This document shows positions 1 to 64,000 of a stretch of DNA of 64,000 bases, one piece after another. Both the position numbers and the translations under genes were made by a program. This DNA is from Hirudo medicinalis (Eukaryota > Annelida > Clitellata > Hirudinida > Hirudinidae). The stretch is taken from the NCBI GenBank assembly GCA_011800805.1, contig MPNW01000102.1, forward strand, positions 436,440 through 500,439, written 5' to 3'. The stretch's first letter is position 1. Each line of letters opens with the position of its first letter. The notes beneath the pieces were generated by a model, which worked only from the letters and a program-made list of their open reading frames with translations, was not told the origin of the DNA and did no database searches.

Positions 1-46
1 GGTTTCTTGGAATTCGAGAGGAATTCTTGTTTCTTGTACGTTCAGA

Positions 47-3000
47 TACGAGTTCTTCAACGACCTCTACCATCGTTTCCTGCTCTCCTCAAAAGTTGCC
101 ATGAAATGCATGTGTTTGCAGGCCATGTCCGTCGTCTACGGGAGGTGTCACGAGGAAATCGGGCCTTTCAACGACACGAAGTCGATCGTGTCGATGCTCG
201 AAAGGGTGAATATTTGCAATGATTCGATGAAAATAAATTGATTATTGAAGGATCTTGTTTATTTTTATCGTGCAGTGTTCTGATAGGTTGGAGAGGGACA
301 GGCTGATTATATTTATCAGCAAGTTGGTGCTCAATAAAGTAAGACCAACTCAGCCTAAGAGATTTTGTTACATTACGAAGATTAAATTGTAAAGAATTTA
401 TATTATTTTTAATTTATATTGTTTATTTTATTATTTAATTAAAATACTTAAAATTTAATTAAATTAAAATAATTTACTTGGATTATAATTGTTTCAGAGC
501 AACGTCAAAGATGTGATAGATAGTAATGGCATAAAGATACTTGTTGATTTCCTAACTCTTGCCCATCTGCACACTTCGAGAGCTATGGTCCCAACACAAG
601 TATTGTTCCTTTTTAGGATGTTAAGAATCGTTCGATGTAAAAAATTGTTTAAAAAAACTCGCAGACCAACGTCATCGAAGCCGCACCAAATTCTCACCGA
701 GAAGGTGAGAAAGAGTGGTACTTCGGAAATGCAGACAAGGAACGATTGGGACCGTACGGCTTCGAGGAGGTTGTTGACTTCAAATAACTTAAAAGCAAAT
801 CATTCGAGATGCTTCGTGTCTGCAGATGCAAAGGTTTTGGAAAAGCGAAGAAATAACGGCCAAGACGAGGTGCTGGGCTCAAGGTATGGAAGGGTGGCGA
901 CCGCTGCAACTGATACCGCAACTCAAGTGGGTCCTCGTGGCCAACGGTCAGCCTCTTCTAAACGAGAGTGAACTGGCTATTCTCATTCTCAACATGCTTA
1001 TCAAGATAACAGAGTTTTACCCCAGCAGGTAACAATTAAATTGGTTCGTGCTTTAAAAAAAATCTCCGTCGAACGCAGGTCGGCCGAACGGATTGCATTC
1101 CTGCGTGCGAGCGTAACGGCGACGGTCGTGATGCGTCGTGTTCGAATCCCAGCATGCACTGCCACGAGCACCCTCGGGAAGGAGCTCTATATAAATGGTT
1201 AACAAAAGCACCTAAGATGCTACGTACCGTGGTGCCGTACAAATGAATTACATTACGCAAACATTTGCATTTGCAGAGATGCCGACAATGCGGTCGTCAG
1301 GCCTCTGCCTAGAATCAAGCGAGTGCTGTCCGATGCTTCTTGCCTTCCTCATTTGGTCCAGGTTTCAGCCTAATTAATACTTAAATTTCATCTCTTTGTA
1401 GATGCTGGTTTTGAATGTTTCTGAAAACATTTTAGATTTATGTTTAGGTCACTTTCTTATTTATATTTACTCCACAAAGTTAAATGTACAAATTGCCAAA
1501 TGGAATTGTTTTATTTTAAATTTGAAAACCATCATATCAGGTGCTGTGTAACATGAGTTAGTAATTGTTGCTTTCTTACCTTCAGTTGTTGATCACATTT
1601 GACCCCACATTGGTGGAGAAGGTCAGCACCCTCCTCCACCTGGTGATGGACGAAAATCCAATCATGCCTCGACTTTATTTGTCTGGAGTCTTCTATTTCA
1701 TCCTCATGTACACCGGTTCAAACGTTCTGCCCGTGGCCAGGTTCTTGAAAGCCACGCACATGAAGCAGGCCTTCAGATCAGATGAGGTGAGATGAGTCAT
1801 ACTCTGAAACTAAAATAATTTACTTGTCAAATTGTTGGAAATTTAAGCAAGACAAAACAAAAATTTTAATTAACATTGGATGCATTTTGTTATGACTGCA
1901 ACAATTTTCAAATTATTTTTGAAGGACCGATTAAATTTGGCATATTTAAATTTGTGAAAAGAAAAATTATTATTACATACATTTAGTGCTTCATCAATGA
2001 TGCACTTCACGACCAATGACTTTTGTGAGTCGAAATAATCCAAATATTCCTCTAAATGTCTTTGCAAAATGACATTAAAATCATCTAGAATTGTGATTTT
2101 ATTTGGACTTCAACATTCACCATTATGGAAGGAAGTATTTCCATTAAAGGCCTAAGAAAATTGATGATATCTTAGAATCATTTGTAATTACAAAATGCTC
2201 TCCTTAGATGAGGGATGCCAATCATGAATGGGTTTTGATACTAGTTGTCTAGAGGATTAAAATTTCTATTGAAATATTTGTTCGCAATACGATTGCATAA
2301 CATGGCCACAAACATGATTTTAAAGACGGCATTTCACCGCGAAAGTATTTCCTTACAAAACTCGATCCGGTTTGTTTGGATTAAATACTTCTGAACGGAA
2401 GGTTGCACACCACTTCAAGTATTCCACTTTAGAAATCTCTGCTGCATTTCGTAAAATGTTCTTTCAGACTATGTAGAGTTATGTTAAACTTTGGTGTTCT
2501 TCATCACATAAAATGCCATTAAAACAATATTGAAATTCAAAAAATGTCAGAGAATGCAGAATTATTTTTCAAATAAAAAATTAGGAGTTTTAATGATGCT
2601 CTCTTAGAAATATGAGCTTGAGAGATAGATATGATAAACATGAGGTAAATTAATTTCAACATTTTTTTTTTTATTTTGTAGAATAAAGGATCGGACATAA
2701 TGGTCAAAAGTGTTTTGGGTCATTTGCTGCCAGAAGCAATGGTTTGTTACCTGGAGAATTATGATCCTGAGAAGTTTGCAGAGATATTTTTGGGCGAGTT
2801 TGACACCCCAGAAGCAATTTGGAACAGAGAAATGAGGTTTTTCTGCAATTTCAAAGCCCTTTGTAACTTCAACATGAAAACTTGCTTTCATCGTGGCAGA
2901 CGACTGATGATCGAAAAGATTGCTTCCCACGTTGCTGACTTTTCTCCGCGTCTGCAGAGCAACACGAGAGCTCTTTACCACTACTGCCCCGTTCCCGTCA

Positions 3001-6000
3001 TCGTCTACCCGCAACTTGAAAACGAACTCTTCTGCAGCATTTTTTACCTCAGACATCTTTGCGACACACTCAGGTTTCCCGATTGGCCTATAAAAGAACC
3101 GGTACGTATCGCATTTTCGTCACCCGTCGTCGCATTCCTGTCTCGAGCGGAGATGTTAATAAGATTCAAATTTAGCTTTGTTTGTGACTTTTCTCTTCAA
3201 TTGCATGATGATGGATTTCATAAAATGTTTGTTGTTTTAAGGTGAGGTTGTTGAAAGACATCCTCGAATGCTGGAAACTCGAGGTTGAGAAGAAACCTCC
3301 TTCCATGTCTGTCGATGATGCTTTCGAAACTTTGTGCCTGGACAAGGATGTGATAGGGTGAGTCAGTTACTTAGTCGATCTCCTGTGTTGTTGTTTTGCT
3401 AATTTTAAATAATTCTTCAGGTTGGATGAGGCAAAAATCAGAAAAGCTTACTTCAAGATGGCTCAAAAGTACCATCCTGACAAAAATCCTGAAGGAAGGG
3501 TGAGCGATTTGGTTGTTTGATTTTTTAATATAATTTATTATAATCAGAATTTGACCTGATTGTAGGAAGTCTTTGAAAAAGTAAACAAGGCTTACGAATT
3601 CCTGTGCAGCAGATCCAAACTGGTCGAGGGACCGAACCCCAAGAATATCGTGCTCATTTTGAAGGCTCAAACAATTCTTTTCAGCAGATTCAAATCAGGT
3701 AAGATGTTTATTTGTTTTAGAAATATTTTTATTACATTAATTTAACTTTTGCAGTTCTCGAACCTTACAAGTATGCTGGCTACCCCACCTTGATTAAGAC
3801 CATCCGGTTGGAATCCACCGACGAAGGACTCTTCTCAAAATCCGTTCCTCTGCTCAGTGCCGCCGCCGAACTTTGCTATCACACGATGAATTGTTCTGCT
3901 CTTAACGCAGAAGAACTGAGGAGGGAGAATGGCATCGAGGTGAGGTTCCGATGTTTCGTTGAGCGATCCGAATTATCCGAAGCCATTTGGCATTAGTTTA
4001 AAAATTTAATTCATCCATTTAAAGGTTCTGCATGAAGCTTTTTCAAGATGTGTTGGTGTTCTCAGTAGGTCTTCAAAATCTGAGGATCTTTCAGTACAAG
4101 TAAATGCAATTCAACACAACTGATTGAATATTCTTGGAAGTATTTGAATTTTTCAATTCTTTCCCTTTAGGTTTGTTCACATGTTGTTCAATGTCTGGGA
4201 GTATCATCCCAGTTTGAATCTTGCAGAAATCAAATTGTGGAAATGCCGACCGTCACCCAAGAAATTTCTAGAATTCTCTACTACCGAGTAATTGTTCATC
4301 ATTTGCCGATGTTCTTGAGGACTAGATTTTATGATTTCTTCGACCTGCAGAATGTTCCAAAGTTGTGCCAACATGCCACCGAGTGTGTCAGCCTGATGTC
4401 CATAGATCTTCTTCTGCAGACCCAGTTGTTCAAAGCTGGTGTCTTGTGGCACCTATTACTGTTTCTCTTTGATTATGACTTCACACTGGAGGAAGGAGGT
4501 GTGCAGAAATGCGACGAATCCAATCAACAGGTGACCATAGCAGTTTACCTATGCTCTTCGTTCCTTCTTTAAAATTTATTTCATTCATTAATTATTCTAT
4601 CATCCGTTAGGAAATTCAAAATTCTTTGGCTAAACTAGCAGCAAGGAGTTGCGCCAGATTGGGTGGCTACTTGTCGGGCGAAGATTCGACGCCCGAGAAT
4701 CCGCCCATCAAGAAATCTCTCTGCGCTCTCCTCACGCCATATCTCGCCAACAAGTTATCGCAAGGCAAACCTGCAGAGGTCAGTTGTGGTGCAGTTTAAT
4801 AATGCTTCGTTATCTTACGGACGTGCATTATATAATATATTATAGATAATAATGTCATGATTATCCACAGTTGCTTAAGTTGTTGAACAGCAACTCTGAA
4901 AACCCGATGTTGATTTGGAACAACGAGACGAGAGCAGAACTTGTAGAATTTCTGACAGATCAACAACAACAGAAGATAAGAACGGTAAGTTATTGGGAAA
5001 GTTCTTAAGTATTCGTAAGTATTATTGGGAGTGATCATTTAATGGTTCATCATCACCTGGTTCTGCAGGGATCCTGCGATGAGGATTATGGCAGCAACTT
5101 CCAGTTTTCCTCATTGAGTAAGGAACTCATCGTAGGAGATGTCTTTGTAAGAATTTACAACCAGCAACCCACCTTTCCTTTGGATGTGAGGAATTGCTTT
5201 ATTTCAAAATGATCTGATAAATTTTAATTTGATAAATAATAATTTTTATGCATGGTTTTTTTTATTTTATTACATTTTATTATATTTTAGAATGCCAAAG
5301 GTTTTACTATAGAACTTTTAGACCATTTGGGATCCCAGGCACAAGTATTTCAATTATTTTCAAAAACAGTTTAAAAAGTTGTAAAGTTAAAGAAGTGATT
5401 GTTTGTTGTGCAGTATCTTCATTCCTTGATGACCCTGCAACAGCAGCAAAACAATTCTGCCAATTCCAGCCAGGAGAGAATTTCAAACGTGGCCGACTGT
5501 CTCGAAGCCCTGCATAATGTCATTAAGAACAATCCCGGTGCGATTCACTTTTCATGTTTTATGTCAGTAGGAGCATAAAATGTAATTATACATTGAGTAG
5601 AGATGAATCATTTACGTTTACAAGGCACCCGTTATGCGCGACCCACAAAAATAAAAACAATACATTTGCTATTTATTATTATTGCAGGAGTCGAGATGCA
5701 ATGCATTGGTCATTTCAAACTCCTCTTTTGTCTGCTCAGAATTGAAGGCTTCTTCGTGGTCCAACAGAAGGCCCTTGAGGTTTGTTAATTGTTCGAGTGA
5801 GTCACAAACCGTTGCTATTATTCATTTCACCAACACAAGCGAGAAGACCTTCACGAGCGATAAGTGGAATCACATGTTTAAATGCACTTTCAGTTTCCGT
5901 GACTAAAAGTTATTATGTTCAACAAAACTCATATTTGTAATTCAGCAGTCACACAAATATTTTCAAATAGTGGTTCTTGGTTTACGGGTTTTGACTATGC

Positions 6001-8218
6001 GAATGAATAATGATAAAACCACTTCAGGTCATATCATGTGTGACAGGCAATCAGGAGTGCATCAATGACATATCTGCCTCTCAAGTCATGGCATACCTTC
6101 TTCTGGCCATCACGTCACTCCCTCAAAGTTCGTTGAATAACTTTGTAGCGAGCTCGGTAAACGATCGGCAAGGTCATTCAAGTTCGTACCTGTGTAATGT
6201 GTATAATTCAACAACAAAGACTTCAGTGTCTCGTTTGTTATTTTAAGCATCGTTCGAGTGCTCGGTGTATTTAAATCCTTGGTATTTTTCAGTCAATCAA
6301 CTGACACTCCAAGTCATGTACCCGTTGACTTCCAATACAAAACTTCTCAAGGAAATCATAAACAAAGGTAGTAGTTTTTAATATGAGCAGTGAGCAGACA
6401 CAATTACGAGCAATTCCAATGCATTCTAATCAGGTGGACTGCTTTACCTCCTGGATCTCTTCTGTAGTTCCACAAGTCCTGTTACGAGGCAACAATGTGC
6501 AGAATTGTTCGGACGCACGCTCTCCGACAAATTGGTCGGTCCTCGAGTGAGGATCATCATGATGAAGTTTCTTCCTTCCCTCCTCTTGGATGCCATGAGG
6601 GATTCCCCTGAGACAAGCATCCATCTCTTTGAGGGTTCATTTATTCAAATATTTGCCTTCAAGTTATTAATAAAGTTTAAACTCTCGTTCTTCCTTCGAA
6701 AGGCACCCACGAAAACCCGGAACTGATCTGGAACGACGACTCGCGACAACACGTCACCTCCACTGTCAAGGAGATGAGAGAAAAGTGAGTCCATAAAGTG
6801 GCAGTTCATAAAGAGGTTTTTTTATAAATGTTTCTTTGAATTGCAGCCACTACAACCTGCAAAAGGATAATCCATCCGTGAAGTGGGCTTATGACGAAGA
6901 AATGGAATGTTTGTATGCTGGAGGAAAAGGTGAAGTGGTTGTGGGTGATGTGTACTTGAGACTCTTCATTGCCAACCCCGGATGGGTGGTGAGGAAGCCG
7001 AAAGAATTCCTGGTGGAATTATTCGAGAGGTGGTCGCAACTCGTATCCCAACCTCGTTTTGACGTGAGTTTTCAAACGTTATGTAATTGCACCGTTCGTT
7101 ACACGTTTGTTTTTAAAACAGGGGGAAGCATTAGAGATGGTCACTACAGCTCTTGTGTCTTTCCTGAATCTCCAGTCGGCTTTACTGGATCAGGTGCCCC
7201 AGCTGGGTCTCATTCCAAAGTTATTTAAATCCATGACGAACGGAAACGATGCCATTCCTAAGTCGGCACTGCTGATCGTACAACAACTGGCGAACAGTGA
7301 GGTCTGTCTTCACATTCGAATGTAAATTTTAGTTCTGCATTTCCTGAATTGCAATAAGTTTGTGTTTAAGATGCATTTTTAATTTGTTTCTTTAAGCAAT
7401 TTGTTGGATCAAAATCGTTTTCCTTTGATCAGGTTTGCATAAGAGCCATTGGTCAAACGAATTCAATAGGTCCAATGAAAGAAGCCATGCAAGCTAGGGA
7501 GGACATGGTCGGAGTGGGCTGTGAATCTTTGATGAGAATGTTTGACACAAATGATGAATGCCTTGTGGAACAAGTTTGTTTTGGAAATGTTTAAACTCAG
7601 TTTCTAATATTTTAATTAAAATGTAGGTGAAATTAGTAACATTAATTTGAATAATTTTGTAATCATATGGATGTGAGAGGATTTGCAATCGCTGATCAAA
7701 ATTAATGTTGGATATTTTAAGGCACTGAAAACTGAAATAATTTCTTTCTTGTTGAACTTGTTGGAAAAAGATGTATTAGAATTTGTGGAAAACATTGCCT
7801 CAGTAAAAGCACAAATTGTAAAAGCTCTCAAGGCCATGCAACTCAATCCAAAGTATGGAGAGCAGGTTGATGATTTAACTTTACACTTGCTTTGGAAAGA
7901 ATGGAATCTTCATATTCATGGGTGCTTTCTTGCAGATTAATGAACTACTTGAAAAGAGCTCCATTTGGAAGGATTACAAGAGTCAGAAACATGATCTCTT
8001 CCTTTCTGATAGGCCTTCTGCAGGCTACTTGACAGGTGATCGTAGATGACTATATTTATCTGAGTCAATTATTCAATTTGGTATTAATAAATTAATTAAT
8101 AAATAAACATCTAATCAGCTTAAAAATAAAAATTGCAGGATCTGGGGTGGCAGGTTATCTGACCTGCTCAAATCCAGCAAACTCGGCCATTTCAAGCATC
8201 CCTCCACCTATGGTGTGA
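47..8218 (+). CDS. DNAJC13: DNAJC13 / RME-8 endosomal J-domain protein, C-terminal part (5' truncated)
   Basis: About 32 exons of the endosomal Hsc70 co-chaperone RME-8, which acts on early endosomes in retromer/WASH-dependent sorting. Exons I could phase include 47-205, 276-338, 498-599, 665-769, 826-1028, 1277-1361, 1586-1786, 2682-2836, 2900-3101, 3242-3357, 3421-3499, 3566-3698, 3755-3939, 4025-4099, 4171-4287, 4351-4530, 4611-4778, 4871-4984, 5069-5186, with the last at about 8139-8218. The J domain lies on exons 3242-3698 and keeps the HPD motif ([11 protein letters not shown]). Three of the family's IWN motifs are visible: [17 protein letters not shown] and ELIWNDDSR. The C-terminus carries the duplicated AGYLT motif and ends at TGA 8216-8218. 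Order and spacing follow animal RME-8 throughout; the N-terminal third lies left of the window. No frame break was seen. The intron after 1028 holds a SINE. Confidence 0.96.
1075..1256 (+). repeat. tRNA-derived SINE, copy 1
   Basis: Sits in a DNAJC13 intron. The head is tRNA-like, with a box A-like stretch after GCAGGT and a box B-like GTTCGAATCCC near 1140. The tail has GGAGCTCTATATAAATGG and a second TACAAATGAA block. Related copies occur near 10114, 16210, 16841, 19370, 20127 and 60091. Confidence 0.75.
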
Positions 8219-9874
8219 CAGAGGATTCATTTCATGAGGCTCTTCATGAAGGAAATGAGATAAAAAAAAAATGTTATAAAATATATATTATATGAAACTC
8301 TTTAGTATTTTCAATTTGCATTTGAGGAAAGACATCCTTTGAAACTTTCATGACAGCTTCGTGTTTGTCTCAAGTATTATTGATGCCGAAGGATGTAAGC
8401 TTTTAAAGTGCATTGACTGTCAGCACCTTCAGTTTGTACTTCATCATGATTTTGTGATTGCTTGTTGTTCTTGTATTTCTGCTTCCAAAATAGCGCTAAA
8501 GAATGGTAAGGGAGATAAATTTGAAAACATTCGGGAGGCAATCGTAATTAGGTTAAAACTTGTTGGATTGACGTTGCTTTGTTATCACCTTCGTTACTGT
8601 TGCAGTCATCAACGTACAAGGTGAGAGCACAGTTGACGTCAACTTGAGATGTTGGTTAATAAGTGCGATTTAGGATGATTGCTTTGGGGATGTGTCATGC
8701 TTGTGGCTTAGTAACCCTGGCGACAGGTTCACCATAATTTTCGTGGTTTGAAATCTGAATCATTTGTCCCAATTTTTGTTTTTCTGAAACGTCCTTAAAT
8801 CATTACAATCCAGGAGATGACTCCTAACTTACATCGACTCCTGCTTACGTTTGTGTTTATTATGAGGCTGGAGAATCCGCGTTCCTTTACATTCCGACTT
8901 GGGAGCAACGAGTGGAGCACGATATATAATAATTACAAGGTGATTCGTATTGTCTGGTCAATAATTGGTCAAAATGGTTGGCTGTCTTGTGTGTTCAAGT
9001 TACATCATAGCTCGAAAAGTATGTTAATGTTTGGGATCTATCACCATTTCATGTCGGCTGTGCTGTACTCGCTGTTGAGGGTTCCCTATGTTCTCATGCC
9101 ATTCAATCGATTTCTCGTTCTTAGGAGAAAGGGACGTCACTTCAGCTTTTTCTGAGGTTGGGAGAAATTTATTTACAACAGCGGTTGTCCATTCGGGGGG
9201 ATTGATACATCTGTTTAAACAAGACCCCCAAAAACAAAATTTGAGGACATCCTCCTCCCAATAGCTCTCTTAATTTTTCATAAATAAAATTGTAAATACT
9301 GTTTTGTGTATGAGTATACATTTGCAACGAGAACAATTTGTATTTGTGGTCCACCAGATCCTACAATTTGTGGATTGAAAATTTACAGAAATTACAAAAG
9401 AAGCAGATAAAAGTAATAGTATAATATTATTACAAATTTATAAAAAATATGAAATTAATGTAACAGAACGCAGGAGCAAACTTAATCCAAACTGGCGTCG
9501 TTTGGTTTCCCATAGCAACGCATTTGTGTAAGAGTTCATTTTCTTCGCAGAGGCATGAATTCCTTATGTGTAATATGCAATAGATAACTAATTAAATAAG
9601 GTTTCTCCGTCCAGCTTTGTATGTTACGTCAGCCAAATTGTCGGTCATTTATCGTTGTTCGATAAACAAAGTGGCCGATTAGCGATGATTAAATAATGCA
9701 GTGCTTGGTTGGTTGTTATTTACGTCCATTTCATTACTAGATGATTACGACGGACAATATAGTTTCTGCTCCACAGCCCTATATTGAGGAAAGATGTTAT
9801 TAATTTGAACAGGTGAATTAAAATTTATAAATGTAGCTTTTAAAATTCCAGGTATATTCCACAGTCTCTCGGCT

Positions 9875-10080
9875 TTGCTTATAAGCTTGTTCGGTAGTTC
9901 GTTGGCTTTTGCTGGCCTACTGGGTTGCTCGCCTGCTTGCATTGCTGGCGGGCCCGCCCGATGGCTGGCCGACCGGTTAGGAGGCTTGCCGGATTTGCCG
10001 GTGGATTCATGGGTTAATTTGCTGGCTTTTCAGTGGGTTCGCTGGCGGATCAGCAGTTTGGGCGGGACCCTTGCTAGCTT
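9875..10080. repeat. GC-rich, G/T-biased degenerate repeat
   Basis: Variations on GCTGGC, GGCTGGCC and GCTTGC recur across about 200 bp in otherwise AT-rich sequence, with G and T favoured on the + strand. It abuts a partial SINE. It looks like a decayed short tandem array; no function is visible. Confidence 0.5.
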
Positions 10081-10113
10081 TGTGACCTTTTTTATTGCAC
10101 CTCACCAAAAGTC

Positions 10114-10190
10114 ACCAAATAGCGCTATACAAATGGTTAACAAAAAGCGCCTCTGATGCATATGGCGCTATACAAATGAACATTTACATA
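10114..10190 (+). repeat. tRNA-derived SINE, partial copy (tail only)
   Basis: Carries the SINE tail pattern: GCGCTATACAAATGGTTAAC, AAAAAGCGCC and a second GCGCTATACAAATGAAC block. The tRNA-like head is missing or replaced by the GC-rich tract. Confidence 0.65.
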
Positions 10191-10839
10191 ATGTTTTTTC
10201 GCCAAATTCCTTTTACTGTCCGATGATGAATAAGGTTAAATACTGTGAATGCTAAAGCAATTCCTAGATTTAAAGACTCAATCGATGAAACTATTATCAG
10301 CAGAGCCACGACCTACTTCGGCAGTTTCGATCGAATGCCTAAATCTAAACTTACTATTTTGCTCATCTAAAGACCTTATTGGCCAGATCACGTTTTTCAC
10401 CGCCATTTTATTTTTCGGGAGGAGTTGTGCAAGTAAATGAAGTGAATGTATCTCAGCCTCCTTTGTTGTTTTGCTAGGGAAGATGACTTTATGATCCAAA
10501 ACATAATGCGTTGCGTATGATTGTGAGAGCATATTTAACAGTTTTAAGTATAACAATTTTAGTATAACAAGTTTTAAGTTTTAACAATAACTGAGTTGAC
10601 GATTACCGACAACTACTTGTTTAAAACTATTTGAAGATTTATTAATAATAGGTAAATACTTTATTATTTATAGTAATCGAAAGGATCTGTATGAACCACT
10701 AAATTGATTTCCAAAACACAGCAATTCAACAACGCAAAACCAGCAACTAAGCATCCACAGAACAAAAAGCAAATCGTATTCGATTCAACATAATTTAAAC
10801 TTTTCTGGATTGTTATAATTTTTCATCTTTACGATTCAT

Positions 10840-13800
10840 TCACGTCCTTTTGATCTGTGAGAATTTTTGCTGTAATAACACGAAATGATCACAGCTTATA
10901 TTAAAACATATTTTATTCTTGGAATCCAATCATTCCTTACCTTTAACGCTGAGAATTCTTCGTTCTTTAGCCTTCCTCGTAAAGACTCTAGTTGTTCCAA
11001 AACTGCAAAAGGTTTCCCTCTAATGTCTTCTATTAGAACTGAGGTTAAACAATCACTCACCATCTGTACTTCCTATTAGGTCCAACGCGGATAAGTTGAT
11101 CAGGAGTACACATAAGTTCGGATTGTTAACTCTTTCATTGAAATTGATTGAAACGCCGCAGTATGAACAAAGTTCTTCGAACTCTAAAGGAAGATTATGA
11201 ATCTTTTCTAGTATTTTTGCTTTGCATGCGTCCATATCAAAAATCTGTTCGACGTAGTTATCATCATAATCAGTTAAGCTATGTTTATGTTAATGCCACC
11301 TTAAATCCTTAAATTTTACTTTACTGGGAGCCTCCACAATCTTTTCGAAAGACCCTTCGTGTCCGTTTCCGGGGACTTCAAAATAAGAAGGGACATAATT
11401 CATCTCCACTCCAGATTTGAGTTTCATAGCAAATATGTTTCCATGTTTATCCCTCCTCAGAAGCAAACCCTGCAATTAATTTCTTTTCAGTTCAACGAAA
11501 GAAATTTCAATGCGCCAACCTCGTGAAGATTATCGATGCTATTCTTTCCAATCCTTGTCAGCCAATTGAAATCTGGACTTTTTAATCCCAGTCTGAATTT
11601 TAAGAACAACATTTTTAGTTACTTTTTATGAAAAAGTGAAAGGAATTGTCAACATTTTGCCATCATATTTATTGGCGCTGTTATTAACAGTGACTTCGTC
11701 GTCTCTGACGTAACACTTCACTGCGACATTTTCCATTTCCACGATGATGATTTTCATCCAATATGTGCTGCAGAGTGTTGGAAAAGAATCCAAACAATCT
11801 TTGATCAAAAACTGGAATATGTAATTTTAGAATGGAGGTCTACAGTGTTTGCAAATATTTATTAATTAAAAGAATTTTTGCCTCAACTGCTTTAAATTAC
11901 GAATTTAAAAAAATTGTTATAGCCAGAATCAAACCTTTAAAATTGGCTTCACTAAACTTCTACCAACTGGTTCGATGTGAACGGATAAAGACTTGTAATA
12001 TTTTTCGGCGATAAATCTTCTTATGTGGGCCTGACACTTCCTGATTTGTTCTGTTTTTAATTCTACCAGCTGATTCAATCTTCTCGAACAAGCGTAACTG
12101 AGGTAAATCTGTTGAAATAATAATGTCGTGATTTTATATTTTATTGCAATAAATAAAATTACTATTATTATTTTAATTTTTGATTATTCTTCACTTTAAT
12201 GTTCCCAATTTCATGAAAAATATTGACGATTAAGAAATTATTTTCGATTAAGAAAGTATTTATAATACTCAAAAAATAACATGTCAACAAGAAATGTTGA
12301 GAATAAATTCTAAATTAAATCAACCGATTTCAATGAACGAATCACCTTCGTTTTTCCTATGAAATACTCGTTAAGCCCCAACGAAGCCAACAATTTCACG
12401 CAGTTACTGAAATTCATCTCGGAGTTTGGCAGCATTGGCAAGCTAATAAGCTTATATCTTCAGGGAATAAATATAAATATTTTAAACGATGTTTAATAAT
12501 TACATGATTGTTGTTGGTTATTTAATAATTTAGTAAATAAAGGAAATAAATCATTGAATCAATCTCAAGCACTTATCGCTAACTCGGTCAGAAATTGAAC
12601 ACTGTCGAGAGAGATGTAATTCGTTTTACGGTGGAGGGCGATGGTGTTTGGGATGTTGTGGAGTTGTATTTGCTGCTCAACGAACCTTTCATCGAATGAC
12701 TTTAAGGAGTTCTTAGGCGTTGGATTGATACATCTGTTTAAACAAGACCTTTACCTTTATCTTTACGACCATTTCGAAACATTTCTCCATCCGTCACAAG
12801 TGAAGAAATAAAATTATTTCCTTTATAATTATCAGATAAATCAATTTACCAATAGCAAATAAACTTATTTACCTTATAAGTATCGTGGGCATTTCCAACT
12901 CCGAAAAAAGTTCTTTGAGGCTTTGCTGCAAACATTTGTTGATTTGATTTATTCGGCTGAGTGATTTAAAGCCTTGAGGTTGAATAGAAATGCTTCAATT
13001 TACATGACTCCGCATGGACTTAGCTACTAAACCATTTGCCTATAATGGTTAACTCAACCTAATTTAATGTCATAATAATATATAATGTTATAATAATACT
13101 TAATTTAATATGGTTTAACAACTTATTATTGCATTATTATTATTCCATGCGTACTTCTTTAAACCATTTATATGGAGAACAAAGAAAAATAGAGTTTAAA
13201 TTATTGTTGTTTGCTTGCATCAGCTGAGGATATCATTCTATTCTTTCTTTTATATTATGTTATGCTATGCTATGCTATGCTATGCTATATTATATTATAC
13301 TTATATTATATTATTCTTTATAATGGTATTTATTTCTTCAAAAAATACATTAAATTTAATGGATCTGTTGAGAACCTTGAAGTCATGTGTCAGAAAAATT
13401 TCCTTCTTTGACCAATTCGTGTCTTTTTTGCTGAGTTATTAAATTTGATTTAGTTTTAATGAATAATGTTTGCACCTGTTACGAAGATGTAGGCAGATGC
13501 AGGTTAACGTAAATAATTAACGTTCTACATCAACACTAACTCAAGTAATTTACAGGCAATTACAGTAAAATTACAATTAATTAAATACAGTAAATTAAGT
13601 CACAACGTTTTTTGCGAGGTTTCCACTTTTCTACCCGCCAACAAATTTGATGCATCTTCTTGTCTAAAAATGTAAGACGACAAGTTATTCGTAGCATTAT
13701 TAATTTCCCAAAACGACTAAACATTGCCATTACTTATTAATCATTACTTAGTAATTCTTACTTATGATTGGGTTTGCAACGAAGCATATTGATTACAAAT

Positions 13801-16800
13801 TGACATTCAGACTTGTTAAAACATTCAATCAAGTCATTGGCAAAGGATCGCCCCCGATTTTTTTCAATAAATCCATGAATGGAGTACACGACCTATAAGC
13901 AGAGGATATTATCATCATTATTGTTATATATTATTACTTCGTACATTCGTATGTCTTAAGAGTATTTCTTACTGGGCACAAGGTGTGGTTGATGACAAAT
14001 TGCAAGCTGTTGTTTTCTACTTTATTAAAACCCTTGTGATTGTCAAGGTTGTGGTTGATTTGTTGAATGAGGTCGAGGTTTGAATGCTTGTGTGAAGACG
14101 TTACTTCGTCGACGATATTCAAGAATGTTCCTGGCTAAAAACGTTCAATGAGAATAAATTATTAAGAAGTGATATTAAGAATAATTAAGAAATAATGTTA
14201 ATGCTTAAGAAATAACACTAGTAATAATTTAGTAATAAACAAAATAATTAATAACAACTCTATTCCACCTCAATCAGAAGATCAATCAAGAGGTCATTTG
14301 TGCTGAATTCAACTTCGTTTATTGAATCCTGACTTGCTGGGAGAACGTGGAGACTGTTGTTAAAATGTTTGAACAAAACATGGTTGGAATGCCAGACGAG
14401 TTTTTCATTGAACGAGTTGATGATCAGTTGCTCCAAGTGGTTGCTCTTCTTGTGTTCGAATCCGAACGCATCCAAGATGTTTATCTTTAACTTTTCGAAC
14501 CTTTTGGTGATTCGATGAGTGAGAGATGAACATTATTTTGAAACATCTTCAAATTACCCCGAATTTTTTGGAAAGAGGTTGTAGTTTATCCTAAAGATGA
14601 TGAATGTCACCATTTGTTCGTACAAAAACCTCACAGAGGAATCACAGTTCTGGGATACTTCCTCCAAATTTCTTAAATTTCTTACTTTTTCGCCTAAAAA
14701 AATGTCTAATTTACAATTGTCAGCCAAAATGCTGCTTTAAATTTAAAGTTGAACTACAGAAAATGTGACCTTTTTCGATAATTTCTTTTGTCAGCAGAAA
14801 CTTTTCAAGTTCATCCACATCGAGTTTCAACAATCTGCTAACTTTAGAAATTCAAGGTTTATGAAATTAAAACTTCAGCTATCATTTACGTATTTATATT
14901 TTTAAAACATTGTTGTGCCAAAATAACCTGTTTTAAGGGTTTTATCACTTTCAACAGAAACATTATAAAATGAGTTTTTACAGAATTTCATGTCTTTTAA
15001 AAGAATCACAGACGTCAGGATGTCTATAAGATCTTCTATTTCCTATTTCAAAATAATTCCCCTTTTGAATTGTTTGATTTTAACCGTAAACCGGCATCAC
15101 CAACTTTCGAAGTAAAGCCAAATGAAAGCAGGCATTGGACAACATCCTTCCACTGATAAGAAAATGATTCTTCTTTCGTTGACGCAGAGAAGTCTTGCAA
15201 AATATTCGCTCGTGAAAGTCTGGAAATGGTTCATGATTTTATGGAGTGATTGAATGTTGTGAGGTGTTGAAAAGAACCTGTGTGAATTTGGATCTTTTAT
15301 TGAATTCTTGGAGAGTTTCTGTTTATCGACTCCAAAGAAATAATAGTAAAATATGTGGAAACTCTTCTCGCCAGTTTCCAAATTTGTCAGTCTCAATGAT
15401 TCGAGGAGGTAATGCTTCACATTAACTACAGTAAAACATGTTTAGAATTTCCATATTCTCTCATGCACATGTTTATTACACACTGAGTATTGTATATTGA
15501 ATACTAGGTGAACACTGTATATAGTACTAAATGCACACTGTATATTATATAATGTACTAAATGCACACTATATATTGTATATTGTACTAAATGCACACTA
15601 TATATTGTATATTGTACTAAATGCACACTAAATATTGTATATTGTACTAAATGCACACTGTATATTATATAATGTACTAAATGCACACTATATATTGTAT
15701 ATTGTACTAAATGCACACTGTATATTGTGTAATGCATATTGTCCATAAAACACCATTTAACCTCCTATACAACTCCCATCTTCGTTGAAAAACAACTGAA
15801 ACAACTTGACGCATCTCGTGCTGTTCGGATGAAGGTCTGTTTCGGCATTTGTGAATGCTTCGAGGAGTTTGTTCAACTGAAATCGTGCGTAAAAGCTTGA
15901 ATGATAATTGGTGAAACACAATTAGGGGAAAATGATTGGTGGAAAGTGATTGGAGGATTACAAAAATCAACCATCATCATTTTTTTCATCAGCACTTTGT
16001 CTTTGACGCATTCCGTCTCCGCCATTACTTCCATGATATTTTCACAGCAATGAGATTTTCCTTTATAAGCAATAACAATAATATTAACATTCAACAAATG
16101 AGTGACTTTAACTTTCAAATGTGTGCAGATTAGCTGAGAGTTTTGAACATATGACTTATGTTGGCGGTAATGGCGGTATTGGCGGTAATGGCGGTATTGG
16201 CAACATTCGTAAGGTTCCGTGCTCGCAGCACAGCCCAGCTTGCACTGCCGTAAGTGCTCTGGGATGGAGCGCTATATAATTGGCCAACAAAAAGCGCCAC
16301 TGAAACTGCATATGGGGCTATATAAATGAACTACATACACACTAAGTTTTTGTAAAATCATATTTCATCATAAATCGATGAACTTTTTCCGAAAAGTAAT
16401 GAAAAAGGGTTTAATTCTGCTCAGTTAAATAAAGTCACTCCAACACCAAATTTCTAAAATCACATATAAATAGCACTATGTAGTCCAAATCATCTCAGTC
16501 ATGCAACGGCCTTTAACCAACTAAACTAGTAGCTCTATGACTTCCTGAAGCCTTCCTTTTTACTGAAGAACTTTTTGGACCTTCTGGAGCTTCATGAAAC
16601 TTTCTAGAACTTAGTACAAGTCTCGAACTTTCTGGAACAATCATTGTTTTAAAGCAAGTAAGCTTCCTGATTCAACAACATTAATTGCTCTTCTGAAAGA
16701 TCTCCAAGTATGATTTTTAGTTATAGTGTCTCATAAGAAAAGTGCTTGTAACACTGAAAGAAACAAAGATCTCAATTTCAAGAATCACATAGTAAAAGAA

Positions 16801-19800
16801 CTGTTCCATTGAAAGAACAATCATAGAAAAAGCAAGGCGTGCAGGTTGGCCGAATAGGTTGCGTTTCCCGCATGCGGTGTAATGGCAACAGTCGTAATGA
16901 GTCGTATTCGCAACCCAGCCTGCACCGCCAGGGAGCGCCCTCGAGTAGGAGCGATTGATGATTGATGGTAAAGCGATTGAAAATGCCTTCACATCCCATT
17001 CTGATTTATAAGGCGCTCAATAGGTCGGCTAAATGCAACAACAAAAATACAAAACAGCAGGATACCACTAGAAATCCGAATTGTTGGTCGCTATCCGAAT
17101 AAAATGCCTTGAGCATCATTCAAAGGAGGGAAAAAAGACAAAAAAGAAATTGCGAAAGCAACATGTTTAAAACATCGAATATCCTTATATCCTGGAACAA
17201 TGTTCATTTGTCTCGGGTTGCTTTTTTTTTTTTAAGAAACTGGAAGATTTCCTAAAGTCAAGTTTCAGAAAATACTTGAATGGAATTCAATACTTGAATA
17301 GAATGCCATTCCAAGAGCAATACTGTTCGAAATTTTTAAATTCATCTACAGATAGACGAACCATTAGTTTACTGACCAAATCTACAGTACTTATGTAGCA
17401 GCTTGCAGGTTCATGAAAAAGCATAATACTCTGTGAAGAAATTTTGGAATCAAAAACCATCAGTGACTGAAAATTTCCAAATCAAATCAACATGCAGAGC
17501 GGGCAATCAAGTGCCTTCGAGATCTTTATGATATGAAATCTATATAAAGAAGATTAAATTTGTTTTGTTTAACAAAACATAATAATTGCATATTATGCCA
17601 TAATTGTGTTAAATAATCCGCGATCTTTTTCATTATATAACTATTCGCACTTGTAGAATTGAAATGTAAGTTTGTAATTGTAGAGTGGTGGATTTAGAGG
17701 GAACGGGGAGGGCCCCCCCCCCCGTGATTTTTAAAATCTAAGGTAAAAAATCTGTTTTAATTTAATGAATTTATTTTATTTCAATAATTCACGACTTTGG
17801 ACGAAAGTATTAGTAGCTGTGGTAAAGCTACTAGAATTGTCGTTGTCGATCCATTGTTGTAACTTCTCAAAAACCGTTATTATTAAATAGGTAATGGTTG
17901 GTAAAATCAGATCACATAAAATTTCCGAATTTGATAAACTTTCTCTATCAAATAGCATATCGAAATTTGAGTTTTTAAAAATAATTCACTCAAAAGCTAT
18001 CGTAACAAATCATAGAGCTCCTAAAGATGTGCCGATCACTGTACCAGTAGAGGTAATAGTTGATAATTTTGGTAGATTAGGTCGTCTTGCATTTTTTAAA
18101 CTGTAACTTTGAATAAATTTGAATACAAAGTTCCTGAAACCATTTTATAATTAATAAGCAAAATGGCTATAAAATATCAGCCGGCTTAGCATTATTTGCA
18201 TCAACAAGGGGTTTAGAGATTGGCAGTAAGGGGTCCAGGTTCCAGAGTGCGGCCCCCTTGCCAAAGTATTTTAGATCCGCCCCAATAATTGTATATGCTA
18301 TGTTAGAGCAATGAACTGTTAAATGCTTCAAAATCTGCGTAAATACCATCCAATTACATCATTACAAATGCAAGATAACGCTTCTAAAATATTTGGAATT
18401 TTTTAGGCTTATTAGGTAAAATCGAATTAATTACCTCTGATTTTTTTTGGGGGTTACCTTTTTCAAAGACTAAATCAAATTAATGTCTTTTCCATTACTT
18501 TTAAAGAAAAGTTCATCGATTTATGAAACAGGAACATGGGTACCAAGAAAGTTATAACCATAACGCACACACTCCTCCAAAGCATGAAACAAACCCGATC
18601 CACATACTCCTGTTGGAATAACACAGCATTTATAGCCCTTCAGCATTTTTAAATGTGCTCGTGAAGCAATGTCAAGCATGGATGGAACCACTTTCTTCAC
18701 AAATTGATGATGTTCCTGTAAACGTAAACACCTTTAATACTTGTTTATTATTTACATCTCATTCACCTTCTTCGAGTCTTTAATTGCTCCTCCTGGATTG
18801 ACTGATATCAGAACATTTCTAAGGTACGTCTGTGGAGTAGCAACTCATTTGTGGATGCTCTATCACATTTCATTTCTTCAATTATGACAACACATTAATT
18901 GTGTTGTTAAAACAATACTCGAATTGCACATCAATATGATGATATTATTACGTATGACACGCCTAACTGATCTGATTATCCTAGGAAAATATTCTAGCAG
19001 GTTCATGATTTTCGAAATGGCACTAAACGCAAAAGGTTTTCTCTTTAAATAAATGTTTACATTATGTCGCCATTCTTGAAATATTTTGCGACCTTGAAAC
19101 GGGCATTCCATCTTCTGATATAGCCACGGGAGGGCAAAGAAAGGAAACTGCCCTCTACCCCTGTCATTATGCCCCATTATATTTGTCCAAACCATTATAC
19201 TTTTTCTTAATGTGGGGGTATGAATAGCTAATCTCAATAAAATAAAAACAATGGAACTATTACATATTATATGTTAGTAATTTAGTAATTTAAATTAGTA
19301 ATTTATTACACATTGAAAATTTCGATAACTAAATTACTAATGCTTTTGTATTTTTTGCCGATCATTCGAGTGCCTTATGTATCCGAATAGAATGCGAAGA
19401 CACTTTTTAATCGCTCTACCATTTACATAGCGCTCCTAATCGAAGGATTAGCAGGTTGGGCTCCGAACACGACACATTGCGACTGTTGTCATTACGACCG
19501 CATGTAGGAACGTAACCCATTCGGCCAACCCGCACTGCTTTCCTTATATGTCGTTAGTGTGAAATTATTTGTTTGTCGTTATTCCAGCATCAAACAAGAA
19601 TTGAATAAAATATTAAAATTCATGTATGCAATGACGATCATATACCGTTCGTCTTGTTATGCTAGAGAACTTTAATTTAATAAACAAGAAAGCAATCAAC
19701 TACAAGTTAAATTTATGTTCCTGTTCAAGATTTAATGAGATTGATTTTTTTTTGCTTTGATCATCCATTATAATATCATTCAATATAATATCATTCAATG

Positions 19801-20779
19801 TAATATCATTCAATGTAACATCATTCAATATAACATCATTCAATGTAATATCATCTAATATAATGTCATTCAGTAGGCAGCTTTTTTCAGCACACTTTTT
19901 CGTAGCAAAAAGAGCTGGCGCAGCTGGAGGACAGGTTTCCAAAGTTTTAGAAGGTTTTAACAACTGGGAAAAGGCTTTGGGTAAAAAGGCAGGTTTTGAA
20001 CAGAGTAATGAATCAAAGGTCATTTAAAGGCAGAGCAGGCACATCTAAATTTTTTAAATAAAAAAAAACATGTTGATGTAATATCAATAGAAAAAAGAAA
20101 GATAGGTTTATGTACAAAAGACGTACTTTGCGCTCCTGCATGCTGCTAATATGGCAGTCGTAATGTGTCGTGTTAGCAACCTAGATTGTTAAGGGTTAAC
20201 GAAAATCGACTCCGCTCTATGCATTGGCACTTTATAATAAATGAACTACATGTACGACTGCAGTCTGATGGAAACTGGTGTAAGATAGGAGTATAATAAA
20301 TATTTATTAAAAGCAAATAAAATCGTGCCACCCACTTGCGACTGACCACGTTTAAAGCGATCATGAAGTTCTCTGCAGATGTCTGCAATATCAGTCCCAT
20401 CAACATCCAACAAATTGAACTTGTCCTTGGTCATATCCATTGAAACTGTGAATAAAGTCACAATTTTACATCTAATAATATCTGTTGACCAGTGAAGCTT
20501 AACGAAACTTAATCATCGAATATCGAAATGTAACTTTAATTAGCTCCACCAACAATAAAACATATTATTGATGACAACGACATTAATAAACGTCATAATA
20601 AGAATAACGATATTGATAAACTCGATATTACTTCGGGCTAAGTTCACATAATTAAAAGTCTTAGAGTTGAAACGAACCAACGATCAGCTCGTCTTCATTG
20701 AACTTATTTTCGGAAGCATTCAGTAGCCATTTCACTTCTTTAAAATTCAGCACGGCATTGTTCGGTCGCTTAACCAGAG
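10840..20779 (-). CDS. Divergent myosin-like protein: degraded motor head, IQ-like motif, MH2-like tail
   Basis: Multi-exon gene read right to left. Head landmarks in order: LHDRFKRGQSQ (exon 20336-20445) spliced in phase to TYLRNVLISVNPGG (18767-18829); P-loop region IPTGVCGSGLFHALEE (about 18544-18715); switch I region HPNSTRCVK (15762-15876); YLLESLRLTN and GEKSFHIFYYYFFG (up to 15425); DELEKFLLTKEIIEKG (14770-14834); 14558-14693; switch II DAFGFE plus NHLEQLIINSFNEKL (14269-14490); relay region (13973-14130); 13762-13892; 12873-12925; converter region (about 12571-12710); YFIGKTK (about 12335-12455); IQ-like RKCQAHIRRFIAEKYY (about 11950-12100). The tail (11808-11061) matches an MH2 pattern: WMKIIIVEMENV, RLGLKSPDFNW, GLLLRRDKHGNIFA, FDMDACKAKIL, CVLLINLSALDLI. 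It ends via exons 10941-11038 and 10840-10869. P-loop Lys and Thr are replaced. The first exon and one head exon are not resolved, and the frame breaks near 11640. Motor assignment is firm; the MH2 call is inference. Confidence 0.8.
13258..13312. repeat. Microsatellite, 5-bp TATGC units grading into TTATA
   Basis: Several tandem ATGCT units followed by TATAT/TTATA. It lies in an intron of the myosin-like gene. Confidence 0.8.
15490..15737. repeat. Minisatellite of about 30-bp units
   Basis: About eight tandem units of the form GTACTAAATGCACACT plus a TATATTGTATATT-type remainder, with small differences between units. The unit length is a multiple of three, so the minus strand reads as a decapeptide repeat. 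That is a by-product: it lies in an intron between the switch I exon and the next head exon of the myosin-like gene. Confidence 0.9.
16210..16340 (+). repeat. tRNA-derived SINE, copy 3 (partial head)
   Basis: Contains CAGCTTGCACTGCC, GGAGCGCTATATAATTGG, AAAAAGCGCC and GCTATATAAATGAACTAC, matching the family tail. The 5' head is largely replaced by GGCGGTAATGGCGG-type repeats (about 16160-16200). Confidence 0.7.
16841..17016 (+). repeat. tRNA-derived SINE, copy 4 (long-tail variant)
   Basis: The head GCAGGTTGGCCGAATAGG and the matching CCAGCCTGC form the tRNA-like acceptor stem. The tail includes AAAATGCCTTCACATCCCAT, shared in reverse orientation with the copies at 19370 and 60091. It lies in an intron of the myosin-like gene. 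Confidence 0.78.
17683..18285. mobile_element. Non-autonomous hAT-type DNA transposon (MITE) with 8-bp target duplication
   Basis: About 603 bp flanked on both sides by the 8-bp duplication TAATTGTA (17675-17682 and 18286-18293). The ends are imperfect inverted repeats: left GAGTGGTGGATTTAGAGG, right (reverse complement) TTGGGGCGGATCTAAA. An 8-bp duplication and GGCGGATCTA-like ends are typical of hAT elements. No transposase is recognisable inside. It lies in an intron of the myosin-like gene. Confidence 0.8.
19370..19538 (-). repeat. tRNA-derived SINE, copy 5
   Basis: Reverse-oriented long-tail copy with TATCCGAATAGAATGCGAAG at its tail end and CATTCGGCCAACCCGCACTG at the tRNA-like head end. 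It lies in an intron of the myosin-like gene. Confidence 0.8.
19700..20023 (-). other. 107-codon open frame with pentapeptide LND[IV][IT] repeats, in a myosin-gene intron
   Basis: An open frame on the same strand as the host gene, with an unremarkable N-terminal half (for example KAFSQLLKPSKTLE) followed by about eight pentapeptides of the form LNDIT, LNDVI, LNDII. The repeat is coded by 15-bp tandem DNA units (about 19765-19875; ATATCATTCAATATA-like). A 15-bp satellite stays open by chance in one frame, so coding is uncertain. It could also be a skipped exon or an element-derived frame. Confidence 0.3.
20127..20252 (+). repeat. tRNA-derived SINE, copy 6 (degenerate)
   Basis: Shares GGCAGTCGTAATGTGTCGTG with the other copies and the tail AATGAACTACATGTAC. 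Internal parts are diverged. Confidence 0.65.
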
Positions 20780-20860
20780 CTATAAGTAAAGACGCCTGTT
20801 GAAGCTTGTGTAGTTCACCATAATTTGTAACACAGAAATAGGAAGCTCAACGTAATTTCA

Positions 20861-22251
20861 ATGGAAGAGGAACTGGACGGAAGAGAAAAATTTGAAAGTT
20901 TTTTAGAAAGCATTAAATCATCCGATGTGCAGAAAAGTTTGATTTCCTTATTTTGCAGATTCGTTGACGTGTCCTTCACAGCAGGGTCAGTGTTTTGCCC
21001 TGCACTGGGGTCTGTCCACAGCATTGTCAAAATGTTCTACCCGAATTACAGTCAGGAGGAAATCATGAAGAACTTTGTTGACCTCAAGCGAATGATCAAC
21101 AAGATGAACAACAAAATGATGGAACTTCTGTTGAGGAAAGATGGAATCACATCAAAACAAGATTCCTCGATGACATCGAAAGTCTCGAATCAGCAATTCA
21201 AATAACCTCACTTGCCCTGAAAGCAGAAAAGGAAGAATTTGCAAAGAATTGGATGGAAGAATTGATGGATCGAGGCAGAGGACTCATGCGACCACTGAAC
21301 CACTTGCTGGACGGAGTTGCAGGTGAGGAAAGCCAATGTGAATTTGACGATCAAATTTTAATCTCTTTTTCCAATTACACTGGCGGTGACAAAAGAAAGA
21401 TCGAAAGATTTTGCTTGTACTTAGATCAACTCCTTTTAAATGGGCTGGCTTCTTTATGCGTCTACCTTACTTTTAGGAAAGGAATTGAATGGTGCCATGA
21501 AGTCGTTGACAGCTTAAATTTCGAACAGAGACTTACGAGGTCAGTTGGAAACATGATGGTAGTTCTAGAGAGATGCGAAAAAGAATGCACAATAAACATG
21601 CGCAAGGACGCAAAGGAGATTTTAATGAAAGAAACAGGTGATGTTCAAAGCAGTCTCTTAAAAATCTCAGAAATCTATTTCAAGAAATATTATTGGATGG
21701 AGACCTTTTTCATATTTTACAAATTAATTGGAAGAAATTCTCAAGTGAACCCGAAAGATGTTTTAAGCGATAAAACAGCGGTTGCTTCTGTGCACAGCAC
21801 GGATGAATGTGATGGGCAAGACTGTGATTATGCGATTAGCGAGGGCGGGATAATAGAACATTTTGATTCTGGTAGCGACAAAGAAAAGGTTGACGAAGTC
21901 GACTTCTCCAATCAAGATGACAACAAGCGTTTTGTTCTCTTAATTTTCGCGCGAAGAAAACCTGTCGAAGAGACGTGTCTATCAAAGTTGGAAGCCACCA
22001 GAGTAGCAGAAGATTCTATTAGCCTGAACAGAAATTCAAGAACAGCTTTTAGAAAAATAAAAAACGAACTCGATTCCAAAGGAATAGCCTACTGGGGCTT
22101 GGCCGTCATGAAACATGCCGGTCATCTTTGGACATCTCGTGCAAGCATTTTCAAATCTGGGAGCAATGAAACCTGCGACGTCGTTTGGGTGGTGAAAAAG
22201 AGTTGCACTGTTTGTATTTTGTTGGGAGACGGAGACAGTCAACTTCAGTGA
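20861..22251 (+). CDS. Unrecognised intronless gene, interrupted by one frameshift
   Basis: Frame one runs from ATG 20861 to a stop at 21205. From about 21121 another frame carries equally protein-like sequence (SVEERWNHIKTRFLDDIESL) on to the stop at 22249-22251. The two halves overlap at about 21080-21205, so one gene of roughly 450 codons with a single -1 shift near 21130 is the simplest reading. The N-terminal part has a short hydrophobic stretch (SVFCPALGSVHSIVKMFY) followed by helical, Lys/Glu-rich segments; cysteines are scattered. Overall it faintly recalls animal rapunzel-like or other helical membrane-active proteins, but that is a guess. It starts about 80 bp from the last resolved exon of the opposite-strand myosin-like gene, so a shared promoter is possible. 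The shift may be a sequencing indel, a decayed gene or recoding; no classical slippery heptamer was seen. Confidence 0.65.
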
Positions 22252-22805
22252 CGACCCCAACCTCAAATTCTTGAGCAGTCCAATCAACTAATTTTATAAT
22301 TCATTGTAAAACTTCAATTACTTTGTTTGCACTATCTGCATGATTTGAAAATAAACAAGTTATATTATGCCATCTGCCTAAAGGCTACAACAAGAACAAA
22401 GAAATAAACTTTCACTGAAGCTTCAAACGAAAGCAAACCTTATTCCCCCATTTATTCATAAAATGCCAAACATTTCAAAGTAACTAAATGGTGAAGGTTT
22501 CATATTCAGACACCTCCAGTCAAATGTTGATTCAGCGACAATGGTAACTGCTAACTTAAACAATCTCTAGTTTGCTAACAAACCATATTTGCTAACAAAA
22601 ATTGCTCATTTGTATCTATTTCAATTCACTTCTAATGTCTCATAATCAAACAAAAGTTCACTTTTCCATTCAAAAAGTGTGAAAACATGTAACAAAGTCA
22701 TCTGAAAGAGTTAACATATAAATGACATGAAACCAATCTTTATTTAAAATAAATTGTGCCAGTACTTGCATAACCAGCAAATCCTACACATATATGAGTT
22801 CATCT
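22252..22805. other. Convergent intergenic region / 3' UTRs
   Basis: AT-rich sequence between the frameshifted gene (+) and the end of the first ARS2 gene (-). It contains AATAAAC-type sequences near 22350 and 22404. No gene is seen. Confidence 0.5.
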
Positions 22806-25800
22806 TCAATCAGCTTCAGGTGGTGCATCAAGGTCTGTATAACTCACGACAGCTCTCGGGTCTGCTCTCATTCTGAAAGGAATGGCAACAGGTGATCAAG
22901 ATTCAAAACATCCCCACTAAAATCCACTCACCTGTCTCTTCTTGGAAGCGCATGCATGTTTTCCCTCTCCCTCCTGAAATCTGCTCTGTATGAATCATGT
23001 CCCCTCACGGCAAATGGAGTTGGATAAACACCTGAGAAATGTTATCGACATTTAATTTCTCTACTAAACTCATTCAATTATTTGACAGATCTTTTTATTA
23101 AGCAATTAATTAATTAAATGAATCTGACATCCAGGTGAACAGTTTTAGAATAAGCTAACTTTATCTAATTCTAACACGATGAATATCAAATATCCTGCTT
23201 ATCATGAGATTTCGAGGTTTTCAAAGTTCAATTACTTACCAGGATAGAGCGGTGGCCGATAGAACGGGTGGTGAACAAATCCATGGGGAATGGGAGGAGG
23301 CAGTGGATTGGACACCTGTCGTGTCGATGGATGTTCAGGCAGCTGCAATCTTCTTGGATCGTTGAGATAATTGTTAAAATAGGCAACCTGTTATGACCAA
23401 AGTGATAAGTGTCAACATTTTCAGACCAATTAGTCATCATAAAAAAAAAAAAATATAAGAAATTTAAAAACCTAATAGGGAAATTTCAAACACAAAAGTA
23501 CAACAAAAAACAAAACAAATCCTAACTTCTTTCTTGACATCATCGATCTTGTCTTCGTGCTTGCTCAAAATGTGCTTCTTGACAAACTCAGGTCCTTTGA
23601 ATTTCTTTCCACTGAGAGGACACAACCATTTGTCCTTTCCAAGCTCCTGCATGTTGGAAGCAATGAACTTCTCCACTTCTTCCTCCTGGTTCTTCCTGCC
23701 CAACTTGATGGCGTCGGCATCATCGAGTTCAAACTTCGGATTCAAGAAAGGTCCTATCTTGTTTTCAAATGAGCTCATCCACTCAGTCACTAGAAAGTGT
23801 AAGTGCATTCACTGATCTTTCATCAAATGACAAAGCTGATTTAACTACAACTCACCATCCCCAATAGTAATTTTTGCAACAGTGTTGAGACCCCTGGCAT
23901 GTATTATGCCACACCTGTGAGGCATTTCATCTTCATTGGGGTACTCATATGCTCCGTAGTAGTCGATCGAATAAACAATCCTCAGATACAACAGCATGCG
24001 GTCCAGCACCTGAACAAATGGAATATATTTTAATGATCGTCCTGGCCATAATTTTGGACTAAAAAGGCATCACCATCAAGAGTTCATCATCTCTTTCAAT
24101 AACCACTTCAGAGCTCGAATCTTTCTCCTTTCCTGATCCTTCTCCTGCAATAAAATATTGAGTATCTTCAATCAATTTTATTGATAATAAAAAAAAATTA
24201 AATCTTCTGTAATTGAAAGAATAAAAGATACAAATATTTAAAGATGTAGAGGGACAAATTGCTCACCTAGGGCTGTATCTTCATAGTCAATCTCATCGAC
24301 CAAGAATTCTGTGATGTTCTTAAGAACTGGATTGTTGGTGACAAATCCCTGAAATACATAAAATTAATATGTAACCACAATAAGCATACATACATTATGG
24401 TTGGCCGTTCTACTGCATATCCACTGACAACTGCACTCATGAAGACATGTTGATAAAATAATCTTTTGTGACAATTCTGCACTATTCACACATGGCATAA
24501 AACTCACAATTTTCTGCTCCTCTTTTTCTCCTGTAGACTTCTCATCCCACATTTTCCACCTTTTGTCGAGGCTTTGAATGATTTTAGCTGCATGTTTGAT
24601 GTCTTGTTTAGCCACTGATTTGTGTACAGATAGTCCGTTGACAGCCCTCACTCTCTGCCTCAATTCTCTGTTGACTATGGCACCCATGTCACAATCTCTC
24701 ACCTATGTTCATCAAACAATCAATATTAACCCATTTAGCAATGATTTAATCCAACACTTACTCTCAAATTGTTCAAATTCCAGCAGATGTCCTTTACATT
24801 GACATTCCTATCAAATGTTATCCACCCGCGTCTAGCAAATCTCCTCTCAGGCTGAGGGTCTTGTATGCTCACCCTAAGATATCCAGGGTATCTCTTGCAA
24901 ATCTGCATTAGTCCATCATGGGTTTTGATCATCATGACATCCAAACTACTTGTAAAAACATAACTCCCACCGATTCCACTTCCTGCTTCGTGATGGAAGG
25001 GATAAGATTCCTCAAAAATATGGACTGTGTTTTGTGAAGAGCTCTTGGTTTTGGCTCAACAGAAGTTTCCCCTGATGCATTAGTTAATCAACTTTCAGAT
25101 CAACAAAATTTTGTGGCATATATATATATATATAATCATTAATTACCTTTGACTTCATCAGTTATCTGATTCTCCTCTGGATCTTTATTTGATTCTCTTT
25201 TAGTCTCGGTTTCCTCACTGATTTCAGGCTGTAACAACATCTATGGATACAAACTCAGAACTCACCACAAACAAAGGAACATAAAACATACCTGCTCCTT
25301 GTTCTCAGCCAAGCTGTCATCCTCTGTTTTGGATGGACAAGTCTATTTTAGAAAAAAAATCAATAAGATGCAATCTTGAAATACAATACTATAATCATCT
25401 TTATTTTACCTCCATTGCAACAGATTCTGACTTCGTTGCTGGTGAGTCCTTTTGGTCTTGATCACTGGTGAAGCAAATAGAAAGATAAAGCAGCAGATGA
25501 AGATACTCCTCGATAACATCTAATTCTCACTTCTTTTCAGGGTTTTCTTGAGCATTCTCATTAGCTGTCATGTCTTCAAGGATGTCAAGAGCTTTCAGAT
25601 CAAATTCTATGCCTCCCTCCATTAAAATAACGGCTGCAATAACGAGCGGATTAACATTTGGTTGCAGAGTATGCAACAATCATGTAAACGAAAGCAAGCC
25701 ATCATATGATCTAAAGATAAAATTAGCTCCAGAAAGCATGATAATATTTGACGAGGAAATATTCTCGACAAATCCCCCAAACCTGAATCGAGGAGACGAA

Positions 25801-27495
25801 CAAGTTCGTTGCTGCAGCTCATATCAAGAGTCACAGCTGAAATGCTGCCCATGTCCAAGAGCTTCATGAAAACATCCCTTCTATGCTTGAGTGAGGAATT
25901 CATTTCTTCTTGCCTCAAAACATACTCATCTGGATGATACTTGGATCTAAACCTTGGTGACAAAAATTAATGACTTTAATAATGAGAACAGTAAATGAAA
26001 AGAGGCCAGTAGAATCCAAGCTTTAATAAAATGCACTCAACATCCCCATCTTACCACACAAGAGATCCAGAAATTCTTTCAACGAGTGTGGCATATCATA
26101 ACAGATCAAAACTAAAGGCCTAACTACCTTACTTTCAACCAAGCTCAAATTAAATAAAAAGCTCAAAATTGAGGATATAAGCATGTACAATCCAGGTCTT
26201 TCATGCTTCCCTGTTAAGATAGCTAGCAACACAAAGAATGTGATGAAAAGTTTTTGTCATTTCCTACAAACAGCAATTATGGCATACCATTCCTCCTCTT
26301 TATGTTGAAGAAAAAATTCTTTTATCTGCTCTTTCTTGAACTCTAGTTTATACTCATTGTAGCGCTTAAAGCTTTCTTCATCAGTAATGTTGTCATCCTG
26401 AGTGGACAAGAAGTGCTTGAATGACATCATGGGAGGCTGGGTAGGGTAATCAACTTCTGACCTGAACAGAAACAACTCTCACTCTCAGTTCACATAACAC
26501 TTTAGTAAAACAAATTATACTTCACTAGAAAAATGATACTCATTGAATCATTTACCCTTTCTGGTTCTGGATTCCAGACGAGTGAGGAAGCATGGAGATG
26601 TCACCAGAAGCTGAGCTCCACATGGGGGGAGGCGGACCATGCAACCTGGGACCGTAAGGCACGTCATAATGTGGATAACCCTCATCCCTGTTCGAAATAA
26701 ATATGACAGATTTTTGACTGCTGCAACTCGAAGAATAAAACAAGCCATAGATCAGCACCAGTCTCTCCTCATCCGTTTAGCTTGAGGACTGCTGTCATTC
26801 CTTGCAGGACTCCTTCTGTCTCTGTGACTCCTGTCTGCATCCCTTCTGTCACGGGATTGTTTTGACCATCCAGACCGACTGCAAATGCACAAGTATTTTA
26901 AATAATCACATGTCTTGAGAGTTGATTTTCATTTCCGCATAAAGAATCATCATGTTTATGTCAGACTCATTCCCTCACACCATCCATTCATCTTTGAGCC
27001 AATCTAAAAATAACTGTCATGCTTTGCTAATTTAAAGGTTGTTTAAAATAATTGTGAATTGCTTCTAAAGTTGGACTTTCAAAATCTGACTTAGTTTTTC
27101 AATAAATTAATCAATAATGTACAGACTTCAATGTGAAATAAATTCATAAAATACCTACAAACAAGAATTGTACCATGAAATAAGGGATTTTGATCCTCCT
27201 AAAACCGAATAAAAAGAACGCCAACCACAGATTGCACATGTGTCCCTACAGGCCTTTATCATGTCATTGTAATATATTGTAAACCTAGCAAGTTGTTTTC
27301 ACTGATGCTCATCTTTAATATCAGCATAGAAAAACGAGAAATTGGAGCTAAGCACATGTATAAGTTTTTGATGACTCCAATAGAGAACCTGTTCTGATCG
27401 CGACTGCGTCTTTCATCTCTTTGATCGTAGTCATTTCTTTCGTGTCGGAATTTATCGCGACTCCTCCTCTCGTATTCATCATCACTGTCAACCAT
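22806..27495 (-). CDS. SRRT: ARS2 / serrate RNA effector molecule, copy 1
   Basis: ARS2 bridges the nuclear cap-binding complex to RNA processing and decay factors. It reads from [19 protein letters not shown] (start 27493-27495) to [18 protein letters not shown] (stop 22806-22808). In order: Arg-rich N-terminus (27389-27495, about 26768-26879); [15 protein letters not shown] and [10 protein letters not shown] (about 26287-26462); [10 protein letters not shown] and [11 protein letters not shown] (about 25782-25950); acidic linker exons (about 25100-25640); RRM-like region with [19 protein letters not shown] and [18 protein letters not shown] (about 24763-24945); [19 protein letters not shown] (about 24500-24700); [20 protein letters not shown] (about 23870-24010); zinc-finger exon [19 protein letters not shown] (about 23527-23790); Pro-rich C-terminal exons. 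All regions of animal ARS2 are present, so this is the better-conserved, probably principal copy. A paralogue lies 2.3 kb upstream on the same strand. Confidence 0.95.
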
Positions 27496-29802
27496 CGTGA
27501 GCTCGTTGTCTGAAATACATCGAGAGCATTTTAAGGCCCCATCAAAATAAGCTTCAAATATAAACATCAAGGTAAGCATTTAGGTTCGCTTTGACAAGGT
27601 AAGCAAAAGCTCTCTATTGATAGTTTATCGAGTGACAGGGCTATGGGCGCCATAGTTAGTGAGCAAAATAATGATGTCATAAATTACTTTCTACAAAACT
27701 AATTAATTGTATCGAACTGAGAGGGAAGATTGGAATTTGTCTCAGGATCCAAAATAAATAAAATTATAAATGGCAGCCTACTTGCAAAATTAACAAAAGC
27801 CGCCCGACGACAAGCGAAAACAATCTGGCGATAAAAAGAATTCACGGCGATCTTTCATTACAATTATTAAATTATTAAAAAATTTCATATGCAAATATAT
27901 AAAGAGTGCCAAAAACCAAATTAAAATAAAATATTATTTATATGACAAACATTTTCTTGTCAATAGTTTCACCTTTTATCCATTTTAGATAATTGCAAAC
28001 TGATTAAAATTACCTGCAAAATATCTTTTAATTCACTCATTTACTTAATAACTAAGTTAGACACTGTTGTATATTTAATCTGTAGATTATTAAATATTGC
28101 CTTTAAATTTTCTTGTATAAAAAATATTATTGGATATATTCTACCCTGATATCCAAATAATTTAATGATTGACCAATTCGGCTTAATAAAATAGTAATGG
28201 TGATAAGTAGTAATAGTAACATCATTAACGATTTTTGCTATTATCAATCATTAATTGTCCTAATTATTTTTTCCTTATTATTCCTCAACTTAGATTATGC
28301 GAAGCTGATGTGGAATTGTTTTTCTGACATATTTTCAGTGAAATTCAATAGTCTTACTCATTAAACTGTATTTTGCTTATTTCTACAAACTCGCGATTTC
28401 TTTGTTCGCGACAAATTTTCTGACAATTCTCGAACTCCCAGAATTTGTCCACGGGAGATTAACCAAGAGTAGGGTGCACTTACTTAAGCCCTCTCCATGA
28501 TCTGACCTTTTTTTTGCTTCGTCAAGGCAATATTAATCTAATTTCTTCATTTTAGACATTTACAAAAGTCGGGGTTTAGCTTCATGGGGATCAAAATTGA
28601 TCACCCTCTCAACACTTGGATTTTAGTTTTCTGGTTCTGGTACAAACCGATAGAGGTGCAGTTCCTGAGGTGTCCATAAAAATCTGGTGGGGATGGGGAG
28701 CAGCTAGGGGTTTTATTTTATATTTTATGGGCGCCCCTGATAATTTGGTACCTCCCAGGCACGGCCACTCCCCTAGATACTCCATTGGGAGAGGGGAATG
28801 ATCTCAGCAGCTTCAAATTGATCTCCTGCTTCGGCCATAAATAACGAAAAAACAATGGAATTGTAAATTGCGATTTAATTTCAATAATTATTGAAATGAG
28901 TAGCATCCAAAACCTTCGGATTACTAAAATAGCGCCACTGGATTGCCTCCTTTTATGAATGTTTAATTCATTTGTCCAATTTTGGTAGATGTGGTGACAT
29001 TGCCATTAAAAAAAATAAGTGTTTAAATTTCTTATTCATCTTAACATTGATTTACTCCGATTAAACTCCGCCTAAATTTTGCCCCTATCGATCCGTAGTG
29101 GTGAATGTATCGATTCTACAACTAAACATCTTCATAGCATTTGAATCCTTTCTGGGAAAGTTTGGAAACAATCTAATTGGACCTTGAATGTTTAATTGAA
29201 TGAGTAGTTATGGCAATTATTTATATAGAATGGCGTCAACAGGACCCAACGGCTTACCGACCATGAAATATAGTTTAATGCTTTTATTTAATTTAGTATT
29301 TTTGATGTAATTTGTTGATTGAGATTTTGTTGTTTAACCTATTCAACGACATATTTCAATTCCCACTCAACGTCAATTATTTTTTAAACTTGCACCATTT
29401 TTACTGATTTAATTACAATAAGCTATTTAGAATATTTTTATTTATTTTTTTATTTCTTTCAACCAAAAAGAGGGTCACACGTGACCACTAACACAAATTG
29501 GAGTCGGTCAATGTAAAGTGCATAGAAATTTTAATAATTTGAAGTCATTAAATTGTTAGATATTTTGTTAGATCAGTGTTGGAAATGCAGGCTTTAAATC
29601 TACTATGGGTTGTGGAGCTGATAATATCTGGGGGCAGAGTTCCAGGGTTTCACGATGCGATTGATGAGGAAATGGAGCCTGTGAGTGGTGGAGCATTTTT
29701 CTTGACGTTATTTTCTTGATATTAGCTAATAGCGTGGAAACACTTTATTAACTTAAAACAATCGAGCATGATTTATTATATTTATTAAACCATAAATTTC
29801 CA
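27496..29802. other. Region between the two ARS2 genes
   Basis: AT-rich. It holds 5' flank of copy 1, a GC-richer segment (about 28560-28800) with GGGGCAGCTAGGGG-like and CCACTCCCCTAGATACTCC sequences resembling transposon ends, and a possible orphan first exon at 29585-29680. No other gene is supported. Confidence 0.5.
29585..29680 (+). other. Candidate orphan first exon with signal-peptide-like start
   Basis: ATG followed by a hydrophobic start (MQALNLLWVVELIISGG), then acidic residues, ending exactly at a consensus donor (CCT|GTGAGTGG) after 32 codons. No downstream + strand exon is recognisable, since the following 3.5 kb is ARS2 copy 2 on the other strand. Chance cannot be excluded. Confidence 0.25.
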
Positions 29803-32800
29803 TTAATCAATAGGTTCAGCATCATAATCGTGATAGCTTATGATTGGTCTTCTATCGACAAGATGCCTGCAGACAATAATCAACGATTAAAAATGTAAAA
29901 ATAAATACAATCGTTTCTCATCAATACTGTCTACGTTAAATATGAATTTAACAGCCACTTACCCGCTGTTTCGATCCCCAAAAGGTATATTCTGCGGATA
30001 TCTTCCTCTTCTCGGATATTGTTGATGTCCGTTGAAGCCTATCACATTAAATATTAACAAAATAATATTATTGAGCAATTGAGTGATGAAGTATTTTACT
30101 ATTATCCTTAGTTAACTTTTTGTTATATAACATTACTACTAACATGGACCATCGATTTTAAATCTTTCGTATGAATTATCAAATACAGGTTGAGGTGGCA
30201 ACGCTGAAAAGTGATGGTGGTTTGACGGATGTTCGGGCAGGCTTGGACGATTGGGATCACAAAGAAAATTATTGAAGTAGTTTATCTGAAATTTAATGTA
30301 AATTTAATTAATCGCGAATGACACACAAGATTTCCTGTTTTAACTAACCTCCTTCTTGACATCATCGATCTTATCTTCGTGCTTGCTCAAAATGTGCTTC
30401 TTGACAAACTCAGGTCCTTTGAATTTCTTTCCACTGAGAGGACACAACCATTTGTCTTTTTCAATCTCTTGGGTATTGGAAGCAATGAACTTCTCCACTT
30501 CTTCCTCTTGATTTTTCATACCAAAATCTAAAGCTTCTACACGGTTCAATACATATCTTCTATTTAAAAAGGGCTGTGTATTTGTCTCTTGCATCTTTAG
30601 ATATTTATCAACTGAAACATCGAAAATGGATTAGATGTAGTCGCTTTTATATGAGTAGGATAAAAAAAAATAAGTTTGGCATCTATAAGCTACCTTCAAA
30701 TTGAGTGAAATGTTGTTTGGCATTAACACCCCTCACATGTATGATGCCACATCTGTGAGGCATTTCGTTCTCCTGATGATATTCATAGCTTCCGTAATAG
30801 TCAATGGAGTACACGATTCTGAGGTACAACAGCAAACAATCCATTACCTATAAAAACAATCGTAATAAAATTTCGGCTTTTCACAAATCAAGTAAATTTA
30901 CAAATTACTTTTAGAAGTTCACCATCTCGATCAATTTCTATCTTAAATTCTTGATTGTGATTGTGATTGCTAACATTCCCTGAAAACATTAATTGCAGTT
31001 AATTTCCAAAGCTTTTCTTTTGATAATGACCACGAGAACACAGAAATAACCACGATGTGCAACCAACCTAAAATAGCTTCTTCGTAATCGATTTCGTCTA
31101 CAAGGAACTTTGAAGCATTTCTTAAAATTGGATTTTCATGAACAGAGCTCTGAAACATAAATTTAAAATTGTCAACGACGTCCATTACATTCAGTTTTTT
31201 TTCGATGAATTTATGTTCTAAGTGATACTAAAAATAAGGCTCACAATTTTCTGCTCCTCTTTTCCCCCTTCAGACTTCTCCCACATTTTCCACCTTTTGT
31301 CGAGGCTTTGAATGATTTTAGCTGCATGTTTGATGTCTTGTTTAGCCACTGATTTGTGTACAGATAGTCCGTTGACAGCCCTCACTCTTTGCCTCAGTTC
31401 TCTGTTGACCACCGCACCCATGTCACAGTCTCTTATCTGAAAAAGATCAAGATCGTCAGTATTTTTCATTTAAATACAATAAGGACACCTTCAATTAAAC
31501 GTAAAGAATCCAAACTCACACGTGTTTTATTAAGATGTTCACATATCTCAACAATGGCAGCATTCCCGCCAAAAGTAATCCAGCCCTTACGACTGAACCT
31601 TTTCTCAGGCTCTGGATCTTGGACATACACTCTCAAAAACCCTGGGAAATTTTGGCAGGTCTGCAAAATAATGACACACATCTAATTTCAAAACCGTCCA
31701 TAGGAATTCGATTCTTAGAGAAATCAACTTACCGATTTTATTTCACTTGCTGCGATTAGAGGGCTGATATTTTTTAGAAAAATAGATTGAATTTGTGTTT
31801 CGCTTGATTTATTATCCATGAGATTTGATGCTACAATTTTAGTTTTAAGTTTGATTGATGTTTCATTGAAATCGTTAAAACTTTACTTCATCACTTACCT
31901 AGATCGAGTAGTTTTTCAAGTTTTTCACTACAGCTTGTGTCAAGAGTCACATCCGACAATTTACCCATACTCAAAAGCTTCATGAAAACATCTCTTCGTT
32001 GCTTGAAGGAAGAATTTCTTTCTTCTTCCCTGGCTTCGTATTCTCCAGGGTAATATTTGCATTTGAACCTACAGCATAAGAAAATTAGATAAAACCAGCG
32101 TTATTAAAACCGGCGCACTTGAAGATATTTTTATCTTCGAAACAGGTGGGAGAATGCTTCAAGGGGAATTTTTAGAACGTCATTTAGCTTCGAAGTTTAT
32201 CACTTACCAATCCTCATCTTTATGCTTAAGAAAAAATTCTCTGATCTGGTCTTTGTTAAATTCCGCTAAATAAGTTTTATATCTTTGCATGCTGTCTTTC
32301 TCCGTTACATCATCTTCCAGAGTTAAAACGAAGCGTTTAAAAGTCAGTTTTGGAGGCTGCGTGGGGTAAAGAGCTTCAGGACTGCGGTGAACATCAAATT
32401 GAGTAAAACATTATCCAAATTTAGTTGATTTATAAAATGTTAACATTTCAAATCCTTGAACTTACCAAACGTACATAGATTGAGGCTGAAATGGGACTGG
32501 GAATGGAGCCACTTCGTTTCCACGCCTACAATTATATTACAATATTCGTAATTAGTATTCATCGTAAATTCAAACAATATAAAAAAATGATGGTGTTTAC
32601 CCAAAACGCCTGAGAGTTTCATTATTGTGATTGTGAGTATTAGGACCCCATTTAAAGAAATTTCTGTCATTCCTACCAAATACAAATTTTTCATAATATT
32701 TTGCATTTTAAAGTTTGATGTCAGTCGAATATAGATTTAAAATGAAAGATTTTATCAACGAAGATACAACTTCTTGGTAAAGTTGTACTTATGAAACAAA

Positions 32801-33224
32801 GATCAGAATCAAAATTGTTTCTAACCAGCTCCTTTTTTCCCTTCTGTTGTTTTGTCCTAAAAAGTCATGACGACCATGTTCAGTGTACCTAGATGAGTTA
32901 AAAAATTTATTTCTAAGGGCACTCAAACCAGATTAATAAACTTTAATCGAGCTCAGTAATTATTAAACATTTCTGGTGACAAAATAACTGTTAAAATAAT
33001 AACCTATTTCGTCTCTGATTTGACGGATTGTTAAACTTGCTTCTTCTTGCAGATCCCCTGCTGCTTCTACTTCCGCTTCTCGACTCCCTTTTAAATCTTG
33101 AAGCTTCGCGTCTAATACTTCTACTTCTACTTCTACTTCTACTTCTACTCCTACTTCTGTCGCGTTCCTCATCACTACTGCTTGAGACATCACTATTGCA
33201 GCGACCTCTGAATTTCCTTCCCAT
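29803..33224 (-). CDS. SRRT: ARS2 / SRRT paralogue, copy 2
   Basis: Second ARS2 gene, same strand and exon order as copy 1. It starts at ATG 33222-33224 (MGRKFRG), runs through a Ser/Arg dipeptide tract (about 33100-33170), [20 protein letters not shown] (about 32209-32386), [18 protein letters not shown] (about 31900-32070), [18 protein letters not shown] (about 31520-31663), [19 protein letters not shown] (about 31246-31437), [20 protein letters not shown] (about 30691-30845), zinc-finger exon [19 protein letters not shown] (about 30351-30613), and ends [17 protein letters not shown] at 29803. The N-terminus lacks the usual DSDDEYERR start. The RRM-like part is diverged ([20 protein letters not shown]), whereas two exons are nearly identical in DNA to copy 1. 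It is probably expressed, since frames and splice sites are intact; a specialised or tissue-limited role is inference. Confidence 0.92.
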
Positions 33225-34377
33225 ATTGTTGTTTTGAATTTTATTGCTCTTAGAATTTGTGACCTTTGGTTGGCTTTATAATATAGAAAAGCTGCTTTAA
33301 CTCCCATTACCAAATAAACGAATAATCATGAATAGTTTTAAATATAAATAAAAAGTTAAAAATTTATTATATTAAACAAATAGTTTAAGTAGCGGTTTGA
33401 ATAAAAATTTACAATTTAGTTTTCTTATTTAGTCTATTTTAACTTTCATTTAGGTTGAAATAGATTAAACACTATTGTGTTGTCTAATGCTTACAAATAT
33501 TTTAAAGCCAGATATTAATTCTTTAATTTCTAGTGGTACCCATTCAAATGGCAGCGACTTCCCCCGCAAGAAAATCAAAATGGGCTCTTTGAAGCTCCTT
33601 GAAGGGTTGCGTGTAACTTACGAAAAAATCATAATGCACGACAAAATTAGATTATGAGCAAGTGCCCGCACGTTACAAAATATTATAATTTTACAATCAT
33701 GACCTTTTTCTTTTTTGCCTTCCTATTACCAAATTGACATAACATAGGGGTCCGAAATTTCTGTCGGTGACGTCGGCCCTGGATAACATGAACGCATTTG
33801 TTGACTTATATTTTTTAATTTCTTTTTCCTCCTCTTTGCTGCTCCACTTAAATTGCTTGCCATGATAAATATATTAAAAAGTTTATAATTTATCTTTAAA
33901 TGAAATATAAAAATCTAATAAATTTAAGACGAAATTTTTTCAAAATGGCAAACGAGAGCTGGCGATAACCGAGAAGGCAAAAATATGAAATAAAGATACA
34001 AAGAAAGTAAATTGCTATAATGCTGTAACTCATGCTATACTAGAAGACGAAATAATGTTTATTTAATAATAATAAACTCTAACTCCAACGCCTGTCAGGT
34101 CATCACTCTCCCTCTTCACTCGCGGTCCCTCTTCAAAGTATGTCTGCTAGTCTCGTGTCATGGCACGATTGGCCAGCTTATCAGCCAATCATGTCGGGGT
34201 CAAGTGCCCGGAAATTTCTTGCCGCCCGGTTTTTAAAATATTACAATGCTTTACTGTTGTAATATTTACGTACACATACAAAAATTTGCCCCTACCTCGA
34301 TCGATTTTAAAATCATGGCTAAGCCACTGCTCTAACGTCAAAATTCTGAAGGAAAATTCATTATCCGTGATTTATTT
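33225..34377. other. Intergenic, ARS2 copy 2 to Tctex1
   Basis: AT-rich sequence with a somewhat more GC-rich patch near 34090-34240. No conserved coding or RNA feature was recognised. Confidence 0.5.
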
Positions 34378-34917
34378 TCATTCAAAATATACGGCAAAAA
34401 CTGTAGCAACTGCGTAGAAAGAACTATTGTTAAAAACTACGGATGAATAAGAATCAGTGCTTGAATTCCAAAGACATCGACTGAAGAGATGAATGCTAGG
34501 TCTGTCTTTCGAGTCGCCAATGTTGAGTATCGCCACTAGCTTATAACGTTTCGATTTCACCTTAACTTCATTCAAGATTTTTTTGGTCAGAACCAAAGAC
34601 ATTTTCTGAGCAAATTCTGAAGTATAAACAGCGTTCTCTAGCTCGGACTTCAACAAGTTATGAATAATTCTGTCTATCAACTCGCAATCAAATTTATCTT
34701 TGGGGTCAGGCACCAACTTGAAAGTATTCTCGAATATTGTTTCTCGATGATAATTGCCATAATGTGAAAGATTGTCTTTCAATGGTTCCACGAGTCTCTC
34801 TTTCATCAAACTTTTGTTGTCGTCGCTTAAGAGTTTCTTTGAATCTTGCTTCGATCCATTCTCTCGAATAGAAATTTTATCAGCCACTGATTTTTTATCC
34901 AACGTAATCCTAGACAT
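34378..34917 (-). CDS. Tctex1-domain dynein light chain (DYNLT2/5-type)
   Basis: Single-exon frame of 179 residues with ATG at 34915-34917. An unconserved, Lys/Ser-rich N-terminal extension of about 60 residues precedes a complete Tctex1 domain: FENTFKLVPDPKDKFDCELI at the start, a central helix pair, YKLVAILNIGD, SRCLWNSSTDSY, and the canonical end FYAVATVFAVYFE. Such proteins are light or accessory chains of cytoplasmic and ciliary dynein. The long N-terminus places it with the TCTEX1D/DYNLT2-DYNLT5 group rather than short DYNLT1/3. No introns are visible, so a retrogene origin is possible. It lies between ARS2 copy 2 and CLK on the same strand; no shared regulation is evident. Confidence 0.92.
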   Translation of the reverse strand: MSRITLDKKSVADKISIRENGSKQDSKKLLSDDNKSLMKERLVEPLKDNLSHYGNYHRETIFENTFKLVPDPKDKFDCELIDRIIHNLLKSELENAVYTSEFAQKMSLVLTKKILNEVKVKSKRYKLVAILNIGDSKDRPSIHLFSRCLWNSSTDSYSSVVFNNSSFYAVATVFAVYFE

Positions 34918-35639
34918 CTAAAACCTGTTTAAGACTTCTTAAGTGACAGCACATATAGAGTCCGAAAGTAAGGTCCATTGATGTAGATAACCATGACAAC
35001 GTAAACAACTAGAACTATGGCAATACAAATGATTCATCAAAATTGTTATTCATTTCAATGTAGTCACTTTAAATTAAAGTTGTGATTGTTAGTTTATTAA
35101 TTTTGTTAATATTTTTGAACTATATAAAAAAAAGTCAAACTGTCTTTAGCAGAACAATTCAGCATTAAAATTTTAAAATTTGGATGTCACTAACCAAATG
35201 TTTAAAAAAAAGTCAGAAGATTGAAAACAGGCAACGCGACAACCAATCTCAAATGATTGCTTATTTCACGAAAAAGACGGGTGGACCTCCTTTCCGTGGC
35301 ATGAAGGACGTGCCCACAGAGCGATGACTTCTGTCTTTTATTATTTAAAACGAAACGTGGTCTTATGTTTCCCATCAATCCTCAACTTAGAGACATGAAT
35401 AGGTTAGGAACCTATGTTTATAATGATATGATTATTGATCTCCAGCAACCTTGATAAGGATCAAAGATTGTTCTTTGATTGTCTATATTATATTATTATA
35501 ACAGGTTACTTAATAGCAATATTTTGCTTCTGAAGGCAAATTTAACTGGAGAATCTAAAATTAAATAATTTGCCTTTCTAGGCAAAATAATTCCTAAATT
35601 ATGTTTTATGTTAAATTCAACCAATATCAAAAGTTGACA

Positions 35640-35755
35640 AAAAAAATCAGATGCAGACTAACTGATGAAAATCTCTCCAACCAACTACGAACTGCTACTT
35701 CAAACATTCAAGATCTGTGTCATGAGGTGGCAGATTTAATTAAATGTAGCTTATA
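35640..35755 (+). pseudogene. Probable hAT-type transposase C-terminal remnant
   Basis: A short frame reads CRLTDENLSNQLRTATSNIQ and continues to a stop near 35755. The pattern RLTDExLxxxLRxATSxI is typical of the end of ZBED/GTF2I-like hAT transposases. There is no upstream domain and the fragment is short, so this is tentative. The rest of 34918-36424 is AT-rich intergenic sequence with nothing else supported. Confidence 0.35.
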
Positions 35756-36424
35756 AAATGTAGACTAACAGTTGTAAATTAATTTCATAAACAAAAACTT
35801 ATTTTATTTTTCATTTTTTAATGTAATAGATATTCATAATGAAATTAATCGTTCCCATAAAAAATATTTACTGAATAAAATCAATGTTAACTCATTTTCT
35901 GATGTAAATACATTGGCAAAAAAATGGCTCTCTATTAAGACAGGTTGCCCATCCTTGCCCTAGCCATTCAGCTACTGATGCCCAGGTTCCAACAATCTAC
36001 ATAAATGCAACAAATCCATCTGACATCCCTGTCATATCCCTATGACAATCATCAAGGGAGAAGATTAGATGACTCCACAATTTCATATCCATTCAAAATG
36101 AAATCGATGCATGATCCTACCACAAAAATTGCTGTTGAGTGGCACACCTCACAACAATTATAAAGTGCCTTATTTTGTAGAAGTCCAATACAATGATAAA
36201 TTCACAATGTTAATGAAGCCATCTTTATTCAGGACAAAACATTTTCATCATGCTACTGCACACAAATCTACATGCACAAGATTACAATGAGGCCAACAAA
36301 GTTTCATTTGTCCAATTGCAATAAAGGTAACTTTAAATTTCAATAAATGATTTGTTTAAAAACTTCAAGACAGTGATAAATAAATGTCCATGCAATTGCT
36401 TTGTATATGTTTTAACAATTTTAA

Positions 36425-39400
36425 TTAACTAAAAAATGGATGAGTGAGTGCTTCGTTGAGGGTGATTCGATGGGATGGTTTGTAAACCAACATCTTCCTT
36501 ATCAGGTCAAACAACTGCCTATGTATCTCTGAGCTTGATCTTCTGTATCTCTGTCGATGAAAGCTCACTTAAGTGCTAATGAATTAATATTCACCCATGA
36601 ACACAACTATTCCTTCTTGGTCAGAAATTATTTTAGCTGATTTTAGATATTATTTGCAAATCAATAAACAGCTCATTAATACAACAGAGCAACAAGCGGC
36701 CACAGAAACATTTGCATTGCAATGCAGACATACCTCTAATGGTTTGCATTGATCCCTTACGGCCAGACCATCATCACTGTTTTCATCCCAGTCGAGATGA
36801 CCATTTCGGAAGTACTTTGTTTTCCTACAATGGGGAATCGCACATTGCAGATGCAAAAAATGCAAATAAATTAAATGGCAGACAAATGCATCGTACGAGG
36901 AATGCTTTATCATGGACGATGGTAGAGGTCCAAGAATTCTTTCCATCATCGCCAAATGCTCCAAGTTGTCATGAGTCTGAAAGATGAGTTATGCATTGTT
37001 TACAAGTTTTTATGAACATATAAAAGCAATAAATAAGCAATAAATAAGCAATAAATAAGCAATAAATAAGCAATAAATAAGCAATAAATAAGCAATAAAT
37101 AAGCAATAAATAAGCAATAAATAAGCAATAAATAAGCAATAAATAAGCAATAAATAAGCAGTAACCGATAAAATAATTAAGCCATAAAAACCATCAAATA
37201 ATTTATAAATATTAAAATTCAATCTGGTGGATCAGATGAGAACGGCCATTAGCATTCTTACCTGGAACATGGTGTGGCCCGTGTATAGTTCGAACAAGAT
37301 GCAACCGATGCTCCACACGTCGCAGGGATACGACCACCCGAGTTCTAAACGTAACGTCCGAATTATTGTCTTCCAAAACCATAAAGAAATTGCGAATTTT
37401 AAGACTAACCCAAAACGACTTCGGGGGCACGATAATGACGAGTCGAAACCACCCTGCTGTGGTGTTCGTCTTCAAAAGTTGCAGATCCGAAATCGATTAT
37501 TTGAACGTCGGCACACCTCACCCTTCTAAGTTCCCGGTCCTTAAATGCATTAAACATAGAATCTTAAAACCATTGATAAGCAACGTGTAGTACATGTAGT
37601 GCATATTATATTGGTAGTTACATTATAAATTATCAACACCATTGACATCTACCTTGTTGTGAAATCTTTTTGTTTTATAGTATTCAGATGAAGAATCTAC
37701 AAACAAAATATTCTCTGGCTTAAGATCTGTGTGAGTCAGCTTGTGATCGTGCAGAACTAAAAGAAGAAACAAACGTTGTGATTCTACCATTTAATTTATT
37801 GATTATTATATTCATCTTATATCCTACACTTTACTCCTCTGACCAACTGGTAAGACATCTGTTGAACATGTTCCATTGGATAAGGATAATAATAATTCTT
37901 TTTCTGAAATGCAAACTTTTCTTTAATATTTTGATTTATCCTTTTTACATGTCTAAATGCGTGCAAGGTAGTCTACCATGAAATCAAAAACACTTTCTCC
38001 AAGTAGTTCAAAAACAATGCAGATGTGTCCATAATAATCAAACCAATCCAACATCCTTATGCAGAGGCTGCAACAAAGTATTCATATTGATACCAACTTA
38101 AGATAAGTATACGTCAATAGCAAGAATAACAATCGTCTAACAATCTCCCTCTTGATTCGGTCCTCTGTATTTTGTCCAAAATCTCAACTTCTGTTTTGGC
38201 AGCTTCCCTATATTTTGGCACATTTCTGATTATTTTCACAGCTACCCTCTCCCCACTGAAATTTTCATCAAATTAGGCATCGAACATTTAAAAAAAATAT
38301 TAACATGAAAACTACTTAAAAGTATCTTTTGTCTCCACCACTTGACCGAACGTCCCCTGGCCCAAAGTTCTTATAAGTTTATCTGGGTGAAAAAAAATGT
38401 TTAGTTGGGATCTAGTGCAAAAACCTCTGAAAAATATTAAAACTTCATGCATCTATGTAATCAAGTTCACTGAGGGATAATAACGGAGAGAGAAGAATAG
38501 GAATGACAGAGTTATCTACATCTATCACGAAGGAGATCCCCCTCTTTGTACACCAGATGCCCTTCTTCATCATTCTTGATTTTCTTCCTTCGTTGGTTAT
38601 GTCTGTGGGCCTGCAGCACCAGAGGTCGTCGAGCACAATCACAGAATGTTTCATCGCCATCATCATTTGGGACAAAAGCAGGTCACAAGCAAAAGATAGA
38701 AGAGGAGGGAAAAACAAATTATCATCATGGCTTCAATGAACCTCTAATTATTCCATGCAATTATTTTAATTTCATGTGGAGTCTAACTAATCATCCCAGC
38801 ATGTCCAACCCACCCAAGAAGAACTTGTTCTTGAGCTACGAGACGAATCTCTCCAGTGCTCCTTGTCATCATCCGACGGTGATCTTGATGAAGGACTTTT
38901 ATCATTGGTGCTACAATCCCTTGGCGACCTTGCATTGGGAAATAGCAAAAGAATTGAACTTATGCATAATAATTAAGAGTTATTCTTGATGCCTACTTGT
39001 GTCCATTTTGGTAAATAGAATCATGAGAATAATCTGAGGTTCTTTTATGCTTATATTTGTATATCTCTTCTTCATCATTATCATGAGAGTATTTCCTTTT
39101 GTGCTAAAATAGTATAAAGTAACTATTAGTCAGTTATTGTACACAAATATAAGATTTCATTTGACGATGTTAAAGTTCTGATGATGATATGGCTTGCAAA
39201 TTCATCTACCTTTTAGAAACCTAAGATGTCTACCTACACTAAATATGCATCAGAAAATTATACTGGTTTAAATGATTTATACTGTTTCAAAACAAATTAC
39301 TACAATAAAAGTTATTTCAATAAGTCTACTATTTCAGCATGTTTTCAAGATGCACAATTACTTTGTGAAATCCAACTTATCTGTCTGATCTTAAACAAAT

Positions 39401-39690
39401 GTCTTAATTGCAAGGCTACGTTCAAACAAATTTTTCGTTGGATATATCTCATTCCTTGACTAAATTTCTGTGTTTGAGTTGGTATTTTATTCTATTATAA
39501 AAAAAACCCGTCTTCACTGATGACCCGATCCCATAGAACCCATCCTCCGCGATAAATGGCAAAATAAACATGGAATGATCATTTCAAATTATTATATCCG
39601 GAACATGAAGTATACCAAAAGCACAGTTTAAAGTGATTGAAATGTGAAATAATCACCCTGTTGTAAATATGAGTCTCCATTTCGCCGATA
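36425..39690 (-). CDS. CLK: CLK-type (LAMMER) dual-specificity kinase
   Basis: CDC-like kinase that phosphorylates SR splicing factors in the nucleus. Probable start METHIYNR near 39680, then a basic low-complexity N-terminus ([13 protein letters not shown] at about 38960-39060; [17 protein letters not shown] at about 38520-38690). Kinase exons right to left: [14 protein letters not shown] (about 38330-38383), [15 protein letters not shown] (about 38141-38257), [19 protein letters not shown] (about 37979-38066), 37827-37905, [13 protein letters not shown] (37653-37756), [20 protein letters not shown] with APEVVLG (37410-37539), [15 protein letters not shown] (37262-37344), the family signature [12 protein letters not shown] (36897-36976), 36734-36825, and the last exon 36425-36550 ending ALTHPFFS. 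All catalytic motifs (GxGx[16 protein letters not shown]) are present, so it should be active. Confidence 0.94.
37022..37160. repeat. 11-bp tandem repeat, about 12-13 units
   Basis: Unit AGCAATAAATA repeated almost perfectly within an intron of the CLK gene. Every unit contains AATAAA, the polyadenylation hexamer, on the + strand, that is antisense to CLK. Confidence 0.95.
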
Positions 39691-40294
39691 AAGTTTCTCG
39701 ACAGTGAAAACACAGTAGTGATGCAAAGAATATAACGCCTAAACACGATATAATATACTACACATTTTCAACCTTGCTATAAACCATTTTTACAAAATTA
39801 TTTTAAGAATCAAATTTAAAAGCGGTTTATTAAGAAAATCTAATTAATTTTAACAATTAAAAGTTGACATTTATAATTCGTATCCGTTCGCATATTTACA
39901 ATAATAACACAAAACACAAGTAGAGAATTAACAAAATTTTGATATGATATGAAAAATACCGCACATATATATATATATATACATATATAAGTACTTTGCA
40001 TAGAACATATATGGAAATATAAATTTGGGATAATTTATTAAGAAAGTGTTGACATTAAAGGACGGTTTTCGACACTGTTACTTTACTGCTGCCCAGCTCA
40101 TATTTGATCATGTTTTATTTTATTTATTTATTAAACGAGCAGAGATCCCAGACTTTATCACGTCATTTATGAAATGATTGTTTGAGAAACATTGCTGTTT
40201 AACCTCAATTATATTATAATAATTCAACGTTAATACAATAATTAACATAGGGATTTAAATATCTAATTTTAAAATATGTAATAACACATAATTT

Positions 40295-42383
40295 ATGGAA
40301 GCATTAAATCACAAAAACATGCAGTTTTCCGACGTTCTTGCAGAGATAAATTGCGAATTACTTGAAACATTATTTGCCGCTCGTTCAAAGCAGGTGAGCC
40401 TTTTGATAAATTTGTTAGAATATTCTATATTAATGTTTTTAATTAGCTCTAGGCTTTTTTGCCTTTCCAATTTTAAGTTCCAATATGACGTTACATTTCT
40501 TGAGCACCCTCTAGGTGTGTGCTGTATTTTATTACTTATTCCTTGATTACAAAATAACAGTGTCAAATTAAGTAACCGTATTAAAAATTTTAATTATCGA
40601 AATTTTATTAGAGGGCGTCACCGCAGTTCTTTTCAGAGGGTAGTAAACCGACTTTCTCAAAAATCTCCTGAATATTCTTTAATATTATTCAGAATGAAAT
40701 TGATACAACCAAAGTATTCAAAAGCAAAACGTCGGCTAATTCAGGGAGAATCTTGAGATTTTATTATAATTTATTTGGAAGAGGAAACTTTCATAAAAGG
40801 AAAGAAAATGACAAAACAAAAAACTAGGTCGACAACTGGAACCATTTTCAGAAGAATTCTGGAATTCCAGAAAAATTGATGCTTCCCCTTGAAATAGCGT
40901 CCATGCTTAACACCATTATATTCTTATTAAACTAAATTTATTATATGCTGCTAGCTACAAATTATCAAAAACTCTAAAATTGTGCAGATTGTGCTTGTGT
41001 TTAACAAAACATCCAAAGAAAAAATCATCATTAAAATTGGTTCTGGAGCTTCAAGGAAAAAAATGGAAAATGAGATTCACGTCCTCAGCAATGTAACGAC
41101 GAAGTCTTTCATCGTAACCATGCTGTTTCACTCAGCCAATGCTGTGGGTGCGACAACCTTTTTTTGTAATAGCTTTGGAGATAAATTAAAAAATTTCAGC
41201 ATTTTAGCTGGATGGGTCTTGAGTATTTGAGCGGAGGAAGTCTCGCGTGGCATCTATTGAGGACGAAGCAATTTTCTGTGAAGAAAACTGTTTTCTATGC
41301 TGCCTGCATTCTTGAGGCAATAAATTGTCTTCTAGAGATGTCTTTTGTGCACAGGTAAGCCTCGTTTGCCGATCCAACAAATGACAAAATTAGCTCATTA
41401 AAGTGAAATGCCAGGAACATTATTGTAGATATTTTCAGTGTAAAACTTGTTCATTGTTTCAACATAAAACGCTTTTTGAACATCGGCTTGGGACTTTTAA
41501 ATTTTCTGGCCAGTCCCATAGGCTGAGGGATAAAATTTTCTCATGCTTTTCTTTAATAGAATCCCGCACATACTAAATTACTATTCTCAATCCTTATGAA
41601 ATGATCTCATTAAGTTAAGTCTCCATTCATTTGTTACAGAGACTTGCATCTCGGTAACGTTGTTCTCGATGTCGATGGTTATGCCAAATTAGTAGATTTT
41701 GAAAATGTTTATAAAGTTGATCTGTCAAACCGTCGGAGCGAAATTTCAATCTGGAGGAGGTTCGGCTCTAACATTTACGAAATGTTGACTGGCAAGGTTG
41801 ATTCCCTTAGAGCCATTGCAACATAATCACCAAACATAATGTCTTAAAATAAGCTTAGTTACTCTTAAAAAGTTTTAATCAGATAATCTCAAATCCACCT
41901 TTACTTCAACACAACAGGAACCACCAATCGCATTTGACCCAAATGAAAAGACTGCAAAAACCCATGGAATAATTGCAAAGGTTGAACATTTAATTCAAGC
42001 ATACAGAAACATTATCATATTTGCATTCCTTTGCTAACAGCTGAAAAATCCAGAATCGATTTTAATAAGAAGGAGGATTGTGGAGGAGATAATGACAGAT
42101 ATTTTCTTCAAGGTAAATATTATTTCAAATTGATGTTTGGAGTGGTATTAAATGTAAAACTAGTTTACAGAGCTTTATTAATGAAATAAGAATTACATGA
42201 GTTTATAAATAGCAGCCTCTTCCAAACAGAATATTTTATTCATTATTTGTATTTAACTTTATTTATATCAAATGACCATTCATTAATAAGATAACATTTA
42301 GACAATTGCCACACAAAATTTTATATCAGGATATATCTTGGTGCAAACTCAAGAGAAGAGAAATTGTGCCTCCATTGGAGTGA
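40295..42383 (+). CDS. Minimal AGC-like pseudokinase, about 251 residues
   Basis: Seven exons join in phase: 40295-40393, 40988-41143, 41200-41354, 41640-41796, 41918-41980, 42041-42112, 42330-42383. Kinase landmarks: beta-3 lysine EKIIIKIG, alpha-C glutamate KKMENEIHVL, hinge region WMGLEYLSGGSLAWHL, catalytic loop FVHRDLHLGNVVLD (HRD Asp and Asn kept), then VDFEN where DFG is expected, IYEMLTGKEEPP (subdomain IX), and the end FFKDISWCKLKRREIVPPLE, typical of AGC kinases before the tail. Oddities: no glycine-rich loop, DFG reads DFE, only about 16 residues lie between DFE and the W of subdomain IX (usually about 40), no APE, and no C-terminal hydrophobic motif. These losses suggest a scaffold or regulatory pseudokinase, or a decaying copy with intact splicing. 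It converges on COPS9. Confidence 0.75.
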
Positions 42384-42396
42384 TGGAACCAGTCTT

Positions 42397-42857
42397 TCAG
42401 GATAAGTCATCATCATCAAATAAATCTCCAAAATCTAAAAGGACATTAAAGTCACTACAACTCAATTGATTTAATGACTAAAATTTCTCTAAAACTCTGC
42501 AATATGCAATTATTAGCCTTAATTGAGTTTAAAAAGCAATGTTAAAATTACCTGAAAAAAAGTCTGCATGCATGGACTTGTCATTGGTTGTAAGATCCAT
42601 CAGCACTGAACTTGAGCCACCAGCCTTAAACAAAATGGACAAAAATTAAATACGTTTGCATTTATCGAAGCTAACAACTTCATAAATCATCTGCCGAGTA
42701 TATGTTGCTCTGACAAGTAAATAAATTAGAATATTTGGTTCAACATTCAGTAGAAAAGTTCAATCCGACGAGGATTATTTGCAATTACCTCATCTACATC
42801 CATGTATGGGCTGACCCCTTCTGGGAACATCTCATCGGCCACAACAGCAGGTTTCAT
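42397..42857 (-). CDS. COPS9: COP9 signalosome subunit 9 (COPS9 / MYEOV2)
   Basis: Three small exons, 42789-42857, 42552-42624 and 42397-42434, join in phase to a 59-residue protein. It begins MKPAVVADEMFPEGVSPYMD, has SSVLMDLTTNDKSMHADFF in the middle and ends DFGDLFDDDDLS. Length, the acidic character and the C-terminal FxDLFDDDD motif match COPS9, the smallest subunit of the COP9 signalosome, which helps set the activity of this cullin-deneddylating complex. The exons are individually too short for ordinary open-frame searches. Its stop lies 13 bp from the stop of the convergent pseudokinase gene, so the two 3' UTRs must overlap. Confidence 0.95.
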
Positions 42858-43661
42858 TGTCTGAAGAAAATTCGGAGAAACTTATGAGCGATCAAACTTT
42901 ATCTGACAAGAATACAAGCGACAACTTATATTCGCATTTTGCAAATTACACTTAACTAGGTAAATATACCATACCGCTGTACCTTGAAGTGCAAAAATAC
43001 CGTAATTTGTTTATGTTTATCAGTAAAAGCCGCTAAGTATGATAATCATTTATACGAATGGATCAGAAAAACTTTATAAGCATTTTAATTGTCATAAATT
43101 TATAAAATATAGATACATTTATAATACCAATAGATTTTTAAATTAAATAAAAAATAGGCCACATTTTAAAAATTATATTTGAAGAAATAAATTAATGAAA
43201 TTGACATACGGATATTCCAACCAGATTTACATCAAAATGTCGAAGTCCTTTTGTTTGACAACAATCGAAACTTCAAGCATAGTTTTCTGAAAACTTTTTG
43301 GAAATGAGAACCCTTACTAACCCTAACTCTACTCAGAATTAATGATTGTGATGATACATTTAAAGTGGCATAGCTTGTGGGGCGGGAGGACGCCAACATT
43401 TGATACCAAATTAATAATGTTGAGGGGGAGCACCAAGTTATCAGTTTTTCCCCGAAGCGCCTAGCTACGCCTCTGTTTCTATTAAGGTGACACACAAATT
43501 GTTTATCATTATTATTGTTATCATCATCATCACCATCATCACTATCATCATCCACCTTTAAAATGTCGCATTAAATTTTACAAAGTAGCATCGAAAATCA
43601 TGCAGTCATCGAATTTTTAGACTCTTCACAAATCGAATGCACGAAATGAATGTTTACTTTN

Positions 43662-43723
<62 letters not shown>

Positions 43724-44519
43724 TGATTACCTCGTTTTGTTTATTAAACCTCTGATATCTGCAAAAAATAATGCATCTTTCTTTCCGCTGTTTTGCCTTC
43801 TAGGTTCTTAGTTCTTGATTTTCTCAGTTTTGGATAACTCATACGCGACACCGTCGCAACGCGAAGCAAGATAACATGTGCTTTTATTTGTTATTCATCT
43901 AGTAGTGAGGCGCAATGATACGTGGTGTTTAGACTTCATTTATACGTCTTTACAATTAGAGAAATTTGAAAATTAACGATACGTACAATCATTTGAGATG
44001 AACATTTTGACTAATGGAGAGCTTTGAGTGCTATAAAGAATCAAATCACTTCTTTGATGTGCCTTAAACTTTACGTGAAGAACTCAAGAAATTATATTAA
44101 TTTATTTTAATTCAATTAAGTAGCTAATTAAATTTCCAGATGACGATGACAACTAAAACTGGACCTTAATTTACGGTCTCATCATCGTTACCTAAAACCC
44201 GAGGCAATATATTGAAGTCTACCTATACATAGTTAAAAACTCTTCTTTTTTTGGAAAGTGGAATACAATACATTAAATCGAATGGGATCATAACCTAATA
44301 ATTATTGATTCATCTGTAGCTTGCCTGAAATTGTGTTGGGATTGTTGGGATTTGGTAGAGTTCCTTCCTAGTATTTGGCCGCACCTTAAAAACTCGTTCG
44401 TCTTTGGAAGTTTAACTTGAACGCTGCAAATTTTTGCAAAGGATTTTAACAAGAACTGAAGGATTCGTTTTAACTTATTTAAAAAAAAAAACTTGTTACA
44501 GTTAGAAATTAGCGAGACA
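42858..44519. other. Intergenic, COPS9 to ZFP36-like gene
   Basis: Contains a probable MITE-like segment (about 43363-43476; ends AGTGGCATAGCT and, in reverse, AGAGGCGTAGCT), a GAT/CAT-rich stretch (about 43500-43555), a TTA microsatellite with an assembly N at 43661 (43661-43722) and the likely 5' untranslated exon of the ZFP36-like gene near its right end. Confidence 0.5.
43661..43722. repeat. (TTA)n microsatellite with assembly N
   Basis: About 20 TTA units, one interrupted by ACT. The N at its left edge indicates an unresolved length. Confidence 0.95.
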
Positions 44520-45626
44520 ATGTATTCCGGCGAAAAATGTTTGATAATTCCTCATTTCCAAGGCAAGAAATGGTCAAATGAAAGTACTCAGTCAAGCTTT
44601 TCATCGAGCTTTTCCATCAGGCAGTTGACTTTTGAGGCTCTGAAAGCTATCGAGCAAGCCAATAAACAGGTTCAGGTAATACATTTCATTCGTTTTTCAT
44701 GTATTTTTCTTATGCCAATTAATTGAGATGTCGCGGTCCATCAAAGTTTAAGCTCGGTTTTTTTAGTTAAGTCTTTTTTTTTATCTCGGCAATTGTTTAA
44801 CTCCCTTAATCTTTATTATTTGGTTATTTATAGGATTCGACTCTTAACAAAGCGAAATTTAGTCTTAACGAATTAATAACGAAATCTTTGGCTTCAAAAT
44901 CTGGCGCTCAAAATCATTTGTCACCAATTTCCGAAGGAAAGTTGAAGTTTCCCTTGAAGGTATAAATCTCTTCCGTCCCGTGGTCGATTTATTTACACCT
45001 TAATTCATTATATTATATTTTCAACCTTCAAGACCGCCCGTGAAGTTCCAATCAAAGACGGTTCCACTGGGACCAACAAGGAAAGGTATAAAACTGAGCT
45101 CTGTCGCAAGTTTATGGAGAACAGCTCATGTCCTTATGGCAAGAAATGTCAATTTGCGCACGGCTATCATGAATTGAGACCCATTCTCAGACACCCAAGG
45201 TATATTTATAAATAATTATTTTGAAGTAGATAAAAAGAATGAGCAATTATTTTTTAAAAAGTAATTAGACAATAACAAGTGACAAATATAAATTCAAAAA
45301 CATTAAATATGTAAAATGTTAGGTATAGGACTGAGTTGTGTCGGGAGTTTTTCAACCACGGGCTCTGCACCTACGGCACACGCTGTAATTTCATCCACCA
45401 ACTACCGAAAGAGGAGAGCCCCTTCATCTCTTCTGAGACTCTTCTGAACTCCCAAATACCCAGTGAACGTCCCTATACTCCAAGTAACGACTCCGGCATG
45501 TCTCTCAGTTCATATTCTCCAATTGAATCCAGTGGGGGTCGATTTAGTCCAATCGAATCGACGAGGATTTCAGACAGATCAGAATCACCGAATGATTTGG
45601 TGGCCATCCAAGAAATCGAAGAATGA
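44520..45626 (+). CDS. ZFP36: Tristetraprolin-family (ZFP36/TIS11) tandem CCCH zinc-finger protein
   Basis: Four exons: 44520-44675, 44834-44959, 45033-45199, 45323-45626, about 250 residues. The start is the ATG at 44520, just inside an exon opened by a good acceptor (TTACAG at 44501), so the first exon is probably untranslated. Two CCCH fingers with exact C-x8-C-x5-C-x3-H spacing are present: [20 protein letters not shown] and [20 protein letters not shown], separated by the canonical 18-residue linker. These fingers bind UAUUUA elements in mRNA 3' UTRs and recruit the CCR4-NOT deadenylase. The C-terminal part is Ser/Pro-rich (SSYSPIESS), as in the family, and likely phosphorylated. No CNOT1-binding C-terminal motif was clear to me. 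The 3' UTR carries AU-rich elements, so self-regulation is likely. Confidence 0.95.
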
Positions 45627-45816
45627 GGTTCTTGTTGAACGTTGTTATTACGTGTTGCCTTGTTATCTCTTGAATTTGGTTTTACTTGAACGACGCTTTG
45701 AGAATTTCTATGGTTTTAATCTCAGGTTGACTATGTTTTCAATTGAATGAACCTCGCAGTTGACTCTTTATCAATGTTTGTATTTAATTGTAATTAGAGC
45801 GATTGATTTAATTAAC

Positions 45817-45825
45817 ATTTATTTA
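45817..45825 (+). promoter_or_regulatory. AU-rich element in the ZFP36-like 3' UTR
   Basis: ATTTATTTA on the sense strand about 190 bp after the stop codon, matching the UAUUUA core bound by this protein family. Further ATTTA-like sequences surround it. Confidence 0.5.
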
Positions 45826-46026
45826 CACTGCTTTTTTTGGACGATTTGGAATCTGAAATTGGGTTCATCATCCAACAGACAATTGGTCTCGAATTGGTTT
45901 TAATTAACAAAGTGCAGAAAATATTCGGAGACAATGTGGTTGGAAAATAGTTTAATGTTTTGGGAGTAAATTTCGAATATAAAGAATTTCATTCAAAATA
46001 ACGTTTGATTCAAATGATGTTGCTGT

Positions 46027-48425
46027 TTATGGATGTTGACTGCAAACCAATAGAAAGTTACCATCGTTCTGGACTATTTGGCAGCTGTGTAAAAACTAGA
46101 ACTTAAATTTTGCTGAATTTGATTAATTAAGAAAATCAAAACCAAAACCTGAATCCAATTTCAAGAAGCAGATCGTCATGCCTCAGCAACTGTTTCTCTT
46201 GGTCTGATACAATCACTTTAGACTCGCCTTCCTGTATTTAATTGCTGCGATAAGTTGAAAACGAATGAATCAGTACTGTAATGATCAAACCAATTGAAAG
46301 AGCCACGTCTGAGCTTTATTGTCCAGATGTTTGTGATTGCCCGCTCCATAGACGAAGATCTGAGATATATTGAAAACTATTGAGCGAGAATTGAATTCCT
46401 AACATCATTAAAAGTTCTATTGAAATTTAAATTTGAAACGTAAATTCATAAGGATTTCAAAATCAATGGCTAATTCCATTAACTACTTAAAATGCATAAA
46501 AATCGATCTAAATTGAATTTTCTTACTTATTTCGTGAATGAACGAAATCAACATCCAGTCAAATCTGGGATTTCTAATTTTTTAATTAAATTTGTTTAGC
46601 CAAACTTTAACAGATACAATGTTCAAATCAAGTTTGAGACTATTTTCTAAGTATGACATTAAAAGTAGGTCATTAAAAGACAAATTCTTCATTATTTCAT
46701 CATTGGATTGAGTTATAGACATCAACTTCACTTAGTTTGTGCTTACCACAAATTAAAGAAAAAAATGCAGACAAAATCACCACATAAGAAGACCTTATAT
46801 TTGAAGGTTTCAGTGTCAAAGAGTTCCAATCTTCCGTTTTGCTTGATAATCTCTTCGTTTAATTTGATCCAATTTTGAAGACTTTTAGGTTTTCCAACCT
46901 CGCATGTGTTCACTTCAAATGGAGAATGAAACGAGCGACCTACCACCCATAATAGTATCGTTATACTTCCAACGAAGTTTTTCATTCAAAGTTCCTTCAT
47001 TCCTATTCATTCGTACCTTCTTCAGGCTTTCCTGTAAGACACTGCTCACTTTCAGCGAATCTTGAAAGCGAATTTATTAAATAATTAACATAAATTGTTA
47101 TTAAATTAAGTGAAAGTTACATTTAGAGTAACTGCCTTTGCATGTCAAATATATTTTAATCACAAATTATTATTAGCGTTGTAGCGGCAATATTATCGCC
47201 GACACTTTTGAAATGTCGAGTATTGAAATGGTTATTGCCTATACTTTTTACTATGTGTTACTCTATGTACCAATACTTTTGGAAGTGAATATTGGTATTG
47301 GCATTGCCAATATTTTTAAAACAAAATATTGGTATTGGTAGCTTTAAGAGTTAGCAACCTCGATGGCATATGTTTAACTTTTCCAGCATTAGCATTCTCA
47401 TTTAGTTTAGTCTAGGCCATTAATACCAATTTTATTTTTATTTTACTCCACAAAAAGCATTAACTATTTTTCTAACAAAAACATATCTATTAATAAGTAA
47501 TTAATACAAACTCTTGTAGGCACTTCACCATATCCGTATTCACGTTGTCCCAATGGAAGGTCGTCTCATATAAAATATCCGCTTGCAGTCTCTGTCCATC
47601 GTTGACGAAAAATCTAATTTTGAAAATTCGTGGAAATCCGTTAACAATCTTCATCATGAATAAACAAATGAATTCATTATAGCTATACGAGGTAAACTCT
47701 GTTCAACTATGACCTTGTTCATAACTATAAATAGTAATAAATTATTCATTCAGACATACCTTAGTATATCATATTCCCATGGAGCCCTTTTTCTTTCCAA
47801 TACCAAACCCATCGTATCCTGAAACCGCTGAGGAGAGTGAGGAATGCGAGCAGGCAGTAGGAAAACCTAAAATAACGGATATTTGAAATTCATGGAACTC
47901 GTTCTTGTAGTCCAACAGACCTCTCCTTCGTTTATGACGACATCTTTATGCTTTCCCTGAACAAACAATTTTAGCACAGCTTTGCCTTTCATTTGGTAGA
48001 AAAACTGCAAATCGAAAATGATTATTTATAATGAATAAGACAACTAATTATTAACTACAAAGTGTTAACTTAATAAATAAAAGTGAATGGTTAATTACAT
48101 TTCCCAATAAAAATCAACTAAGGTAATTATTATTCATTAAATATCTTTACGATATTTGGGTTAGGGCTGGAAAGCTATTATTGTTATTATTGTTACCTCT
48201 TCTCCATGTTGAATGTGAAAGTCACACCTGGAATTGGGTCCTCCAACGAACATTACAGTCAATTGGCCATGATTGTGTCTTCAAAGAAATATGATTCCAC
48301 CTCTATTATTGAACGTAATGTAATGAACTCAAAACTCACAAAAACTGGTTGGATACAGGAGGCAAAAATCGATTTCTGTTGTCGGTGATCCATTTGTCAA
48401 CGTTTGTAACCACTAGGTCCTCCAT
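46027..48425 (-). CDS. HAAO: 3-hydroxyanthranilate 3,4-dioxygenase (HAAO)
   Basis: Kynurenine-pathway enzyme that opens the ring of 3-hydroxyanthranilate, leading to quinolinate and NAD. Exons right to left: 48340-48425 (start [12 protein letters not shown]), 48197-48278, 47921-48004, 47760-47866, 47508-47613, 47017-47060, 46794-46939, 46291-46359, 46149-46231, 46027-46084 (ends CSQHP). Cupin metal ligands are present: FHIQHGEE (His, then Glu six residues on) and [11 protein letters not shown] (His). Substrate-contact residues also fit: Arg in [10 protein letters not shown], Arg in SPQRF and Glu in LVLERKR. Length is close to the human enzyme. The junction between 47508-47613 and 47017-47060 is off by one base with canonical splice sites; all other junctions are in phase. 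Confidence 0.95.
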
Positions 48426-49228
48426 CGATGATATTTTGTCAAAAGTTTTGGTTAGCAAGACTTTATATCCTCTGCTGTTAAACAAAGCACGCGCAGCTTT
48501 TAATTAAGAAGCATCCTAAAGTCCAAAGTAGTGCCATAACAAAAGCAAGCTTTTAAACCGTCAGTTGACTTTATACCATTGGTATTAACCAATTATTTCC
48601 TTACTAACAATCTATTATGCACAACCGCAAGTGAAATGCGATTTAATCATGGTAACATTTAATTTAATTAGTGTTTACATTTTTGAAAAGTATGCAACCA
48701 TTCCCTAAATAAATAAAGAAAAAACACGAAGTTTAAAAAAAAAGAAATGAAGAACGTTTGACGCAATGAATCCTGATGGATCTCCCTAATTTCAAGATGT
48801 TAATTAACATTGTTATTCAAACAAGTTAACACAATACAGAAGGGCGTCATTCCAATGGAATGTTTTGAAATGTTAGAAAATATTTTCATTGTTGCATGGA
48901 AGTGTGATTGCTTCTTTTTATTATCAATTATTTATTCACAATAGAGATCTCAGATTCCTCACATTTCAGGGTCATTTTAAATAGCTCATTATTCACTGAG
49001 CTGTTATGTCCTTTATAAATATTTGTAATACTAATTAAGCACTTCACCAGTTTCTCATCACAGAAGACACGATCATCATAAAATTACACGAGGTACACGA
49101 AGGAAACTCCGCTTATTAGCCTAACATCAGTTTGATGTGAAGGCGAATTGGAAGTAACAAAATAAAAGCCAGTTCACAATGGTTCATGATTTATAGATAA
49201 CAATAAGAAAATAAAATAAATTATTTAA
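48426..49228. other. Intergenic, upstream of HAAO
   Basis: AT-rich; presumably includes the HAAO promoter. No gene, RNA or clear repeat was recognised. Confidence 0.5.
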
Positions 49229-49624
49229 TCTATCTATAATATAAAACAGGAAGTGCATTTGTATGTTGTCTGTCTCAAGAACTCCTCTCTCTTACGGTTA
49301 ACGGTAGCGACTTGAAATTTGCACACGTCATTCTATGCCATTCGTAGGTCAAATTGCTATTTTAAATTTTAAACTTTCAAGTTTTCCAACTTTCGCCTTT
49401 TCATAAATCGCATAGGAGCTTTAATCTCGAGAGCTATTGAATGCAAGGAGCATTGTGCTGCCGGACGGCCTAATGTTTGGGACCTCGACTCTAGCGATGT
49501 GTTCAGCACGTGTTCGAATCCGGTTGCGGGATCACTGTCTAATCACCAAGTTCTTTGAGGGCGAGTAGCAGGCTGAATTTATGTATGTATTATATAACTG
49601 GCAAAGCCGGTTTAAAAAAGCTAG
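49229..49624 (+). mobile_element. Short non-autonomous Helitron
   Basis: Starts TCTATCTATAATATAAAAC after an A and ends GGTTTAAAAAAGCTAG before a T, that is 5'-TC..CTAG-3' inserted at an A/T site. Before the end lies the short hairpin CTGGCAAAGCCGG, and near the start GACTTGAAATTTGCACACG resembles the conserved Helitron 5' region. At 396 bp it codes for nothing. The centre (about 49450-49535) has a tRNA-like GTGTTCGAATCCGG box B, suggesting a captured or nested tRNA-derived piece. Confidence 0.8.
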
Positions 49625-50069
49625 TTTTTTTTTTTTATAAATCTTTTATCACTATTCTGATGATTCCCTGTCGGTACGCACCGTGGTAGGAGTTTCTAGT
49701 TTCTTCACCGAGGCATTGGCCATTTGGCGCTCGGGAATAGAACGGGTGACAAAAATAGCGCGTTAACGAAGATTAATCTGCAATCCTAATAAAAATCCTT
49801 TGCTATTTTGGTATGTGCTCTTAGGTATTTTGTTACAGGGTTTTCGCTATTTTCTCTTGGGGTTAAAGCAGGTACTTCATAAGGGTTGCGATTGGCCCGC
49901 CCCGATATTCATCCAAAGACTTCCTAAGTTTCAGCAGTTAGCAAGGGCCTATTGTGTAACTCCTCTCCCGGACGTAAGATATGATGTGCGGACGAATTCC
50001 AATCAGGCTTGTGGGATCTAGGTGGCGGATTTCATTGGCACCTGATGAAGTCAAGGATGGGTTCCTGCG

Positions 50070-50535
50070 ATGTGTCAGCAGCTGAGCAAAGCTTTAGCAC
50101 ATTATAGAGCAAAACCAGAAATTGACAAAGATTTATGTTCATTGGAATGGTGGCGGAAATTTACGCCATCACACGGCCTTGTTGCCAAGCTAGCCTTCAA
50201 ATATTTAGCTTCTCTAGCTACGACTGTGCCATGTGAACGGTTATTTTCATTTTATGGACATGTTGTGAATAAGAAACGTCTGCAGACAACATCAACAAAC
50301 TCGTTTGCCTCAGCAACTAGCTAAATGTGAATTAATGAACCACAAAAAACTATTTCTAAGCTACTATTGTGAGCATCGTTTCATGAATAAAAGTGATTTT
50401 TGTATAAAAACGAATTATATTGGGAAATTATTTGAAAAATAAGATGGTGCGATTAATTACTCGTAAATCTAAGATTAAAAAAATTGATCTCGCGATTAAT
50501 CGAGATTAAAAATATTAATCGATCTGCAACCCTAA
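50070..50535 (+). pseudogene. hAT transposase C-terminal remnant with element end
   Basis: Frame 50070-50324 reads a hAT dimerisation domain: LEWWRKFTPSHGLVAKLAFK, then VPCERLFSFYGHVVNKKR, the classic [PS]xERxFS region. From about 50440 the sequence turns into ATTAATCGAGATTAAAAATA-type palindromic AT repeats ending ATCTGCAACCCTAA, typical of hAT ends. The upstream transposase domains are absent. A second ATTAATCTGCAATCCTAA end at about 49775-49793 has the same orientation, so it belongs to another broken copy. Confidence 0.8.
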
Positions 50536-51602
50536 TTTTTATCAAAAATAGTTAAAGCCCTAAACCGATATAGTGAAGACCTATGATCAACATGTTCACA
50601 GAAGCGCGGAAAGGAAGTACTCAGCAAATACAAATTCGTCCATGTGGGACGAATCGCGGGTTCCGTTTCTTGGGTCCTGCTCGGGGTGCCCAGCCGAATC
50701 CCAGCTTCAGTAATTACGGGTTTCCCAGCATTATATATATTTATTATTATAAATCTATAATTGGTTCCTTTTGCTTAAAAATCAATTTAATTATTGTAAA
50801 ACTTTAAAAAATTGGTACTATTTTTTGTATAGTATAGAAATTAACAATTTCTGAATCATCTTTTTTTTACATTAAAAGGGCTTTGGCACAACTAATGACA
50901 TTACCTCGCTATGTTGATGGGTACATTTGTTATAGTTGCCGCCGTTCCCTTTTTTTTCGGATCCATATTTTGGGAACTTATTTGTCGACTAATTAAGTAC
51001 AGAATTAAACCTTGTTTGGCTATACCTATAGAATTAAGAAAGTAAGTGAGATTAATATATGGTTATTTTAGGTCCAGTCAATTCTTTCTGTCGCCATTTT
51101 TTTTGGAAATGTTTCGGAAAAGTGCTCGCTCCATTTGACTTGAATTTGTGGTATTTTGATTTCATTGCTAAAAAATATAAAAACGTTTGTTGTTGATCGA
51201 TTGAAGCTTAAATTCTTTGCTTTTTTTTTGCTCCTGGATTACAAATTCCTGAGGTACATAATTTGAATGCTTTCGTACATGTATTCGTTACATTATTTTA
51301 TTTTCTACATTAGGAGACACGAGTCTCATCTTCTCATGAGTAATCTGCTAATGTTTTAATTAATTTAAAACTTTGAAGTTGATGGTTTTTTTCTGTTCTT
51401 GTGATAATAGGTATCTCCCATAGCTGCTTAGCCTATGTAACGGCTTCTGCTGTCGTAATTTCGCATGATAATTGTTTTTCAATTAGTCTTTACTGGAATT
51501 TTGATGATAAATTCTTCATTTATTTGTCATACTTTGTGAATGTTTCTGTCAATAATTTGCCTATATTGGACTGAACATCACTAGTTTTTTGTTATAGAAA
51601 TC

Positions 51603-52649
51603 ATGGATGAGCAGTATGAGAAAGTTTGTGCCCTTTTAACTGATACCATCATGCTGATGTGTAAAAATGGAATTCAGTTCAGAAATGAGCTTAAAGTGCA
51701 GGGCCTCATAGGCCTTACAGTTGACAAGCATGTTTTTATTATCCAAATAAATGAAGTTGTGAAGGCCGAGGAGAAAATCCAAAAGAAGCCACATGTAACT
51801 TCCGAACCTTGCTTCAGAGGAGTTAACTTCATAGATAATGATTCAACTCAAGAGAATGTTGCCACTGATTACTGCAATCCTACGTTCAGTTGTGGGAAAC
51901 CTCAGAACTCTGATCTGGATATGGACACCAAACAACCAATTGAATTGAGCAAAAAGATGAAAAAGGACTTTGTTGAAGAGGATGTGACCATCCCTGTAGT
52001 TTCCAAACAGGTTTTTCCTGAGGATCAGATGGTTATGAAAGAGATGGATATTCTGCAAAGTGCTCATCTGGCCTTCGGAAGTCACTCAATGTTCAGTGAC
52101 CCCAGTGAACAGAATTCCCCTATAAACCTTCATGTTGGTAGCAGACTTCAAGTTGTTGAGAGCAAAGAACCTATCAGGGAACCACCGGACATAAAACCAC
52201 TGACTGGAGATATCGAGGAATGGATTGCTAATAATGGGATGCCTCCTGATCATATTTCAAATGTATTTATCCATTTTTCAATGTTTCAATTATTAAATGA
52301 CTGAGATATTTTTAATATTATCAAAAATATTTGATTTCCACAGGGGAGAAAACCATACAACAGAAATCATGAAATGAGAAGATCGGATGCGTTGAACTTA
52401 AAAACCAGCAGCAGATCTTTTGATGCCAATGCTTCTTGCAACTCATTTTTCCCACCCACAACAGTCAGGTTCAATGACAAGAAACGTTCTGCATGTGATG
52501 ACTATGATTACGATGAGTGCGAAGTTTCTAAATTTTCTTGCAATTTATGCCCAGCTGCCTACAAACATTATTGCAACCTTCTGACCCATGAGGTGAAAGT
52601 TCATGGTAGGCAGAAGAAAAAAGGAGGCAGAAGGAAGAAGCTTCTATGA
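51603..52649 (+). CDS. C2H2 zinc-finger protein of unknown function
   Basis: Two exons, 51603-52262 and 52344-52649, join in phase to about 321 residues. The N-terminal block (VCALLTDTIMLMCKNGIQF, LKVQGLIGLTVDKHVFIIQI) looks like a compact globular domain I do not recognise. The middle is acidic and probably disordered, with DIEEWIANNGMPPDHISN near the exon end. The C-terminus carries one C2H2 finger (FSCNLCPAAYKHYCNLLTHE; C-x2-C-x12-H-x5-H) followed by a strongly basic tail (GRQKKKGGRRKKLL) that can serve as a nuclear signal. Likely a nuclear DNA- or RNA-binding protein; the target is unknown. Confidence 0.8.
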
Positions 52650-54315
52650 AATTATTTCTCTTTACCTTTGTTATTGTGGCATATTTCCTGGCAGTGCTGC
52701 TGTCTGCTGAATTGTTGTATTTCCTCGAGCAGGTTCTTTCGAGCGACGGATCTTGGATTTGCCGCTCGTTTTGGAACCGGTAGCTAATAACCATCAAACA
52801 TCTTGTTTGGACATGATTTTCAATCTAGTTTGTATAAGTTTGCAACTTTTTGCTGGCAGAGGAGTCTTTCCATGTAAATATTTTTGTTGCGTTAATTTGA
52901 GTCCTTTTTATTTGCTTCTGTCGTTGACAATGAATATGGATTCATATTTACTTTGTATTGCTGAGTTTCAGTTGCAAAGTTATTTTTTAGAGGAGGTATG
53001 CAACCAGCAGAGACTTGTATAAGTTTTTCAGTGTATCCTTCGACGGGGCAGCCACTTCTTATCATCAAGTTATCACTTAAAGACTACAGGATTTATTGTC
53101 AAATCTCTTGGAAAACATTTTTGCTGCTTGGAATTTTTTGTTCTGAAGTACTTGGTTAATGTCATTTTTTTTGTGTTTTTGCATTTTCGTAAATTCAACA
53201 TTTGAAAAATAGCTTGGTTGACTGAGATTCTGGTATCTCAATTATGAGTTAGTGCAGTTGATCCATTTTTAAGTGTTTGTTGGGGACCTACGACATGTTC
53301 TTGGTTGAAAATGATCATTTATGTCTTGGTTGGACAAATTCTTCAGTCTTGGTTTAAGGAAAGAAATCAATTGAAGCAATCTCGTCTCGAGAGTTAGAAG
53401 TGGTTTCTGCAATGGGTGAATGTATATCAAAATGTTGTATGGGCGGCTGTATTTCGGGGTGAGGTACGTTAAGAAAGATTGTGATAGCTAAGTAATAGTC
53501 GTTCCAGCATCGACATTAATGCGAACTAACTTCGGGAGCCTCCCACGTCGATTGACCGAATGCCATAGGAACCATCGAAAAATCTATGAAAGCAGGCAGA
53601 AGGATGCACGAGCTTGCTGATGTGGAGTGGACATGCGAAGCACTCTGATGCGGATAAAACGCCAGTTCATTGTGACCAGTTCATGATTAAAAACCTTAAT
53701 TTAGATGTAATTAGACTTAGTAGAATGCCTCAAAGCATTTGTCGAATGTTCTCCAAATTATTGATACATTCGAAATGGATACTGAATTATTTTGTCGTCT
53801 AAAGGCAAGGAGGATAGCGCTAGACCAATGGGAAGGTGGGTTGGATTGTTTTATCGTTAACATTTTATTACGCTCTTGAACTAACTGTCCCGAGTGTGAA
53901 CATTCTACATCGAAGACAAAACAATCGTGGAAGCGTTAGAGCAATCGTCACTTTGTCGCCTGGCGTTTAAGGGAATGAGCGGAGGCAATATGATCGAGAA
54001 CAATTATAAAGCAATCTTTCTCGTTACCTGTCACCGCTTTAAATTAGAGTCGCACGCAGCGAGACTCGACGGAGCGGAGAGATGTCGAGAAGAGTGCGTT
54101 CGTCGGGCTGCACAACGTGAGTAATAAGTACATTTCAAAATAACTTCTCAACTGCACACCTCATTCGTACAACTAGGTACGTTTCTCCTCGACTGTGGCT
54201 ATTTTAATGTGGTTTCATGTGCATCTGCTGGTGATTTAGGAGTATCTTAAGATAAGGAAATAATTCGTCTCTTACGCGCTGTAGTTTGTAACCGGTATAT
54301 CTTTCGACTGAAACC
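52650..54315. other. Intergenic / possible 5' region of the MTUS-like gene
   Basis: Begins with the 3' UTR of the zinc-finger gene. No conserved coding content was recognised; a 65-codon open frame at 53927-54124 has no support. Confidence 0.5.
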
Positions 54316-57300
54316 ATGGGAGGATGCCAGGGGAAACCTTCGCCATCCAAGGCCGCAACAAGTAAATTAAATTTATACGAAAGAATTAAATTTCTTAAAA
54401 TCCCATCTGATTATAAGAACTGCGTGCGAGTCATGGTGAGTCATATCGCGCGCCAAAATACAATCTCAGGCAGAATTTTCCACCAGGGTACGAAGTTCAG
54501 CAGAAGAGGATAAAGCGAGTTTCGAGGAGAGTTGCACGTACGTTGACCCGACTTGTAGTGGTCGATGTTTTCCAACGCTACCTGTAGCCGCTAGAGAGCT
54601 ATGCGATGTAGCATGAAGCCTTTGTTAAATGTTATTACTTTTCCTTAGCTAACAGATTATTATTAAATGCTTGAGTTATGTTCAACTTAAACACCTGTCG
54701 CGGGTTAGTCGTGGCATGCTTAGGCAATCAATTGCAGGTAATATTAACACAAAGGCCATCGGGTGTGTCTGTTTTATGATGTCCGTACATTCTAGCTTTA
54801 AATAGATATTCGTTTGTAAATTCAGAAATCGCATGAATCCACATGAATTGTGCAAATGAAGCTCCTATTCATGCCTTTTGTTAGCCTTTTTGTTAAACAA
54901 TTTCAAGACTTCAGGAGATGGTAATGATGGGTATCTGGCTGTAGGCTGACAACACTTTTACAGCTATTGATTTTTTGCATGATGGGCTGGCGCAAGTGAC
55001 TTGTATGGCTACTTACTCATAAGGCTATTGTTGTTTTAACAGAATTTCAGACATTTTTTTATGAATTTATAAAAGTAGAATTTAACTAACAATAAATATT
55101 CATTTATAATCTTCTCCTTCAAAAACAACCCAGCTTGATTAGTTCCAGAACAAGTTATTTTTATGGAATGCCTATCAAAGATTCAATTTGAAATTTGATT
55201 CTCAATTTTAACTTAATTATTGTAGAATCCACCCAACACAGAGTGAAGACATCTAGCACAACAACTTCATCTGCTCCTGGCCATCTCAAACGGCCACACA
55301 AATCCACTGAACACAAAAGTAAACAACAGATTATTGATGATCTCAGCAGAGAACTCGACCAACAGAAGCTTGCCTGTGAAGCTCAGGCCAAGGATATTCA
55401 ACACTCTCAAGCTAGGCTGCAAGAGAGCAGTGTAGGATTTGAAGCCATGGTCGTCCTCTTCAAGTACGTCACAGAAAATGTGAGGCTGTCTTGTTTTGTA
55501 TTTTGAATGATCATTCATTTGAGCCATCATTAATATATGTAGCCAGTAATTAAACCATCAAAAACTTTTTTATTTATGCAAAATGGGCTTACAAAATGAT
55601 AGGACACCATGGAAACAGTAACCAGATGTAATAACAGCTTCAATTAAAAAACCCATAAAATTTGAGTTAGAGAACAATGTTATACAACTTCTCACAAATC
55701 AATAATGTTGTGCATGATTGAGGTTTGTACCCATAAGTACCATAAGCATGCATAAAAATCCAAGTATCAGAGATATTCAGGGAAGCACATATTTAGAGTA
55801 TTTTCATTAGAAAAATATTCTCTAGTAAAATGATACCCCTACATATGCCTGTTCATTTTGGTTTAAAACTGGTTTAACTCTGCATAATCATCTAATCAAA
55901 TTTAAAAAATAAATTACTTTTAGTGAAATGTGGTTGAATATTATTGTTTGGTTGTCATAGCTTGATGGCCTAAGATGTCCAGAATTGAAAAGGCGTCTGG
56001 CAGAATTGGCAGAACAACTGAACGCTGCTCAACAGCAACTTGGTGACAATTTAATGTTCTTTAAGCAATGCACACCCTTCCAATGCATTAGTTTATTAAA
56101 ATGCAGTTTATTATTGTGATTATTAAATCACACTAAATAACAATAAGTTTGTTACTTTATTCCAGAATGATAATATTGATTTTAGAAGCATTGCTTCAAA
56201 GGTTTGTCCTTCAAAAACGAATAAATTGATTTCATAAGATGGTGCGGCAAGGTTACAAAATGCTCTCGAAATGAACATGCGAAAGATGAAAGAGCAACAC
56301 CAAAAAGACATTTCCAATTTGAAATCATCTCATGAAGAGGCCATTAATGAGCTCAAATTGAAGCTGCAGAAAGAAGCAGATCGGGAAATGCAAGCCAGTA
56401 ATTTGAATTTCATTTGCATTTAATTGTGAGACTCGTTTGTGCTTGTTTTGAAATAGTCCAATGGTGCTCTCAGCTTTTGAATTGGCTTGACATATTTTCT
56501 TGTTGTCTCATGCAGCTGAAACTGAACACAAACAACAACTTGAGCACATGCAACAACAGGCTCAAAACTTGGTAAGAGGTCTCAGCTCTTTTCAACATGT
56601 AAGCATGCATTTTAATGAAACATACATATTTAAATAATAAATATACATATCTCAAATTAATGTAACCATTGACTTACTATGTTTGCATGTTATAACTTGC
56701 AACATTACTACTTACAATTATACTAATAAGTTGTTCTGATTATTTCGTTGTTCTCTTAAAAAATAAATAGTAATTTTTATTTTTTTTTAGCTAACGTTAT
56801 TTAGACGTTGTTTTCTTTTTTGCCAAAAGTTCTCGTGAATTATATTTAAATTTATTATATTTTTAACGCACGTCTCGATTGCTGAAGACTCGATCAATTA
56901 ATAGCATCTTCAAAGTAAATTGTTATTGTTTTATTGAAAGAATTGAAATCGTTCGATGAAAATGACAATCTAGAATTGTTCGCATTCATTCAGCTGTCAG
57001 ACATGAAAGTTCAGCACGACTCTGAAATAGCTTGCGTCACCCAGGAGTACGAAGTCAAACTCGACGGACTCAAAACAGAGTTCACCCATCAACTGGAAGG
57101 TACTTCTTAACCCATTGAAAATTTGCAGCAAATTTAACTCCATCTTTTTTCAAAAGAATCAATTGTTTTCAACAGATTTCAAAATATTTTGAACCTCTTG
57201 ATTTATTATTAAGAGTTATTTCTAATTACATGTTTTAAGATGGCACATTTTTGCAAAACAAATCTTTCATTATTTGTAATGAAATTTGTAAGCAAATTTT

Positions 57301-60300
57301 ATTTGTATTATAAATATGGTAATCTACTGTACTTAATTTTTAATAATAATAATAGTTAATTTGTAGTGTGCCATTTGCATAGCATCAGAGGCATCTTGTG
57401 TCTTTGTTGGTTTCATGTTGGTGTCCTGAAGAGGTGGGTCTTCAGGTGATTTTTGAAGAGCTCCTGGGATGGTTGAGCTTTTACGAGGGGGGCAATACAT
57501 TCCAGATAGCAGGAGAGGCATACGAGAAGCCTCTATTGACGAGGCATATTTTGTGAACTGGTTGGCCTGATGGAAGATGAACTGAGACGAGGTGCGTGAC
57601 GGCGGAGAATGAGGTGGTGGAGATAAGGTGGATTGGATGTTGCGAGAGTTTGATATGTCACGAGGGCGATTTTGAAGATGATGCGATTATGGATCGGTAT
57701 CCAGTGCAATTACTTCAGGCAGTCAGTGCTATTAAGGGTGGGATTACGAAGAACAAGTTCAGCAAGTTTGTTTTGTATGCATCACAAGGAATGGATCAAG
57801 CAGGCAGATGTACCTAGAGAAGGGAATTGCAGTAGTCCAGGTGAGAGAGAATGAGACTGTGTGCAAGGGCAGAAGTTGTGTCGATGGAGAAGAATGGATG
57901 GATATGCCAAATTGTCTAGATGAGATGATTGCTTGATTTGACGATGGAGGCGGAATGTTCTTTGAAGCTGANGGGCAGAAGTTGTGTCGATGGAGAAGAA
58001 TGGATGGATATGCCAAATTGTCTAGATGAGATGATTGCTTGATTTGACGATGGAGGCGGAATGTTCTTTGAAGCTGAGATGAGAATCAAAAGTAACACCA
58101 TGGAGTTTAAGAGTAGTAGAAGAAGGAAGCAGGGTGACATTTGTGGAGGATGGGGAGACAGAGATTTTAGGCAGGCAATCGTGCTGATGAACATGATTTT
58201 GGATTTCTGCAGATTCAGTTGAAGAAAGTTAATGAGATGCCAATCATTGATTGCATCTTTGCACTTCTGCAGATTTCTGAGTTGATCGGACATGCTATGG
58301 CTGGAGAGGATAGAGAAGAGACTTGTGTCATCTGCTTATTGATGGAATGATACTTTGAAGTCATGAATAATGTTGGACAAAGGTGAAGTGTAGGTTGTGA
58401 AAAGCAAAGGTTCCAGGACAAAGCCCTGAGGAACACCAGCAAGAAGTTCAACTGGAATGGATTATCGGTCACCAAGTTTCACATATTGGATTCTCTTAGA
58501 AAGATAAGGTATCCAAGAGAATACAAGGCCATCAATTCCAGTCAGACTTAAGTCTCTCTAGCGGTCTGGTGGTTGATAGTGTCAAATGCTGCTGAGAGGT
58601 CAAGACCAACCATGATGGTGCAATTACCTTTGCCACCAAAAATAGACTGGGTCTGTAGGCAGATTGAAAAGAAGAGAAGTTAGAGGATGCAGTAATATGG
58701 GGGCAAATTATGGACAGAATGACTCTTTTGAGCAGTTTTGACATGGTAGAAAGATTGGAGATAGGTCTGTAATTGGCAGGAAAGCTTGGGTCAAGACTTG
58801 GCTTTTTAAGAAGGGGGAGAACTGGGGCCCTTTTGAACATAGAGTGAGTATGCCAGTGCTGAAAGAAATTAACCTTTTAACCAGATAAAGTATTTAAAAG
58901 TTGGTTAACAATTCTTTTTGGATAACTTTTGTACTTATAATTAGATGGTAATTTATGCAAATTTATTGAAAAGATAATTGGCTTATAAACATCCCTTTTC
59001 CCTCACAGAAAATTTACTATACATAAGTTTCACAATGCATTCTTATCGCATGTTGTCGAAACTACATTCGGAGATAATGGAATATTTGCATTAATTGTTT
59101 TATCTCCAAAGCGTTGCATAGCCTAACTTTGGCCTGTGTGATTTGATGGTGATCATTTAAAGTTAAGAACATAAATAACATAAGCATCAACTTGTATGGC
59201 AGGCCAACAATAACTAAACATTAACATATACTTTAACTTGTACATTACTTATCTGACTAATTTTATTTTTGCTTATAAAACCCTTTTCTAGACCACATCA
59301 TCTTAAGGGTTAAACTTTGTAAGCAAATAACTATTTTCATTCATGACTTTTTTAATAAAATTTTATTTTATATTTACCAATTACTTGTGGAATTTTATGA
59401 TATGCCTGGCATATTTTAAGATAACACAACCTTAAATGGTCTCACTATTCACTTACCAAAGGTGCTTAATTAATTATATTAATTTGAAGGAATAATGACT
59501 TTTTAATTGATAAATAATAATAAAAGTTAAATATTAAATCAATTTTTATTATGAATTGTTTGCACAAACTTATTCACCAATTCATGGAAATTTAAAAAAT
59601 GTCTCCAACAAATAATTTGATGTTTGGAACTTTCCGAAGCTTCATTTACAATTCGAAGCAAAAGGTTCTGTTTTCATGGAACTTGTGTTCGAATTCCAAA
59701 GTTTGCATTTGATTCCATTTACATTTCAATGTTACTTCCATTGGTACTTAAGTGAATTTATAGACCATGGATACTTTAATCATCTAATTTTAAATAAATC
59801 ATTTTAAAGCTCTCAAGAAATCTTATGAGGCAAGAATTAATAATGTTACAAAACACTATGAAGAAATAAAGGAACAACTCACAGTTAGTGATTTAAAATA
59901 TAATTTATTATTTGTTGCTTCATCACTTATTTAGGGATTAAGGGTTATTTAAATCTTAGAGAAATAAAGGATTATCTACTAGATATAGATTTATGCACCA
60001 AGTGATATTAGATTTGGAGACTTATTGGCATGAAATTTATAATCAATTTATTTAATTCTGACGAAATAGTGTATTTATCCTGTCTTTTTAGTGCCTCAAT
60101 GTATCCGAACCGGATGTGAAGGCACTTTTTAATCGATCTACCGTTTATATAGCGCCCCTACCCGAGGTCCTCCAGACTGGGTTGCGATCGTGACACATTA
60201 CCATCGTTGCTATTACCGTCGCAGTGATTAGATATTTTGCTCACTTCTGATCCCTTTATTTCTTGCTTACATTTCAATGTCTTTTTTAATATCATCTTAT

Positions 60301-62224
60301 CTTAAATTTTGTTTACAAACAAAAACTCTGAATTCAGCTTCTTTCATTGCACAAGTTTATGTTGAGTTACTGCAGAAGTGTTTTATCACCAATTGCTTTA
60401 TATGCTCATGTTTCGAGTGCATTTACAAAGATGTTTATACATGTTTTGTTAAAATAGGCTCGCCATTTGGAGGAGACAGCTTTCTCAGTTATAGGCTTGC
60501 ACTGTTTTAGTACGAATAAACTTCGTCACTAAATCTACATTTGTAGTTTTTAATATCCGACTGATCAGTTTTGGTCTCTAAGGCCATCGTCAGGGTAATA
60601 AGAAAATACGAAAATTTAAAGTTAACATGTTTAAATGAAAATATTGAGCCATTATACTGTAAAGATGTTTATATATATTGATTATTATGACAGATTATAT
60701 TAGTAAGCTTCCATGAACCTCCAATCTTGATATTTTTTCTGTTTTAACATTGACTTGTCTGAATGTTTGGGTAAAAGTAGTTTCTTGATTTTGTTTATGA
60801 TCTCATCATAAGCAAATGTTTTCCAACATATTAAGAAACCCATAATTGGCTTTTAGTTAAGTAACATCAACATCAAATGGCTTTAAGGCTTCATATTCAA
60901 ATTTTATGTCCTGCAACATAAATTTTATGTCCTGCAACATAAATTTTATGTCCTTGTGAGACTTTTTTCCAAATACCTTTTCCTGTATTGTTGGAGAATT
61001 TAGGAATCCAGATGCTTAAGGACAATCTTTAGGATTTCCATTAGGAAATTTCTAACTAAATCGCAAACGTTTGAAATGTGAAATCTGCTTAGGTGTATTT
61101 AATTTTGACTTATTTATTATTTATTTATTGGTTTACATAAAAAAAGTTTGCATTTTAGTCTATGATGCTTATATTTTAATTAGAAATCAAATAATCATTG
61201 TAAAGCATTCATGAAATTCTTAGGAAAAAAATGTTCAACTTCACTCCGAATATCAGATCTTAATGAAAAGAGATGGAAGCGGAATGAATACACCCGACGG
61301 CTCGAGAACTTACGGTCCACTTCTTTCACACAAGTTTGTTCATTTGCTTTTTCTTTTTAAAATGAAATGATTTGTTTGATCAATACAAAAGAATAGGTGA
61401 TTTTAAACAACAGATTCCTAGAACAAGAAGTTGAAAGTTTGCGAGCAGTGATGGAACTCAGGAACCAAGAAATCAATCAACTGAGGATGCACAACGATCA
61501 CATGGAGAAACAGGTGCCTATCTGAAACTCATTCTTTTTTAAAGATTTAAAAAAAAAATTTAATTATCTAAATGAAAAACGTCTATAGTTGGAAGAGATT
61601 CCAAAAGCTCAGGTAACAATAACAGCCTTGCAACAAAAGATTGAAAATCTTGAAGCTATCATAAATCTCAAAGCAGATTATGAGAGGTAAAGTTTCTTCA
61701 CTTGAAATGATATTTAATGCCAGAAATTATGTTGTGAAATGAGTTTGATGGAAAAATATATTCAAATTATTCCAGGGATTTGGCTGAAAAGCATAATGTA
61801 CTCTTGAGGAAGTATGACCAAGAAACGAAAGCAAAAAAAAAGACTTTCGATGAACAATGAGGAGTTAGTTTACAAACTAAACCAATCGGTGGCTCCAAAT
61901 GATGAGAATGAATCAGAATCTGCAGTTATTCCTCAAACAAACAGACCAAAGTCAGTGTTAGCATCTTCTGGAAATAACAGTACATCATCCACTCCCTCAA
62001 AAGCCAGGGAACATAGGCCCAAGTCTATGGTGGCCTTGCCTCAGCAAGGTCCTTCACCAGCAAGCAAAGCATCTTCCAGACTGTCAGGTCCACCAGTAAG
62101 TGCTAAACCCCCAGGAATAAAACTTCGTCGTCCAAAAATGTTTGCCAATTCCCCTGACGAAAACACATCTTCAGAAATTGTCTCAGATGGAAAGCAAGAT
62201 GCTTTTAGACAGTCAGATGTTTAG
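54316..62224 (+). CDS. MTUS1/MTUS2-like microtubule-associated coiled-coil protein
   Basis: Exons: 54316-54361, 55226-55479, 55961-56042, 56239-56397, 56516-56571, 56994-57099, 59810-59883, 61224-61333, 61414-61513, 61589-61686, about 61776-62224. The first exon reads MGGCQGKPSPSK, a possible N-myristoylation/palmitoylation signal. Then comes coiled coil with family landmarks GFEAMVVLFKYVTEN, FLEQEVESLRAVMELRNQEI, LEEIPKAQVTITALQQKIEN, LLRKYDQETKAK and KKRLSMNNEELVYKLNQS, ending in a Ser/Pro/Lys-rich tail. This C-terminal pattern is that of MTUS1 (ATIP) and MTUS2 (TIP150), which bind microtubules and EB1. The short N-terminus resembles short isoforms; longer upstream exons may exist. In the last exon the frame is broken by one extra A in a nine-A run (61832-61840): homology continues across it in the shifted frame. 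Introns carry LINE and SINE insertions. Confidence 0.88.
57360..58860 (-). mobile_element. CR1/Jockey-clade LINE fragment (reverse transcriptase remnant)
   Basis: In the large intron after 57099 the minus strand reads reverse-transcriptase pieces in several frames: VLPLLKKPSLDPSFPANYRP with YRPISNLSTMSKLL and FQSAYRPS (58840-58600), then NDWHLINFLQLNLQKSKIMF (58300-58200). The pattern KKPxLDPxxPxNYRPISNL is diagnostic of non-LTR elements of the CR1/Jockey group. Stops and frame changes show it is dead. A single N at 57972 lies inside it. Confidence 0.85.
57867..58077. repeat. Identical 105-bp direct repeats flanking a single N (assembly join)
   Basis: 57867-57971 and 57973-58077 are identical as far as I can read, separated only by the N at 57972. 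This is the signature of an unmerged overlap in the assembly, not of biology. Confidence 0.9.
60091..60229 (-). repeat. tRNA-derived SINE, copy 7 (long-tail variant)
   Basis: Reverse orientation: TATCCGAACCGGATGTGAAG, TTTATATAGCGCC, GACTGGGTTGCGATC. It matches the copies at 19370 and 16841. It lies in an MTUS-like gene intron. Confidence 0.78.
60899..60955. repeat. 21-bp tandem repeat, 2.7 units
   Basis: AAATTTTATGTCCTGCAACA-type units in tandem within an MTUS-like gene intron. Confidence 0.9.
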
Positions 62225-62905
62225 ATTGTTGGAATTTTAGATGTGCTAAAAGTCTTCCTCTTATGAGGTTTTCGCAATGCTTTTTGTCATGTGAAATACA
62301 GTTGCTAATAGAATCTCTTCTATAACTTTTATCCATGCAATGCTCACTTGAGAGGTTTGAAAACATGTCTTTATTGCTTAGAAAATGGGGTGCTCCAAAC
62401 GTTTAGCTTTGATTTGAGTTTTTGAACATCCAGCTTTTCGAATTTTGGTGATTACTAAGCAAACACATGGCAAAACTCTCCAGTTGTGTTAATTTCAAAG
62501 CCTGCGGATGTACTCAAGTATTTATTTACGTTTTTAGTTATATTTGCTTTGGCATGTGGTTGCTATGGATATTGAAAGGGAATCATATTTTAACTCGATG
62601 CATTGGTCGCTGGAATAAAATTATTAAATGTTCGTGGATTATTATGTAGTTGTGTAGCTCCTTTCTTTTCGACGCTCGGCTAATTTAATAAACTGAACAA
62701 CAAAGTTGTGAGAAGTAATTTCATTATTGTAATGACTATTGTAAGAACTAGGAGACAGAAGTTCGATTCGTCCACAGCCATAGCATGCCGGGGCCGACAA
62801 CCGAGCCGCAACCCCGCTATACAAGATATTAAAGACTAGTGAGAGAGATATTAATAACAATTGTTCATTAACGTTCGTTGCATAGCTAGATGATTAGGAT
62901 GGTGC

Positions 62906-62976
62906 TCCCGCAACGGGATTCGAATCCTTGCTGCCATCGTGAGGGGCGTAAGTCTTAACCATTAGACCATGCGGGA
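62906..62976 (-). tRNA. tRNA-Glu(CTC)-like pseudogene or SINE head
   Basis: 71 nt. The 7-bp acceptor stem pairs perfectly (TCCCGCA with TGCGGGA), the D stem pairs (GTCT/AGAC), and the start TCCCGCATGGTCTAATGGTT resembles tRNA-Glu. The anticodon loop CCCTCAC would give CTC, but the anticodon stem is mostly mismatched (one Watson-Crick and one G-U pair of five), and the T stem is imperfect around TTCGAAT. It is therefore a decayed tRNA or the head of a tRNA-derived SINE rather than a working gene. Confidence 0.55.
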
Positions 62977-63269
62977 TCACAACTCCATAAGAGAGATTCT
63001 ATTTATTTGATTAAAGTCCGTTGCATGACTAAGATGATTTGGACTTGTTAGTTAGTGTTATATATTGTAATGAAATAAGAAGTATTATAGTAATAGCAGG
63101 TGTAAAGGTTAAATTCTAAAACTAATAATAGTATTAATAATATTAGGGAAATGTAACTATTTAATTAAATTATTACGATTATTGCAAATCCATCTGAAAA
63201 TGAGGTCCCCACTTGCTGGATTGCTAAGCATGGAACTCATCTCAGATAGATTTGTTTTTAGACTTATTT

Positions 63270-63445
63270 CTTCCCTCAGGACTGACTGGACCGAGCATTC
63301 CATGAGGAAATGCCGGACATTTTCATCCTCCTGAGGGCATACCTGTCATTTTCCGTCTGGATGACGCTTTAAGAGAAACAGGTGTTGATTCAGAGCACAT
63401 TTTCCAATACGGAGTTTTGGGATTAAAATCTCCTTCCTCCTTTTC
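63270..63445 (-). mobile_element. LINE-type 3' fragment, copy A
   Basis: Shares with 63755-63930 the sequences ATTCCATGAGGAAATGC (versus ATTCCATTAGGAAATGC), CATCCTCCTGAGG and a TCAAAGTCTCCTTC-type block. On the minus strand this is the cysteine/histidine-bearing end of a non-LTR element protein. Confidence 0.55.
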
Positions 63446-63473
63446 GGCACGAGTTTCTCTATGGTCTATGGCC

Positions 63474-63516
63474 GTGCAACCGCGGCTGAGTGGTTAAGGC
63501 GATAGACTAGAGAAAG
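63474..63516 (+). repeat. tRNA-Ser-like 5' half (SINE head)
   Basis: GCGGCTGAGTGGTTAAGGCG and the following ATAGACTAGAG closely match the 5' half of animal tRNA-Ser(AGA); the 3' half is absent. It is followed by TTAACGTCCATT and GATGATTTGGACGG, also seen near 9708-9760. Confidence 0.6.
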
Positions 63517-63754
63517 AAATTCGTGTTTGTGTGTGGTTAATTAACGTCCATTATTAGATGATTTGGACGGGACAGAGAGATGTAGTAGTAGTAGTAGTAT
63601 TTTATCAATGTCCTCAGCATAACGTGATGAATAGGACAACAACAAAGACAACATCAACAAAGTTCATAATGTGATAGATGGTCAAATCAGATTTTGGCGG
63701 GTTTTATAAATCCACTGGTATATTAGCAGTATTTCAGTGGATTTATTTTGTCCC

Positions 63755-63930
63755 TTATTGCTCTTCTCAGTCTTGATTGGGCCGGACATTCCATTAGGAA
63801 ATGCTGGACAGTCTCATCTTCCTGAGGACAGGTATTTACCGTCTGCGTGACGCCCCATCTTAAAGAGGTGTCGATTTTCCAAGACGGAGTTTAGAGATCA
63901 AAGTCTCCTTCTTCCTTGAGGCACATTGGA
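63755..63930 (-). mobile_element. LINE-type 3' fragment, copy B
   Basis: The minus strand reads PQEDETVQHFLMECPAQSRL, a Cys/His-bearing end typical of Jockey/CR1-type polyproteins (ETVxHFLxxCP). Related to copy A but diverged. Confidence 0.6.
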
Positions 63931-64000
63931 ATTTGCTCTTCACCGACACTCTTTTCTCCACTAGCTTATAGTGCTTCTCTTCTTTGTCTTCCCATCTGGT

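Follow-up and report, generated by a model that had tools for sequence, protein, structure and literature searches.

A myosin gene of Hirudo medicinalis with an MH2 tail nearer to Expansion than to SMADs and a probable pseudo-motor head

Myosins that end in an MH2 domain are not new, and the portions of the literature cited here describe the architecture for class 80 and for sponge, choanoflagellate, mollusc and annelid proteins. Class 80 comprises MH2-tailed myosins and is described as restricted to Ambulacraria; lophotrochozoan orphan myosins share the layout of head and MH2, and their heads cluster with class 36 or close to it (Kollmar and Muehlhausen, 2017; PMC5583752). The same survey acknowledges myosins whose P-loop does not function; its sections on these proteins mention neither the P-loop state of class 80 nor Expansion (PMC5583752). 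Myosin III-like proteins with a C-terminal MH2 are known from Salpingoeca rosetta and Oscarella carmela, in an account that places an SH2-bearing layout in the myosin III-like group and discusses the myosin MH2 as the first home of the SMAD domain (Sebe-Pedros et al., 2014; PMC3942036). These two reports overturn one statement of a sequence-only reading of the present locus, namely that it knew of no described class with an MH2 tail.

Two further groups of proteins provide points of comparison. Expansion and Rebuff of Drosophila carry an MH2 of the N-alpha-MH2 type (PDB 4r9p), are called protostome-restricted and have a role in chitin deposition in the fly (PMC4388265), where chitin translocation requires their N-alpha-MH2 (PMC9894549). 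Class-18 myosins have a deviant P-loop and deviant switches and negligible ATPase activity, and a scaffold role has been proposed for them (PMC11112018).

The stretch of DNA analysed here (the window) comprises 64,000 nucleotides of Hirudo medicinalis, and its positions are used throughout. It holds a gene that, like class 80 and the lophotrochozoan orphans, joins an animal myosin head to a C-terminal MH2 (PMC5583752); the Salpingoeca and Oscarella proteins resemble it in the same respect and in their myosin III-like surroundings (PMC3942036). On the minus strand, from 20440 to 10840, 24 exons called by eye, guided by homology and phase, join into a single 972-codon frame of head, weak IQ and MH2, with no inner stop and GT-AG borders in 23 of 23 introns. 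Many splice donors are weak, and joins were placed by homology. The gene starts at 20440 or upstream, a further candidate exon lying near 20676-20827. Its parts are the following.

20336..20440, minus strand: first coding exon, start of the motor domain (MDMTKDKFNLLDVDG...KRGQSQ), ATG at 20440-20438
18767..18829, minus strand: exon TYLRNVLISVNPGG, motor N-terminal strands, aligned with myosin X TYIGSILASVNP
18544..18715, minus strand: exon with the P-loop position, GVCGSGLF against GESGAGKT, by alignment with relatives
15762..16060, minus strand: two exons (16060-15972, 15876-15762), the second with switch I, HPNSTRCV
14928..15425, minus strand: three exons (15425-15278, 15219-15105, 15042-14928), YLLESLRLTN onward, upper 50 kDa region
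14269..14841, minus strand: three exons (14841-14770, 14693-14558, 14500-14269), intact switch II, DAFGFE
12346..14134, minus strand: six exons (14134-13973, 13892-13762, 13663-13604, 12956-12873, 12733-12584, 12457-12346), lower 50 kDa region, converter, YFIGKTK
11935..12108, minus strand: neck exon with a single degenerate IQ-like motif, IRKCQAHIRRFIAEKYY (Pfam IQ)
11061..11811, minus strand: predicted Expansion-type N-alpha-MH2, four exons (11811-11654, 11592-11520, 11469-11320, 11244-11061)
10840..11029, minus strand: C-terminal exons (11029-10941, 10869-10840), end of the protein with stop TGA

The first coding exon is an open frame with a GT donor and joins the next exon in phase 0; the first three exons together match Myosin_head at 4e-4 (19.2 bits), which for so short a piece falls under the cut-off. 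Further along, the head HMM matches the ORFs at 15100-15441 (1.8e-11) and 14263-14532 (3.8e-13), and the relay helix in the exons at 14269..14841 appears diverged by eye. The myosin head landmarks named in the sequence-only reading (NVLISVNPGG, YLLESLRLTN, DAFGFE and YFIGKTK, then an IQ-like stretch) are all present in frame, and Pfam Myosin_head matches a 937-aa model of the protein at 8.2e-77 over profile positions 30-678 of 679. The neck exon reaches 13.3 bits with Pfam IQ (E 0.075; cut-off 20.3 bits). The tail landmarks follow in the order WMKIIIVEMENV, LGLKSPDF, GLLLRRDKHGNIFA, FDMDACK and CVLLINLSALDLI. A guess by eye of a myosin I with a TH1 tail was rejected, Pfam returning MH2 and no Myosin_TH1 (PF06017) at E 1. 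Across the window, a Pfam scan of ten ORFs gave no match for six; the rest matched ARS2 (two), Tctex-1 and, weakly, reverse transcriptase.

The closest relative found, P0001, is a protein of 1112 aa encoded in one frame on a contig of 3629 bases. Like the window gene, it holds a head and an Expansion-type MH2 within that frame (Pfam MH2 6.5e-14). The two proteins are 28% identical over head columns and 25% over the MH2, their tails match pairwise at 5e-18, and the C-terminal exons of the window gene align partially with the end of P0001. In contrast to the window gene, P0001 has a longer neck and an intact P-loop (GESGAGKT) and switch I (NNNSSRFG). The protein search that yielded it had an SH2 domain in nine of its 11 best matches. 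An AlphaFold model of P0001 built from 28 rows is usable in the head; residues 787-1112 have pLDDT <50 except residue 1026, leaving the tail part unusable. The proposal of the sequence-only reading that head and tail form one gene is well supported, because the 972-codon GT-AG model is continuous and P0001 has both domains in one frame.

A second MH2 gene of the same genome, C311, consists of neck and MH2. Its MH2 exon boundaries are common to the window gene, at the same positions and in the same phases, and the two paralogous tails are 27% identical, with 28 columns invariant across three MH2s. Neither tblastn (E 0.01) nor the head HMM (E 1) found a head exon on the 64-kb contig of C311; the same HMM gave ten ORF matches in the window at E <=1, eight of them at <=0.0014. 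Two other heads of the genome look, by eye, like members of other classes. C113 has a C1 and RhoGAP-like tail and is taken as myosin IX-like on that ground, and C121 has IQs and a MyTH4-like region. The head of C424 continues to a GRTKVFL of its own.

The window head departs from its relatives at the nucleotide site. Its P-loop position reads GVCGSGLF, whereas GES..GK[T/S] is found in 44 of 44 relatives, and the P-loop is intact in all four other heads of the genome that were read through it (C424, C121, C113 and C61). Both residues that hold ATP, the P-loop lysine and threonine, are replaced. The sequence-only reading was silent on these two residues. Switch I (HPNSTRCV, against NxNSSRFG) is eroded with its arginine retained, and switch II (DAFGFE) fits DxxGFE and is intact. 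On these letters, the head looks like a pseudo-motor. This apparent loss of the P-loop has no stated counterpart for class 80 in the sections cited (PMC5583752). The switch letters are deviant also in the heads C362, C841 and C77 of the same genome, so odd heads there are not confined to the window gene. Class-18 myosins have different tails and a PDZ domain and are not known to carry an MH2. What they share with the window gene is the deviant P-loop and switches (PMC11112018).

The window head is also strongly diverged, with a best identity of 28% and an end branch of 4.57 changes per column. An unconstrained tree places it with insect NINAC (98/98), apart from P0001; a forced clade of the window head and P0001, the sole other MH2 myosin available for the tree, is not rejected (p-AU 0.25). 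A protein kinase domain, a trait of myosin III and NINAC, had no match in the 937-aa model or the N-terminal piece, where the 5' end is perhaps incomplete.

The sequence-only reading likened the tail to the MH2 of SMADs, and of this the MH2 assignment held, at a score below the Pfam threshold, and the SMAD affinity did not. Pfam MH2 (PF03166) matches the 937-aa model at 0.0017 and the tail alone at 4.5e-4 (20.9 bits, under the cut-off of 25 bits). Against solved structures, the window tail matches fly Expansion (4r9p) at 1.4e-6, in an alignment that starts in the extension ahead of the Pfam MH2 start, and a three-row MH2 profile of the window tail, P0001 and C311 does so at 6.4e-26. The profile has three rows because a protein search with residues 640-937 gave no match at E 0.01 among 2520 candidates and one with the P0001 tail returned only P0001 itself. 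Up to E 10, Expansion is the sole MH2 structure matched by these tails and their profiles. With Expansion as query, the real window tail scores 30.0 bits and its shuffles at best 8.9 among the 1450 listed of 2000. Pairwise scores against Expansion are 74 bits for P0001, 51 for C311 and 30-31 for the window tail; against SMAD they are 7-8 for P0001 and 7 for C311, with the window tail not listed. As a control, when a SMAD of the genome served as query, 24 SMAD sequences ranked ahead of Expansion, which came last. A SMAD of the genome scores 31-33 bits with Expansion, a value that the window tail does not exceed; the call leans on the scores of P0001 and C311 and on the window tail having no score against SMAD. 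By sequence comparison, then, the window tail, with its predicted MH2 fold, is nearer to the Expansion N-alpha-MH2 than to the SMAD MH2, in contrast to the SMAD-origin view discussed for myosin MH2 domains (PMC3942036).

Expansion and Rebuff, with a conserved region ahead of the sandwich and a short loop at the L3 position (PMC4388265), appear to share these with the window tail, in which the region would be a helical extension; the loop has eight residues in the window tail and 11 in P0001, C311 and Expansion. However, they lack a myosin head, and their MH2 is N-terminal with further conserved regions after it; the window MH2 is C-terminal, behind a myosin head, a layout other than that of the Expansion/Rebuff family.

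The reading we consider probable is that the window gene encodes a class-80-like MH2-tailed myosin whose motor has become a pseudo-motor, a non-motile scaffold with an Expansion-type MH2. Four other explanations were weighed against it. The strongest of these, though improbable, holds that the protein is an ordinary ATP-driven class 80 MH2 myosin whose odd P-loop reflects a wrong exon, an assembly error or another way of holding the nucleotide. P0001 shows that an MH2 myosin can have an intact P-loop, and the window head retains its switch II as well as the arginine of switch I. In addition, GYNFLGKS, a Walker A by its letters, is formed at one inferred joint 17 residues past the P-loop position; it is taken as chance, since the strand CCVI does not precede it and its aligned position lies beyond the P-loop. 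However, the P-loop position lies within one unbroken 172-bp exon, away from joints, the minus-strand frames across 10-21.5 kb contain no unspliced GxxxxGK[ST], and the divergence extends over the entire head. A decaying pseudogene would also have a long branch, a lost P-loop and weak splice donors, but this is distinctly unlikely: the 972 codons run on with neither a stop nor a break of frame, whereas 500 shuffles of the exon DNA give 67 stops on average and never fewer than 45, and frame, exon phases and the invariant MH2 columns have been kept despite a paralogue split from C311 that is old, given how little the two tails have in common.

The apparently headless C311 would suit a pair of adjacent genes, with a headless MH2 gene directly downstream of a myosin gene. 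This is very improbable, as the window model stays in phase from head through tail, its neck exon begins directly after the GKTK position with the MH2 placed as in C311, and P0001 holds both domains in one frame on one contig. Hardly to be expected at all is a SMAD-type tail carrying TGF-beta signalling to a motor. In its favour, the domain named by Pfam is MH2, and Expansion itself matches a SMAD of the same genome and, at 1.3e-35, Pfam MH2. Yet searches with the window tail, P0001, C311 and their profiles matched no SMAD structure up to E 10. The window tail also lacks the KGWGxxY loop (NERVNNPN stands at the L3 position) and the SSxS end (the protein ends in KFSQIKRT), whereas a SMAD of the same genome, on C363, has both KGWGAEY and SSVS. 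The 937-aa model had no match to the MH1 DNA-binding domain at E 1.

If the window gene is a pseudo-motor scaffold, its head would have lost its grip on the nucleotide through replacement of the P-loop lysine and threonine and erosion of switch I, with switch II kept, and would not walk on actin. The protein may then act as a cortical scaffold or tether, as is thought for class-18 myosins, with the MH2 as the working end that would bind partner proteins. By analogy with Expansion and Rebuff, the partner machinery may be an apical chitin synthase complex, the least certain step. Two likely chitin synthases with WGTRE occur in the genome, and chitin export in the fly requires the Expansion domain; both point to a possible link with chitin export. 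The chitin-synthase pieces (C823 5000-14900 and 14026-17385, C53 37000-46900) gave no head-HMM match at E 1. A wider and doubtful proposal is that MH2 myosins and Expansion/Rebuff form one ancient family of cortical chitin-synthase cofactors, Expansion and Rebuff being MH2 myosins minus the head. The window gene, with its dead head, and C311, in which no head was found, would then be stages of head loss. Because lophotrochozoan MH2 myosin heads lie with or near class 36 (PMC5583752), the class 36 synthase with a built-in head and a motor-free synthase with an MH2 helper could, on that proposal, be two solutions to one need.

What this locus adds to the published architecture would be the combination of a tail nearer to Expansion with a putative pseudo-motor head. 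If the tail is nearest to Expansion, its closest functionally understood protein would be a cofactor of chitin export and no transcription factor, and a little-studied myosin class would gain a concrete candidate function that can be tested. The dead head, if true, would be a case of a myosin retained as a scaffold after the loss of its engine, in a genome that also holds C311.

The minus strand of the window was read between 9.5 and 21.4 kb, and exons were joined on homology, phase and GT-AG boundaries. The resulting gene model has 24 coding exons between the start codon ATG at 20440 and the stop codon TGA at 10840, with 972 codons, no inner stop and GT-AG at all 23 introns; shuffling the exon DNA 500 times gave a mean of 67 stops and a minimum of 45. 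GC content is 0.42/0.29/0.44 by codon position in the exons and 0.31 overall in the introns. Judged by its sequence, the gene appears to be real. The 937-residue part that leaves out the first exon matches Pfam Myosin_head across nearly the entire profile (8.2e-77), and PDB structures of several myosins, among them X, XV and Ic, with E-values starting at 6e-47. The head is followed by an IQ-like stretch, which lies under the Pfam cut-off, and then by the tail. The best relative in the protein search, P0001, is a 1112-residue protein from a second source, whose single reading frame lies on a 3629-base contig and matches both Myosin_head (1e-200) and MH2 (6.5e-14); its tail aligns pairwise with the window tail at 5e-18 across about 190 residues. 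Because P0001 carries both domains and its tail matches that of the window, head and tail form one protein in the second source too. The fusion of a myosin head and an MH2 tail in a single gene, proposed by the sequence-only reading, is thus well supported.

Several other features were observed around this gene. The intron following the switch I exon holds a tandem array of units about 30 bp long (TACAATATATAGTGTGCATTTAG..., 15520-15725 minus, by eye). Similar peptides (e.g., SQPxLHRQGAPSSR and CGRNxNSRNV) recur by eye at 16112-17016 and 19416-19553 on both strands, and at about 48500 of contig C311; they probably stem from a short repeat dispersed through the genome. Long open frames of 124 and 389 codons (20861-22251 plus) run away from the myosin start and have no Pfam match; the first of their ATGs lies some 420 bp away from that of the myosin. 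Exons of an ARS2/Serrate gene lie at 23467-25966 minus (Pfam ARS2 8e-38, SERRATE_Ars2_N 1e-10). Farther along, an ORF of the Tctex-1 family lies at 34381-34917 minus, and 58535-58876 minus matches reverse transcriptase weakly.

The tail had been read as MH2-like and of SMAD fold. The MH2 reading stands, as the tail covers positions 2-149 of the 174 in Pfam MH2 at 4.5e-4, under the curated cut-off, and its single credible PDB match is the fly chitin-secretion protein Expansion (4r9p, 1.4e-6; the four remaining rows up to E 10 are all 0.14 or worse). With Expansion as query, the real tail scores 30.0 bits and the best shuffle 8.9, among the 1450 of 2000 shuffles listed. In PDB searches, 4r9p is also matched by the tails of P0001 (7e-20) and of a paralogous MH2 gene on C311 (2.1e-12), and by a two-row (4.2e-23) and a three-row profile (6.4e-26). 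Among MH2 domains, the tail appears nearer to Expansion than to SMADs: none of these three tails or two profiles matches a SMAD structure up to E 10, and the window protein has no MH1 match and no SSxS end. As a control, a SMAD of the same genome found 24 SMAD sequences, with 4r9p last at 6.4e-7. A match to a GCN4-viral glycoprotein chimera in the profile searches (0.038 and 0.0022) is confined to the profile's second half and was taken as chance.

Expansion itself matches Pfam MH2 at 1.3e-35 and is about equally near to the genome's SMAD (31-33 bits) and to the window tail (30-31 bits). The case for an Expansion-type window tail therefore comes from P0001 (74 bits against Expansion and 7-8 against the SMAD) and C311 (51 and 7 bits, respectively), together with the absence of any listed score between the window tail and the genome's SMAD. 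The alignment of the window tail with Expansion begins in an extension ahead of the Pfam MH2 start, which is described as absent in SMADs (Beich-Frandsen et al., PMC4388265). The loop at the L3 position has 8 residues in the window and 11 in P0001, C311 and Expansion; reported lengths are 17 in SMADs and 11 in Expansion (PMC4388265). Taken together, the sequence comparisons favor an Expansion-type rather than a SMAD-type tail. Elsewhere in the genome, PF03166 exceeds its cut-off on six contigs (C363, C902, C392, C255, C1472 and C193); peptides of the first three read as SMAD by eye, and C363 and C902 have an SSVS end.

All 1557 contigs (133 Mb) of the genome were searched with the fly Expansion domain. 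Two matches reached E 1 or better, neither significant alone: the first MH2 exon of the window (E 0.25) and C311:22464-22610 (E 0.36). The latter exon is matched by P0001 at 7e-13. The MH2 domain encoded on C311 is confirmed by Pfam (2.3e-9); its identity is 42% with P0001 and 27% with the window tail.

C311:20984-25587, second MH2 gene: neck exon and Expansion-type MH2

The C311 exons were called by eye with the pattern of the window in mind. The first MH2 exon is 158 bp in both genes, and the MH2 regions agree in the position and phase of their first acceptor, their three introns and their last donor. Upstream of the MH2 exons is a neck exon whose IQ motif exceeds the Pfam cut-off. Searches of this 64-kb contig yielded no myosin-head exon; what lies upstream is a phosphatidylinositol-transfer-protein gene and a kinesin. 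The head may have been lost from this gene, or the assembly may be interrupted at this point.

The window head was aligned with all 44 proteins returned at E 0.001 or better from 7993 candidates scored. The P-loop reads GES..GK[ST] in 44 of 44 relatives and GVCGSGLF in the window, where leucine replaces the lysine and phenylalanine the threonine in the register of the alignment with PDB myosins. A second alignment is shifted by one residue, and in both registers lysine is off the key column. Switch I is HPNSTRCV for NxNSSRFG, whereas switch II is intact. A Walker-like string, GYNFLGKS, arises where exons 18715-18544 and 16060-15972 are inferred to join, 17 residues beyond the P-loop position, and was taken as chance. 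The four other heads of this genome read through the P-loop (C424, C121, C113 and C61) all have GESG[AS]GKT, and a C919 exon reads GESVTG where its P0001 match ends. Diverged head pieces on C362, C841 and C77, with odd switch I/II letters (YNSTKF, LNATRF, HVVDFPGRE), look class-18-like by eye.

A tree of 32 heads (the window and 31 selected from the 44 relatives, 13 being left out) places the window by insect NINAC (98/98) on a branch of 4.57 changes per column, and P0001 among SH2-tailed and choanoflagellate heads. Constraining the two together is not rejected (p-AU 0.25). Tail and gene structure were given more weight than the head tree.

The sequence-only reading knew of no described class with an MH2 tail, yet such proteins are in print: C-terminal-MH2 myosins of Salpingoeca rosetta and Oscarella carmela (PMC3942036), and class 80 of echinoderms and hemichordates (PMC5583752). 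Annelid and mollusc orphan myosins are built like class 80, and their heads fall with, or close to, the chitin-synthase myosins of class 36; some myosins carry non-functional P-loops (PMC5583752). In choanoflagellates, MH1 and MH2 are encoded in separate proteins (PMC6040629). The architecture is therefore known; what is added here is the proposed Expansion-type tail and the apparent loss of the P-loop. No paper linking MH2 myosins to Expansion was found among the open-licence papers searched, and the word "myosin" is absent from PMC4388265, PMC9894549 and PMC6792448.

Two genes of this genome match Pfam Chitin_synth_2 in one exon each (3e-10 and 6e-10), a profile that also matches in 4 of 14 bacterial control genomes. 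Both contain WGTRE, a motif given for the fly chitin synthase Kkv (PMC9894549).

C53, about 37000-44400: likely chitin synthase with WGTRE
C823, about 14700-16800: likely chitin synthase with WGTRE

The pieces of these genes that were read gave no match to a myosin head. Further motifs also underlie their naming as animal chitin synthases, and both are likely to be chitin synthases.

In P-loop enzymes, the P-loop lysine helps to hold ATP. Class-18 myosins, whose heads are also deviant, have negligible ATPase and proposed scaffold roles (PMC11112018). Given the role of this lysine and the example of class 18, we infer that the window head would not turn over ATP, which would make the MH2 domain the likely working end of the protein. 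In the fly, the N-alpha-MH2 domain of Expansion and Rebuff is required to translocate Kkv-made chitin, whereas neither protein depends on it for its placement; recruitment of further proteins has been proposed as its role (PMC9894549). By analogy, and as a guess, the leech protein may act as a cortical cofactor of a chitin synthase complex.
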